DNA from: Lasiodiplodia sp. COLG20
Lineage: Eukaryota; Ascomycota; Dothideomycetes; Botryosphaeriales; Botryosphaeriaceae
Assembly (NCBI GenBank): GCA_009801085.1
Contig: VNWV01000013.1
Coordinates: 1 to 64,000 of the forward strand
Reading direction: 5' to 3'
Length of the DNA stretch: 64,000 nt
A program made the position numbers and the translations under genes. Positions 1 through 64,000 of the stretch are shown here, in pieces (position 1 is the stretch's first letter; every line of letters begins with the position of its first letter). The notes under the pieces are model-generated. The model ran no database searches, was not told where the DNA came from, and saw nothing but the letters and a program-made list of their open reading frames with translations.

Positions 1-226
1 GAAGTTCGGAATGCATGGATACGAGCTTAGATAGGCAATTCGGTGGAGACTGCCGTGGTGGCTGCTCTCTCGGTGATCTACCCCGAGCCTCGGGGCTTCT
101 CGCCGAAGCGTTTATCGTGGCCAACGGATGCCGAGCCGCTTCTCTTAGGTAGGTAGCGTCGTCTTCCTACACAATTAGGTGTTTTGTATCGAGTGATCTC
201 CCGACTTTGAAGGTGCACCATTCACC

Positions 227-1975
227 ATGTCGAGCCAGTTTGACCACGTTCCCAAAGCTGCTGCGGATCCATCCAATGATCTCGCTCAACGGACTAAAGC
301 GGACAACCATCCATTGAAGGTCGATCTCGGCGTTGGTGTCTACAAGAACGAACAAGGTGGTTATTACGAGATTCCTGCGATCTCAAAGGTGTGCATCATG
401 AAACCTGCATCCATTCCGTTAAGTTCATCGAACTGACTCATTACAGGCCAAGCAAGTCTTGGAAGCTGCCAGAGTTGGCCATGATGTATGCGTATCGGCT
501 TCGTGTGCTCACGGCTTCTGACATAAGCTCTAGTACAACCAAACTATTGGGATCCAACAATTCATCGAAGGGTCGAGGCAACTCATCTTCGGAAACAGCA
601 GCCCCATAGTGGCAGAGAACAGAGTTGCGTCGGTCCAAACAGTCGGCGGGACTGGTGCGAGTCACATTGCAGCCACCTTTCTGAGCAACCATTACAAATC
701 TGTAGACACAGAAGTCTACTTGGGCGTTCCAACATGGGGTACGCTTCGCTTTTACAACTCCGCAAATTGTGCTGATGGTTTTAGTCAACTTTAAACCCTT
801 GTTTGAGTTCTCCGGTTTCAAGGTCAACAGTTATCCATACTTCAACAAAGAGAAGAGATGTGTCGACTTCGATAACATCTTGAAAGCTGTCACAAACGCG
901 CCTAGCAAGTCGATCTTCGTGCTTCAACCTTGCGCACACAACCCGACCGGAGCAGATCTTACGGCCGCACAATGGCAAGAGTTGGCGGATGCAATGAAGG
1001 TAAGAACTTGTCCCGTCGTTCTTTCTTTTTTGTCCTTGGGCTGATACGTGTATTCCAGGTCAAAGATCACTTTCCATTTTTCGGTGAGCTACAACAAGAC
1101 CAAATAATGTCGACACGGGTGCTGAGTACAGTAAAGATATGGCATACGCAGGTTTGGCTTCCGGCGATGTGTTCACTGATGCGCTTCCAATCCGCTTGTT
1201 TGCCGATCAAGGGTTTGAACTTGTGGTAAGATTACCTCTACATAAGTGGTCGGCTTGAACTCACGTCTTTTATAGGTAGCCCAGTCCTTTTCCAAGAACA
1301 CTGGCCTTTATGGTATGGTCTTCAGCTTAATTCTGACAATGAACTGGAACTGACAGTATCTTCAAGCGGAGCGGGTTGGTGCCTGCCACATTGTCGTGAA
1401 TACCTCAAGTGCAGCTGCATCTGTCCAAGACCAGCTTCGGTCATATACTCGTTGGGAGGTATCCTCAACCCCAGCGTATGGTGCGCGACTTTGTTCATAC
1501 CTCATGTCCGACGACCTGCTGCGGGAGGAATGGTGAGTCCATCCAGTTGTTTCCTGTAATAGAATCCCACACTCATGACCATCCCTGCAGGTTCAAAAAC
1601 GTCCGTGAAATGCACGGCAATTGTAAACACAAACGAAAGCTTCTGTATGAGCAGGTGACAAAGACCTACAACGTGAGTCAATCTCTCAATGTATTAATTG
1701 CTCAGTCTCACTAATCATGTCCAGGTTCCCGGTAATTGGGAGCATATCTTGCATGATCAAGGGCTATTCAGGTAAGAATATATCTTGTTTTTCGACATGA
1801 GAGTTTTCTAACCAGAACTTGTAGCATGCTTGACCTCACTCCGGAACAGGTCCTCTTTATCAATTCTCGCCACCATATCTACTTTCCAGCTTCGGGACGG
1901 ATCAACGTCGCTGCGTTGAACAAGGAGAACATACCCCGATTTGCCAAGGCAATTCATGAGGCCATCTCACAATGA
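227..1975 (+). CDS. Aspartate aminotransferase (class I PLP aminotransferase), multi-exon
   Basis: Predicted to interconvert aspartate plus 2-oxoglutarate and oxaloacetate plus glutamate with pyridoxal phosphate. The start at 227 gives the family N-terminus (KVDLGVGVYKNEQGG). Later exons carry TVGGTGASH, FVLQPCAHNPTGAD, the PLP-contacting Asp/Tyr segment DMAYAGLASGD and the Schiff-base lysine in AQSFSKNTGLY. The C-terminus (FINSRHHIYFPASGRINVAAL) is also family-typical. I count about eight short introns; using a non-obvious acceptor after AGTAAAG near 1135 and one after TTCAAG near 1371 restores a continuous frame, so I see no break. The usual AYQG after the PLP Asp reads AYAG here. There is no obvious mitochondrial presequence, so a cytosolic form is likely. 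The family call is firm; exact exon borders are inferred. Confidence 0.93.
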
Positions 1976-2347
1976 GCAAGTCGGTTGGTGCAACACGATC
2001 GTAGATAGCACTTTCGCATCCTCAAAACAGAACATAGTTGCAGCAACTACGTCAGCCGGCTGAATTATAAATCTGTCGTGTGATTGAAGAAAGAAGTCAT
2101 GCAAATCCACTCTGCTTTCCGAGACTCTACAAGTGAATGCTCTTGCACTATCCTGTACCACTTCTCTTTTTGAATTAAAAATGCATTTTTAAACCATCAA
2201 TGTATAGGTTTTATATAAATCTTACTGCAACCTTTTACTATCTAAGCAACATTTTAACCAAAATTTCGAAGCGAAGAATGGGTGCTGAAACCTTAAAGGT
2301 TTGCCAATGCCATTGCGACGATAAACGTTAGCTTCCAGTGTATTACG

Positions 2348-2400
2348 TAATTTCGCCCTCGAGTCGGCCCGTGTAATAATTTCGCCGCCCACTCGGCCCG
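2348..2400. repeat. Two adjacent imperfect 24-bp direct repeats
   Basis: Copies at 2348-2371 and 2377-2400 both begin TAATTTCGCC and end TCGGCCCG, with a few mismatches in the centre. They lie 100-150 bp upstream of the start of the Zn2Cys6 regulator. The CGGCC content is reminiscent of zinc-cluster binding sites, but a role is inference only. Confidence 0.5.
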
Positions 2401-2431
2401 CCCGACCAGGCTGTGAGCAGATAAAGCGGGG

Positions 2432-2461
2432 TCGATTAACCAAAACCTTTTGGTTAATCGA
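2432..2461. promoter_or_regulatory. Perfect 14-bp inverted repeat upstream of the Zn2Cys6 gene
   Basis: TCGATTAACCAAAA at 2432-2445 and its exact reverse complement at 2448-2461 are separated by two bases. The repeat sits 36 bp before the ATG at 2498, so it would fall in the promoter or 5' leader. It could be a dimer binding site for the adjacent regulator or a hairpin in the leader. Confidence 0.6.
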
Positions 2462-2497
2462 TATCGATAGACTTTCTCGACATTTGAATGAAGAGGC

Positions 2498-5229
2498 ATG
2501 GCAACACCGGAAGCCTCTTTTGGTGATGAATGCACCGAGATTGACCGCTCAAGAACAGATTCGAGTCGTAGAATTAATGCGTACGGGTTTCTCGGGATTA
2601 TGGCTGTATCTTGTTCGCTGATCGACTTACAGTTGCACCACATGTCGCCGCCGCAAAGTAAAATGTTCTGGAACATATCCGTGCACTGCATGTGTCAAAA
2701 ATCAGGCCGATTGTATTTTCGAACAAGAAAAGAAGAAAAATTACCCAGAATCGTACGGACACCCGTTGTCCGTTTCAGCTGTATCATCGTTGACGTAATA
2801 GCTATGTCAACGGCCTCCTTGACAAATTACGACATTACGAAGACATTTTGCATCAGCGAGATTGTGTCGGTACGGCCCCATCTATACTGAAAATATGAGA
2901 GAATACAGAGTGCTGATATTTTTGCAGAAGCAGTCGAGATCCAGCCGTACCAATCGATTGGCCAGAACCACAACTCTACCGCATTCGGTGAACAAACCAA
3001 TACGCCTTTGGACCGGACTTCATTCAGACAAAGCAGCGAGATAGCCTCGCCTTATGCTCCACAAACAGCTCAACTGTCGTCACCCCAAGCTCCAAGTGAT
3101 CAATTGAGTACACAAAGTGGGAGCTGCTGACCCATCAAACCAATATCAAACACGCACTAACATTGATCAGGCTTCATCCTCGGACAGCCATTTGAGAATC
3201 GAGTGCGGCAGATTTTGGGAAAGAGATCACGGCAAGAAGCATTCTTTTCCGAGGAACTGAGCAGACCGCAGGATTGTCCGAGCGATGCAACATACACGCA
3301 TGTGCCATGGAACCACACACCACACGCTCCATATTCCACGGACAATGTCCCAAGCGAAGCCGAGGCATACCGCCTACTGGACGTGTTTATATCATCGATG
3401 GGCGTAAGCCAACATTTCTTCGACCAACGTGCGTTTTCAGACGCAATGGACGAACTCTATCGTCAAGAGCCTGCGAGGCGTGAAGCAAGCGAGGGGCTTT
3501 GGTTCGTGGAGTTCCTCCTCGTGATGGCCATAGCGAAGCTTGTCGAGGGACAGCTGGATACGGGCAGACCGCCTGGAGTATCAGAACTCCTGGAAGCAAC
3601 ACGGCGCTTACCAAGCATTGGGGAAATGCGACAAGAGGGAGTGCTGGCGGTAGAGATACTAGCCTTGACTGCCGTCTACTACCAATGCTGTGGTCGGAAA
3701 GATGATGCGTATGTTCAAGTAAGTTGTTTGTTTGTCACGCCGAGTAGCGGACCTAACTGGAGACTTTAAGATCGGGCTTGCAATGCGGATTAGTCTCTCA
3801 ATTGGCATGCACCGCAAGACTGCAGACAAGCGACTGCGGAGATCCGAACTTACTCATATGAACAGACTAATGTGGACAATCATCATGCTGGACAGGTAAA
3901 TCCATTTGTTCCAATGGGAATGCTACAACTGACATATCCTAGACGCCTTGCGGCTGCTACCGGATGCCCACCTGCAATTGATGATGGCCAAATACAAATT
4001 GACCAACCGTCTGCATGCCACGGATTTCCATCTCCTTTACCTCTGTTAGTCAATATAAGAATTGCGAACGTGACTAGCAGCATCATGCGGGGTAAGTGTA
4101 GATGTTTATTCTGTTCGATGTGAGCACTGGCTAAACCATCCGCTCAGTTTCATACGGCGGATCGGAGAGCACGGAGGCAGACTGCATTCGAGAAGTTCAG
4201 AGACTTCTCAAGTCACTGTATGAAATTGCAGTACACATGCCATCTGAAATATCAATTGATTTTGCTCCCACACGCTTCAAAATATCCAGAACAGCGGCTT
4301 CGTTGTATCTCTGGTTATTCCAGGTAAATTCTAGACTGCATGACCTTCGCACATCAGCTTATCAACAAACAGGCCATCATACTCTGCGTACGCCCCGTTA
4401 TTCTCCATATGGTAAAACGCCGGGTTCATGAGCGTCAGAATGGTCTCGAGCCTCAGTCCTTCGCCCCAGTTCTCATGAGGCTGTTTCAAACGTGCTTAGA
4501 GGCCGCGTTGAAGAGCCCGCAGATTCTGTCGGCATTGAAGGACCAGGGGCTTCTCGGTATGCCGCTCCGCAATTCATGTTATTGCAACTTGCTGATGAAT
4601 TTGGTGCAGCGGTGTTTGGATATTTCGATCTCGATGCCACATTTTCCGTGGCTTTCACCCTGATCATGACAAATGCAACTCAAACCGACAGCACATTGTT
4701 GCGGCACGCTGAAGTCCAGAAAGCTGTTTCGATCCTTCAATACATGGCAAACCACGGGAACGAGGCAGCGGAGATACGAAGAAAAGATATCCAGCAGATG
4801 TGTACGGCTGTATGGCCATCACACGTAGGCGGCGATGGATCATTGGTTGGAGAAAACACGGATTCGCCACATTACCGAACATGGTCGGATTCTGCAGTTC
4901 CCGCTTCTGGGCCCACCTCTCGGAATGGACCAATGCGGGATCGACATTTCTCCGGCCCACGGAATGAAGCATCCAATCTCACCTATGGATCGGCACCTCA
5001 CTTGAGACACGCCAATACGGACAATCTTCAACACCAAAGCTCGCCTATAAATTCTTCTACTCTACTTGCTTGGGCGGATGGACTCGACACTCTCATCCCC
5101 GAAGACCTCGAGGGGCTCGAAAACGCGGAAGGAGGCGGCATCCTGTCCATGTACAACGACCCGATGCTCCCACTCACGGGCATCGACACCTCCGACTGGG
5201 AAGAAATGGAAAACATACTACTACGCTAA
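2498..5229 (+). CDS. Zn2Cys6 transcription factor with fungal-specific transcription factor domain
   Basis: Nuclear DNA-binding regulator of unknown targets. The start at 2498 with removal of a 52-nt intron (2581-2632) joins SSRRINA to CTTCRRRKVKCSGTYPCTAC, giving the six-cysteine pattern CX2CX6CX5CX2CX6C at residues 29, 32, 39, 45, 48 and 55. Further exons encode the fungal_trans middle homology region, including EAYRLLDVFISSMG, a segment starting IGLAMRISLSIGMHR and the tract MNRLMWTIIMLDR, then an acidic C-terminus ending DWEEMENILLR, a plausible activation region. A 53-nt intron at 4557-4609 keeps the frame between LKDQGLL and FGYFDLDATF, so the apparent frame change there is not a mutation. 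The intron after the zinc cluster (about 2.8-2.93 kb) is the least certain part. It stands between an aminotransferase and an amino-acid permease, which suggests but does not prove a link with amino-acid use. Confidence 0.88.
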
Positions 5230-5442
5230 CGCCTTCGTTCTACCTCACCCCGCAAACCAGCGCGCCGTACACGCGCTGCCCTGCCACTGTGTAACGCCCA
5301 CCCACGCCTCCTTTGATTTGGCCCCTCGTTAATTACACTAGAGAAGGGTATTTCAACCGATGGCTGGCGCTGAGATCCTCGAATCTAGAGGTGAATGTGC
5401 CTCAGCTGTTTCTGAAAAACAAAATAACAACAACACATGGGG

Positions 5443-5510
5443 AGTTGAAACTATCGTCCGGACGTGCGTGTTGAGTTTTCGACATTTTTATCCGGACGAT
5501 AGCTTCAACT
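5443..5510. repeat. Dispersed hairpin repeat, copy 1
   Basis: The left arm AGTTGAAACTATCGTCCGGA (5443-5462) and the right arm TCCGGACGATAGCTTCAACT (5491-5510) pair with one mismatch around a 28-nt loop. Related hairpins occur near 11745 and 21433. Sequence upstream (GTGCCTCAGCT and a following A-rich run) is also shared with copy 2, so the mobile unit is larger than the hairpin. It looks like a small non-autonomous, MITE-like element. Confidence 0.65.
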
Positions 5511-5541
5511 ACCCATGACATACGAGAGCCATTCACGCAGC

Positions 5542-7620
5542 TCAAAACAACCACTGGAAACCCGCCTTATACACCTTCCCCAGCATCCTGCGCGCCGGCC
5601 CCTGCCCCACCTCCGCCTCCGCCCGCTCGACAGCCAACCTCACCTTCTCCTCAGCAACCGTCTCCGTAGCGACGCCCGTGACGAGGTCTACCTGCGACGG
5701 CGGAATCGTCTCGGTGCGGTACCACAGCTTGTAGCCGAAGATAAGGACCAAGTACACGGGGATGCCAAGGTACTGCACGATGAAAGTTTTGAAGTCGAAC
5801 CCGCCGATGAAGGCTTCCATCCCCTTCGTCAGGATCAGCAGGACGAGGAAGCATATGCCGACGTAGGAGCCGTAGTGTCGGAATGGCGCGCGGTAGGCGA
5901 GGTGATCGGGGCCGATGCGTTGAGCGGTCACGGCGCGGCGGAAGGAGATATGGGATACGAGGATGCCGATCCAGGTGAGGGCGCCTGGGTATGGGGTGGT
6001 TAGTTGTGCGTGCGGGCTGGGCGCGAGGGCTGGAGGTTGTGGGGCTGAACGCGTGATGTACTTACTGAATACTGTCACGACGTTAGTTAGGTAGCCGAAT
6101 ACCGTCTTCGCGCCGGACCCGACGCTCATGTATGCGAGTAGACAGAATGCCAAGGCTGTGGCGAGGGCGACTATCGGTACGCCGGCTTTGTTTGTGATGA
6201 AGAAGACTCGGGGTGCCTTGCCGTCGCGGGAGATTCCGTAGAGTGTTCTTACTGCCGTGTAAAGATCTGCAGCAGTATCAGCCTCCGAGCTTACAACACG
6301 GTATTCAATGAATATTCACCTGAGTTTGCTGCGGAGAATGCAAAGATCATCAGGCAGGCATTGATAACATGATCAAGGCCTTGGATCTTGGCAATCTTGA
6401 TGGCCACGACGAATGGAGACGCGGCTGCACTCGTCGACGACTTCGTAGCGAAGGCGAGGTCTTCACTGTTGTACGGAACGACCATTCCGAGGACGAGGAT
6501 GGAAAAGATGTAGAAGAACAGGATCCGGTAGAAGGTCATTTTGATTGCTTTCGGCATCACCACTCGAGGGTTTTGCGCTTCACCGACGGTAATGCCGACA
6601 AGTTCAGTCCCCGAAAATGCATAAAGGCTGAGCAAGAATGTCAACCCACAGTACGGTAGGAAGTCTGAGGGGATTACTTACGCGGAAACCATGCCGCTCC
6701 ACACGCCCACAAATTTGCCGAGATCCCCGGATGTCTTGTACTCCACAAAAGCTCCCGGGTCGTTCCAGTATCGAAATCCTGTCCGGTCGTGCCTGCGTAC
6801 TTGTCAGGGGTCTTCCGCATCAAGATAATCCAAAGGGGGGGGTTTACGTCGGGCCGCCGCCTAGGGAAATGATGAGCAGAAGCAGGATGACACCGCAGAT
6901 GACGACAACCTTGACCGAGGAGAGCCAGAACTCGAATTCGCCGAATTTCGCTACGCTGCCGTAGTTTATCAAAGCAATCACCACGAGAATCACCGTTATG
7001 TAAACTGCGGGGTTAACACGGTCGCCGGTCCAGTACTGGTTTCCAATCAGCCGTCGCCATCCGTAATCGAGTTAAAGTAGACAAACCTTCATGATTAGAG
7101 ATGCTGCGGCCAGCTGGTTTGGCGTGGCGAGTAGGTACTTGAACAAATAGACGTACCCAGTTGCGAATCCGAGCGCCGGGTCTGTGAATCTAGATGCATA
7201 TCCTCCGAAGCCATCTAGGTTTGGTTAAAGGCGTGGTTGTGCAATCAATGAATGTGAAGATGCCGACATACGTGCAAGAGCGACGAACGATGCCATTTCC
7301 CCGAGAGCGGACATAACCAGGAACACGACGCATCCGATGACTGTATAGTCGATGAACAGGCCCCCCGGCCCGGCTTTGACCAGGCCGGCTCCTCTATAGA
7401 CTCTTAGCGGGCGCAATGGTAGTTCGCTTTCAGAGAAGATGACTTACGTTCCTACGAGAAGGCCTGTGCCCAATGAGCCACCCAGAGCGATCATAGTAAC
7501 ATGACGAGATTTGAGGCGCCTCTGAAGTTCATGGTTCGATCCAGCACCCGTATGCTGGACTTCGCCATGGCGGATGCTTTCTCGACTCGTGCCATCTAAT
7601 GCTTTCTGAATGTCCGTCAT
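5542..7620 (-). CDS. Amino-acid permease (APC superfamily, fungal YAT family)
   Basis: Plasma-membrane proton-coupled amino-acid importer by family. Reading from the ATG at 7620, a hydrophilic N-terminus with LKSRHVTMIALGGSLGTGLL leads into the first membrane segment. Further exons give the segment containing GPGGLFIDYTVIGC, then MSALGEMASFVALA, the consensus-like AFSGTELVGITVGEAQNPR, the pair FYIFSILVLGMVVPYN and AFSAANS, and the final segments with RAPFRHYGSYVGICFLVLLI and TFIVQYLGIPVYLVLIFGYK. About 12 membrane segments are expected. Several short introns interrupt the gene; the 3' end is a single exon ending at 5542. The substrate cannot be deduced. Confidence 0.9.
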
Positions 7621-8809
7621 GTTGTGGGCCTCCCGGCGATGGAGATGGGGAGGCGGAGATTCTCTTTAGAGACAACTTCGTCCACGGTAATTTAGCTTGC
7701 ATAAGTATTTTCTAATCTCTTATCGGGTCTCTTGTTCCCTAGAAAATGCATGGCTTGGCGCTTCGGAGACTTGCGCCGATGCGGGGTATCGGGGGTACTT
7801 TAGTCTCGGAGCGAGACGCCGAGCCGGGCATTGTGCGGGCTATCTTAGATTGATAGAGATAGAAGATGCTCATTTGATGCTTGCAGTGCTTTTGAGTTGT
7901 ATGGCCAGCGAGTAAAAATACTTGAATCAAATTGAGCAAACACGATAAGGTCGCAAACATGGTTCTATAGGTCATCCGTAAGGGTAGGTGACTGGTAGAT
8001 CTAAAAAAGAAATTCGGCCTAGTTGCTGATCTACAGAAGAATAAACATTCGCGGGATGAATAATTGTGTCTGCACTATCTGCTAGCAGGCGTCCCTTTGC
8101 CGATGCATATGAGAGTCACTCTGGCGAATACCGCGAGATCAAACCTGGTAAGGGGAGGAGGAGCGGGAGTATTCACCCGCGAAACTCACCACACTCGAGT
8201 GGAGCAGCTTCCAGGCCAGGCCGATGCCGCGGTCCCGATGGATGTCTGTAATACTGGCAGCTTGCCCAAAGTCAAGCCGATGAACCTCACGGTTGAGCTA
8301 GTTATGGTTTCACAGATGTCGAATAGCGTAAGGATTGGCCATGGAAAACATGTCGCTGACATTCATGTTATTCTCGCAAGATTCATGCTGACTTCGTTCT
8401 GGCAATACAAAAACCAATACTGGATCGGAGAGAGCCAAAAGGGAGAAGTAGCATGAGGTATCATCGCAGAACTCTAGACTTGAAAGGGTACCGAGTATTC
8501 CATAGCAGAAAGAACAACCTTGATGCTTATGTCGTAAGCCAACACTTGCTTGGGCTAGCTCCGGCTAACACATTGATCAAATATATCGAGCTAATTCTAA
8601 CCCTATCACTTAATGTGTGATTATTCCCGAAAAGAAGCCATAATCTTTATCAATTGATATTTATGGAGCAATATTCAATAATAAATTGAGGACAATGGGT
8701 AAAGGAAAACACACTAGCAGTAGGAATATAATTCAAAGATCTCCACTTATATCTCACCTGGCGTCATGCTTGCCCTTTTTGACGCTTATGATAACGCTAT
8801 CGTGCAACG
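7621..8809. other. Intergenic region, no supported gene
   Basis: About 1.2 kb between the divergent start of the permease and the 3' end of the HET pseudogene. It contains only short open frames on either strand with no recognisable motif. The permease promoter must lie at its left edge. Confidence 0.6.
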
Positions 8810-11051
8810 CTACCGTATTTCGATATCCCTTACCTCTGCCCCGTCGAAGGCCCCAAAAGAATAGTACCAAAACATTCCAATTCGAACATATAATGAACCA
8901 TTCAATCCGAGATCCAAAATAATAAGACCAGCTTGCTTGTTTGGACATATGCCTTTATCCCACTTTTTAGATTGTCCAACAAGCAAAAGAAGAGCTTCGA
9001 ATTCGGATTCTTGTAACCTTGAAGGCAAAGGAAAATCAAGCCAACCTTCCAGACCCCTCCCATCCGGGAATACAGCAGTCAGCGTTGTGCTTCCATAGTC
9101 ATAAGGATGCAAATCAACCAGAACTTTGCGTACAGCCCCTCTTAGCCGTAGACGAACATTGGTGAGAAAGACCAAGGGATCTTCATGGTCCAGTTTGTTG
9201 GTTACATCGATGAGGTTGAATTCGAATCTCGAATCTGGGACAATTACATCCTCGTCTTTCCGTAGATGGCATATCCCCGGCGAAACTCCTACAGAATTCC
9301 AGCTTCTGATGCATCTAAGCCAGGACCAAGTTGGTGGTGTGTCTTCGGATGGCTTCCAATGATCTTCTTTCTCTGGCTCTCTTGCACTGAATTCGCGCAG
9401 TCTCCACAGGAGGGCTGTTGTAAAGTCTGCTTCCCATAACCCAGCCAAATAGTGGCTTTTGACGTGGGGTTGAAGTCTAGATGCTATACCAGCAATTGCG
9501 AATGGCCAATCCTGATCTTTCGTGATTTTCAGTTCGGTATACATGGAAACGTATTTCCGCCAAGATTCCAAAATGGTCTCAGGCTCGTCTTTGCCGGTGA
9601 TTGAGTTGTTGAACAGTTGTTTAAAGTTTTGATGGTGCTGGCCCCAATCGTCCAATCCTCCGCACTCGCAGACTGTGTGCTTCCGACACTCCCATACTAA
9701 TTCTGAGTATGTGAAGTGAACTGTTGGACCAGAGAGAACTTGTTCCTGAAAGACCCACGCTCGATTGAGTAACGGTGACAGTCGTCCCCTTTTCAAATTT
9801 GTTGCCTCCTCCTGCTCGAAGAAGTGGATATGGACGTGCTCAAGATCCGGACGAACGGCCACTCCATGGCTCAGCTCTACAGAGTCGACTGGTATGCGAC
9901 CGGGCGAGTTTATGTCTTCATTGAGACTAAACCTAGGGAACATCAAGCCGCCATTTCCGTCATGCGAAGCAGTTGCGGCAATGTTCAGATACGAATTCGT
10001 GTAAATGCTGCTCATTTGGGGAGCCTGCTCTTTCCAGTCCGCATCATCATCATCTTCTTCTTCTTCTTCCTTCTGAATAATACAGAGCGAATCGATCCAT
10101 ATGTAGCCGCAGGAGACACTTCTTGTGATGGTAATCGCATCCTAGAAGGTTTGAGGCAGACTGTCCCAGCAGATTGATTCCTAGAGATTCTTGAGGTTGG
10201 ATCTCGTAGTTTTAAACATCCTTTTTGCGACATCCACAGTTCCCCACCGATGACTCAATGTTGTATAGTTCTCTTTGAACTGGGGTCCTGCATCGATCAG
10301 GCGTATCAAGGATCCTGAAACTTGGATGAGACGCTTTGGACACCCAGCATCCAAGTTTGGGAGGCAATTCTCATGGGCATTGCACTGTTGGAGCCATTCA
10401 TTGAGCAAATTTCCACATCGGCCAGCTGTTAAATCGGTTGGAATGTTTACAGATCGCCCAAAGGAGGGAATTGGTTCAGTATTCTCTGTAAGATATGTCA
10501 GACTCTAGTTCAAAACCTGTAAGCTGGTCTAAGGCTTTTTTACCGTTGATGGAATAGAACTCTAAAGGAGCTCTTACTCTACGGAAATGATCTTTGGGAC
10601 TGACAAAATTGGTACGATCACCCAAAATTTCATAGTTCCCATGGATGAGTGATATGAGTAAACCTCTCCCTGGTCTAATCTCGATGCACGGGAAATAGAA
10701 TTCCATGGCGTCATCGCTGTACAGATGTAGCGCCCACTGGGCCATCGCGTCAAGGTCCCAGAAGAGCCGTATGCCTTAGTCAAGAATCGAACAGAATTTG
10801 CAGCCTCCCTTCGACATTGCTTCGATCTTGGGGAAAGATGAAATGTAGTAATGAGGGTCTGCATGTTTACGAGAATCAGATTTATAAAACCGAAAATTGC
10901 TGACATCGCGGAGTCGCCGATACAGCTCGGGTCGAAGATCCAGACATCCTGAACAGGGGGTTGCTCCAGCGGTAGATTTATCCGAGGGACTCATTTGGGG
11001 TTCCGTTGCTAGGATGAAGATGTGGAGAATGAGGAAAGAGAGGGTCGCCAA
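8810..11051 (-). pseudogene. HET (heterokaryon incompatibility) domain protein, broken by three in-frame stops
   Basis: HET-family motifs are recognisable in order: CSGCLDLRPELYRRL and GGCKFCSIL at the N-terminus, NYTTLSHRWG, ITITRSVSCGYIWIDSLCII, SSIYTNSYLNIAATASHD, and the LLNRAWVFQEQVLSGPTVHF motif. Three stop codons interrupt otherwise collinear homology: TAA at 10778-10776 between CSILD and GIRLFWD, TAG at 10183-10181 after NLKNL, and TAG at 10144-10142 between SLPQTF and DAITIT. The residues between the stops are family-typical, so introns do not explain them. A likely true intron lies upstream, near 10495-10552 (donor GTAAAA, acceptor TATCTTACAG). All three stops can arise from CAA or CAG by C-to-T, the change made by repeat-induced point mutation. 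A CAT/CTT run encodes an extra acidic tract of Glu and Asp near 10055. The 401-codon 3' part remains open. Function is presumably lost. Confidence 0.85.
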
Positions 11052-12213
11052 GTTATATTTTCTCCAGGGGTGATCTCATGTGACCTCGCTGATGCCAGCG
11101 CATCGTCATTGCTTACGGATAAGAGTGACCCCGCTTCTTGACGTATGTTGCCAGCCTGACGTGCTTACTTATGGATAAGCGCAGCCCTACTTTTTGTATA
11201 ACGTCTACGCTTCCGACGTTCACGAAGGTACAGTTACTTGTGTACCAGTTCCTATCGCAGTGCAACCGTCAGGGTGGGTCTCGATGACAGAGAAAGTAGT
11301 AATTTACTACCTTATTCATAACTTTGGCACGCCGACCAAAGTACTAAAATGGGTGGAGTTGCCGATGTAGAATTGATGACTCAGTCACCAAACCCCAATA
11401 CTGTCGCTTTCCGACCGAAAAGACCAAATGAGGGTGCTTGGATGTCGCTTCTCCGCTAGACAAGCAATATTTACGGGATTAGTACGGCGTAGCCAAAGTC
11501 GCAAGCCGTTACCGGGGGGCCAAAAGTCCCAGTCAACGCACTTCCCGCTTCCCCGACGAAGCAGGGTGGGTAAGGCTTGGCAACAGATCCCCGCTCTGAG
11601 TAGCTGTTGTCACCAATAGTTGCCTGGATCTTCGATCGCTCGTTGGTACAGGGGGTCTCGGAGCCGACGGCTAGGGTGAAGAACATTGAAGCCCCAGGTG
11701 CAACCTTGCCTCAGCTTTTTCTTCAAAAAACAACATATATGGTCAGTTGAAGCTATTGTCCTGGCAAGAACGTAAAATTTAGAACTCTACATATACGTCC
11801 GGGCGGTAGCTCCAACTACCTATCACATAAGCAAAAATAAATCCACGCCATTAGCTGCGAGAAGGGACTGTATCTAAACGTCCGTCCATGATGAGCCGCG
11901 AAGATGAATATCCTTAAGTGCTAATGTTTAGATGAAACAATGTTCGCCTGTCAACTTCCCCACCCTGCCAATCCACCCATGAATGAGTCCAAATTGGATT
12001 GGGTGGCGGCTAAATCAGTTTTGGCCCCCAATGCTAATTTTGCCCATGCCAAGCTTTTGAGGCCGCACCGTAAGCAACTACCCTGTGATTAACAGACAAA
12101 GTGCTTCATTTGTGATGAAAGTCGCCTGATGTTTCATCGGACACAACCACCAGTCGAGCCATTTATTGTGATGACGCCCCGGCGCCTCGCTGTGCCGCAC
12201 CAAGCCCTCAGCC
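11052..12213. other. Intergenic region with hairpin repeat copy 2
   Basis: About 1.16 kb between the HET pseudogene and the intact HET gene, which point away from each other. Apart from the hairpin repeat at 11745-11817, I see no feature or coding frame worth calling. Confidence 0.6.
11745..11817. repeat. Dispersed hairpin repeat, copy 2 (degenerate)
   Basis: The left arm AGTTGAAGCTATTGTCCTGG (11745-11764) and the right arm TCCGGGCGGTAGCTCCAACT (11798-11817) are diverged versions of the arms at 5443-5510. Flanking similarity extends upstream (CCTCAGCT plus an A-rich run, as in copy 1, and TCTCGGAGCCGA, similar to copy 3) and downstream (ACTACC followed by T or C, then AT). Confidence 0.6.
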
Positions 12214-14578
12214 ATGGACAAGGAAGAAGAAACGACGTTGTCAGTGGAACGCGGCGTTGCCGACAGGTTTTTCAAATGGAACGAAGAGAACAAGGACAAA
12301 GATGCGTTCACGATAATCTTTTCAGCTTACTGGAAAGCCGTTTCCGATCTGGCAAAAGACGTCCCCACAGGGCCGGGTATCCCAGCGTGGTCCAAACTTT
12401 TCGTCGATGACCAGAGACAAAAACTAAAAGAGCGCAAGGCCGTGGGTTGACCTGGACCCCTCCTTCACTTTCGCACCATGTTTGCATCAACTAATTCAGA
12501 ATTTGCAGAAACAGCTTGGTACCTTCCAGCATCTTCCATTCAAATCGGAAGGTGCTCGGTCGATTCGGCTCTTGAAGGTGGACTCGTGGGGGCCGCATGA
12601 TCTCATCCAATGCTCACTCCAAGAATTCAGAGCCGACAAAGCGCCACCGTATGTCGCCCTGTCCTATGTTTGGGCAGACCAAGGTCCGTGGATGGCGAGC
12701 ATGTTTAAGCTCGGGTGTCCCTTGGACCCTGACGCCAAGCGAGCCATCGTTTGCAATGGGAAGTATCTTGAAGTATCCGCAAATCTTCATGCGGCACTTC
12801 TCGGCCTGGACGAAGCACTTCACGGTCGTTACATGTGGACGGATGCGATCTGCATCAATCAAACAGATGCCAGCGAAAAGACTGAACAGGTTCGCAGGAT
12901 GGACGAAATTTACAGTGGAGCTGAAACCGTCTTCATTTGGCTCGGAAGGAGGCATCCAGTACGTGATGCGCAAATTGCCTGGACAGCATCTTGGCCCAAG
13001 TTCCCAACTTCTGCTGAGGAATATCCTATCGAATACATGGGAAAGAAGTACAACACGATACCAGATTTCTTGGTCGACAGCCTCTGCAAGTTACACATGT
13101 GGAGGAAGTTCGGCTCTTCCGTTGACCTACTTCTTCACGGATGGTTTGAGCGGTGAGATCACCATTAATGAACACGATGGCGTTGGGCTGACTCAAGCCG
13201 TTATCCCAGAGCGTGGACCGTCCAAGAATTCGTACTCGCAAAGAAGTTCGCTTTCTACTACGACGGCAAGGAGATACCGGCCAACGACATGGAAAATGCC
13301 ACGGCATGGCTTCAATCGCTGATTGAACAAACACAGATGTACCGGATGGACTTCGTTCCGCCATGGTTTCTGACGACAGGGTCGATATTCCAAGTTCGAC
13401 GAAAGGTACAGGAGGGTCACTTGTTGGACCTCTCGGAAAGCGTATTAGTCGGTGCTCTGCGACAGGCAGGCAATCCGAAGGATAATGTCTTCGCATTGCT
13501 GTCGCTGACAGACCCCTCCTCATTGACAATCCCGAGCTCGTCAGGGCCAGTGAGGACACTCACGGCCAATTATGACAAAAAGGTAACGGCTCAAGAAGTA
13601 TACATCGACCTGGCTCGGCACCTGCTCTACGGGAAAATGGGTCTTTCAGTGCTTTCACTCGTCCGGCACACAGACGAAGCCCTAGTCCAGGACCAGCTCG
13701 ACGGCGACAAAGACGAGGACACAAAATACGACCCAGCACAACCATCCATGTTCGAGAAGATGATCCGGACCAAACAAGCCGAGAAACGCTACACCAAAGA
13801 ACAAAAGGTGTGGCGCACGCAGGTGAAGCCGGACCTGGAAGGCTTCAAGCCAAACGCATTCCCCTCGTGGGTCCCGAAGCTGCTTCTCGTCCGCGGAACA
13901 CAGCCGTACTACCTGCGAGGCAGCAACAACTTCTCCGCTGCCACCTCCATGCCCGAGTCCTTCAATCTCTCGGACGACGGGCGCACGCTGAAGACTTCTG
14001 CCGCCGTCGTCGACGCCGTCCGGTTCCGGCTGCCTGTCGACGGCAATTCGTCCGCCTCCGGCGGCTTCTGCTTCTGGCCGGTGATCCGGCCCTATTTCAT
14101 CGACAAGCTGGGCCCGGACTCGATCTACAAGCATACCGGAGAACGCATCTCGACTGCATTCTGGCGCACGCTGGTGGATGACATGTGGAACAAGAAGCAT
14201 CCGGCGCCGGACAGGGTCGAGCAGTACTTTGCCCAGTGGTTGGCGAAGCTGGAAGGACCGGCGAAGGCACGGGAATTGCTCGGTCTCTCGTATGAGCCGA
14301 AGGCATCATCGTTTGATTTTGGTGGAGCTCTGTTGTGTACGGCCGCGGCGAGGGCTTTTTATGTGACGGAAGGAGGATATTACGGGCTCGGTCCGGTGAC
14401 TGTCAGGCGTGGAGACAAGGTTTTGCTGCTTCCGGGGACGCAGGTTCCATATTTGTTCCGGGAGCACATGGTGAAGGAAAACTCGTGGATGCTTATTGGA
14501 GAGACTTACGTGCATGGGATCATGCATGGGGAAGCGTCACAGAAGGGGCTTGCGTTCGATCCAATTGACATCGTCTGA
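12214..14578 (+). CDS. HET domain protein, intact
   Basis: Cytosolic HET-domain protein of the kind linked to heterokaryon incompatibility and regulated cell death. Exon 1 runs from ATG 12214 to the donor after KERKA (about 12441). Exon 2 starts at NLQKQLGTF and carries the HET core: PPYVALSYVWADQGPW, YMWTDAICINQTDASEKTEQ and GAETVFIWLGRR. An intron near 13154-13198 joins WFER to RYPRAWTVQEFVLAKKFAFY, the conserved R-x-WT-x-QE motif. The last exon ends at 14578 with GDKVLLLPGTQVPYLFRE and a YVHGIMHGE segment, a C-terminal signature also present in the HET fragment at 63165-64000. Total length is about 760 residues. I see no break, in contrast to its neighbour. Confidence 0.88.
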
Positions 14579-15380
14579 TTTCTATCAACATCTAATTGGT
14601 TGTAGGGATACTGACATGGCATTGGTCTTGTAGAAGCTGCTGCATCAGCATCTTGATCAGTATGAGTGAGGCCTGCAAAGATGTGTACGGGTCGGGAGAG
14701 ATGCTAAGGCCGAGAAGGAACGAAAAGCAGGGGCTCAGTATACAAGAACATTAAAATACTCCCAAGCAGACTACAATTCAATATCTCCGCGGAGAAACAA
14801 CTAATGTAGAGCGGAAAAGAGGGGATACAACGCATTACCCCACCTGGGGTGAAAGTCGTCTTGGTTTTTACCACACCTTTTTGTAGCTTGCTTACTAGAA
14901 TGAGGCTTTTCCTCTGTGATACTTTTTTAGACTCTGCATGCGTAGCCACAGTTCTTGACATCTACTGGACAATTATCATGTCATTACCCCTCATTAACGA
15001 GCGGGGTATTGTCTAGTGTCGTTGTAGCCTTCGGCTTTCTCTCGGCCAACACCTACTCTGTCTCGGGAAACCCCCACTCTCTCACGGATAACACCTACAT
15101 TCTTCCAGCTAACACCTTAGGCTAATACTATTACAACAAGCTACCCGAGGATCAGATAGCTTCCGTTGATCCGCCCATTGTAAGACCTGGGTATATTTAC
15201 GGCCATGTGATATGTATAGATGGTTTTAAAAGCCTTCCAAACACACACGTTCATGCCTCATCACATAAGCAAATAAACTGCCGCGCAAGACTCCTCTCGC
15301 GCTACATCACGTGGGGATACGGTCCTTCTTCTACCACCACCACCTCGTTCAGGCAACATTTTCTAAAACCCTTCTCTTCA
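14579..15380. other. Intergenic region with a 21-nt tandem array
   Basis: About 800 bp. It contains an imperfect tandem repeat at 15041-15123, listed separately. The right part (15207-15380) is open in frame with the thioesterase but lacks conserved sequence, so I treat it as 5' leader. Confidence 0.5.
15041..15123. repeat. Imperfect tandem repeat, about four units of 21 bp
   Basis: Units start at 15041, 15062, 15083 and 15104. They share a core of AACACCTAC or close variants preceded by CTCGG-like bases. The array lies about 260 bp upstream of the FlK-like gene. Its role is unknown. Confidence 0.55.
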
Positions 15381-15800
15381 ATGGCGTCTCAGGAGCCTTC
15401 AGAGGGTGCCTGCGCCTCCGCCACCTTCCCTGTCACATCAGCGGATCTGGCAAGCGCCGGTTCGCCGGACTCGAACGACCGGTTCCCAAAGGTCTTGGCT
15501 ACTGCACGCCTTGTGGCCATGATGGAAATCGCCAGCGCCCGTGTGTTGCAGCCGTACCTCGGCACCGGCCAGCTCTCGGTCGGGGTGCGGATCGATGCTA
15601 CGCACTCAGCACCGACTCCAGAGGGCGAAAGCGTCACTGCGGAGGCAACTTTCACCGGGAAGGAAGGGAAATTGTTCGTGTTTCGAGTTGTCGCCCGAGA
15701 TGCTGCCGGCGAGATTGGCACTGCGCGACATGAAAGGGCGATTGTGGATGTTGCAAGGCTGGAGGCTGCGGCTAGTAAGAGGAGGATCTCTAAGGCCTAG
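15381..15800 (+). CDS. Hot-dog fold thioesterase, FlK (fluoroacetyl-CoA thioesterase)-like
   Basis: Single-exon gene of 139 codons from the internal ATG at 15381, the same length as bacterial FlK. The frame is open upstream to 15207, but that part is unconserved. Family knowledge: FlK hydrolyses fluoroacetyl-CoA using Thr42, Glu50 and His76, with a Phe36 gate. The matching residues are visible here: F35 in DRFPKVL, T41 and E49 in ATARLVAMMEIA, H75 in ATHSAPTPEG, and Gly68 in SVGVRI. The end, IGTARHERAIVDVARL, also matches the family. It probably hydrolyses a small acyl-CoA, but substrate choice, including any fluorinated one, cannot be read from sequence. No pathway partners adjoin it. Confidence 0.75.
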   Translation: MASQEPSEGACASATFPVTSADLASAGSPDSNDRFPKVLATARLVAMMEIASARVLQPYLGTGQLSVGVRIDATHSAPTPEGESVTAEATFTGKEGKLFVFRVVARDAAGEIGTARHERAIVDVARLEAAASKRRISKA

Positions 15801-16880
15801 CTATAGGGGAGGCAGGCAAGGATATGCAATAAACTTGCCACTGGATCATAGCTGGCCGTCGATTGCGGTTCTCTGAAACTTAACTCTCATGGCAACCACA
15901 TTTTATGAATACGCCCTCACTATCACGATACCAGAATTGTCAGCAAATTCCATGTGTGTGATCCAAGCTGTCATCAAGAAGAGAATGCATGATTGTTAAT
16001 GCTACAAAGATGTGTCATTGACGTTCTTTATTGTAAGTGCTGTAGCCTCAAATCTGACCACCCAGCTGAAACGACCAGTTGACGTGGCAGCCAATCCGTT
16101 GGATGGATACTTTGAAGAATGCCAGACTGGACTGCAATCTATACTTTCTGTATGCACGCACACAAGGACGAGAACGTTACCAAACTAATTCCGTCCCGTA
16201 TAGGTGCGAAAACACTCTTAAAAATAGATACATATTACTACTAGTATCATAGAAGTCGAGGTACGCCGCGAGATATATTTTACTAGAAGTATCTCCTTGA
16301 AGATTACTCAGCTAAGCTAACAAGCAAAAGGATCGGCACAGTACTAGCGTCACCATGCAGGTACTACCCGGTCTTTGAAATTTAGCTCGAAAATCGAAAG
16401 AATAACCGCTAACGAAGCCGTAACTTGCGGGCCGTGCGCTGCACCTTAAATTCACTACCGTCAATACCCCGCTGCACACCTATGGCGGATATGTCTTTTT
16501 CGTGTCTTGTCGCAGCGCTCAGCCACGCAATTTCCAGCCTTTGGCCACTATCTCCCAGGGCATATCGTTTGCAGCACGACGTGGTTCATTAATCGCCCGA
16601 GTAAATGGCGGGCCTGGGCTTCCACGCTTCCGCAACCGGTCGACGCAAGGGATATGCGTACCGGTTCAACACATTCTTCATACTCCACATCAATTCAGCC
16701 AGTCGATCCAGCCATATCCATGTGATCTCGCACCTGGGGGTAGTAGCGTGTGCGTTAAATAGATATATAACCGTCCTCCATTCGTGTCCAGACGCGGTTC
16801 CGGTCCGCAACTAGGAATTCATCCACCTTTTCCCTCAACATCTTATCAATTTTTCAGGCCGACTTACACAACAAACAAAA
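15801..16880. other. Intergenic region, no supported gene
   Basis: About 1.1 kb without a credible coding frame. A TATATAA element at about 16763-16769, some 110 bp before the split start codon at 16881, may be the TATA box of the next gene. Confidence 0.45.
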
Positions 16881-17805
16881 ATGTATGTAGAGATATTTGG
16901 CATCAGACAGCCCCACCAGGCAAGCCGATGCTACTGAGAGCTAATCCATCTTCAGGTCCTTCGAACGCACCTTCTCATCCCGCTCTCCCGCCACCCCCGT
17001 CCAATACGGCTGGGAGGAGCTCCTTGACCAGAGGATCAACATCCTCAAAGAGGCCAGTCTGAGCGGCAACAAGCACCTCCTCGCCGCCGTCGAAGTGCAA
17101 GACCGCATGAGCGAGGTCGACCACGTCGCCACCTTCCACCGCGAAGCCAAGGACCTCGGTCCGCACAACTACGACTCGGCCCACGAGATCATGCAAGCCC
17201 TCGAGCAGCGCTGCCTAGACACTAGCAAAGCCGTCAAGAGCGACACGGACGAGGTCAAAAGCGGCATGGAATCGCAAGCCAGCAAGGACGCCAGCCAGGA
17301 CGACTGGGAGCAACTGCTCGACGAGAAGATCGACATGATGAAAGCCCGCAGCGCCGAGCGCTTGGAGGACCTGCGGGAGTTCGGCAAGCGCCGCATCAAG
17401 GAGCTGCCTGCTAACCTGCGCGGCCCCGCTGCGCGTGCGTACATCGGCGGCCTGAACGCCATAGCGAGCTTCGCCCAGAGCTCCATTTCTTGGCTGACAG
17501 CCGCCATGGAAACCGTCTCCCAGTGGTACGAGCACGCGAGGGCGAAGGTCAGGGACTGGGCGTCTGCCACCAAGGACTGGTTCGAGGCGGCCTACAACAC
17601 CATCCGCGGCTGGTTCGGCGCCTACGTCGACCGGTTTGGTGAACCTTGCTCGCCGAGACCGAGTAGTACGACGACTGTTCCTCTGCGCAGCACGAAGGGG
17701 CTGCCAGATCTAGAGAGCATTACGGCGAGGTTGGAGAAGGTCGGGTTGGATCGGTTTCTCCTGGTGAGGAAGGGTGATGAGTGGGTGGTACAGCTGTCGT
17801 TGTAG
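16881..17805 (+). CDS. Unrecognised helical protein; start codon split by an intron
   Basis: I do not recognise a family. The long exon (16956-17805) is open but has no suitable ATG at its 5' end. Removing a 73-nt intron at 16883-16955 (donor GTATGT, acceptor ATCTTCAG) joins AT (16881-16882) to G (16956), giving MSFERTFSSRSPATPVQYGW, so the initiation codon itself is interrupted. The product is about 285 residues, rich in charged amphipathic helices (DDWEQLLDEKIDMMKARSA, REFGKRRIKELPANLRG), with a Trp-rich stretch (SSISWLTAAMETVSQWYEHA then WASATKDWFEAA) and a C-terminal globular-looking segment ending GDEWVVQLSL. There is no signal peptide or clear membrane segment. An alternative is initiation at M in QDRMSEV within the exon. 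Confidence 0.6.
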
Positions 17806-18681
17806 AGGCCCTGGGGGCGACGAAAGTGCGTGATGTAAGAAAGCCGTAGCAGTGTAATTGCGTAGTTGTAGATATATCTCCTCACCGTGATCAATTAATT
17901 TTATTTCAGCAATTCCTTAGCGTGTTCCTCCCATTTCAATCTTGGGGTCTTGATTTTCGATGATTGAATCGCGAGTGCACTATGGCTCAAGCTGTGGGCG
18001 AAGCCTTCTTTTATACGTTGGCTCACATGACTGCATCAATAGTGACAAGCGGCCAGCCAATTGCACATGGAGGCAAAATCGGGCCACCGTCTTAAACAGC
18101 CATGGCATATTCAAAGCCAACGGCCGTGGATCTAATCACCTCCTAGACCTTTTTGTTGTACAGTATGTCAAGGCGGCTGAAGGCAGCCACCGTGGTTGAT
18201 TGTTTGAAAGACCTTCCCGGTATGAAAATGATGCTGCCGTTGATACGGTTCATGCTCTTTGCCAGAAGTTCGCGTTTCTACCAGCATTGCTCGAGGTCGC
18301 TGTCGTTGCTAAAGCTTACCCGCGGCACGATGACCCAGGTTGGGATCTGCTAGTTCGAGCACTCCATATTTAATTTGAAGCGTGTAGCAAAAACCTCCAT
18401 CTACATACAGCACATAAACCCTTTCCAGAAGACTTTTAAATGGCCCCTCTCTTCCGAGGCGTTGAAGTGGATGGAAAGCCAAGTCAGAACTGCAAGCCGC
18501 TTAGCACCGCCTTACCGTCAACTGAGGGTTCAATTCACCATGAACAGAATAAGGAGATCGCCAATTCCTTGAGCGCTTCTCCGTGTAATCGACAAGCCTT
18601 TCAAGCAACATTGCAGAACTTGTGCATTTCTAAACTGTCAAAATTTGCGCAACAGAAATTCGAATAAACTCAATGACATAT
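17806..18681. other. Intergenic region between convergent genes, no supported gene
   Basis: About 880 bp. A 75-codon ATG frame at 18440-18667 (+) is present but has no family features, so I do not call it. Confidence 0.5.
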
Positions 18682-20456
18682 CTACAAGACGTCTCTCGAT
18701 CCAGCATACAGCAGATCAAATGGATCTACTTCGCCCTCGTGGAATCTTTGCAACGGTGGCATAGATTCTGTTCTTCTCAGGATGTAGTCGTATATGTCAG
18801 ATGAGTAGCCCACACGAGTGTGCAAGGCAGAGCTCATGTGATGCATAACTACAGAACGAGCACAGACATCTTTCTCCGACCAATCTCGACACTCCGTGCC
18901 GAGAAGCTCTTCATGCTCTACCTCCTGCTTACCTTCCCGAAAATCAAGATAATGTAAGACTTGGAAAGGAATAAGCCTCATCCCCTCATAACAGTGCGCC
19001 CATGTATCTTCGCCTAATAGTCGACACTCCCTCAAGGTGATGAACTTCAATGAAGACGCCAGAAGTGTAAGTGTATGGAGAATCGACTCTTCCGAGAACT
19101 GAATTGTTGTCAGACATAGGTCGGTAATGTTTGATAACTTGGCGTAATTGTTGATGTCGATAAGTAGATCAAAGTCTTGCCATCTCGGAAGCGTAAATCG
19201 ACCTAGAAAGAAGTCGAGCTCGAGACGAGTAAGACTGCATGCTTTGGTTAGAAGCATTGCCACCGCTTGCATAAATTGAGACATTTCATCCTTTTCGTGG
19301 AATTTTACACGAATCTGTGTAAGATCGGTGAAGGTGTCAAGCATTAGGGCCAAGTTGTTCTCCAAGGCGACTTGCGACCGATGGCTGAGTTTTCCCTCGT
19401 TGTCCACTTCGGGTTCCAATGGTATCCATGGGTTATGAAGATCTTGCAGACCCCACCAGGAATCCCCAGCCAACTCCAGATCAAGTGAGACTAGGCTATT
19501 GCTAGCAGCGCTGCGTTTCCCCAGAGCTCGTAGGACAAAGGCAAGAGGGGCTATTTCCTCTGAGACCGCTTGTTTCTTCTCCAACCCATAGAAACTGCCG
19601 TAGTCGATCGTAAAATAATAGTTGCGCCAGAAGAATAAGTCCGTTCTATCCGACCGGTTAAGATACACCCACAGTTCTTGAAGATTAGGAAGCTTCTGGA
19701 GTGCGTCCTCGAATCTAGCATAGGTCTTCTGGATTCTTCGCAGTTTTCCAGTTGTGGTTTCCGGCTGCGAGATACTCATGTCTCGATCCTGCGACGGTGT
19801 CCGAACACCCTCGGGGGCGTTTAGGTCCGGTGCGTGTAAGCAGTCGTAGAGACCTGGCTGGTTCTGTTGGGCCCTCCACTCCTGGCTGATCTGTTCAAAG
19901 ACCTGCTCTTTGAATTCACGGAGTTTCGGATTTTTTTGGATCTTTTTCTGGACAATTTGGTCCCTTCTGCTGGACGGTTCATCTTCTTGGCTATCACTCT
20001 CTTCATCTTCATCTTCATCTTCATCTTCATCTTCATTGTCGCTACTTTTGCTGCGAGACTTGAAATTGCCTATTCTTGGGTCAGCTTCTAGTGCAAGCTA
20101 TATGACAGGGATAAACCCATCCGATGTTGCGTACGACGGATAATTTCCGAATTCTTCAAATAGAAATCTTCAAAGTCGAGTTCTGGTAGTCTCGGGGTCG
20201 TTTCAAGGCGAAGTATTTTAACGGCATGGGCAGTCATGCTGCTGGTCGCGATCCCAATAACCCGCTCTAGGTCCTTCTCGCACATGTCGAAGCATACGTC
20301 GCCGAAGAGATACCGCGCAGCTTCTTTTGCAAGCCATCTGCAGCAGAATCGAATGCGCCTTAAAGATCGCTCGTCCAGGTAGCCGACGATGGTGGCCCAC
20401 ACATCGTTCGGAAGCTGAACTGTTGGGGAACCTGAGCCGGAGGCAGGCGGCATCAT
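18682..20456 (-). CDS. F-box protein with LRR-like C-terminal region
   Basis: Likely substrate receptor of an SCF ubiquitin ligase. The start at 20456 gives MMPPASGSG followed by an F-box (LPNDVWATIVGYLDERSLRR, then CCRWLAKEAARYLF). One intron between about 20075 and 20135 joins SEIIRR to NFKSRSKSS. Next comes an acidic tract encoded by a GAAGAT hexanucleotide run (about 20000-20036). The long last exon has leucine-rich segments such as KLPNLQELWVYLNR and SLTRLELDFFLGRF, plus LSNITDLCLTTIQF and LLASSLKFITLRECRLL. These suggest a degenerate LRR, as in fungal F-box proteins. Total length is about 570 residues. The target is unknown. Confidence 0.82.
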
Positions 20457-22123
20457 GTGACCTCAGGCACGAAGGTGGGTATCGAAATCAATTGGATGTA
20501 AAAGAGTTCCAAGTGTGCGAAGGTCGGTTGTGATATCGAGGTGAGGAAGGCGACGACGTTGGGAAGGAACGGAAAGAGCGGTTTGTAGGTAGAAGTTTCA
20601 GTCGGGTCGGCCGGAGTTAAATAAGTTTTCGCTTAGATTCCAGGGCCATTCCAGGGCCCTTGTCATGGTGACACGGCTCGGTACAAGATCGCTAGTGGTT
20701 CTTGGCCAATCGTTGCTCGCACAGATATATTGTATATTGCCAATCCTGTTGGAGGGAAGACCTAATTATCTATTCAAAAGTGCAAAAGAATGAATTTCAA
20801 AATCCTCGTTCTTGTATATAGCAAATAGCTGGAATGATGTCACAAATTCTAATAAATGAATGTCGTTTTGGTGGTAAGATCTGCAAGGGGTTTGCCTTAG
20901 TGTCAAAGAAAACGCAAAAAAAAAAAAAAAAAAAAAAAACACGGCAGATATACTCAGCAGCAGAAACAATCAATAATAAGGTGAAACAATATCGACTTTC
21001 TCCGTGCCAAGTAGTTTGTCGAACGGTTGTTCGGATGAAAACTTGAAAGATACCGGTAATGTCATTATACTCTTTGTCTTAGCTAGCATATTCTTGCTGT
21101 GTCCTTTAGTTACATTCCCCGTTTATGAAACATCGACTGCGCAAACATCCCTGTCCATGTCACGCCACCAACCGAGAACAAAGAAAGAGCCTGCGGGGAT
21201 GACAAAAATAGCCGACAAGTGTCGACGCTTCAATGATAGCGCATCCGCCCACACCATCTTCATAGAGCAGATATTGCAAGATCGAAGAAATTGAAGCGGT
21301 GTTGGGAAACCCATTTCGCGGTGATCCCCTGCGCTTGATCGCTTCGTTGCGGGGTAATGTCTCGGAAGCGCTACAGTCCCCTCTCGCAGCCGATAGCTAG
21401 CGCGTATTTAATTTTTGGTCATGTCATGGGTTGTTGAAGCTATCGTCCGGACGTGTATGTAGAACTTTTGATTCGACATTCTCGTTCGGACGACAGCTTC
21501 AATTTAGGCCAAGGGTGGCAGAAGAGGAGTAAATTTGTGTTGTTTCGTCGCCGCGCTTCGCATTGGGTGCGCGACTCCGACTTTGAGAGCGAAACGACAT
21601 GGAGCGAAAAAAAAGTAGGAGAAACCGAGGTGAGGCTACATCTTCATGTTCGTAGCATTGTAGCTGGCTGGCTGCTGAACATTTAGAATAACATTACTGT
21701 GGCAGTCGATAAATCTCAACCACGCTTCCAGAAGTCAAGCACGCTCGTAGAATTCAACTGGATCAGCTTCTTGTTCGTGCACAGCATTCTTCCCACAACG
21801 ATGATTGATTTGAGCCATAGGGATTTCAAAGACGTTCTCTGGCTGAGAGCCCGTCCTATGCACCTTGCATGGTCGACGGTATCGGTACTATGAGATCCTA
21901 CTTGGAGGTCGAAGACCAGAATTTTCGAATTCCAAATAAGGATCGCCACTCGACTCATCTTCACGAAAAGATGCCACACATATTAATTGATACACTTAGA
22001 TCGTTGGATTTGCATATGATTTTGTGAAAAGAGAATTTCTTTTACAATACATAAACGAATGACTAAAAAGAGGTTACTGAGTCTTGTAAAATGCCATCAA
22101 GCCTCCACAGTCAGTCGATCTTA
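20457..22123. other. Intergenic region with poly(A) run and hairpin repeat copy 3
   Basis: About 1.67 kb. It contains a 24-A homopolymer at 20916-20939 and the third hairpin repeat at 21433-21503. Short frames on both strands show no recognisable protein. The poly(A) run has no adjacent retroelement coding sequence. Confidence 0.55.
21433..21503. repeat. Dispersed hairpin repeat, copy 3
   Basis: The left arm GTTGAAGCTATCGTCCGGAC starts at 21433. The right arm, CGTTCGGACGACAGCTTCAA, ends near 21502. It is closely related to the hairpin at 5443-5510. The loop (TAGAACTTTTGATTCGACAT) shares words with both other copies, and upstream TCTCGGA and AGCC(G)A(T/C)(A/G)GCTAG words are shared with copy 2. 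Confidence 0.62.
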
Positions 22124-24118
22124 CTATTCCTCCCCTCTTATGACCCTCCACACCAGCGCATAGTCCTGTTGGTCAGTAAGGACTCGAGCTGCTTTGACTG
22201 TGACCTCGACTTTCCCATGTGGAATGTCCCTCCAAACAATTTGTTCGACGTTGTTGTACCTGTCGAGTTCCTCAGCAGTCCCCATATTTCCGTGGCGCTC
22301 AATTCCATCTGGCGTCTTCACAATGAGGTTTAGGTCGTTCTGTAGACCTTCGCCAGGTTTATCTGTGTAGACCAGTGTGACTTTCAGAGTGACAACATTG
22401 TCGCTGGATGATGTCTGCTTGGCTTCCAGAGCGCTGGCGGGCGGAATGGTCAGGGCGATTGTCTTGCTCTCACCGCGGTCCTCTAATGACTGTCCATCAA
22501 CGAACCCAGCATGATCTGTTTCATTCGGAAGGATAATAGCGTTGTTAAGGTTGACGCGCCCAAAGCCTTCTTTCGCAGAATGTGCGTGGTGCAAAGTAAA
22601 AGCGCCGTTGATGAGAAGGGCCTTGAGCAATGCTGCGCTGGGCTTTTCGGTTCCGTTTTTGACCAAAACCTCACGTAGAACTGCTGCACAGCCGGAAACG
22701 AGTGGTGTTGCCATGCTGGTCCCAGAGGAAAACATGTAAAGAGGGTCTGGCGATGGCCCATATGTGTCAAGGGCCTTCGGATCCATCAAACTTGATCTGG
22801 TTGACAAAATTGTCGTTCCTGGTGCGACAACATCTGGCTTGAAACGCCCCTCAATGGTTGGCCCACGGCTGCTGTAATATGAAATTTCAGTCGGATCGTT
22901 GTGGCTCTGTTTTTGGGGGTTGTATACTGCGCCGATGCTTGGGCGGGTGGATTCGGTAGCCCCGACTGTGAGACAATTTTTGGCGGCTGCTTGGGATCCA
23001 AGAGTCGGACCGTTGAGCTTTCCCCCATCGTTTCCGGCTGCGAAACAGATTAGCAAGTCAGGATTTTGCCAAACGCAGGTATCAATCTCTCTCGATTCAT
23101 CGTTGTATGGGAGTTGATTTCCAGTCCACGTTGTTCCCCATGAGTTGCTGTGAATATGGGCTTGATGCTTCTTGTAGGGGCCAGTAAACAGGTCGGAAAG
23201 GGGGAGTCTTTTTTGAGGAAATAGGCCGCCTTTATCATTCAACAATGACTGCAAGACCAAATTCGCTCCTGGAGCTACTCCTTGGAGTGTCTTGTCGTGA
23301 CCAGTGACCTGGCCTCCCAGAACAGAGCCACAGACATGCGTTCCGTGCCCATCTTGATCTTCGCTATGACCAGATCGTCCGAGGGGGATGAGGTCCTTGA
23401 CTCTTCCCTTGAATGCGGGGTGGATGGTGTCGAGGTTTCCTGTATCAAGTCCAGTATCCGCAACAGCTACGGTTTGGCCTTTTCCGGTATAGGAAGTGTC
23501 ATTCAGAAAGACATTGGCGCTCATGATGTCCCGAGCCACATTGTTGACGATGACCTTTTCAGGAACCTGTTCGATGGTTCGAACACTGTCCATGTCGGCT
23601 AGAACATCGAGCTTCGTGGTCGAGACGGTCATTTCAAGTTTGTTTCCGTCTACCGTAACGTCACTCTTGTCTAGTCCTGCGCGCGATGCGAGATCAGCAA
23701 TGATTTTGCTGACGTCTTCGCTTTTGCGTTCGTGCAAGACAACATGAATTTTCTCGGTTGATTGCGGATTTGTTGCTGTGGTTTGTTTCAGATGGGAGTT
23801 GATCTTGAGCCCTTTTCGGTATGGAACGGCGTTGAGGACAAAGCCCTTCGCAAGGAGAGGCTCAAGGTTGTTGGGCTTGTAATGAAAGAGGTAAATCTCT
23901 TGGTCGTAGTACTCTTGAAAGTCTGCGCCTAGCTCACTGAGTTCTCTGAGTTCGGCTTTGGACAGGTCCGTCTTGGTCTGAAGGAGAATGTAGTCCGAAT
24001 CGAGCGTAGGACCGGCAACTGAGAAGAGGCCATTCGGGGCGTGGGATCCAAAATCAACCGTGTTGCCGTTGATTTTGACAGTGGAAGGAGTATGCTGACC
24101 AAGAACCGCGGCACACAT
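22124..24118 (-). CDS. Subtilisin-like serine protease (S8A, KP-43-like), intronless
   Basis: 664-codon single exon from ATG 24118. The catalytic triad is visible: Asp221 in TVAVADTGLDTG, His258 in DQDGHGTHVCGSV and Ser468 in FSSGTSMATPLVSG. The oxyanion-hole Asn is in CFAAGNDGG (about residue 363). The wide spacing between His and Ser, the C-terminal beta-rich domain (VTLKVTLVYTDKPGEGLQND and a later NDLNLIVKTPDG) and the last segment ending YALVWRVIRGEE match the KP-43 subgroup better than fungal proteinase-K types. The first 200 residues look like a propeptide region. No signal peptide is evident from this start and the frame closes just upstream. The lack of introns stands out against its neighbours; bacterial-type ancestry is possible but untested. 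Confidence 0.9.
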   Translation of the reverse strand: MCAAVLGQHTPSTVKINGNTVDFGSHAPNGLFSVAGPTLDSDYILLQTKTDLSKAELRELSELGADFQEYYDQEIYLFHYKPNNLEPLLAKGFVLNAVPYRKGLKINSHLKQTTATNPQSTEKIHVVLHERKSEDVSKIIADLASRAGLDKSDVTVDGNKLEMTVSTTKLDVLADMDSVRTIEQVPEKVIVNNVARDIMSANVFLNDTSYTGKGQTVAVADTGLDTGNLDTIHPAFKGRVKDLIPLGRSGHSEDQDGHGTHVCGSVLGGQVTGHDKTLQGVAPGANLVLQSLLNDKGGLFPQKRLPLSDLFTGPYKKHQAHIHSNSWGTTWTGNQLPYNDESREIDTCVWQNPDLLICFAAGNDGGKLNGPTLGSQAAAKNCLTVGATESTRPSIGAVYNPQKQSHNDPTEISYYSSRGPTIEGRFKPDVVAPGTTILSTRSSLMDPKALDTYGPSPDPLYMFSSGTSMATPLVSGCAAVLREVLVKNGTEKPSAALLKALLINGAFTLHHAHSAKEGFGRVNLNNAIILPNETDHAGFVDGQSLEDRGESKTIALTIPPASALEAKQTSSSDNVVTLKVTLVYTDKPGEGLQNDLNLIVKTPDGIERHGNMGTAEELDRYNNVEQIVWRDIPHGKVEVTVKAARVLTDQQDYALVWRVIRGEE

Positions 24119-25791
24119 TATGGCGTTCTTTGTTGAGGCGATATAGGAGCTTCGTAAGAAGTAGTATGTGATCGAAGCAGCAAATGAGGTTCTGAGGAGC
24201 TTGTGGATGGGCTGTAAACGAAATCGGCCAGGGTAGTGATGTGTCTATACTTTATAGAAATATCAGACTCATAATTTATCTCACTGATTGGGACCATCAC
24301 ACCGATAAGGTTCCGCATGCGGCACTGAATTCTAGTAGATCTTTGTAGTTGAGGTAGGCTAGTCTACTCAATCTATTAATGTTTTATCGATATTTACTAT
24401 AATGCCTCTGAACCAGAAAGGCTACGTAGAAGAATAGATCCTACAGCCCTTAAAACATCGCAACTGTATTTGCTCCTGATTTACCGCATGCGTAGTAAAG
24501 ACCACGTGCCGCAATTCTACGGCTTAATAAACTAGGAATAGCTAGCTGCGTCATATTTCTAACCAGAGATGGAAATTTAGACTCCTCCAGGCGTCTGCAT
24601 GTAGCTAGTGCAAATGACGGTTGCGGGCAAAAGTCCAGCCGCATATGGTAAGGTGGACGGGAAACACCTCCCCCTTTACCTTCACCACTCTCTTCAGTTC
24701 ATCGAAGGTCCCTGCCAAGTGCCGCAACAGGCAATTCGCGACCTAGTGCCATCCTCTATACGGAATACTCCGTCTGCAACAAGTGATTCAACTACCGCAT
24801 TTTCTGGACGTAGTAACCGAGATCTCCATCGCCAAAACGTAGGAGTACCCCTTTTGGCGGGGAGAGCATCTGACAAGAGCATCTCCCCGTTAATTCGTAG
24901 GTCGATATTGACATGTGACTGCCACACCATCACGAAGTGCTAAATTACCAGCCCTTGGTAGACATCCTTGGTGTTGCTCCGCCAAGCCCATCCTTCAGAT
25001 CCATGCCAAGAGCTTGAACAGCCCATTTTTCTACAATTCTGGCACCCTCGTGAGCGTTCCTTCCCCTCCATGCGTTACTCCTGGCTGCATTTAGCGGTTG
25101 AGATGTGTTCGTGGTCCGTAGCTAATTACTGACGTGACGGAAGTACCCGATCGCATTACCCTAACTTTTGACCAACTTGAAGGAGTCCATGCGAAGGAGT
25201 CTTGTGACCAGGGCGACAACTCCGGTAAGGATTAGTTGAAAGCTTGGGTGTCATATTGTGAGGTCAAAGCTGATGGCAAGCAGGCGTTCTGGAAGAATCC
25301 AGAGCATCTAAGGGAGAGGTCATACGTTGTTGCAACACATGTGAAGCAGCCAAAATAGTCCGTGCAACTTGTGGAAAGGTTGGATGAAAAATATACATGG
25401 CAATGTAGGGGCATATAGGTGGGGCCAGCTTCGCTACTACCCTCATTTATGTATGCCCTGAAGGTAATCTTCTCCTGAGAGGAGGCTGGAATAAGGCAGT
25501 ATGGAATGATATCGAGCCTTACAGATGGGTGACTGTGGATCTTTACTCATCAGCCTTGTAACCGTGCCGTTTTGAAAGGATGTTTTGTGAGCCGAAGTAA
25601 ACATCATCATCCTGTAGAGAGTGAGCGGGTTCACATTTATGATCCACGGCATTGGCCGATTCACGATGTGAAGAATTTAGTATCAGCATGGGTATACCAC
25701 ACGATGAACAAGAGGGGCCGCTTTATAAGAAGGACATTTGGTCTACGAAAATCTATCATCCACGCACCCTCCCTTACCCCAACCAAAAACC
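24119..25791. other. Intergenic region left of the polyketide cluster, no supported gene
   Basis: About 1.67 kb with only short scattered frames, none with recognisable motifs. I place the left border of the cluster here, because the next leftward gene (the subtilase) has no evident role in it. Confidence 0.55.
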
Positions 25792-28700
25792 CTACTTAGC
25801 CAAATAAGCAAAAGCCTCCTCCATCGCCCCATGCATCAAATGCACATGCCCCGGCATCGGCATCTCCAAATGATCCGCCTCAACCGCCAGACACAACGGC
25901 TCCACCCCAACAAACCTCTCCCACCCATTCGGCCCCAAATCCCTCTCCGTCTTATCCGGCAACCCCCACGCAATCGCGCCCATCCGCCCATCCTCCATAA
26001 ACCCCTCAAACGCCACCGTCGGCACCCCCACCCGCGCCAGCAACCCCATTACCTCCCCATCCCCCTCGCACCGCCGCACCAGGCCCTTCCTCGCCCACAC
26101 GACGGCCGTCCGCGCCGGGCGCTCGTGCGGCGCCAAAGGCGGCGGGTGGTACGCGGCGACGCACGCAAACACGCCGCGCAGGTGCGCCTGCGTCGCGGCT
26201 GACGCGCTCCACATTCCGCTGCTGCGCGCCGCGATGCTTTCGTAGACTTTCCACCCCGCCTGCTCCACCTCCTTCTGCTGCTGCTGGTCCTCCCCTCCCC
26301 CCGCCTCGGTCGGCGGCGGCCGCGGACAGCACATATCAATCAACAACAACTTCTCGACCCTCCGTCCGGCAGCAGCCACCTGCCGACACACCTCGTACGC
26401 GACCATCGCGCCGCCGGAGAATCCACCTATCGCCAGCGGGCCATTCGGCTGGAACGCCAGCAGCGCGGCGGCGATGGGCGCGGCGAGGCCGGGGATGCCG
26501 ACGGCGGTTGGGTCCAGGCGCTCGGGGCAGCGCAGGTAGGGCGAGTCGATGCCGTAGATGGGGGTGCGCGAGGAGAAGGGCGGTAGGTGGATGTAGGTTG
26601 CGATGCTGCCGGTGCCGTCGGCGATGAGGTAGAAGGGTTGGGTGGAGGGGGAGGGGCGGCCTTGGAGGAGGGTGACGCGGGCGGTTGGGGGTGGGGTGTC
26701 TGGTTCTGGGGGTGGGGAGATGAGGACGAGGTCGTCGGAGGACTCGGAGGCGGGGGCGGGGTGCTGGGGTTTGGTGTTGTGCGAGGCGGGGGTGTGGTCG
26801 GTGGGTGGGGTGCTGGAACCGCTGGTGGATGCGGGTGTGTTTTCGACCATTGAGAAGTCGGAGTCGTGGTTGGGCTGGGGTGCGGGGGTGGATGGCCGCC
26901 CGGATGGCTGCGCGAATTCGTTACGGAGGTCGCCGATTGTGGGATATTGAACCAGGAAGGAAGGCAATATGTCCAGGCCTGCGCTGCTGTTGATCCGGGA
27001 CGCTATTTCGATGCCCATTATAGAGTCAACGCCTGTTGACGAGTTCAAAGTCAGCGATGTTGCTTAAGAATGACGACTGAAGACTCACCTAGTTCAACCA
27101 ATACCGTATCATCGGTCAAGTCAGCAATTTCTGTTCCAGTGCCCTTCGAAATGCTCTCGAGAATGATTTGAAAGATTTCAGTGTTCGAACCAGCGTTCTC
27201 TTCGCCCGTAGACGCCGACGTCTCGGCCACCTTCTCCTTCGGGGCATCAAAATGGATCTTTGAACTGGCCTTTGGCTCAAGAGGCGCATGCTGGTGTGTG
27301 GCCGATGTTCCATCCGCAGCAATCTTGCCCTGGACCCGCGAACTGGTTGCTGAGTTTCCCAGGAGTCGGTCCAGGACATCGTTGCTGACTTCATGGAAAC
27401 GGAGACCAGAACATTGAATAACCAGCCTTTCCTCGTCGAAGACGTACACATCGCAGCTCGCGGAGCTTTCGTCTCGGTGCGACACACGGGCGTATGTGAA
27501 ATACGGCTTGCCCGGTTCCAGATCGACAGTCTGCTCGAAGCTGTCAAAGCTGTCCATCATGAACGTCGTGTTTGCAGCAGGCCGGTCAGGGTTCGCGTTG
27601 ACCACAAAGCCCGCCAAATGCACCAGGCTCTCGCCCCAGTAAGGCGATCCCACGAACCGCGTCCCCTGTGGGTGGTCGCGAAGCACGACCTCGGCGGCGG
27701 TTTCCTCGAAGTTGCCGGATACGAACACTTCCTTGACGCACTTGAAGGCCGGGTCGTACTCGACAGTGTTCGAGAAAAGTGCGTAGAAGATCCCTGGAAG
27801 CATTCTGTGCCCATGCCCATTCTTGACGGTCATGATCAGCTCATCCATCCTGGCCTTAGCGAAATAGGAGATGCGGTCCCAGCCGGCCTGGAGCTTTTCA
27901 CCATCGACCACGGCCACGACGCAGCCACCGAGGTCATAGGAAGACGTTTGTGACGAAGCCTGCCACGAAACGCGAACGCTGTTGTCGGACGCGTTCTCGG
28001 CGGCAACGGCCGTCGTGCGCAGTTCCCCATCAGCACCAACGAGGCCCCTCGTCAGCGGCCGCTTCAGCGACACATCCCTGATCGCCAGCCCCGTGTGCGC
28101 CGCACCTGGGCGCTGGCCGTACTGCAGCGCATACTTGACAGCAGCCACGCCTGCTTCACAGAAGACGCTACCCGGGGCGACCGACACGCCCCGGATGCGA
28201 TGGCCGTCGAAGAGCGCCTTGAACCCCAGACTGCCGACCGAAGCCCGCAGCGTCACCTCGAGCTTCGGGGACAGCGATTTGTGGACAGGGTATTGCGCAC
28301 ACGTCGAAATCTCTGGTTCGGCCGCAGGGGCGGGAGCAAGACCGGCCGCCTCTCGCTTGTTCGCTTCGGTGTAGGTGATCCAGAAGTCCTTCAGATCCCA
28401 CGCGTACGACGGCAGCGTCACCAGCTTCAACCCGTCTTCGAACGGGGCGTGCAGCGCGAGCCAGTCGACCGCGATGCCATTCGTGTAGGCGCCGGCCAGG
28501 CATTTGGAAACGGAGACCCAGCCGTCAGTGTCTTTCTCCAGGCTGGACATGATCTTGCCCGGGGACGGGGCCAGCGTCTTGCGAACGAAGGAACTGCAGA
28601 CGGGGCTCGGGCCGATCTCAAGCCACACAGGGTCGGCCAGACTCTCCTTGACGGCGTTCAGCGCGCCCACGAAATCGACCGGCTGCCGCGTCTGCTGGCC

Positions 28701-31700
28701 CAGATACAGCCCGTTGAACACGCCGGCCGCGTCGACGACAGAGGCAAGCAGCGTCGACGCGACGGGGATCCGCGGCGCGGCATACGTCACGCCGCCAGCC
28801 AGCGCGACGTAGTCGTCCAGCATTGGGTCGACCTGGAACGAGTGGAAGCCGTACGGGACCGCGAGCGTCGTGGATGGCGATGTGATGGCTGTCCGCAGCT
28901 CGGCGACGTCGTCGACGCTCCCGCTGACGACGGTGGCCGTCGGGCTGTTGGTGCAGGCGATGGTGCAGGAGGAGTGCGGGCGCGCGTCCAGGAGCTCGCG
29001 GATGGCGGCGGCGGGCGCGGCGACGGCGAGCATGGTGCACACGCCGGCTTCGCAGCGCTCGAGGAGCAGGCGGGCCCGGTGGCCGACGAGGTAGAGCGTG
29101 TCGGCGAGCGAGAGGACGCCGGCCGTGTGCAGGGCGGCGTACTCGCCCAGAGAGTGGCCCATGGTCATTGAGGGTTGGACGCCGCATGATTGCCAGAAGG
29201 CGGCCAGGCCGACCTCTAGCGTGACGACGGCGAGTTGGGTCTGCATTGTGTCCTTGGTGGACATGTCGACGTCTTTGCTGGTGATGATGTCGAGGAAGGG
29301 AGGGAAGTTGTGCTGCTCGCAGATGCTTGCGCACAGGTCGACCGTCTCGCGGAAGGGGGGACAGGTGGCGTACAGCTGGCTCCCCATGCCGGCGTAGTGG
29401 GATCCTTGCCCGGTGAAGACGAAAACGATGGGTGATGGGCGCGATGGCTGTGCGTTTGACGTGTCGGCCTCCAGCTTGCTAATCAACTCTTTGGTTGTCG
29501 AGGCAGTGTAAGCGGAGCGGATGGGGTGGTGCATCCTTCTGGCAGTAGTTGTGTAAGCCACGTCTTGGATGTTGGCCGTTTCATTTGCCCGTAGCCATTC
29601 GAGAAGATTGCGCTTGTTGGCTAGATGCGCGGCCGGAGTTCTGGCAGAGGTCACAATGACATGACTGGATCGAGGGTCAATGCCATGCTTGGCCTCAGCC
29701 ACATAGTCTTCCAACAGCATGCATGCATTCCCACCCTGGTGTGTATTTGCGTTAGTAAGAGTCACGTGCGTTTTTTGTGGCGGGAAGCAACATACCGCTG
29801 CATCAAAGTTGTTGAGAAGAATACGTCTCGGCTTCTGGTCAACAGGCTTGAATTCCTTTGACTCTGAAGGGATATCAATCTTGAGCTCAGAAAGAGACGG
29901 AAAGTTCGGATTGAGAGTGTGTGGCATCCCAGCCTGCGGTGGCATTGTATCTTTCTGTGTAAAAGGGTTAGTGGATTCTGGATATCATACGCATAGAGTT
30001 GACGTACCTGGAACATCATGATACATTTCAGCAGTGAGGCCATGCCGGCAGCCTATGGATCGGAATGTCAGATCGGAACATAGAAGCTGTGAGGAAGTTG
30101 TTGCTGCTTACCGCCTCGCTGTGGCCGACATTGGCCTTGACACTGCCAACTGTCAACGGCTGGCGCCCTTGCCGTTGCTTGAAAAGGCTTGCAACTGCAC
30201 CCATTTCTGCCGGATCGCCGATTTGAGTGCCAGTCCCATGCATTTCAACATATGAGATATCCTCCGGCGAGACCCGGGCTCTTTGCATAACCTTACGGAA
30301 TAGTCGCTCCTGAGCGCCGGCGTCGGACGTCGTAATCGAGCTTGAATTGCCCGAGTGGTTTCTGCCCGAGCCCGCCACCACTGCGAGGATATTGTCGTTC
30401 TGCGCAACAGCATCCTCAAGGCGCTTGAGGACAACCGTTCCCACGAAGTCGGCTCGACAATAGCCGTCTCCATCGTCACGATAGGTTTTGCAGTTCCCCG
30501 TGTTGGACAGGACGCCGGATTTGCTGAGGCAGGTGAATGAATGCGGGAAACTCAAGATGTTGGCCGACCCTACAACAGCCATGTCGACATCTTTGCTGAG
30601 CAGGCTCATACAGGCAAGGTGCATGGCGGATGTTGACGATGCGCATGCAGAATCAAGCGAGTAGGTTGGACCCTCCCACTTGAAATGGAAGGCGGCGCGG
30701 CCAGCCCCTGTACTCCAAATGTCAGAAGATCAGAGAACAAATGATTTCTGACGAGAAAACAAAACTTACCGAATGCAAGTTGACCCCCCTGCAAAGTAAA
30801 TGCATCGCAGCCGAGAGCGTCGTGGCTCACCATGTGCCAGTCGTGATTAGACTGCCCGTAGAATGCCGCCACTCTTCTCGAGTCAATTGCTGCAGTCTGC
30901 CCGTCTGAGTATCCAGCCACCTCAAGAGCCTCGTAGACGCTCATCAAGAACTGGCGGTGGCTTGGGTCCATCAACAGCGCTTCTCTCGGCGATACACGGA
31001 AGAACCGAGGGTCGAAGTTGCCGGGTTTGTCCATGAAGCACCCAAACCGCGTGGCCGTTGTGCACTTGTCCCCATGCTCACTGCAGTAGAACTCTTCGAT
31101 GTCGAACCGATCTTTGGGAATCTCTTCACACTTGTCCTGCTTCGACATGATGACGTCCCAGAATTCTTCGATGTTGTCGCAGTCAGGGCCCCGTCCCGCT
31201 ACTCCTACGATGGCAATGCGGTCTGGGCCGGGGAGCCTTGTTTGTTCCAGGGAGTTGTCGTTGTAAAGCGAGGCGGTGCTACCCGCGCTCTTCAGGGCAC
31301 TGGCCAGGTAGGGCGTATGGCTGCTGGGGCCAACAACCTTCACATCAAGATGGCGTGGGCCCAGCCAGGAAATTAGCTGGCCCACAACTTTCGTAATGTC
31401 CAAGGGCTTCGATAACACCTGAAAGGCCATGGCTCTGAGAAGCTCTCCCCAGTTGGCGTAGGTGTCTTCGGGCTCGTCCATGCCCCACATCTTGAAGTCG
31501 GGCAGAACCGGGCTTTCAAGCATGGCCGAAGTCCCAACAATGTAGTCGAGGTCGGCCTGGGACACAGTGAGGACATGTTGGGCAGAGCGGAAGTTCAATT
31601 CATTCTTCGGGAGATTTCGCAATGCGGGACATTTGTGCATGACGAGCTCCAGGACGGTCGGCGGTCCGATGACGGTGCTCCATCGGTCTCCCGTCACACC

Positions 31701-32417
31701 AACCTTTGCTCGTTTGATGGGTGGTATGCCCTGTTCGATAGAGGTCAGCAGATGCGCTAGAAGGTTTTCTATACTATTTCTTACCATGGTCTGTTGGAAC
31801 TGGTCAAGCACCATGCGAAGTTCGTTCGGCGCCATGCCCAGTACAGCCCAGCCCCAGGTGCCAGGACGGTCCTCTATCGCTCTTGACCGTACAGAGGTGA
31901 GCCTGCACAGTCTGACAAACAGCCTCGCTATCTCGAGCGTCGCGGCATATAATGATGCAAAATCGGTAGCAATGGCCAGTGCACCGAGATGTATCAGCCC
32001 CCCACAGACTCCCAGCGGTACCGGCCGGGGCCCAGTACTGCTCACAAGCTGCGGCTCTCGTTCCGCCCACCTTTTTCCAGTTAGCAAGGACCATGCACTC
32101 AATGTTGATGCCAGGACTTACTGTAGGAGCATTGCTGCTCTCACGACGTGCAGCAGGACAGCATGCGCCATACCCACCTCGTCGGTTGTGTGACGATATC
32201 GATCTGCGAGATCAAGAAAACTGGAGTAGATGCCGAGGCTGTCTCGCAGGACCCGATCCATTCCTGCTGATTCTTCCTTGACTGCCTGACATAACTCGTC
32301 GAGGAAGGTTTTGAGCCATGGTGTTGTTGCAGCTTGTCGGTAAAGCTGGTCTATGCCGTCGGCCCAGGAGTCTGTCTGATCTCCAAAGTAGAGGATTGTC
32401 TGCGGACTGGACGCCAT
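25792..32417 (-). CDS. Non-reducing polyketide synthase, SAT-KS-AT-PT-ACP-TE
   Basis: Iterative megasynthase of about 2,090 residues, start ATG at 32417, about six short introns. Domains in rough order: SAT (1-370; catalytic Cys in LGVCGGLIHLGA), KS (385-805; Cys in SLDSACASSTSAM, His in VEMHGTGTQIGDP and VKANVGHSEA), malonyl-CoA AT (940-1245; MGHSLGEYAAL), product template (about 1310-1630; His in FDGHRIRGVSVAPGS), one ACP (about 1695-1770; Ser in GVDSIMGIEIAS), a long Pro/Ser-rich linker, and a thioesterase (Ser in IGGFSGGAMVAYE, His in ADHLEMPMPGHVH). There is no C-methyltransferase or reductase domain. By analogy with resorcylic acid lactone synthases, it would accept a reduced chain through SAT, extend it with malonyl-CoA, aromatise it and release it as a macrolactone. 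The PT Asp motif reads GESLVHLAGF (see findings). Paired with the reducing PKS at 39802-47430. Confidence 0.92.
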
Positions 32418-32598
32418 CGTACCGAGCGACAGTAGTGAATTTGCGTTTCACACTGGTAAAGGCTAGCCGAAAAAAATTATATAGGGTACGAGAATTCAGA
32501 TATACTTTGATCACATTGCTTGCGGCTAGAACACCTGTATCACTGGAAGTACAGTTGCGATGACTGGGGTGATCTGATCGCTCGGTAACCGAGCGCGC

Positions 32599-32670
32599 TA
32601 GTGCTTACACGTAGCGCTTAGGGACTGTAGTTGCGGTGCCTGCATATGTACGAAGTTCTTTAGTGCTTAC
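32599..32670. promoter_or_regulatory. TAGTGCTTAC sites in the non-reducing PKS promoter
   Basis: Exact TAGTGCTTAC occurs at 32599-32608 and 32661-32670, with a variant TAGCGCTTAG at 32612-32621. They lie 180-255 bp upstream of the start at 32417. The same word recurs in front of the other cluster genes. Confidence 0.65.
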
Positions 32671-32727
32671 CTGCATAAATCCTATCTCGCATGACGTTCT
32701 CGCCACCATATTATCTCGGTCACCGAA

Positions 32728-32943
32728 GCAGGGCTCTCACGAAACGCAAGCGGCTGGAGAAGCGACAAGCAAGCGACTTGCCAGCGGGCCGTTTTGGCCT
32801 GCTTGATTAAAATTGCCAGATCAAGTGTTCCGCTTAGTAAATACGCAAAAATGGTCGCTTGTTTGGCAAGCGTCAAGCAAGCGGATCGATGATCTCCTCG
32901 AAGGCCACTTGAGGTTGCCAAGCACGCTTGCGGAGAGCCCTGC
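32728..32943. mobile_element. Candidate MITE with 11-bp terminal inverted repeats
   Basis: GCAGGGCTCTC at 32728-32738 is repeated inverted as GAGAGCCCTGC at 32933-32943. The inner flanks are also imperfectly complementary (CGCAAGCG near both ends), and the interior is full of AAGCAAGCG or AAGCGG words. There is no coding capacity. A clear target-site duplication was not found. It sits about 310 bp upstream of the non-reducing PKS start. Confidence 0.5.
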
Positions 32944-34990
32944 GTGACTGAAACCATGTTCTCAGGGATCAAAATTGACAAGGAAAGTAAATAAAGCTGC
33001 CGAAGTGGTACAAAAAATAATTTCCGTGGGGCTCTGTCCTGGATAGAATAGCTTGTGTTGTCTTACCTTGCCATCTTGCCAAGACGTCCCGATTAAGACG
33101 GTAGCATGGGGCCTTTTTTCCCCCTTAACGCAGTTCCACTAAAACATTTCCTTAAAGATGAAGTGATTCCAAGTTCTTTTCATTCTATAAGTCCAGTTTG
33201 GAGCGACATTCTATAGTCAAAACTCCAGGACGTTGAGTGCCCACCACACTAAAGCAGATGATTCTTGAGGGTAATGAACAGCATAAAGGCGGCACAGCTT
33301 CTACCCTTGTACATATCAAGAGGATTATCTACTCGTGGTATCAGGCTGCTAGTATAGTTGGTACATGGCTTAACTTTCTACACACTGAACAAAGTCTGCA
33401 GTAAAATTGAAGCTAGATTTCCCGCGCTCAACTTGCATGGCTAAGGGCTCACCCACACCAAGGACTATAGAAAACTTGTTTTGCGTGCAAAATGTCCTTC
33501 GTCGGTGTGACCTTGAGGACCGCGGCTTTCAATTACCCCGCTTTAGGCCTGCAATAGGCGTCGTCATGTGAGAGGTCGCCTTTGTCTATTTGACATGCAT
33601 ATGCTAATGAATCATCTCATACTCGCCTTCCTGGACGCCTTTTATGCGTAAGCCCTTGTATGCGTACAACGATCCGGAGTTTATCAGCTCATACAGATCC
33701 GCAATGGCCTAAGGATCACTGAATCCCCCATGACTTGTTAAAGCATCAGCGTTGGCCTGTTCTTGTTCTCCAATAATTCAGGACGGCTGGTTTTGGCTTA
33801 CAATACATATCCGCGGCAGCGTTGAAAGCTTTGCGTTCTGGGAAATTGAGCCATTGCGATGGATTTATACAAGGGCAGACGTAATGAGTCCCTGAAAACG
33901 ACTCGCTTTCTGCACAGTGTCGACCCCGTTGTCAACATCGTGTTGTTGGGCTAGAGCCTTTATACGAACTTATTCAGCTTGCTTGTTTGAGCAAATATCC
34001 TTCTTTAGCGACACCATTTAGTATATAAACCTCCTGCCTTGGCTTTCATTCTCACATCTTCAGCACTTTATTCTTCCATAACGGACTCAATTAGATGTTT
34101 ATTCTCCATCATTACCTAAGACACAGCAACTACGGCTCATACCACATGGAACTGCTCCAATTAAGTCCAAGTCAAAGAGCAGAAGATCTACACATCACGC
34201 CCGCCAATGACCAACCACAAAAGATCTTGTTTGAGGAATTTCGCTTTGATCATGTACTTTAGCTTCTCCCAACGATATGTCCAGTCTAAGTAATCTGCTT
34301 ATCAATCTCGCTTTTTAACTATCCGCAGATCCACATGTATCATTCCGCTATTAGTATAATGGATTAGTCTCTCAGGCCTAGCAGCATATACATCTTCTCG
34401 TAGCTCAGAGTAGGTCTGACGATACTTCTTAAGGTAAGCGCTAAGCCTAAGGAGGTAAGATCCAACGCACACAAGGCCCTATCATGACGCGATAATGCGG
34501 CTCTTCCGTCTTTTCTTGCAAAACGTCGAGGACGGGGCAGCATACATTGTATTGCCTTGCCAAGCGTGGACCCTGTCAGTCTGCTTGGTACGTTGATGCA
34601 CAGAGGACTTCTTCCCTCCCTTCCTCTCGGGGCTGCTAAGAACTATAAAATTAGTAACACTAAGCCAATTATAGCAGGTATCTACTCCTAATTCCACTTG
34701 TAAGCGGTCAATTATGCGAGTTCCGAGTCAGTGAATTTATGGCATTTGCAAGCGCAAGCGGTCGATCTTGGCGAATCCCTCGAGCGAGCCCAAAATACCC
34801 GCTGACAACTCGCTTGCCTGATCGCCTGTCAGGACCCCTGTCTCGGGCCGGACTCCGAAGATACGCTGATATGGTGCCATATGCAATCCTCCAGACTCGA
34901 TTGACGCCTGGCCTTTTTCCGCTACTTATAGTTAGCCTTCAACTTGATACATACTGCAGTACCGTAGCAGTTGTGCACTATCCATCAAAG
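32944..34990. other. Long gene-free region between the non-reducing PKS and the regulator
   Basis: About 2 kb in which the longest frames are short and unrecognised; much of it is AT-rich. It may hold both divergent promoters and decayed sequence. No oxygenase or other tailoring gene can be supported here. An in-frame ATG at 34739 could extend the regulator's N-terminus, but I prefer 34991. Confidence 0.5.
34434..34443 (-). promoter_or_regulatory. One-mismatch cluster motif upstream of the regulator
   Basis: GTAAGCGCTA is the reverse complement of TAGCGCTTAC, which differs from the cluster word TAGTGCTTAC by one base. It lies about 550 bp before the chosen regulator start, consistent with weak autoregulation, but a single copy may be chance. 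Confidence 0.3.
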
Positions 34991-36181
34991 ATGCATCCAG
35001 CAACCAGTAATTCGGTCCCGCAGTATTCCGACGCTCCCCGTCGAACATCTCAGACCGTCGTCAGCGCTTTCAGTGCTTGCGCAAACCCAAACGAAGATTG
35101 GACCAAGATATCAGATTTCGGGGAGCGTCGTCGGATCCAGAGCAGGATTGCTCAACGGAATTACCGTAAGTGAGCGTCACTCGTCGGCCCTCTGGATACG
35201 GCGCAAATGTATTCAATTGTGCTAATCAAGTGCTATCTTTCAACAGGCATAAAGCAAAAACAGCGGTTAGAACGAACAAAGACGCCAACACCTGAGCTCA
35301 CACCCGAGGAGCCGTCCACCCCTGAGTCCGTTCCGGACTTCTCTCCACTCGATAGCCAGCAGGATGGAATGCAGGACTTGTACGACATTTTCACGTCCGA
35401 TGCGCCGCAGCAACAACGAACCCCGCCGTCAAGTGATGACGGCGCTATGCCCACACAGCAATTTACTCCCCAATCCTCGACTGAACAATCCAACCCTGGA
35501 ATCACAACATACCCTTTCCATGCCAGAAACCAGCAGCAACTGACACCCGGCTTCTACGACACTTCACTCTTGCAACAATCTCCCCGGTTCAACAATGATT
35601 GCGTTACGCCGTTGCAACGATCTACCTCAACCACACAGCCCTCATGCGTGCACACACCAACTGCTGGAACCACGCCATACCTCTACAACAGTGGCAGCAT
35701 GGAACAGCCACTACCCAGCTTTCATAACGGCTGCGCACAGAGGGCGCCTCATCAGCACTGCCAAACCATGAGCCACGACTGCGGCGGGTACCCTCAGCAA
35801 CGCGCTCGCCCGATATTCGCAAACACACAACCTACTTGCGCGTGTACTCCCACACCTGGATCCCCTTCATGTCACGCGCAGCAAATGCACCATCTCTACG
35901 ACAGAGCGCCTCAGTGGGCGTCCTGGACCAGACCGGAAGACTACACACGGGGATCGTATGGCCAAATTGAAGCTTCCCGGGACCTGAACGTGCCCTTTTC
36001 TCGCCCTCTGCATCCGTCGCATTCATACATGTCATTACCACCGCCGACTGAGCGGGGTTGCTGCTGCCACCACCACGCCAACCACCACAACCACACACAC
36101 CTACCGCCCTTCGCACATCACTCATCAACGAACGGCTTTGATGTCCCTCATCCGTATCACGATTCCCGAATGTTACTCTAG
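34991..36181 (+). CDS. Cluster regulator with bZIP-type basic region and no leucine zipper
   Basis: Probable pathway-specific nuclear transcription factor. Exon 1 (34991 to about 35166) encodes DWTKISDFGERRRIQSRIAQ followed by RNYR, the basic region of Yap/Pap1-like fungal factors. An intron with donor GTAAGT and acceptor TTTCAACAG (ending about 35246) joins it to IKQKQRLERTKTPTPELTP. The expected heptad leucines do not follow; instead there is a Pro/Ser/Thr/Gln-rich region and a His-rich tail (CCCHHHANHHNHTHLPP). The usually invariant Asn of the basic region is Ser51. Total length is about 365 residues. It lies inside the cluster between the two halves, as bZIP-type regulators do in related clusters such as the zearalenone one. 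The start could instead be 34739. Confidence 0.75.
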
Positions 36182-37057
36182 GCGAGCAAGCGACAGACGT
36201 TCGTTTCACAGACGACCTCTTTCTAAGAGTTATGGTTTGACATTCGATCAAGGCCAGGTATCCTCTGGCACTTAAGTGCGGTCTTTATCTATGCTATTAA
36301 TGCTGTTGACCTCATCCCAATTTTTCGTCTCTGCAAATTTCGCCGACACGACGCTCTTTCTTCTCCACCTACAAGAAAGAAGTGAAACTAGAATAAACAA
36401 TTAGCGCGGCGTCTAGATCTAGACTATCGTAGATATAGAACAATATCAAAAGTCTTTTCTGCTTGTTGGATTGCTATCGACGTGTTACATTCATTCTGAT
36501 ACAGTTCTACCGACAGCGAAGGGCTCAGATGCCTGCTTTCATGAAGCCATTGTTTCACATGGAGCTCATCGGCATGCAGCGGGAAGTCCGGATAGCTTGT
36601 CATACCCTAGTCGCCGATGCAGGCCCTGGTCTGTAGCGATAAGAAGCGTGCATTAGCCGACGCAACAAATACTCCATTTATGCACATGAACAGGGGTGCT
36701 CATGCTTACGAAGCTCGGAAAGTGCCGGGTGGAGTAGGAGATGGGGGTGGGATATGGAGAAGGACCCTTCCACTTTCACTGTGGTGCCTTCAATCGCGCC
36801 GCTATGGTGGCACTAAACCTAGGTCTTCGAATCTAGATATGGCTGCGTCTTGAGGCAGGCATCAGTATCACCGAGGGCTTCAGCGTCTCTTCAGTCACAT
36901 CAACATCACTCAGTCGTGGTTGTGAAAGATTGTAAGGATCGATGATAACGAGAGATGTAATGATCAAATAATAGGAAAGCGACGTAGGATAGCGTGAAAT
37001 GGATGAAAGTATGAGACACATGTTTTGTGGTAGGACCCTGAGGTTGGCATCCGGACA
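36182..37057. other. Intergenic region between convergent regulator and methyltransferase
   Basis: About 880 bp holding both 3' ends. No coding frame or repeat worth calling. Confidence 0.55.
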
Positions 37058-38636
37058 TCAAACCCTTTTCAACCTGGCTTCGATCACGCCCTGCCAGCCC
37101 GCCTGACCATGCCAAACCCTGACGAATTCCAGCCCTTCCGCATCCAACAAAGCTGCAGTTTCCTTCTCAGTTCTCTCTTTACCACCCGTTGCCAGCCCGA
37201 CAATCTAAAGAATAGCACCCCCTGTCAGCCAATGTGATAATCAGACAAGAGAGTACGGCAATCTTTGCCCAGATTCTAATTCAGGATTCTAAGAATTCAC
37301 TTACGTCGATCAAGTAGCCATTCATGTACTTGCCAGGCTCTGTTCGGGCAGGAATAACCGCGTCGAAGATCAGCAGACGGGACTTCGGAGACATTGCTTC
37401 CGCGATGCGCTTCAGGATATCCCGGCAAATATGGTCGGGATGATTGTGCAAAATGTGACCAAGATGGTAAATGTGTGCACCTGCAGCTGATTAGCACCAT
37501 TTAGTCAGACCGCACAAGTAGCCTTCGAACCTTTGACCGGCTGCTCCGTATGGAAGTCATAGGCCATCATCTCTATCCCTACTTGCTGCGCCGGATCAAG
37601 CTGGGCGAGAGCATCCGGCCTTTCCTGAAGGATCAGCCTCGCAGACGTCCCAAAAACATCCCCGGTCTCCGCTCGGGCAAAGTGGAGAACTTTGCCACTT
37701 CCGCCACCGATGTCGACGATGAAGGCCCGGTCAGGCTCGGCTTGCACTTCCTCTTTGAGAGACGACCACGGGAAGATGCCGCATTCGGTGGTGGGCTCAT
37801 CCATCGCTCGGTTGAAGATGTCGAGGTGCTGTGGAACAGAAGAAAGCGCCTCGTAGAAGGGCTTGCCCTCAATACCATACTCGTAGGCGTACGGCGTCTT
37901 GCAGACATCGTACAAATCCGCTGATGGCCTCGTCTTCAGGTATTCCGGGAGCGAGAGGTAGCTCTTGGCGTACAATGCGCTACGAAATGAGTCTGGTCAG
38001 CGACTAGGAAGCTATGCAGTGATGACGCTTACATCAACTCAAAGGAGCCAACAGCAGTCCCTTTACCCCTGACGAAGATCAGAGATTTGGGAGTGTGAGA
38101 GTACGTCTCCTCAACCGGGGACGCCACTATTCCAGCCGCGACCAAAACTCTCATCACCCGCACTACGTCGATAGTCAGCAGTATGCTCAATGGGCTCTGA
38201 TAAGGTATAGCCGACCTATCACGTCCAGGTCTACACCCACAAGATCGGCGAGTTCTTGAGCACTGATGTTTTCCTTGGCTTTCATTTTCTCGAAAATTCC
38301 CAACTTGATGGCGACATTGACGCAGGAGTATACAGTCACCTGTTGCTACTGGTCAGCACAGACCTTATCTCTAGGCAGCAATCAACGATGCTGCGGGAAT
38401 CTGACTTACATCGGTCCATTGTCTGAAAAACTGATTGAAGTTAGCTATTGCTTATTCCAGAGCGCCTCCAATTAAGTGAAGCTTACCAACTCAATGGGCG
38501 ATTCCAAATCTTGATAGAGACGGTCCACCTGCGTCATCAAGCCCAATCGGGCGGAAAGATCTTCATCCTCCAGCTGCTTCGCATTGGCTAGGATAGCCTC
38601 AATCTTTGGGACGATATCCAAACTGTAAGAACGCAT
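37058..38636 (-). CDS. O-methyltransferase (SAM-dependent, fungal O-methyltransferase family 2)
   Basis: Predicted to transfer a methyl group from SAM to a phenolic hydroxyl of the cluster product. The start at 38636 gives MRSYSLDIVPKIEAILANAK. Exons then give a winged-helix dimerisation region (KLGIFEKMKAKENISAQELA and then LVGVDLDVI), a linker with YAYEYGIEGKPFYEALSS, the SAM motif I FIVDIGGGSGKVLHFA, and the catalytic-region sequence HILHNHPDHICRDILKRIAE, with His in the usual place. The end is GVIEARLKRV at 37058. About five introns; total length is about 400 residues. Its promoter carries three copies of the cluster motif and a 17-bp tandem array. Hypothemycin-type clusters contain a comparable methyltransferase. 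Confidence 0.88.
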
Positions 38637-38716
38637 TTTCTCGACTCTGGATCGTAGTGGACCTGAGACAGACTATGTTTGAAGCAAAACTAGGCCTTTA
38701 TAATTACTTCAATGCG

Positions 38717-38802
38717 CCAATGTTACTCAAGAAGCCAAGTAACTCAAGTACCCGAGTTTCTCAAGACGCCAAGTTCCTCAAGACCCCGAGTTACTCAATG
38801 CG
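38717..38802. repeat. Five tandem copies of a 17-bp repeat in the methyltransferase promoter
   Basis: Units start at 38717 (18 bp), 38735, 38752, 38769 and 38786, with consensus close to CCAAGTTACTCAAGACG. They occupy the 81-166 bp before the methyltransferase start. The TTACTCA core resembles AP-1/Gcn4-type bZIP sites, which is suggestive only. Confidence 0.7.
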
Positions 38803-38943
38803 CCCATACTACTATGCGAATAAGGTAGGAGCGACTCCCGGTTACATAACTCGACGTGGTTATATTAACCGAGAGCCCCATCAACGCCGCTTTCCGAAGG
38901 CTCGCTTCGTGCTGACACGGACGGGAATTAACGGATAGGCTCC

Positions 38944-39006
38944 TAGTGCTTACATGGCCTATCTTCTAAAGATCCGATATGCTTCTAGTGCTTATTTAGT
39001 GCTTAC
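38944..39006. promoter_or_regulatory. Three cluster-motif sites upstream of the methyltransferase
   Basis: TAGTGCTTAC at 38944-38953 and 38997-39006, and TAGTGCTTAT at 38986-38995, all in the same orientation. They lie 310-370 bp upstream of the start at 38636. The 0.8 kb from 39007 to the reducing PKS stop at 39802 shows no gene. Confidence 0.65.
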
Positions 39007-39801
39007 AAAAACGGCGTTCCGTTTGACGCTGACCCTAGTAGAAACCCGGTTACTGGGTAAGTAGGAGGCTATTCTGCACGACTTGCTTGTGCGAACAGTT
39101 CAGCGAAGCAGCTCAAGCCACGGTTTACTTACCGAATTTCTATAACGTTGCTTACTCTGTTGGCATGGTGCGATAAGCGCTGCATTGATTATCAATTTTC
39201 GTCGCTCTCGTTGCAGCTTCATCCCTTAGTGAGGCGGGGCAATTATTCGGCCCCTCGCGTTACCCAAAGTAGACTCTCATGGTCATGTAGAACTTGTACT
39301 ACTGCATCAGTGACTCTTTCCAAATATGTTAATGATGATACGTTGCTCTTGCGGATACTTTGTGTGTCCTCAGCTTCGATATTGGTATCTATTGTGTAGT
39401 AAGCATGGTGAAATCGTTCATTGGGTTGCTTGATAAATTAACCCGGATGGCATGGATCTATACTCAAGTCACCAGACATGGTGCCCTGCTGAATTACTAC
39501 AACATTCTATACGAAAAGTAGTATCTGGTAAGCAAGAACGGCAACACGCGTGTGAGAGAGTGATACCAACTGAGAGTATTTTACGATGTATTGGTAAGCG
39601 ATGGTAACTACTCTCATTTCATCAATCATACCTGAGGGTAGCATACTGGGGACAGTTCTGAGCAATATCAAGCCATACGTAGAAACGAGAGTATCAATTG
39701 TTACCAATATGGTTCCAATTCACAATCTAAAACCAAACTCCATATCCTCCGTCTATCCAGCAGCCCCATCCAACACCCCTCGAAACTCAATCCCACCACC
39801 C

Positions 39802-42800
39802 TCACACCCCCGCCACCAACTTACTCTTCTCCGCAATCTTCCCCGCCAAACTCTCAATCGGCACCGCCGCCAAAATCTCCAACAGCGCCATATTCGCCTT
39901 CAGCTCCCTCGAAATCCAGTTGCGCACCTCCAGCGCCACCAGCGAATCCACGCCGTACCGATACAACGGCCGCCCCGGATTCACCTCCGACGCCGGCATC
40001 TGCAGTATATCCGCCGTCTTCTGCACCAGCGCCTCCGTGATGATCGCGGCCGCCTCCTCCTTCCTCCCCGCTGCCACCTTCCCCAGCTTCGCCGCCACCG
40101 ACTCCCCACCCCCCTGGCCTTCGCCCGCAGCAGCACCGGCAGCGACATTCGCCACGGCCAAAGGCCCGAACCTTGCATCCGCGAAGTAATCCGGCCGTGC
40201 CAGGCCGTGCGCCGCCATGATATCGGCCGTGCCCAGGCCGGTCGTCACCTGCGCGGGGCAGGTTCCTCGCAGTTGCTGGTTGATCAGGCTCTTCATCAGC
40301 GCGTGGAAGGCCGGCTCGCGTATGCCGAGCGCGTGCTCCCACAGGGCGAAGTTGCCCGTCGTGCCGGTTTCGGCGAGGACGCCGACGTCGCGCATGATGC
40401 CGAGGTTGACTGCGACGGCGGGCAGGCCCTGGGAGGTGCGGGAGTGGGCCAACGCGTCTTGGTACGTGTTGCCGGCGGCGTACTGCGCTTGGCCGGGGTT
40501 GCCGTGGATGCCGGAGATGGAGGAGCAGAGGATGAGGAAGTCGAGGGGCGGGCGGGAGGCGGAGGTGGTGGAGAAGTAGGTGTGCAGATTCCACGTGCCC
40601 TGGACCTTGGGGCGCAGCGGGACGGTCCAGTCGGCGTACGACATCTTCTCGAAGACGACGTCGCGCAGCACCATGGCCATCTGGATGACGCCCTTGATGG
40701 GGGGCAGGTCCTGGGAGCATTGAGACATGGCGGCTAGGAAGGACGGCTGGTCCGACACGTCGCCGCGGTACGCCTTGACGCGGACGCCTGGGCTGGCGGA
40801 CAATTCGGCCACGACGGCTGCAGCCTGCGGCGTGGTGTCGCCGGACCGCGAGAGGAAGGCGATGTTGCGCGCGCCCGACGCGACGAACGCCTTCGCGAGG
40901 CTGCGGCCCAGCCCGCCCAGGCCGCCGACGAAGAGGTACGTCGCGTCGGGGTCCAGCTTGAGCGAGTCCTCAGCCTTGCGGAGGACGGGGGCCTCGACCT
41001 TACCACCCTCGTCATCCCCGGCGAACGCCAGCACGAGCTTCCCGCGATGCTTGCCCTGCTGCATGGTGCGGAAGGCGTCGCCGACCTGGCCGACGGGGTA
41101 GACGACGACGGGGGCCGGGGCGCGCAGCACGCCCTGCTGGATCAGCGCGAAGCAGTCGTGGAAGACCTGGTAGAAGGTCTCCGGGTCTTCGAGGAAGAGC
41201 GTGTGGTTGTTGACGAAGGTGAAGGAGGTGCTCTTGCCGAAGGGCCGCATGTCCAGGCGCATGTTGTTGGTGATGTCGCGCAGGCCGATCTCGATGAAGT
41301 GGCCGAAGGAGGCGAGGCAGCCCCACGATGCGCGCAGGAGCTCGCCCGAGAGCGAGTTGAGGACGCAGTCGACGCCGCGGCCGTTGGTGATGCGTTTGAT
41401 GCCCTTTTGAGTGGTGGGTGGTCAGCATGCAGTTGGGAAGAGGGAGCGTGAAGCTGGAGACATTCTTACTTTGACGAAGCTGGCGTCGCGCGAGTGGAAG
41501 ATGTGCTCCTCGGGGATGCCGTACTCCTCCATGATGAGTTTGCGCTTGTCCTCTGTGCCCACGGTGACATAGATAACAAGCCCAAGGTGTTTGGCCAGCC
41601 TGTAAACGTCAGCGATGTGCAACTACGCGAGCGAGTGGAAAATATGCTTACTGTATCGCCGCTTGACCCACACCTCCCGCCGCTGCATGGATCAACACAG
41701 ACTGGCCCTTACGAAGCTTAGCCGCGCAGATGAATGCGTAGTATGCCGTCGTGTGCACGATAGGAGATGCTGCTGCATCTTGGAAGGACATGGAGTCCGG
41801 AATCTTGGCCAATCCATGGTGGTGCACTCGGATTCTGGTCGCGTAGGCTCCGATGTGGACGGTGCTGACGCGATCCCCGGGCTTGAAGTCAGTTACCTTG
41901 CTTCCCATCCTCACGACAACACCACTGGCCTCCAGCCCCAGCGCCTCGACAGGAATGAGACCCATACAAGCCATGACATCCTTGAAACTAAGGGCGCTCT
42001 TCGTTAGCACGTCGTGCGTTGAATAGATACGGGATTACAGCAACTTACTTGATGCCTGCAGCCTTGACCTCGACTTCGACCTCGTGATCCTCAAGCGGAG
42101 GATCCATGCGTTCATCCGGGACGAATCTCAAGGTATCCAAAAGACCAGGGTTACCAATGGTGAGTCGGAGAGCTTCGCCTTTGTCGTGAAGATTCTCGTT
42201 GCGAACGGAGGCTTCCAGATGGTGACGGATGCTTTCGTTCTGCTGGTGGCTCTTGAAAAAGCGGGCGATCTGGGGGAAGCCACCCACTTCTTGGAATTCA
42301 TTGTCGCCGGTGCTGGAAGCGAGGACTCTGGTTGCGAGAGAGGGGCCGTACTGATGTCCTGTCGGCTCGCTGAGATGCAGGATTTGGAACTTGATGCTCG
42401 CGTTCTCGCTCATCATGGTTCGTGCGAGGCCATCGACCATGCCGAAAGCTGGGTTCTCGCCACAGGTGATCCAGAGGAGCCTCTCACAGTTCAAGCCCAC
42501 TGTTCGGACAGTCTCGAAATCGGGCTCGGAGAGGTCCTCCAGCAGTGGCCGCTCGAGCTCCATCAAAGAAATGTATGTTTTGCCCTTGACATCCTCGGCA
42601 CTGATGCTATTGCTCCAAACGCTTATCGAGACCGCGTCACCTTGGTTCTGAAGAGTTTCCTGCAGCACGGAGGCGAATTTATCGGCGGCGGACGTGGCTG
42701 TGGACGGCTGGATGATGACGACTTCGTGAGCCGGCGAGCCATTGGCAATTGGTCCTGTTTGGGCTTCCCGGCTGGAGTATAGAGCAATGGATTTCCCGTC

Positions 42801-45800
42801 CTCGACGCCTGAGACTATCTGGAAGCCCTTGCCCACCAAAGCCGAAACTGCAGCATCATTGCTGGCAGTCACGACGATAGTGGCGTCGGGCTTGGCTAGT
42901 TGCTGTCTCGCCAGGTCAATGAGCTTCTCCAGATTGCTTGAGTTTGAAGGCTCATGCGAAATGATCAACAGATCGGAGGGAGCGTTATCAGCGGGTACTG
43001 GAGCTTTGTTCTCGCCAAGGGAAACGATCTGGCCGAATGCAGGCCCATCACCAGGGTTTGCCACGGCATAACGGATGCGGTCTGGGCGAATGTCGCTTTC
43101 GGGTAACTTCGACACAGCTGCGTTACCATAGTCAGCTGCCTCAGAGATCAACTCGATGACTGTCGATGCCGGATTCTCATGGAGTGCCAGGCGGATAAGC
43201 TGCATTCTACGTTAGCCACACAATCCTAAATTTCTGCCGGATGAGCTTACCTCTGCGAGCCTCTCATGAGCCGGGAATCCGCTCAACACGCGGCTGATCT
43301 CATCCGTCTTCAGCAGACCCAGGGCATAGTTCCACTTCACCTCAGACGTGATGTCAGCCGGATCGACCTCCACGCCGTCCCCATCGCCCTGGCCCACTTC
43401 CATATCCAGCTCCGAGGTCCGGAAGTCCTTGACCGACAGGAAGACCTTGGAGACATCCTTATCGAAAACAGCGATGTCAGACGACAACTCGTTAAAGCCG
43501 TATCTCTCCCCGCGACAGACGCTCGGCAAGACGTAGCCCGCATCGCCCGGGATATCAGCCGAAATCTCCAGCTCGCCGATCGTCGTCGGGACATGGGGCT
43601 TGTCGTACTCAAAGACGCCATTGCCCTTATACGTCGCGCCCAGCGAGCCCTGGAAGATAGCATCGAGCGACGCAGCGTTGATGAGGAACGGCCGGTCGAG
43701 CTGTCCCCTGCTGTACGTCTCCCCGACGTCAACCAGCTTGACATCATACACCGTCTTCCCGGGGCCCGGCCGGCAAAGCTCCACGCCCTGGAACAGCTCC
43801 CCGTAGTTCCACGCCGCCTTGGCAAACTGCTCGTAGAACCTCTCCTTCCCATACACCTCCGCGCACTCGTCGCGCACGCGGTGGTACTCCGCCACGCGCG
43901 CCGCATCCGCCAGCGCGTCCTCTTCCGCCATCTGCGCGCTCCGGTGCTCCTCGTAGTCGATCGCGACCAAGCCCCGCGCATTGTCCCGCAGCTGCGCATC
44001 CGTGCCCACGCACGACGACACCGTCCACTCCATCCAACTCGCCGGCGTCGAGCCCGTCGTCGCGATCAAATGCGGCCGCATGTGCACAATCACCTCGGTC
44101 GGCTGGTCCTCGGGCAGCGCCATGGCCGCAAACAAATTAACGTCGCGCAGCCGGATCGCGCGCGCCGTCTTGCCCGGGTCGACCAGCGCCTGCCGCGCGG
44201 CTTCGAGGATGACGCTGATTATCCCGGCGCCGGGAAAGAGCACCGTGCTGCCGACAGTGTGGCCCCGCAGCCAGGGTTCGTCGGCGAGCCGGATGAAGCT
44301 GCGCCATTGGTGCTCGTTTTCGGCCATGGTGGGGAGGGGCGAGCCGAGGAGGCTGCGGGGCGCGAAGGGCTGCGTCGTGAGTTCGCGGTGGAGGCGCGAG
44401 TCGGCGCGGAAGGTCTTGGTGTGGTTCCATGGGTATGGAGGAAGGTCGGTGAGGAGGCGGCACTGGGAGCCGTCGCCGTTGGCGGTCTGCAGGGAGAACG
44501 AAGCGCCGTGGAGGAACAGGTCGCCGGCGAGCTTGAGGACCGAGTCGAGCGCGTTGGCGCCGCGGGTGAGGGCCGAGCTGTAGGCGACGTTCTTGATGCC
44601 GTGGTGCGACAGGATCTGCTCGACTGGCCCGCCTAGAGCGCTGTGCGGGCCGACCTCGACGAGCAGGTCGACTGTATTCTCTTCTCCGTCGTCGTCGCCC
44701 GAGGAGGAGGAGGATGGCCGGACGAGCTCCTTGACGGCGTCGGCGAAGAGCACGGGCGAGATCAGGTTGCGGACCCAGTAGGAGGGCCCCAGCAGTTCGG
44801 CGTCGACCTCGCTGTTCGTGACGCTCGAGACCATGATGGGGTGCCCGGCGGACGGCTGGGCGGGCTCGATGTCGGCGATGGAGGCGTAGTACTTGCCTAC
44901 CGCGGAATTCATGTGGGAGGAGTGGTAGGCGACGTCGACCTTGAGGCGGCGGGCGAAGACACCGCGCTCTTCCAAGATGGCGCGCAGCTCTTCAAGTGCC
45001 GCGACATCGCCTGAGAGCGTGACGCTCGAGGGAGAGTTGACACAGGCGATGCTCACCGAGCCACTCTTGAGCGCAGCCTCGAGGATGAACTGCCTGGCTT
45101 CCTCTGGAGAGGCTCCAACAGCCATCATACCGCCCTTGAGGTGCTTGAGACCCGCCGATGCGTTTCCCCTGAAGTAAGCTGCCGCTATGGCATCGTGGTG
45201 AGAGAGGGCTCCCATGGTATATGCAGCAGCGATCTCTCCACTCGAATGGCCAACAACCTTCGAGGGAACAACGCCCCACGCACTCAACTCGTCCACAAGC
45301 GCGATTTGTAGAACCGAGCAGATGGGCTGCGAGATGGCGGGTATGCCAAGTCTCGACTCGTCTTTGCCCCTGGACAGCTCCGTGACCGGGTCCCAGTCGC
45401 ATCCGAGCGATTTCAAGATGTCGGCAGATTTCGCAACAGAGTCCCTGAAGACGGGGCGTTCCAGTAGCTCGATGCCCATTCGAGCCCACTGCGCACCCTG
45501 TCCCGTGAAGACGAAGCTTGCCACATATTAGATTCAGCGGATACAGAACTCGGATTGTTTGACTTACCCAATGCGTGCCTGGCTGTTTGCTGCACGAACA
45601 GCATTCTCTCCCGGCTCTGTTGATAGTTTCTCCCGCAACTCGGCCGCGCTCTCGGCCAGGAAGCTGGCCCGCCATGCAAGGCCGGATCGGGAAACTGCGA
45701 GAGTGTGCGCAATGTTGGCAAGATACTCCGGGGTAGATGCAGCCGGGCCGAGGCTGTCCAGGTGCTCCGCGAGCGCGTTGCCCACGCGCTTGAAGCCAGC

Positions 45801-47430
45801 CTGATCTTGACTGCTGAGGACAAATAATCTCTTCCCGCTGTGAAAACCGGCACGCTTCGTAAGAGCGCCGTTGGTTTTGACACCGTTGCTATGGATACCG
45901 TTGGTCTTGACACCGTTGGTGGTGCCGTTGGTGAGAGAGCCGTTGGCGTAATTGTGTCCGGGCTTGAATGATTCCAACACGACGTGTCCATTCGTACCCC
46001 CCATTCCGAATCCACTGACGCTCATGCGCCGCACGCCTTGGGTGATGGGCCAGGGAGTAAGCTTCGTAGGTACCGCCATGTTCCATTCATCAAAAGGAAT
46101 GGCGGGGTTTGGCTTTGACAAATAGATGTTTGGTGGAATCAGGCCATGCTCCATAGCTAGCACACCCTTGATGATGCCAGCCACACCGGCAGCCGCCTCC
46201 AGATGACCAATCTACTAATGATCAGCCACATTTCTCAGGGAAATGGTGGTAATAGACTTACGTTCGGCTTGACGCTACCGACCCACAGCTTCCGCGACTT
46301 AGTTGCGCCCTGCCCGATGGTGCGGTGAATTGCTCCCACTTCTGCTGGATCACCAACTTTGGTTCCGGTACCCTGGAGCATATCTCGTCAGTTCACTTCA
46401 ACCACCCGTTATCTGAGGGTTTCACTTACATGTGCTTCGACGTATTGCGTTGACCCGTAGTCCAAGCCATTCGACTCGTACACGTATTTTATCAACGCAG
46501 CCTGCGCCTCGCTCGACGGCATCGTCACGCCCTGCGTCCAGCCATCCGAGTTCACGCCCGAACCCCGAATCACAGCGCGGACGGAATCCCCGTCTCTCAG
46601 CGCGTCATCCAGCCGCTTCATGACGAGAATGCCACACCCCTCACCTCGGGCGTAGCCGCCTGCATTCTCATCAAACGCCCTCGAATGGCCCTCCGGATTC
46701 AAAAACCCCAAATTAGCCAACTGAAAGTTCCCATCGGGGCTAAGAATCATGCCCACGCCGCCGACAACCGCCATCTCCGACTCCCCCGACCGCAAACTCT
46801 GGCACCCCAAATGCGTCGCCACAAGACTCGACGAGCACGCCGTCTGCACCGTCGCGCTGGGCCCGTGCAGGTCGAAGAAGTGCGACACGCGGTTCGACAC
46901 CATCTCCTCGGAGGTCCCCAGGATGTGGTACTTGGGCATGTGCCCGAAGTCGCGCACCACGCCGTCGCGGTAGTCGCTCATCGACGACCCCATGTAGCAC
47001 GCCGTCTGCGTGCCCGCCACGCGCTGCAGCGGCTGCCCCGCGTTCTCAAGCGCCTCGTACACGACTTCCAGCGCGATGCGCTGCTTCGGGTCCATGGCGG
47101 CGGCTTCGGCGGCTGTGATGCTGAAGAAGGCGGCGTCGAAGGCGTAGGGGTCTTGCGTGAGGAAGTGGCCGCCTTTGGTGGGGAGCACGTTTTGGCGGTC
47201 TTTGGAGGCCGGGTGGTAGAAGGTGGAGGCGTTGTAGCGGTCGGTGGAAGGCGAGTAGGCGTCTTGGAGGATGTTAGTGGCGTTGTGCGTCATTGTGGTA
47301 GAGTGTACGAACCGTTGCCGTTCTTCAGGAGATCCCAGAATCTCGACGGCGAGGTAGCGTCGCCGGGGAAGCGACATGCTAGTCCCACGATGGCGATAGG
47401 GGTTTGTACTGGGTTGCTTGTTGAAGGCAT
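39802..47430 (-). CDS. Highly reducing polyketide synthase, KS-AT-DH-(inactive MT)-ER-KR-ACP
   Basis: Iterative megasynthase of about 2,400 residues, start ATG 47430. A 50-nt intron at 47263-47312 joins FWDLLKNGN to [11 protein letters not shown] and removes an apparent frame break. Domains: KS (Cys in [13 protein letters not shown], His in [12 protein letters not shown]), AT ([27 protein letters not shown]), DH ([17 protein letters not shown], Asp in AASLDAIFQ), a shortened methyltransferase remnant beginning [20 protein letters not shown] without a glycine-rich SAM motif, ER ([27 protein letters not shown]), KR ([16 protein letters not shown], Tyr in [14 protein letters not shown]) and one ACP (Ser in [14 protein letters not shown]). 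There is no release domain, so the chain would be handed to the SAT of the non-reducing PKS. It shares a 520-bp divergent promoter with the GST gene. Confidence 0.93.
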
Positions 47431-47526
47431 GTTTGCGACAGGTTCTACGACACCACTACTGCTGTAACTATTCCAATTCTCGTGTATCTATATTATCCAA
47501 GCCTCCATTGCACGCTGAGCGCCATT

Positions 47527-47790
47527 TAGTGCTTACATTGAATGTACGTAACTGATTTCTGTGCATTTTAGTGCTTATACACCAAAGTTGTCTATCTGTA
47601 ATTGCTGCCTAGCATGTGCTTGTCACGTCGTGTAGGTCTGACATTGCCGGTACCTTTTTTTCCCCGTGTGTAGGACCCTGTAATCCGGCAACGGTGGGTC
47701 TACCCGAACGTCTAAGCACTAGCGGGCGCATCACCCGCAAGGGCCCGCCTTATCTCCTTTCTAGTGCTTACGCCATGCAGTAGTGCTAAC
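47527..47790. promoter_or_regulatory. Cluster-motif sites in the divergent reducing-PKS/GST promoter
   Basis: TAGTGCTTAC at 47527-47536 and 47762-47771, TAGTGCTTAT at 47569-47578, an inverted TAGTGCTTAG (CTAAGCACTA at 47712-47721) and a one-mismatch TAGTGCTAAC at 47781-47790. They form one group near the reducing PKS start (47430) and one near the GST start (47951), so both genes could be co-activated. Confidence 0.68.
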
Positions 47791-47950
47791 AGGGCCGGTT
47801 TCCGGTGCTGGGAACCCTTTTAGCCGACGAAGGATTAAATACCCGCATCCTCCCACCTGTGCCGTCAAACCTTCTCCATCCTTCAGAAGAACGTCGCAGT
47901 GCTCCACACTTCCATTAGCTACGCATTCATCCGTCATTGCAACAGCAAAA

Positions 47951-48710
47951 ATGGTTCTCAAACTCTATGGTTCCGCCATGTCTACTTCTCGTGTCTTGGT
48001 AACGATTCTCGAGAAAGAGCTGCCATACGAATTCATTCGCGTCGACATTGCGAAAGGCGACCAGAAGAGTGAAGAATACATGAAGCTGCAGCCTTTCGGC
48101 AAAGTGCCTGTGTTGGATGATGACGGATTTCTGATGTTTGAAAGTAGAGCCATCTGCAAGTATCTTGACCGGTAAAGCCTTTAGCACCCTGTGTTTCGAA
48201 GCTTTGCCAATACTTCCTTTTAGAAAATACCCTTCCGGAAAGAGGCTGGCCCCGGAGGGCGATGAGGCCTATGGTCGCTTTGAACAAGCTTGTTCTGTCG
48301 AGCAAAGCTATTTCGCCGCTGCCGCGGAGACCATTGGGACTGAGCTTGTGATCAAACCGTACGCATAAGCATTTCCTTTTTCCTGCTGCTTCGATGGTAC
48401 GTGACCTGATGAAAAGCTCTACAGAATGAAAGGCCTTGGTGTCCCGGACGAAGCACGGGTTGCACAAGCCGAAAAAGACCTTGACACAGTTCTTGCGGTC
48501 TACAATGAGATTTTAGCTAAACAGAAATATCTGGTTGGAGACGAGCTGACCTTGGCGGACTTGTTTCATCTGCCTAATGGGGCAGCTTTGAAGGGAGGCA
48601 AATGGAAGGAAGTGTTCAAGAAGTACCCAAATGTGGATACTTGGTTCAAGGGTTTGCAGGAGAAAGAAACATGGATCAAGGCTGCAGCAGAGGCCGGAAC
48701 AATAGCGTAA
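47951..48710 (+). CDS. Glutathione S-transferase
   Basis: Cytosolic GST of about 215 residues in three exons. Exon 1 gives MVLKLYGSAMSTSRVLVTIL with an N-terminal Ser/Thr-rich active-site loop, then the thioredoxin-fold cis-Pro segment QPFGKVPVLDDDGFLMFESR (glutathione-binding VP and ES) and AICKYLDR. Introns follow R at about 48173 and KP at about 48360. The helical C-domain includes YLVGDELTLADLFHLPNG, with the GST N-capping box. In hypothemycin biosynthesis a GST-like enzyme isomerises the enone double bond; the same role here is inference from its cluster position. It is divergently transcribed from the reducing PKS. Confidence 0.87.
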
Positions 48711-49350
48711 TATATGGCGGGCATACAGAAGATGAGGGGTGCCTGGCAACTACAATCGAAGGTTATTATTTTCTTCTAGTAATTAGAAAAACAAAGGATC
48801 AAAATCTGACGCGATGTAGATATGCTTGTTTCTACTACCCGATAAGTTACGCACTCATTCTAGAATGCTGTGTTGCTTCCACAAGAATGCGGCAACTTCT
48901 TTTTGGCCAATAGATTCCGCCATTGTTTGCAGGGTGAAACGCCCAGCACGTGATTCTTCTCACGCTTGTCCGTTGTTCTTTACTTGCTGCGATTAGCGAT
49001 TTCCCCAATTTGAGAGACATTGTTCTATTGCTTCCCTTGATGTGTGGGATCCCGATAACGTGACTGGTCTTTGTATCTCGCCTTTCGAAATCCTACCTCC
49101 AAGATATCGCATTTGATTGCACGTGGTGCTTACCAACGGGCGCACAAACGCAACAGCCTGATCGCTGCACCCACCATTCCTCATCAATATTCGTTCATCG
49201 TACTGCCTTGACTGCTCAGGCGTGTCGAAGGTCGTTGTAACAGCTGCTTCAATCTCTTGCTCAGCTTATTTCCCACGATCCACCCGCTCCGGCCCGATCC
49301 GACCGTTAGCCAGCCTTGAGTGGACGACGCCGCTTGCGTTTTCTGCCCGC
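48711..49350. other. Intergenic region between GST and transporter
   Basis: 640 bp without a gene. It contains one near-match to the cluster motif, TGGTGCTTAC at 49124-49133, about 220 bp before the transporter ATG. Confidence 0.5.
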
Positions 49351-51593
49351 ATGGATCCCGACTGCGACCGCACAACGTCTCTACTGGAGACCGATGGCCT
49401 CATAGAAGGCCGACCGAGGACCTCAAGCCACTTCGAAGATGGCACTCGACGTTACAAACTTTGGACTATGCTTCCCGGGCTCTTGATGGGGTTTGCGCTA
49501 GCCATGCCCCACCTTATCGATGGCGCTAACGCTGCCGAGCTTTGCCTTGATGTCAGCAGACGGAGCGCTGATGTTTGCTGCTTACTCTCAAATTGGTAAG
49601 TGCGTGAAGTCGTCAAGACACAACTAACTCCTCTCAGGATCCGAGCTTGGACAGTTACGGCACGTTTCATGGTTGACTCTAGGCTACATCATCACCGTTG
49701 TCATTGCTCAGCCTCTTGTAAGGACATACTTCCGTGCTTCAACCCTTGCGCCTAACCAATAGCAGTACAGCCGGTCCTCCGACATATTCGGCCGAAGACC
49801 CCCGCTCCTCCTCTCATATACATTCTTTGCGATCGGGATCATTTTAAGGTAATGCATCGCCTACTTCGACTCTCATGTGCTGATATCTGCAGTATCATGT
49901 CCACTGGCTTCTGGTTTCTGTCACTCTCTCGAGCAGTAGTTGGCATCGGTGCCGCTGGTATGGGCTTCATGGTCTCGATAATTCTTAATGGTATTGGCTT
50001 TCTATTTCAAGTGTCTTGCTTTTGACTAACGCTCTGCAGACATTATCCCACTTGAACAGCGTGCCACATGGCAGGCACTATTGATATTTGCTTCATTCGT
50101 TGGTCAGTCGATTGGAGGTCCCATAGGTGGCATTATCGTAGACCAACTTGGGTGGCGAGCGTATGTATGGCTCTGTTGCTTAAGTGTACTTTTGCTGAAC
50201 CTTTGCCAGTGCTTTCGCAATGGAACTACCGGCTGCCATCGTTAACTTCGGGCTCGTATACACCACCCTCGACTTGGAATATTTCACTACCCGGCAAGCG
50301 CCAGAGTCTCCAGAAACTCAAGAGGGATCATCCAGTCCGTCAACCTCAAGGAGAACATCTGAGAGCGGTGACCGCTGTGACACGGACACACGACATGACC
50401 ACCGTCAATTTGACCTCGTTGGAGGTGCCATTTTATTTCTCGCTCTCGTACCGATCATCCTTGCTTTCAACTTGGCAGGAAATGATCTTCCGTGGAGCCA
50501 TCCTGCAATTCCAACTCTGGTTGCCGTAGGAGGAGTTTTGATGGTATCATTTGTGCTGTTCGAAAAGAAAGTTCCCCAAGTACCCCTCATACCGATGGGT
50601 ATGCTCGCACGCCGTTCTGTGTATTCTATCATGGGAACGGAGTTCTCCCGATGCGCGATCGTCATGACAGTACGTTCATTCCTCCCTACTAAAAGGAATT
50701 CACTCACGTCTGCTATAGCTGGCATACCTGGCTCCATTCTACGTCATGGTGTCTGGTCAAGGTTCTACAAGCTTTGGTGGCTCTCTTAGTACCTTTACCT
50801 TTTTTGGCCAAGTAGTCGGCCAATTAATCGCAGGACCACTAATCCAACTACACTGGAGGCCATGGTTCATTTTGACCACAAATAGCGGTATACTCGTTAT
50901 TATGGCAATTATTGTCCGGGGTCGCTGGAAAGGTGAGATCCTATAACCCAAGGCGTGATAGACTGATTCCAACACTTTGAATAGGACATGAGGCACTTGC
51001 CGAACAGATCGTGGAACTTCTTACCATGGGCATCAACACTGGGGCTATGGAAGGTGCCCTTCTTGTCCAGCTTCTGCAAAGTACCGCTCGGAAAGGCAAG
51101 TGGAATTACTTCAATGTGTACATGAGCATAGCTGATGGATCCCAGATCAAGCTGTTGCCTATGGAGTATATCACGTATTTGTGTCCATCGCAAATATGAT
51201 GACTGTGTCCGCTTTGTCATTCATAATTCAGTTTCGCACGGCGAAGTATCTTGAATCAAACCTTGGAGACGCTTACGATGGCGACTTACAAACGGTATGT
51301 TCACAATCCACTGGTCCTACACGAACACTATCATCTGACCTTTCAGCTCGTCAACGAATGCTTGACCAGCTTGAGGTGCCTTGATGATTTGACACCTGAG
51401 GCCCGAAGCCGTGTGAGATACTCTTTTGTGCAATCTGTGCAAGACTGCCTCAGTAAGACTTTCCATTCACAATCTACATTCACAACTTCTGACGCTATTA
51501 TCAGCCTTTGCTTGTGCTCTCACGGGCTTTGGGTTCATCTTTTCGCTACTCACGAGAAAAGACCGCAAAGGAATAACTGCCAATCCCCGTTGA
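49351..51593 (+). CDS. MFS transporter (drug:H+ antiporter type)
   Basis: Plasma-membrane efflux pump, probably exporting the cluster product. The start at 49351 (MDPDCDRTTSLLETDG) is followed by the first membrane segment KLWTMLPGLLMG. After an intron come ADGALMFAAYSQIGSELGQL, IAQPLYSRSSDIFGRRPPLL (the MFS loop 2-3 motif), LSRAVVGIGAAGMG, and GQSIGGPIGGIIVDQLGWRA (motif C-like). Later segments include LVGGAILFLALVPIILAF and STFTFFGQVVGQLIAGPLIQ. The final exons give SFVQSVQDCL joined to AFACALTGFGFIFSLLTRKD and end at 51593. About eight short introns; exon borders around 50.9-51.3 kb are uncertain. RAL clusters usually include such a transporter. Confidence 0.85.
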
Positions 51594-51792
51594 GACATTC
51601 ATTTTTATTACCACTCATTCTGTCCTGGTAATGGTTTTTCTTTTTTTTTTTTCACAGCAGCGAAAGATCTTTCCCCTTCAATTAGCTACAGAGAATGAAT
51701 TTCTTGACATGCACAAAGATCATCCGACGGTGCGAATAGTATGGTCATAAAGTCATTACGAAGAAAAATACCGAGATCAGAGATCTAGGGAA

Positions 51793-54700
51793 CTACAACG
51801 CAATCACCCGAGAAATGGGTTCGCCTACCCACGCAGTATCGACCACAGGCCCCCCACTAAGGAGGTTGAAGTCGTCTGGCCGCTTCCACGCCAGATTCCT
51901 TTCTTCAAACAACCTTTCTGCCTCGGCGATTGCTCCGCGTCTGATCAATCTCAAGGCTTCTTCGACGACAACCAAATCATCTGCAGTCGCCGCCTCTCGG
52001 CTTCCATCAGCATTTACACGTTCCGCAAGATCCTCAAAGAGTTGTGGAAGCTCGTCTGTCTCATTCATCTCTCGAAGGATGTCAGCCATGCTCAAACGGG
52101 CCCACAACATTTCTCTGTTAACACTGGGCCTATGGTTTTTGGCAGTCGCAAAGAGTTGCTGTAGCTGCTCCCGGGCATCCATGACCTCCCCAGTGTCATA
52201 CCGTAGTAGTGAGCGTATTCGGTGATGCTGACAGTACCTCTCAAAGTTGGTTTCGAGCAATTTGAGCCCTGAGACGAGGTCAATGTAGGCAAACGCCTCC
52301 TCAAGCCTTCTCTGGTCTCTGTATAGACAAGCCAAGTTCAGTGCGTTGTCAAACGTGATATCCTTGTCTAAGCCAAATATTCGCTGGCGTGAGATGAAAC
52401 TTTGTGACATGTGTTTCTCGGCATCAGCGTACAAGCGCATCTTGCGGCAAGCAACTCCTAGTGCACACTGCACCATGGTTGTCGCCGGGTTGTCCGGCCC
52501 CGACATGGCCATGAAGGTCAACCATGTCTTCTCGAACACTCTGAAAGCTTCGTGAATTCTGTGAAGCTGCTCTAGTGCGTATCCAAGATAGATCTGCCCG
52601 TAGAGGTATTCCTTTCCAGTTGGGCCCGTTATGTCCAGCAACCCAGTTGTTGCCCTTTGGAGGATTTCGCGAGCTTCTCTGAACTGCGTGAGGTAGAAGA
52701 ATGATAGACCCTGCCCGGTAAGGCTGACTAGGGTGTCTTTGTGATTCTCTCCTAATACCTCCTTCTGTAGATCGCCAACTTCGCGGAATAATTCGGCCGC
52801 TTCATGAGCTAGGTCATGTGTGAGCATAGAGGTTGCCAAAGCTGAAAGTGCTCGGAGAGTCAACGGGTGTCGCCGGCCCAAGTTTCTCTCGAGTCCATAC
52901 GCCGCAGCACTGAGGAAACGGAAAGCGGCATCGAAGTCGCCCGACCAATTGTAGTACTCTCCCAGTCGGGAAGAAAGGAGTGAAGCCTCAAGCTGATGCT
53001 CTTCTGAATTCTCAAAGTCGTCGACTGCCGTAGTATACGGATCTGTCACATATGAATCAAGTGGGATTTGATCTCTCTTAGTAGGCGGGAGCAACGCAAT
53101 CCATGAAGCCAATGTCGACTTGACTTCCATCGCAGGGCCTGAGTCAATTCCGTCCTTGAGGAAGAAGAGCCTCTCTCCCCACGTAACGAATTGCCGAGAT
53201 CTGAGAAACTCTGCCAGCATCTCCAGGAGGTTGTCTGAAGGATCAGTCGTGGCTGCTACGTGAACATGCCAGTGCAAGCAGGCGTAATCGTAGAACTCGA
53301 ATTCATCTTTTGGGGGTAAAACGGCCGGATCATCCGCACCCACGTTGACACGAACGAACTTTGCCAGTAGACTAAGCTCTGCATATTGAGGTAAAAGAAG
53401 CTGGGCCAGAGTCTTCTCACTCATGTAGGTGTGGAGTTGCTGTCGATCAAATCGAAGAACAGAGCCGCTGGACAGTTGTGACGTAGTGTGGTGCTTTCGA
53501 GGGCGCCTGAGGAGGTAGTCCAGCACAGATGCGTGGACTAACTGAGCGTGGTGACCATCGCTTGTTGCCAGTGGAGCACATAGATCTTCCATGACGTGTA
53601 AAGGGTCCAGTAAGAGATCCCGCCGATCGAAGCTACGTTTTGTGACGTTGATCGCCGTGGCTCTGGAGATCTCCTGGATCGTGAATGTACGCAAGCATCC
53701 TGCTAGCAGCATGAAAAGCTGGCGTCTGAGCTGAAGTTGTGACGCATCGAGATGTTGACCAGTTTTGTCAATGAAGTGTTCGTACACTTCGTCTAACCCA
53801 GCGGGGAAGTGCTCCAGTCTTCGAACTAGAGCATTTTCACTTGTGGCGTTTTTGATGTGATTTATCATTAGTGTAGCCCAGAGAAACATTCCACTTGCAC
53901 CCTGTAGCGTCTTTCTGGTGATCTGTTCTTTGAAGGGGCGTAGCCGTGGGGTGCGCTCAAGCTCGGCTTCCAAGAAAATTCTGATATCTTCGTTGGATTG
54001 ATGCGGATCCATGCAGAGAGCGACAGGTGCGCCTAAGAGACGATCGAAGCTTGCAAAGTATCTTGACAAGACCACAATCCGAGCCTGGGGAAGTAACGCC
54101 AGATTACGGATATTTCCAAGCAAATTGTCTCTTGCGTCTGGCGGCTCGCACTCGTCAAGGCCATCGATAACAAGTAGAAAATCTGACAGCGATCCAAGCG
54201 CCGTTTGAAATGCCTCCCATAGCTGGCGAAAAGGGCAGTCAGCGCTGGTGGTGTAGAAATTGACAAGTGGCAGCAGTAGTGACAGTAGATGTGGTTCAGG
54301 CAGTCGTCCATTAGCGAGCGGTGCTCTTAGCATTTGTGCCAGCAATGAAGCCAACATGGTAGCAGGTGCTCCAGAGCTTGGCTGAGTTGACTGCTGGAAG
54401 AAGTATGCGAGAGTTCCTCCAGAGACTTCATGTCTTCCGAAGGCATTCTCCGTAATGTACCTTGCCAAGACTGTCTTCCCGCAACCTATATACTATTAGC
54501 TTGTCAGTCTATTCAACTTTACACGTTGAATACCTGGAATGCCATGGATCCAGAGAGGTCCTTCAAACCTCCGATTTGACCACTCAAGGAACTTTTGGCA
54601 GGTCAGTACCCATTCACACGTGCCGCTTTCCCAGTAAACAACTCGGGAATTGGCCACCGCCGCAGGCTGGAGCCATTTAAGCACAACCTGCGCTTGTTCT

Positions 54701-56358
54701 TTCAATTGATAATCTAAACAATTAGCTGCTGATTCACATGGGTAAATTAAGAGATATACCTCGTGCCATGTTGATTCTCCGCTGTACGTCGTCCCGTAGC
54801 AAAGCGTATGCTCCTTTAAATTGATAAGTTAATTGTTGTCCCAATGAACGAGTTGCGTACTTTGAAGGTTCCAATTCTGATCTTCTTGTTGTTGTTCAAG
54901 ATTGTTCAAGATTCCCTGAAGTGCTGCGAAAGTTCAGCCTTATGAGCGATAATTTGTAGTGCTGACAGACCTGTTCGGTGAGTGGCGTTCGCAGAAATTT
55001 CGGATGCTTGCACACGCGCAATATTTCGGATATCTGGGCCGTTATCATCAGCGCGTTGCAGTACCTCCATATATATTTCGGTGCAAACAAACCTGCGCGA
55101 CACAAGGCACTTTCTGCCAAATCAATTAGCGTTTCGTGTTCGATAAGAATGGCAGATATGCACACCTTTCTGATGCTCTGCGGCAGCCTCGCGGTCTGTT
55201 TGGTCGGCCAATTGCTTCACCCGATCAAAAATGGCGCTAAACTTGGATCCGGAAGGTGTCAATGCCGCCTTGGCAACCCTTGCTTTTGTTATACGTGACC
55301 GGTCAGCTCAAAAAAAATTTTCAGTGTTACGCCAGGCACCAATCGTACCTGCTGGATTTCTGTGGTAGTGAATTCGTGCGCGGACCAGGTAGTTGATGAT
55401 CCACGCAAATAACTCCGTGACGATTGCCCGAAATCTTTCCGACGCACTGTACAAACTGAGGTAGGCTTCCCACCGGCCTATCTGCTTCAAAATGAGAAGA
55501 ATGGCGTCCGTGATTTGGTCAGAGATTTCTTGCTCTTTGATAGCAATCTGTTGTTTACATTAACCATAGTTCAACCCAGAAAGCATTGCGCTGGAATTAC
55601 CGTGAGCAAAAGACGAATGGATCCCCAGATAAGCGCTGTGACGTGAGGCTGGTGCTGGATCATCACATCCACGACCGGTGCATACTGCCAGAACCAATTG
55701 AGTATCTGGTCGAATTTCTCTCTGCAGCGTGACTTGTCTGCCTGGCTACGTTGCTTCGCGTCGTTTGCTGTGTCGATGAGCTCTTGAAGGCTGGACTGAG
55801 GGTGCGACCCTCCACTCAAGGTTATTTTCTCAATTTTCTTGTCAGGGTCGTTGGTCAGCTTGTCGTTGAAATGCTAAATGAGAACAATTAGAACTGCGCT
55901 GCTAACGGAGAATTAAGCGAATAAATTCACCTCGATGGCAGATTCCCAGATGCTTGCGACAAGGGAGGACGGTCCGGTTGTTTGATAGGGAAGAGAAACT
56001 GTTGGGATTTGGGGGTGGGGTCCTGAAGCATGTGCGACGCTGCTTGGTGCAGGTGCGGGGTCATGAGAGACAGGGGGTGCCGCCATTACGCTCCGAGCCG
56101 CAGTGTATGGCACAAAGGCAGCAACTGAGTCGTCACGCTGGAGCGAGCGATGATGCACGTTGCCCAGACTGAGTCCCATGGGACTTTGATATATGTATGA
56201 CTCCAGTATTTTCCGGAACTCTGACAAGGCTTCACCTCGCGAAAGCGCTATTAGACCCCATGAGCTGGAGCCTCTGTACCCTGCGATTAAGTCGAGGCTT
56301 CCACTGAGCGGCAAGGGCTCTTTCACTCACTCGTCTCTAATGCATCGAGCTCAGCCAT
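51793..56358 (-). CDS. STAND NTPase: N-terminal helical domain, NACHT, TPR-like repeats
   Basis: NLR-like signal-transduction ATPase of more than 1,200 residues; such fungal proteins act in allorecognition or innate-type responses. I place the start at 56358: MAELDALET, a GTGAGT donor, then KFRKILESYIYQS. The N-terminal region includes VVDVMIQHQPHVTALIWGSI and QIGRWEAYLSLYSASERF, resembling the DUF7708-type domain often fused to fungal NACHT proteins. The P-loop GIPGCGKT is split by an intron near 54489-54532 (WIHGIPG joined to CGKTVLARYI). Walker B is DFLLVIDGLDECEP. A long exon continues with STAND winged-helix features (RTFTIQEISRATAI, LVHASVLDYLL) and TPR-like repeats (SRLGEYYNWSGDFDAAFRFL, ALSALATSMLTHDLAHEAAE). 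The small exons at 54.7-55.6 kb are inferred. Confidence 0.82.
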
Positions 56359-56756
56359 GGGCGTTGCTGATCGAATACCCGAAAGGGTAGATGTTATAAC
56401 TCAGCCTTGCCCGCCCATCAACAAGGATTGCAGCAAGTTTTCTCAGTCTTACGTGCAGCACCCGCAAGGCAACGAATCAACTCTTATTTGTCGATCCATG
56501 CTTACCTCTGCAGCAGTACGGCCTCCCTAAGCCCTCTGCCATAATCCTTTGAGCGCACATCGATAGGAGAAAGTAGTTTGAGGCATGAAGTCGTGGGGAA
56601 GATTATATAGGAGTTTAAAGACAGTCTGAGTCCTACATCACACAATGAAACGAGGTCATTTTACCCATTTTGGTAATCCCTCTTGACAGCCAGTAGAATC
56701 AATCACGGCGCTTCAGCCTGGTGTCCGTCACCAGGAGGCCCCTTGAATTCAACATT
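56359..56756. other. Short intergenic region, nothing seen
   Basis: About 400 bp upstream of the STAND gene and downstream of the small minus-strand gene. No motif or repeat noted. Confidence 0.5.
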
Positions 56757-57130
56757 TTAATCAGAATGCTTGTCCGTCACCACGATAAACTCCCCAGTCT
56801 TGGTAGGCGCGCGGCCAGCTCGAACCTCAGAGCCTGGTACCCATTGCCCCGCTGCGTTGGTATAGCCGTACCCGCATTGGCAAGTATCTGTGTCGGGCAT
56901 AGGACCACAGGCAGCCCCTGGGCAGAAGGCGCTAATTTAGCAGTCCTTAGTATGTCATCTTGTCGTTGATAGAGATATACTGACTTGGTACCGATGCTTA
57001 AGGCTGGATTTGGATCATCTGAGTTGGTTTTGCCCTTCCAGTCCTCCGCTGACGAGGAGAGACCTTCCATACGTTTCCAAGGTTGAAAGCTGGGCTCCTC
57101 AACGACTGAAAGTTGTTCACGGGACTCCAT
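56757..57130 (-). CDS. Small protein with a compact cysteine motif, two exons, unrecognised
   Basis: I do not recognise this family. The ATG at 57130 opens MESREQLSVVEEPSFQPWKR and a polar stretch ending ALSIGTN. A roughly 50-nt intron (donor GTCAGT, acceptor GCTAAATTAG) joins it to AFCPGAACGPMPDTDTCQCG, then a segment with YGYTNAAGQWVPGSE and a TGEFIVVTDKHSD end. Total length is about 107 residues with four cysteines in an 18-residue stretch. There is no signal peptide, so it is not an obvious secreted effector. The two-exon model is supported by consensus splice signals and by the protein-like second exon, but not by homology. Confidence 0.45.
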
Positions 57131-57738
57131 TGCAACTTGATTTGGTAGGTCCGTTTGCTTGAAAGCTCACTGCTTCTTTCAACCCACTGGCGTTTATATA
57201 TGTCCAGTTGTGGCACCCCGCTTTTATTGAAGTATGGTCACATGCTCGTTACATTGCTCAGCCTGATCATTTATTTGACCCGCGTGCTCACACATCTCCA
57301 AGCCACTTTGGTCATCTGGGCTTATCAGGCTGCATGCCCCGGAATATCAGTCCACTCATTCACGACGTGGCTTTCATTCTATGGTTTTTGGAGGGATCAC
57401 GAGCAGTATACAGTTACCCGAGCCACGTAAGACATGCATTTTGGTTGCACGTTGACCAGAAGGAGGGTGATCCTCCCACATCTCCGCTTCACATGTGCAT
57501 TACACTTGCAGAAATTTGCGGGAAAATCAGGAAGCGGCTCCATTACGCACTCCGAGTGCCTACTCCGCACTCAAGGCACTCAATCGGGAAGCGAGGAAGT
57601 CAATCCTTCGCCGGCAATTATTCCAACTCAACCGAACACCCCGCATCCTCATTTTTGTGCGTAGCTCTGTTCCCCTCATGCATTCCATTCTTGGTATTGA
57701 CTTTTCCGTGAACATTCAATACGTCAGAGCGGACAAGA
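57131..57738. other. Region upstream of the oxygenase; overlapping frames, no supported exon
   Basis: Open frames of up to 167 codons run on the plus strand (57208-57711 and two others), but none has recognisable motifs. A first exon of the oxygenase may be hidden here. Confidence 0.4.
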
Positions 57739-58957
57739 TTGAGGGCTCAACTCTACTTCCTGATTGATCTCTCGTTGTACCAGGCTGAGAAGCGTTATAA
57801 ATTGAGCTCAACGTTTCAGGGAAAACAACTCCCACCTGGAGTCTCTCAGACGAACTGCGCTTTTAAATGTCGCGAATTGGAGTTCCAGGATATCCGTAAT
57901 TCACAGACGGTAATTGATCTGGACAAAACCGGGTTTGAAGTGCTTCACGATCACGAAATAACGGGTATTGAACGCAACGATGTACTGTCCCGCAACGTTG
58001 CGTTGATTGAAAGCTATCTGAATCGCGCCGTGGAGCTGGCTCAGAGAGAATGTCAAGCCGATAAAGTGATATGCTTCGACTGGAGAGTCAGTACATACCA
58101 TGTGCTATCACGGCCAACAGCTCTGATTATTTGTACTTTCGCGAGTCACGACGGCAGGAGAACCGAGGACCGAACGACGAACTTGGTAGTAGTCATAGCC
58201 GCCGAACGCCACTTGAGCCCCCAATGCAAGTCCACATCGGTATAACAGCCTTGCAGCTGGCGTGAGATGTACTGACTAACTGATTTAGACTATGGTTCGG
58301 CTGGAGCACGGATCATGCTTCAGAGACATCTAACCAAAACAGAGTTTGAAAACTTTGAGAATAATCTTACTCGCATCAAGATCGTTAATTATGCGTTATT
58401 TTCTTCAAGACAGATATTTCTACTAATTGGTTCCGGTAGCCTTTGGAGGCCACTGGTGGACGAAGTGCAAGACTACCCGCTTGCGCTATGCGATAGTCAG
58501 AGGGTAAAGGAGTCTGATTTAACTGAATGTGATAGAGTCTACCAGGACCGGATTGACTCGCAAGCCTTCTTGCTCCACAATCCCAGTCACCGATGGTACT
58601 TGCTGTCTCGACAGTCCAAGCATGAACAGTTCTTGTTCCAGACCTGGGACTCAGACAAGACTTCTGGCCCATGTAAGTGCATATATATTATCAAAATGTG
58701 ATTGAGCTTATATATGGCCAGCCGGTACACCCCACGCCTCTGTAAAGTTGCCAGAGGCCGACAATGTTGGTGGCATAACGCCGAGAGAAAGTATCAAGGC
58801 ACGTTTCTTGGTGATGTACAACATTCAACCATTTCGGGCGGCTCCTCCCGTCAAAGTTGTATCGGAAGGCAATGGATACAATGCGGTCTACCTTCGTTCT
58901 TCTATTATACAAACCTGGCACTCTAGTCAGGCGTATAAGTATACTGTCTTGAAATGA
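57739..58957 (+). CDS. CmcJ/AsaB-like putative non-heme iron oxygenase; 5' end unresolved
   Basis: Fungal family that includes AsaB-type hydroxylase/desaturases of secondary metabolism and CmcJ (7-alpha-cephem-methoxylase P8 chain). Segments in order: LSLYQAEKRYKLSS, GVSQTNCAFKCRELEFQDIR, DLDKTGFEVLHDHE, VICFDWR, MQVHIDYGSAGARIM (HxD metal-ligand pattern created by splicing at about 58237-58289), LWRPLVDEVQDYPLALCDSQ, NPSHRWYLLSRQSKHEQFLF, QTWDSD and SGTPHASVKLPEADN. Introns at 58087-58145, near 58398-58443 and near 58672-58721 keep one frame. No in-frame ATG lies between the upstream stop at 57709 and the first conserved residues, so the first exon is missing from my model or the gene has lost its start. 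It is about 6 kb beyond the transporter, so cluster membership is doubtful. Confidence 0.7.
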
Positions 58958-60470
58958 ATCTTGACTTCACGTGGATACCCTTACAGTACTACTGCGGGAT
59001 TGAGTGAGGCTCTACTGCACATATCTTGTGTGAAATTGCTGCATTGGTGAACATGTGGTTTCACTCGTGCCGAAATTTTGACTGTCATTGGACTGGTAGC
59101 ATTTCGAGTATTGAATTTTTAAGATTGAGGTTAGCGCTTAGCTTCCTACTGCATGATATTTGTAATGCGGAATTTCTTTACTTACTTAAAACAAATACAA
59201 AGCTTCACATATTAAGAGTTGAATCCCACTTTGCTTCTTGACTTTGATGCAGGAAGTTGGAAAATTTAGCATCAGTATATCGTTTCATCATTTTTAACAT
59301 TGTCTTCCAATTAAATTGAGGTCAGCGGCGGTGCCATAGGCATCCAAAACGGTCACATACGGCAATTTCCGAGACCTTTCGTCAGTTGCTGGGGCATCCA
59401 AAAAAAAAAAAAAAAAGGCAAAGTTAAACCTGGCGGGATAGATTGCTCAGATGCCGAAAGCGTTCACCGCCGTTCTCCTGCTGAATAGGATATCTACACC
59501 TTGCGACTTTATCGCCACTCACCGCGGATCCCAATGCGCATAAAATCAGGCTGTTTATTCGAGGCAGTGCAGCGATAACCATCAGAGATACGAGACAAGT
59601 CTGGGGCAGGCCGCAGATTGCCTACCTGCAGAGTTCTGATTTAGCAAGCTTCATTGAGCTGAATACAAAAGAAGCATGCAATCGTTGTTGCTCGTTAGGC
59701 AGAAGCAAAACTTGCAAGGCTGTGTTCTGTAGAGTGTGGGGGCCAAAGATGCAGGAGGCCAAAAAGCGAAGAAAGATGGGTGGGGGCCGACGCATATACC
59801 ACTAACGGCATTCGCCGGTTTAATCGTAGCAGCACAAGCGAGGAAACTCAGGACCAGGTGGCTGGTTATCATGCGACAGGAGTACCAGTTCAACTCGCTT
59901 GCAACCATAGGGGGTTTTGAAATCGATGAATCAAGCAGCCCTACTAGCGCTTAGATTGATGAAAAGCTTATCAAGCGCTTGCAAGCTGAATATTTTACTA
60001 TAATAAACTTAATATTCTTTTTAACTTTATACCTTTTCGCACAGCTGGAGAACAGCAGAAGTGAGGAGTAGGTGACAGAATCGAAGCCATTCAGGCCCTA
60101 ACGTGGTAAACTAAGCCTACTACAGCAGGTCCCCATCCATCACTCCACTCCAGTGAGCGGCTGCAATCAAACGGATAAATTTGCCTCATTTTCAAGCGGC
60201 ACAGCGGGAGTTTCGTCGATTGGCCAACATCAAAGGGGCTGCTGCTGTGCCGCTTGCAAGCAGCTTGCGATTGCCAGGACCCTTGTCATAGGAGGATAAA
60301 TAAAGATAAAAATAAAGATAGCAGCTGAAACGACAGTGCGCGACGATCACAGGTGACGAGACTTCTGATTGGCTGTTCGTCTCCAACGTGACAAGCTTTG
60401 ATCACCCTTATATTCGTGTTCGGGGGCAGGAACACCAAGAACACACTGCTCCCACATCTCCATTGACACT
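58958..60470. other. Intergenic region with poly(A) run and a short inverted repeat
   Basis: About 1.5 kb, AT-rich in parts, with an A homopolymer near 59400-59416 and the inverted repeat at 60193-60256. No coding frame is supported. Confidence 0.5.
60193..60256. repeat. Perfect 13-bp inverted repeat
   Basis: CAAGCGGCACAGC at 60193-60205 and GCTGTGCCGCTTG at 60244-60256 with a 38-nt spacer. The AAGCGG words recall the candidate MITE at 32728-32943. It could be a small transposon remnant or a hairpin. Confidence 0.5.
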
Positions 60471-62705
60471 ATGGATTCGGCGCTGTATGATGTTCACACC
60501 GGCACGTGGACTAATTGGGCGCATGGAAGGATCCTTGGGGCTACTCTGACGACTACTCCAGCCGACGGAACCCTCTTGATCGCCTTCATCTCTCTCTTCA
60601 TCACCCTTGTTGGCACTCACTTCTGGAGGATTGGATGCTTCATTTTCCATTATTCGTACTCCACAGAAGCGGCCCGAGACGGGTTATATCACCAGCGACA
60701 AGCGATTCTTCGCAATTCAGCCAATGGAGCCAGCGGTCTGTGGAGCCTCGCCCTTGTCCTCCTCGCATGGCGACGTACTGCGAAGCAACCGTTTCGCCGC
60801 ATCATTCCGCTCGTAATTTTTACGCTCGTCACTTTGGGTGCCTTCGGCGTTGCGAGCACGTTTTCTTCCCGCATTTCAACTCTTACGGGAAAGACAGTAC
60901 TCATCTCATCTAAAAACTGCGGGGTTCTGGACGGTTCGGCACAAAGAAATGTGTCTGATTCCTCCGTGTATTTGGTTCCATATTTTTCTCAAAAACTGGC
61001 CTCAAGCTCCAACTACGTTCAGCAATGCTACAACGGACAGTCCGGCTCCAATGGCTGCACTTTGTTTGTCAAGGAAAGCCTTCCGGTAACAACCGTACCA
61101 AATGCGACATGTCCATTTTCTGGAGACATATGCAAAAGCCAGGACTCCAATATCCGCATCGACACCGGCTACCTCGACAGTAACCTGGACTTCGGCATCA
61201 ACACCCCTCGTGACCAGCATTGGCTCTATCGACGTGTAACCCATTGCGCTCCGTTGAAGACCGAAGGCTACCGAGCATCTGTGTCGAAGTTAGACGGCGG
61301 CTTGGATATCCCATACATGAAGTACTTCTTCGGCGGAAGGACTGGCTTGGGGAATGGAAATCTTACCTATGAGTATCCTATTCTGCAAAAGTCTCAGGTC
61401 TATGCCGAGAACTTCCAGAGTGCTTTTGCAGATTACAGTTTAAGGTATACCACAATCTTAACGATATTCGATATAGGTCTCTTGTTTAACGAACTTGTAG
61501 CATCCTTGCTGTCAACTACTACAACGGCTCAATCAGCAGGGACCAATCCCACTTCACCCCTATCGAGGCCTTGCAGCGGCCTGATGCCGACTTGTACATG
61601 ATTTTCCTCTCATCGAATGCCGTCATGTTCACAAAAGAGACGGACGACCCGTGGTACTCTGCGCACGACCACGCCGGCCGCATATACTCCGTATTCGATA
61701 AAACAGCGATCACAGACGTATATTTTGCCGACGAGCCAGCTTCACCTCTAGCCTGCCTGATTCAGCACCAGGTCTGCGATCCGCAATCGACTTCAAACAC
61801 AACATGCACCCCGCTGGTTTCCGCCTTGGACTTGCGCGAAGCCGCTGCCGCCATCTGGTCTGATGAAGACGGATTATCATCATTCATGTTCTCCGCCGGC
61901 GCCGGCAATCTGGATGGCACGAGCGTATCCACGCTCATCATGCAGTCGGGCCTCGACTCCGACTCCCGCAGAAGCTTCGGAGAGCAGGGGCCCATTCCAA
62001 ATAATCAGTGGCAGCGAGACGTCGCGAGATGGACCAACATTTCCCTCGCCTATACACAGCAGTCATATCTAGACGCAGCAAGCGGCCCGAGCGACCCGCA
62101 GGTCGAGCAGTTTTACACCGGCCCTCTGAACGACGATCATCGCCGGCTCTGCCGAAACCAGGTTCGTCCCCCCCGCACACATCCCCGACGCTCCTCTAAC
62201 GCATCCTCAGATGATCCTCACCACCGCCTACACCAACTTCTCGATCTTCGGCCTGGCAACGGTCTTCATCGTGGGCGGCTTGATCATCTTCATTTCGTAC
62301 GCGCTCGAGCCCGTTATGAGGTGGAGGAAGCGCAGCCGCCACGCATATGCCACACTTGAGTGGACTATGAACGACACGCTGCAGATGCAGCGCATGGCGC
62401 ACGAGGAGCTCGGCATGGGCAGGTGGACAAACTGTGATCGCGACGTACCCATCACTGAGGGCCGAGACCGGCTTGCTGTGCTGGATTTGGAGGATCTGAA
62501 GCATCCGCGGCTGAAGGTGCCGCCGGATACGTTTGAAGACATTTTGGCTGGGAGGCCTGAAAAGGGTAGGGGAGAGAGCGGGGAGGAGACGACGCCGGAA
62601 AAGAGCGTGCGGACGACGGCATCGGAAGTTGGCTTTAGTACTAGGGATTCGGAGCGGGGACTGGAGGCTGCTTCTCCTCGTGGTCCTCGCGAATCAACAC
62701 ACTAA
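60471..62705 (+). CDS. Fungal multi-pass membrane protein of unknown function
   Basis: Three exons from ATG 60471. Membrane segments are visible near the N-terminus (TLLIAFISLFITLVGTHFW, then IIPLVIFTLVTLGAFGVAST) and near the C-terminus (FSIFGLATVFIVGGLIIFIS). Between them is a long, presumably extracellular domain with many cysteines and N-glycosylation sites (SSNYVQQCYNGQSGSNGCTL, VPNATCPFSGDIC, CLIQHQVCD, SNTTCTPL). The C-terminal tail is hydrophilic and probably cytosolic. Introns lie at about 61444-61500 and 62160-62210. Total length is about 710 residues. This architecture is common in Pezizomycotina, usually annotated as hypothetical or, wrongly, as cytochrome P450; no heme motif is present. 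Confidence 0.75.
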
Positions 62706-63164
62706 AGCCAAGCCTTGTTGGTGGGCGATGCGTATGCATTCTTTACCGCTAAATGGATTTGTGATTGGTCTGATGAGATTTGCTCTAAATCAACCGTGTG
62801 TTATCCTAGAATAAAACATCAAGAGGGAACGGTTGTTTCTGTTCACGGTGCATGAGGACGAGAACTAAAAGTTCTAGTAATTTAGCTCTGCTACTATCAT
62901 GACTCCATAAGATCCGTTATACAGTTGCTCAACTGCTTTTAGGGCTTCAGGCTTTAGGAAGCTCTCAAATTAGCCATTCCATTTCAATATCAGACTTTTA
63001 GTAAGAAAGGATATTGTATAGAAAGGTAAATTTGGAGTCATAAATCGTCATCACCCTCGTACCCTACAAGAAATTTTCATTCACCCAGTACGAGCATGGC
63101 CAGCCCACCTTACTGCAAATTCCCATAATAGAAGTGACCGTAACCAAATCGTCCAAGCGAAAAT
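62706..63164. other. Intergenic region between convergent genes, nothing seen
   Basis: About 460 bp holding the two 3' ends. No repeat or frame worth calling. Confidence 0.5.
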
Positions 63165-64000
63165 TCAAACTAAGGTCAGACGTTCAAGTTCGCGTCGTGT
63201 TTTTGGTGTCTCTTCTCCAAACATGATTCCATGGATATATGCCTCACCAACAAGTGTATGCTTCCCACCATCCACCCTACGAAACACATAAGGGACTTGA
63301 CAACCTGGGACAATATAGACTAGGTCCCCCTTTTTTGCCTCTGGTGGAAGCCAGCACATTCTCCCGGCATCGGTGAGCCCCATTGTACGACCCGCCGTCC
63401 ATTTCTCAAGCCTATCCCGGACTGTCTCGAATTTACTGGATTCCCACGGGTTCTCTGAAGATCCATCAATCAACGACTCTCGAACAAAGTTGGGAATCCA
63501 CCATTCATTCTTGTCTGGAATTGGTATGTTCAAATCCTGCATGAGATAACGGTAGAAGCTTCTCAGGCGAGCAATATACACAGTTGAAGCTCGAGGGCCT
63601 TCTTCCCTAAGGCAACAAACCATGTATCGATAGAAGTCCAAGTTGGGGATTTCCTTGCCAGCCAAAACGTTATCGAGGAACCTTTCTTTGTACTGCGGAT
63701 CTGCACGTACACCAATTTGACCTAGGTACTGGAGCACCTGTCCGTTGATGATGCGAGCTGCAATTAGACTGTGATCGAGATATGCTTCAGCCCTGGAAGC
63801 TGCGTATCCAACTATCTGTATTGAATCAATCCTTTTGGCATTTAAAAACAGGTAGTCATCCGAGATTTCAGGATTTGATTCGATGCCGAAAGTGAAAAAC
63901 GTTGGAAGGCCGGCCCGAAAAGGTATACGGTCACTGAAGCGGATGAAAGTGTACTGGCTCGAGACATTGCGCCAATCAGGGATCCATGAGGGGAGGGAAC
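63165..64000 (-). CDS. HET domain protein, C-terminal part only (cut by window edge)
   Basis: The frame is open from the window edge to the stop at 63165. It begins with the family segment LPSWIPDWRNVSSQYTF and ends with GDLVYIVPGCQVPYVFRRVD and a YIHGIMFGEE segment, the same C-terminal signature as the intact HET protein ending at 14578. The HET core itself would lie beyond 64000. About 278 residues are visible with no break. Confidence 0.82.
   Translation of the reverse strand, partial: SLPSWIPDWRNVSSQYTFIRFSDRIPFRAGLPTFFTFGIESNPEISDDYLFLNAKRIDSIQIVGYAASRAEAYLDHSLIAARIINGQVLQYLGQIGVRADPQYKERFLDNVLAGKEIPNLDFYRYMVCCLREEGPRASTVYIARLRSFYRYLMQDLNIPIPDKNEWWIPNFVRESLIDGSSENPWESSKFETVRDRLEKWTAGRTMGLTDAGRMCWLPPEAKKGDLVYIVPGCQVPYVFRRVDGGKHTLVGEAYIHGIMFGEETPKTRRELERLTLV

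Follow-up and report, generated by a model that had tools for sequence, protein, structure and literature searches.

Introduction

Among the closest described counterparts of the promoter word analysed here are those of two fungal metabolite clusters, the apicidin F cluster of Fusarium fujikuroi, with the Api-box and its regulator Apf2, and the HC-toxin cluster of Cochliobolus carbonum, with the Tox-box and ToxE (PMC4109984). The locus that we compare with them lies in a window of 64,000 nucleotides from Lasiodiplodia sp. COLG20 (contig VNWV01000013.1, positions 1 to 64,000), which was analysed as a whole. As described in PMC4109984, the Api-box is a brief sequence motif concentrated, like the present box, in the promoters of a single metabolite cluster, and Apf2, like the present regulator, is encoded within its cluster and has a bZIP-type basic region; Apf2 has no leucine zipper, and none is recognisable in the present regulator. 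The Tox-box is similar in being common to divergent promoters, and ToxE in being a basic-region regulator, itself described as having no zipper (PMC4109984). There are also differences: the Api-box, TGACGTGA, is nearly palindromic, unlike the present box, and was tested by promoter mutation; moreover, Apf2 has four ankyrin repeats and those of ToxE participate in binding (PMC4109984), whereas none were detected in the regulator described here. In the same account the Api-box is absent from the promoter of Apf2 itself, and the regulator promoter here has only a one-mismatch copy of the box. ZEB2 of the zearalenone cluster in Fusarium graminearum offers a further parallel as a bZIP-type regulator of a resorcylate cluster, although ZEB2L is described as homodimerising and the present regulator has no recognisable zipper (PMC12115441).

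Cluster boxes of this kind are already known; the present word and the odd serine change of its likely regulator are new leads. In a full-text search for TAGTGCTTA, covering titles and the starts of abstracts, no fungal metabolite cluster appeared among the matches listed, and a literature search on cluster motifs gave the apicidin paper as the only pertinent one among the matches listed.

Cluster genes

Six genes were considered. The non-reducing PKS (25792..32417, minus strand) is organised as SAT-KS-AT-PT-ACP-TE, the PT domain being identified through a PS-DH match, and its eight-exon model encodes 2,076 aa with no internal stop. The highly reducing PKS (39802..47430, minus strand; KS-AT-DH-ER-KR-ACP, 2,396 aa) shows 93% identity to a protein of Lasiodiplodia theobromae. 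Between them lie the regulator (34991..36181, plus strand; 369 aa, with an intron at 35167-35247), which is the sole regulator-like gene noticed in the cluster, and an O-methyltransferase (37284..38636, minus strand), whose exon structure is partly modelled and in which Methyltransf_2 was found on one of three pieces scanned. Beyond the reducing PKS follow a glutathione S-transferase (GST; 47951..48710, plus strand), with GST_N and GST_C pieces, and an MFS transporter (49351..51384, plus strand), with an MFS_1 match in one of the three scanned pieces, a start picked by eye and an approximate 3' end. The highly reducing PKS is paired with a SAT-type non-reducing PKS with a thioesterase, as in resorcylate PKS pairs, and the product is presumably a resorcylic acid lactone, for example a lasiodiplodin. 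A literature search by lasiodiplodin PKS names gave nothing on this cluster among the matches listed.

Copies of the promoter word

The window contains nine copies of the nine-base word TAGTGCTTA, whereas 100 dinucleotide shuffles gave 0.18 on average and never more than 3. All nine copies, eight on the plus strand and one on the minus strand, are confined to three promoter regions of this resorcylate-type polyketide cluster. Six have the exact ten-base form TAGTGCTTAC, two end in T and one ends in G. The non-reducing PKS region holds two exact ten-base copies, at 32599..32608 (182 bp upstream of the modelled ATG) and 32661..32670 (TTAGTGCTTAC; 244 bp upstream). Upstream of the methyltransferase there are three, with exact copies at 38944..38953 (about 308 bp from the modelled ATG) and 38997..39006 and, between these, a T-ending copy at 38986..38995, which lies 42 bp past the first and 11 bp ahead of the last. 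The region shared by the reducing PKS and the GST holds four: an exact copy at 47527..47536 (97 bp upstream of the reducing PKS ATG), a T-ending copy 42 bp further on at 47569..47578, the minus-strand copy at 47712..47721, and an exact copy at 47762..47771 (180 bp ahead of the GST ATG). All coordinates given for the box in the preliminary description were right, including that of the inverted copy; the latter matches the nine-base word exactly and ends in G rather than in C or T as had been claimed. An exact pattern count likewise bore out the remark that no exact copy lies in the window outside the cluster.

Relaxing the match to one mismatch in the ten-base form gave 13 places in the window, compared with a shuffle mean of 2.05 and a maximum of 7, so that any single one-mismatch copy may be due to chance. 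The three listed earlier are real, namely TAGCGCTTAC at 34434..34443 on the minus strand (548 bp upstream of the regulator ATG), TAGTGCTAAC at 47781..47790 on the plus strand, and TGGTGCTTAC at 49124..49133 on the plus strand (218 bp ahead of the transporter ATG); a further copy, TAGTGCTGAC at 54957, lies outside the cluster and had not been listed. The broader claim, in which the word labels the cluster genes' promoters, is supported for the non-reducing PKS, methyltransferase and shared reducing-PKS/GST promoters, where exact copies serve four of the six genes; the regulator and the transporter have one single-mismatch copy each, possibly by chance. When two mismatches to TTAGTGCTTAC were allowed, six places in the cluster promoters were obtained, four of which had already been counted, leaving two against 0.75 expected; there is no clear excess of such degenerate copies.

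The word is strongly enriched in the cluster promoters over the genome. It is the top-ranked 9-mer in the intergenic DNA of the cluster (4,898 bp), and the cluster holds 9 of the 182 copies in the 43.5 Mb genome, where the reversed control word is commoner (268 copies). A comparable density elsewhere, which had been named beforehand as a reason to abandon the box, was not found, the densest other 16 kb holding three copies; at the genome rate, the Poisson probability of 9 copies in 15.2 kb is 4e-17 if copies are assumed independent. A comparison with Rfam at the gathering threshold gave no match. We also considered whether the word is common to all PKS loci, and rejected this: when the 182 copies were compared, some of them by eye, with the 34 Acyl_transf_1 matches of the genome (exon pieces, two of them in the cluster), the only PKS place besides the cluster with a copy closer than 10 kb was one on contig C12, at about 15 kb.

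The base preceding the word is C in five copies and T in four, which gives the box as Y-TAGTGCTTA followed mostly by C or T, or GTAAGCACTAR on the opposite strand. It had been proposed that the box consists of two direct TTA(G/C) half-sites (TTAG-TGC-TTAC). This reading is weak because five of the nine copies begin CTAG, so that the left half is YTAG, and it is not the best one, with T ahead of TAG in only four of nine; the contrast drawn at the same time with the usual inverted Yap/AP-1 sites was a fair remark. An imperfect inverted TAR-N3-YTA is another possible reading of the letters, as is a Yap-like heptamer, GCACTAR, adjoining GTAA, as opposed to the TTACTAA of Yap proteins. Both the RsmA site TTAGTAA (PMC7232220) and the Yap1 site TTACTAA (PMC3865217), as given in these sources, have letters in common with the box. 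Ordinary Yap sites were rejected as the code of the cluster; TTACTAA/TTAGTAA occurs twice in its promoters (0.31 expected), both times in the non-reducing PKS/regulator region. GCACTAR in the cluster promoters always lies inside the full nine-base word (9/9), so that the unit must be more than the heptamer and include a contribution from the TTA at its opposite end.

The cluster regulator

The basic region of the regulator (residues 45-59) is Yap-like and was detected by homology. Yap basic regions include an AQxx(F/Y)R part, which the regulator shares with Yap and RsmA bZIPs, and the full Yap-type signature of the basic region is NxxAQxx(F/Y)R. The regulator does not have this signature, reading SRIAQRNYR, with Ser51 (codon 35141-35143, AGC) where Yap, RsmA and the homologues have Asn. 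Two homology searches (390 and 358 matches) yielded 180 distinct proteins among the matches listed, and the invariant bZIP Asn is present in 178 of the 179 that were readable at this position; P0115 alone has Ser as here. The regulator has the KISD-ERRRIQ-RIAQRNYR basic region of conserved fungal RRRIQNRIAQRNYR basic-region proteins, from which it departs at the invariant position, where Asn is missing. One of the listed RRRIQNRIAQRNYR-type matches is named ClrC-like.

The regulator had no match to Pfam bZIP families or to ankyrin families at E values up to 1, and no solved structure related to the basic region was found at E up to 10; the match of P0002, an Asn-type relative, to Pfam bZIP_1 does not reach the cut-off. 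No leucine heptads are apparent on inspection by eye. Membership of the bANK regulators (ToxE, Apf2) was rejected, as C-terminal ankyrin repeats were not detected. Given a Ser at a DNA-contacting position and no Pfam bZIP match, the regulator might have lost binding.

Discussion

We consider it probable that a cluster-specific activator box has this word as its core, with the cluster's own regulator as its likeliest reader. A single factor acting on these sites would co-activate both PKS genes, the methyltransferase and the GST, and the likeliest such factor would be the protein encoded at 34991-36181, a Yap-like basic-region protein without a recognisable zipper. The sites with their density and placement, the gene content and the regulator's basic region are observed; occupancy of the sites, binding by this regulator and an activating effect are what we infer.

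The strongest alternative, which we hold to be unlikely, is that the box is a real site of a factor encoded elsewhere, such as a global regulator or the relative of Asn type at C67:230258-230404, with the cluster regulator acting otherwise or not at all. The Ser at the invariant Asn of the cluster regulator speaks for it, as does the number of close word pairs outside the cluster, with four pairs within 400 bp against 0.27 expected, an excess that was spotted first and tested afterwards. These pairs sit upstream of HET, P450, NRPS-like reductase and S41-like peptidase genes, and their position in front of genes in all four cases is a hint that the regulon may be wider; close pairs of this sort would suit a factor with wider duties. 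For the reversed control word the closest pair is 3,483 bp apart among 100 listed of 268 copies (spacing was recomputed for 95 of the 100, the other five being alone on their contigs), a weak control in that only 0.66 pairs within 400 bp would be expected genome-wide. At 30 bp or less the control word has no pair and the box word has one, which by its spacing is 38986/38997. However, the density of the box in the cluster is far above that of any other genome region, a regulator of DNA-binding type is encoded within the cluster, and that regulator may itself have outside targets. In addition, one of the outside pairs, that on contig C56, has flanks that are alike at 16 of 30 bases on one side and may be a local duplication.

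A further alternative, namely that the copies are a spread repeat (a small duplicated element) or a statistical accident, we consider very improbable. Within promoters, flank similarity slightly exceeds the background, with a mean of 11.8 of 38 bases (10 pairs) and a best value of 17 of 38 for 38944/38986; these two copies end a 19-nt stretch that is alike at 17 of 19 bases, and their 42 bp spacing recurs at 47527/47569. The 38944/38986 pair may be a small duplication, and some same-promoter copies may be local duplicates. Between promoters, however, flanks are alike at a mean of only 9.1 of 38 bases (26 pairs), against a background of 9.6 (sd 2.7), and because this match is at chance level the copies look like separate candidate binding sites; a longer repeat was rejected on these grounds, and an accident is opposed by the extreme genome-scale P values. 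Equally implausible is an RNA-level or splicing signal in the 5' leader: on the coding strand of the PKS and methyltransferase genes the word is GTAAGCACTA, which looks like a 5' splice site of fungi, and in the direction of these three minus-strand genes GTAAG or ATAAG is given by eight of nine exact copies, but copies stand 11 bp apart, one is inverted, the conserved 9-mer reaches beyond GTAAG and the orientation is opposite in the GST direction.

An activator box read by the cluster's own regulator can be extended to a more specific and rather doubtful proposal, in which a duplicated conserved fungal basic-region regulator would have been captured by the cluster and rewired by the Asn-to-Ser change at residue 51, from the usual Yap-like TTACTAA to a new box with GCACTAR, after which the promoters gathered copies. 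In Zta(N182S), a laboratory mutant with Asn-to-Ser at the same invariant bZIP position, the preferred site is reported to change from TGA(C/G)TCA to TCA(C/G)TGA, so that the present regulator may be a naturally rewired reader, by analogy only, since Zta is unrelated, has a zipper and was mutated in the laboratory (PMC13228511). In support by the same analogy, the Zta mutant has acquired C as second half-site base (TGAC to TCAC), and C is likewise second in the box heptamer (TTACTAA to GCACTAA); the first base of the heptamer differs as well, which runs counter to rewiring, as does the confinement of the heptamer to the full nine-base word in the promoters. Ser51, which the preliminary description does not mention, is a possible reason for the unusual site.

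If this proposal were true, the cluster would offer a case from nature to set beside the laboratory Asn-to-Ser bZIP specificity mutant, and its regulator would address it through a private channel unreadable by other Yap proteins. Cluster-specific boxes allow the gene membership of silent clusters and their controlling regulator to be predicted, and the present box is unusually clean, with nine copies of one core, while the word additionally flags four candidate targets outside the cluster. Should the Ser-type regulator read the box, it would show a duplicated bZIP-like factor becoming private to a cluster through a residue that is constant in almost all of its listed relatives.

Cluster Genes and Predicted Product

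Gene calls in the cluster were made with Pfam and a simple splice model, with gene starts modelled or picked by eye. The non-reducing PKS (25792-32417, minus strand) carries SAT, KS, AT, a PT-like PS-DH match, ACP and TE, and is followed by the regulator (34991-36181, plus), an O-methyltransferase (minus), the highly reducing PKS (39802-47430, minus), a GST (plus) and the MFS transporter gene (plus). Models of the methyltransferase and the transporter are partial. The protein named curS1 in Lasiodiplodia theobromae shares 93% identity with the reducing PKS over the latter's whole length; the Hypomyces subiculosus PKS entered as HPM8, which makes hypothemycin, shares 71%. Judged by the curS1 match alone, the host would be Lasiodiplodia or a near relative. 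A resorcylic acid lactone is the probable product of the cluster; naming lasiodiplodin would be a guess from the genus and the methyltransferase. L. theobromae is reported to yield lasiodiplodins frequently (PMC7405015).

Elsewhere in the window, a HET-domain protein is encoded at 8810-10141 and a gene model at 12214-14578 was judged HET-like by eye.

Enrichment of the Promoter Word

The nine-base word TAGTGCTTA (ten-base form TAGTGCTTAC) is the commonest 9-mer in the cluster promoters. It occurs nine times in exact form in the 64 kb window, all between 32599 and 47770, in agreement with the preliminary description, which had noticed no exact copy outside the cluster. Its word and coordinates were reproduced on recount apart from one end base: the inverted copy lies where it had been placed, but ends in G and not in C or T. 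In 100 shuffles the exact word was found 0.18 times on average and at most 3 times, while the 10-mer with at most one mismatch was found at 13 places in the window as against an average of 2.05 and a maximum of 7 in shuffles. By these figures the nine exact copies are real beyond doubt, whereas lone one-mismatch copies may be due to chance; those at 34434 and 49124, which had been assigned to the regulator and the transporter, are present, but each could be such a case. Looser copies add little, as two mismatches to TTAGTGCTTAC gave six places in the cluster promoters, of which four had been counted previously and two were new, compared with 0.75 expected. A NACHT-TPR (NLR-like) gene adjoins the cluster at 51793-54492, and one of the 13 places noted above, with a single mismatch, lies outside the cluster at 54957.

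A similar density of the word in unrelated promoters across the genome had been named as an observation that would refute its marking of the cluster genes; the cluster holds 9 copies and the densest other 16 kb holds 3. The genome assembly comprises 43.5 Mb in 88 contigs, the window forming the first 64 kb of contig C5. It contains 182 copies of the 9-mer compared with 268 of the reversed control (the word read backwards). The 10-mer accounts for 83 of the 182, 6 lying in the cluster; in the other 99, 3 of them in the cluster, A, G or T comes after TAGTGCTTA. The genome rate predicts 0.063 copies for the 15.2 kb stretch (P ~4e-17) and 0.020 for the cluster's intergenic DNA, 4,898 bp in total.

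Anatomy of the Box

Copies lie 182 and 244 bp upstream of the non-reducing PKS start and 308, 350 and 361 bp upstream of the methyltransferase start, with four exact copies in the 520 bp between the reducing PKS and the GST. Eight of the nine are on the plus strand; the other-strand reading is GTAAGCACTAR. The preceding base is C in five copies and T in four, and the following base is C in six, T in two and G in one. Flanks were compared over 20 bp per side, omitting the base adjoining the word (38 bases in all). Agreement averaged 9.1 of 38 between different promoters (26 pairs) and 11.8 of 38 within the same promoter (10 pairs), the background being 9.6 (sd 2.7). At 38944 and 38986, 17 of 19 bases are alike in the stretch ending with the word, perhaps reflecting a small duplication. 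Neighbour spacings of 42 bp (twice), 62 and 11 bp approximate whole helical turns, but spacings of 50 and 143 bp occur as well, so phasing is not established. We consider it very likely that the word is a binding site for some regulatory factor.

Other repeats occur in the same intergenic DNA. A 17-bp (34-bp) tandem array, GCCAAGTTACTCAAGAA, lies immediately upstream of the methyltransferase start (38716-38798). Between the non-reducing PKS and the regulator, three AAGCGACAAGCAAGCG-like words (32760-32883) lie between the two arms, 32728-32738 and 32933-32943, of an inverted repeat of 11 bp, and Yap-type TTAGTAA/TTACTAA sites are found in this region at 32834 and 34651, with 0.31 expected in all cluster promoters.

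Copies Elsewhere in the Genome

Among the 173 copies outside the cluster, pairs are more frequent than expected: two within 100 bp (0.07 expected), four within 400 bp (0.27 expected, P ~2e-4) and five within 1,000 bp (0.68 expected). No pair within 1 kb was seen among the 100 listed of the 268 reversed-control copies, a weak control given that few would be expected. Start codons of the genes beside the pairs were picked by eye, and the distances follow from them. The four pairs within 400 bp lie 227 and 269 bp upstream of a HET-domain gene (contig C56:1967118/1967160), 499 and 545 bp upstream of a gene of NRPS-like type whose parts are AMP-binding, carrier and reductase (C67:2527021/2527067), 307 and 474 bp upstream of a P450 gene (C1:5235034/5235201), and 308 and 668 bp upstream of an S41-like peptidase gene (C26:104633/104993); the fifth pair within 1,000 bp is at C67:2110138 and 2110918. 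The flanks of the HET pair agree at 16 of 30 bases on one side, and this pair may be a duplication. A spacing of 42 bp is found three times (38944/38986, 47527/47569 and C56:1967118/1967160), which may represent four turns of the helix, although one pair or more may instead stem from duplication.

Of 34 acyltransferase-domain matches in the genome, only one PKS place outside the cluster, on C12, has the word within 10 kb (assessed partly by eye). There, a 10-mer copy at C12:18124 lies ~2.3 kb from the match at C12:15846, a single case that may be chance.

The Cluster Regulator as Candidate Reader

We consider the cluster's own regulator the candidate reader of the word, a reading to which we give moderate confidence. 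The protein is 369 aa long; its basic region, DWTKISDFGERRRIQSRIAQRNYR, lies close to the N-terminus and is split by an intron directly after the last Arg. By sequence the protein belongs to a widely conserved fungal family. At E up to 0.001 one search gave 390 homologues (120 of the 390 being the matches listed), and another, with residues 20-72, gave 358 (120 of the 358 being the matches listed). The homologue P0001 is 98% identical across 84% of the regulator and is without the basic region. P0001 is one of 180 distinct proteins listed, and at the position of Ser51 in the regulator, 178 of the 179 homologues with a basic region have Asn; the sole other Ser among those listed is in P0115, a protein from a JGI metagenome (18 kb contig). 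P0115 combines this Ser-type basic region, DFGERRRIQSRIAQRKYR, with a fungal transcription factor domain (PF04082), the junction possibly being an unspliced intron. Four further places in the window's own genome match the regulator weakly; Asn is present at both readable relatives (C67:230258-230404 and C88:336174-336305), and the other two places showed no readable basic region.

A Pfam scan of the regulator yielded no hit above the cut-off and showed no ankyrin repeat, and no leucine heptads were seen by eye beyond the basic region. Most Asn-type relatives compared run on with KKLKKRLEDLERRA and then, by eye, also show no zipper, so that zipper absence seems to be a family trait and Ser an individual trait of this regulator.

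In Pap1 the equivalent Asn is reported to touch the adenine that pairs with the first thymine and to be conserved in other Yap proteins, while Yap8, with Leu at this position, reads a restricted site (PMC3865217). Changing the invariant Asn 182 of Zta to Ser is described as moving preference from TGA(C/G)TCA to TCA(C/G)TGA, the canonical 9-mer being ATCACTCAT (preprint PMC13228511), and the Yap-like bZIP RsmA is reported to bind TTAGTAA (PMC7232220). Compared with the Yap-like TTACTAA, GCACTAR of the box has its second base changed to C, at the same half-site place as for the Zta mutant, but its first base is changed too. GCACTAR occurs nine times in the cluster promoters, always inside the nine-base word, whereas 7 of the 16 occurrences in the window lie outside these promoters, indicating that the heptamer alone is not the conserved unit. 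By analogy with Zta, the Ser of the cluster regulator might have caused the new site, but we regard this as unlikely.

A cluster-specific box read by the cluster regulator is an arrangement of a kind already known, exemplified by the Api-box and Tox-box (PMC4109984), and a bZIP, ZEB2, is reported from another resorcylate cluster (PMC12115441). The initial observation of a shared promoter word is right and strong. As far as our literature searches show, what is new is the word itself, its density, and a candidate reader carrying a natural Asn-to-Ser change.
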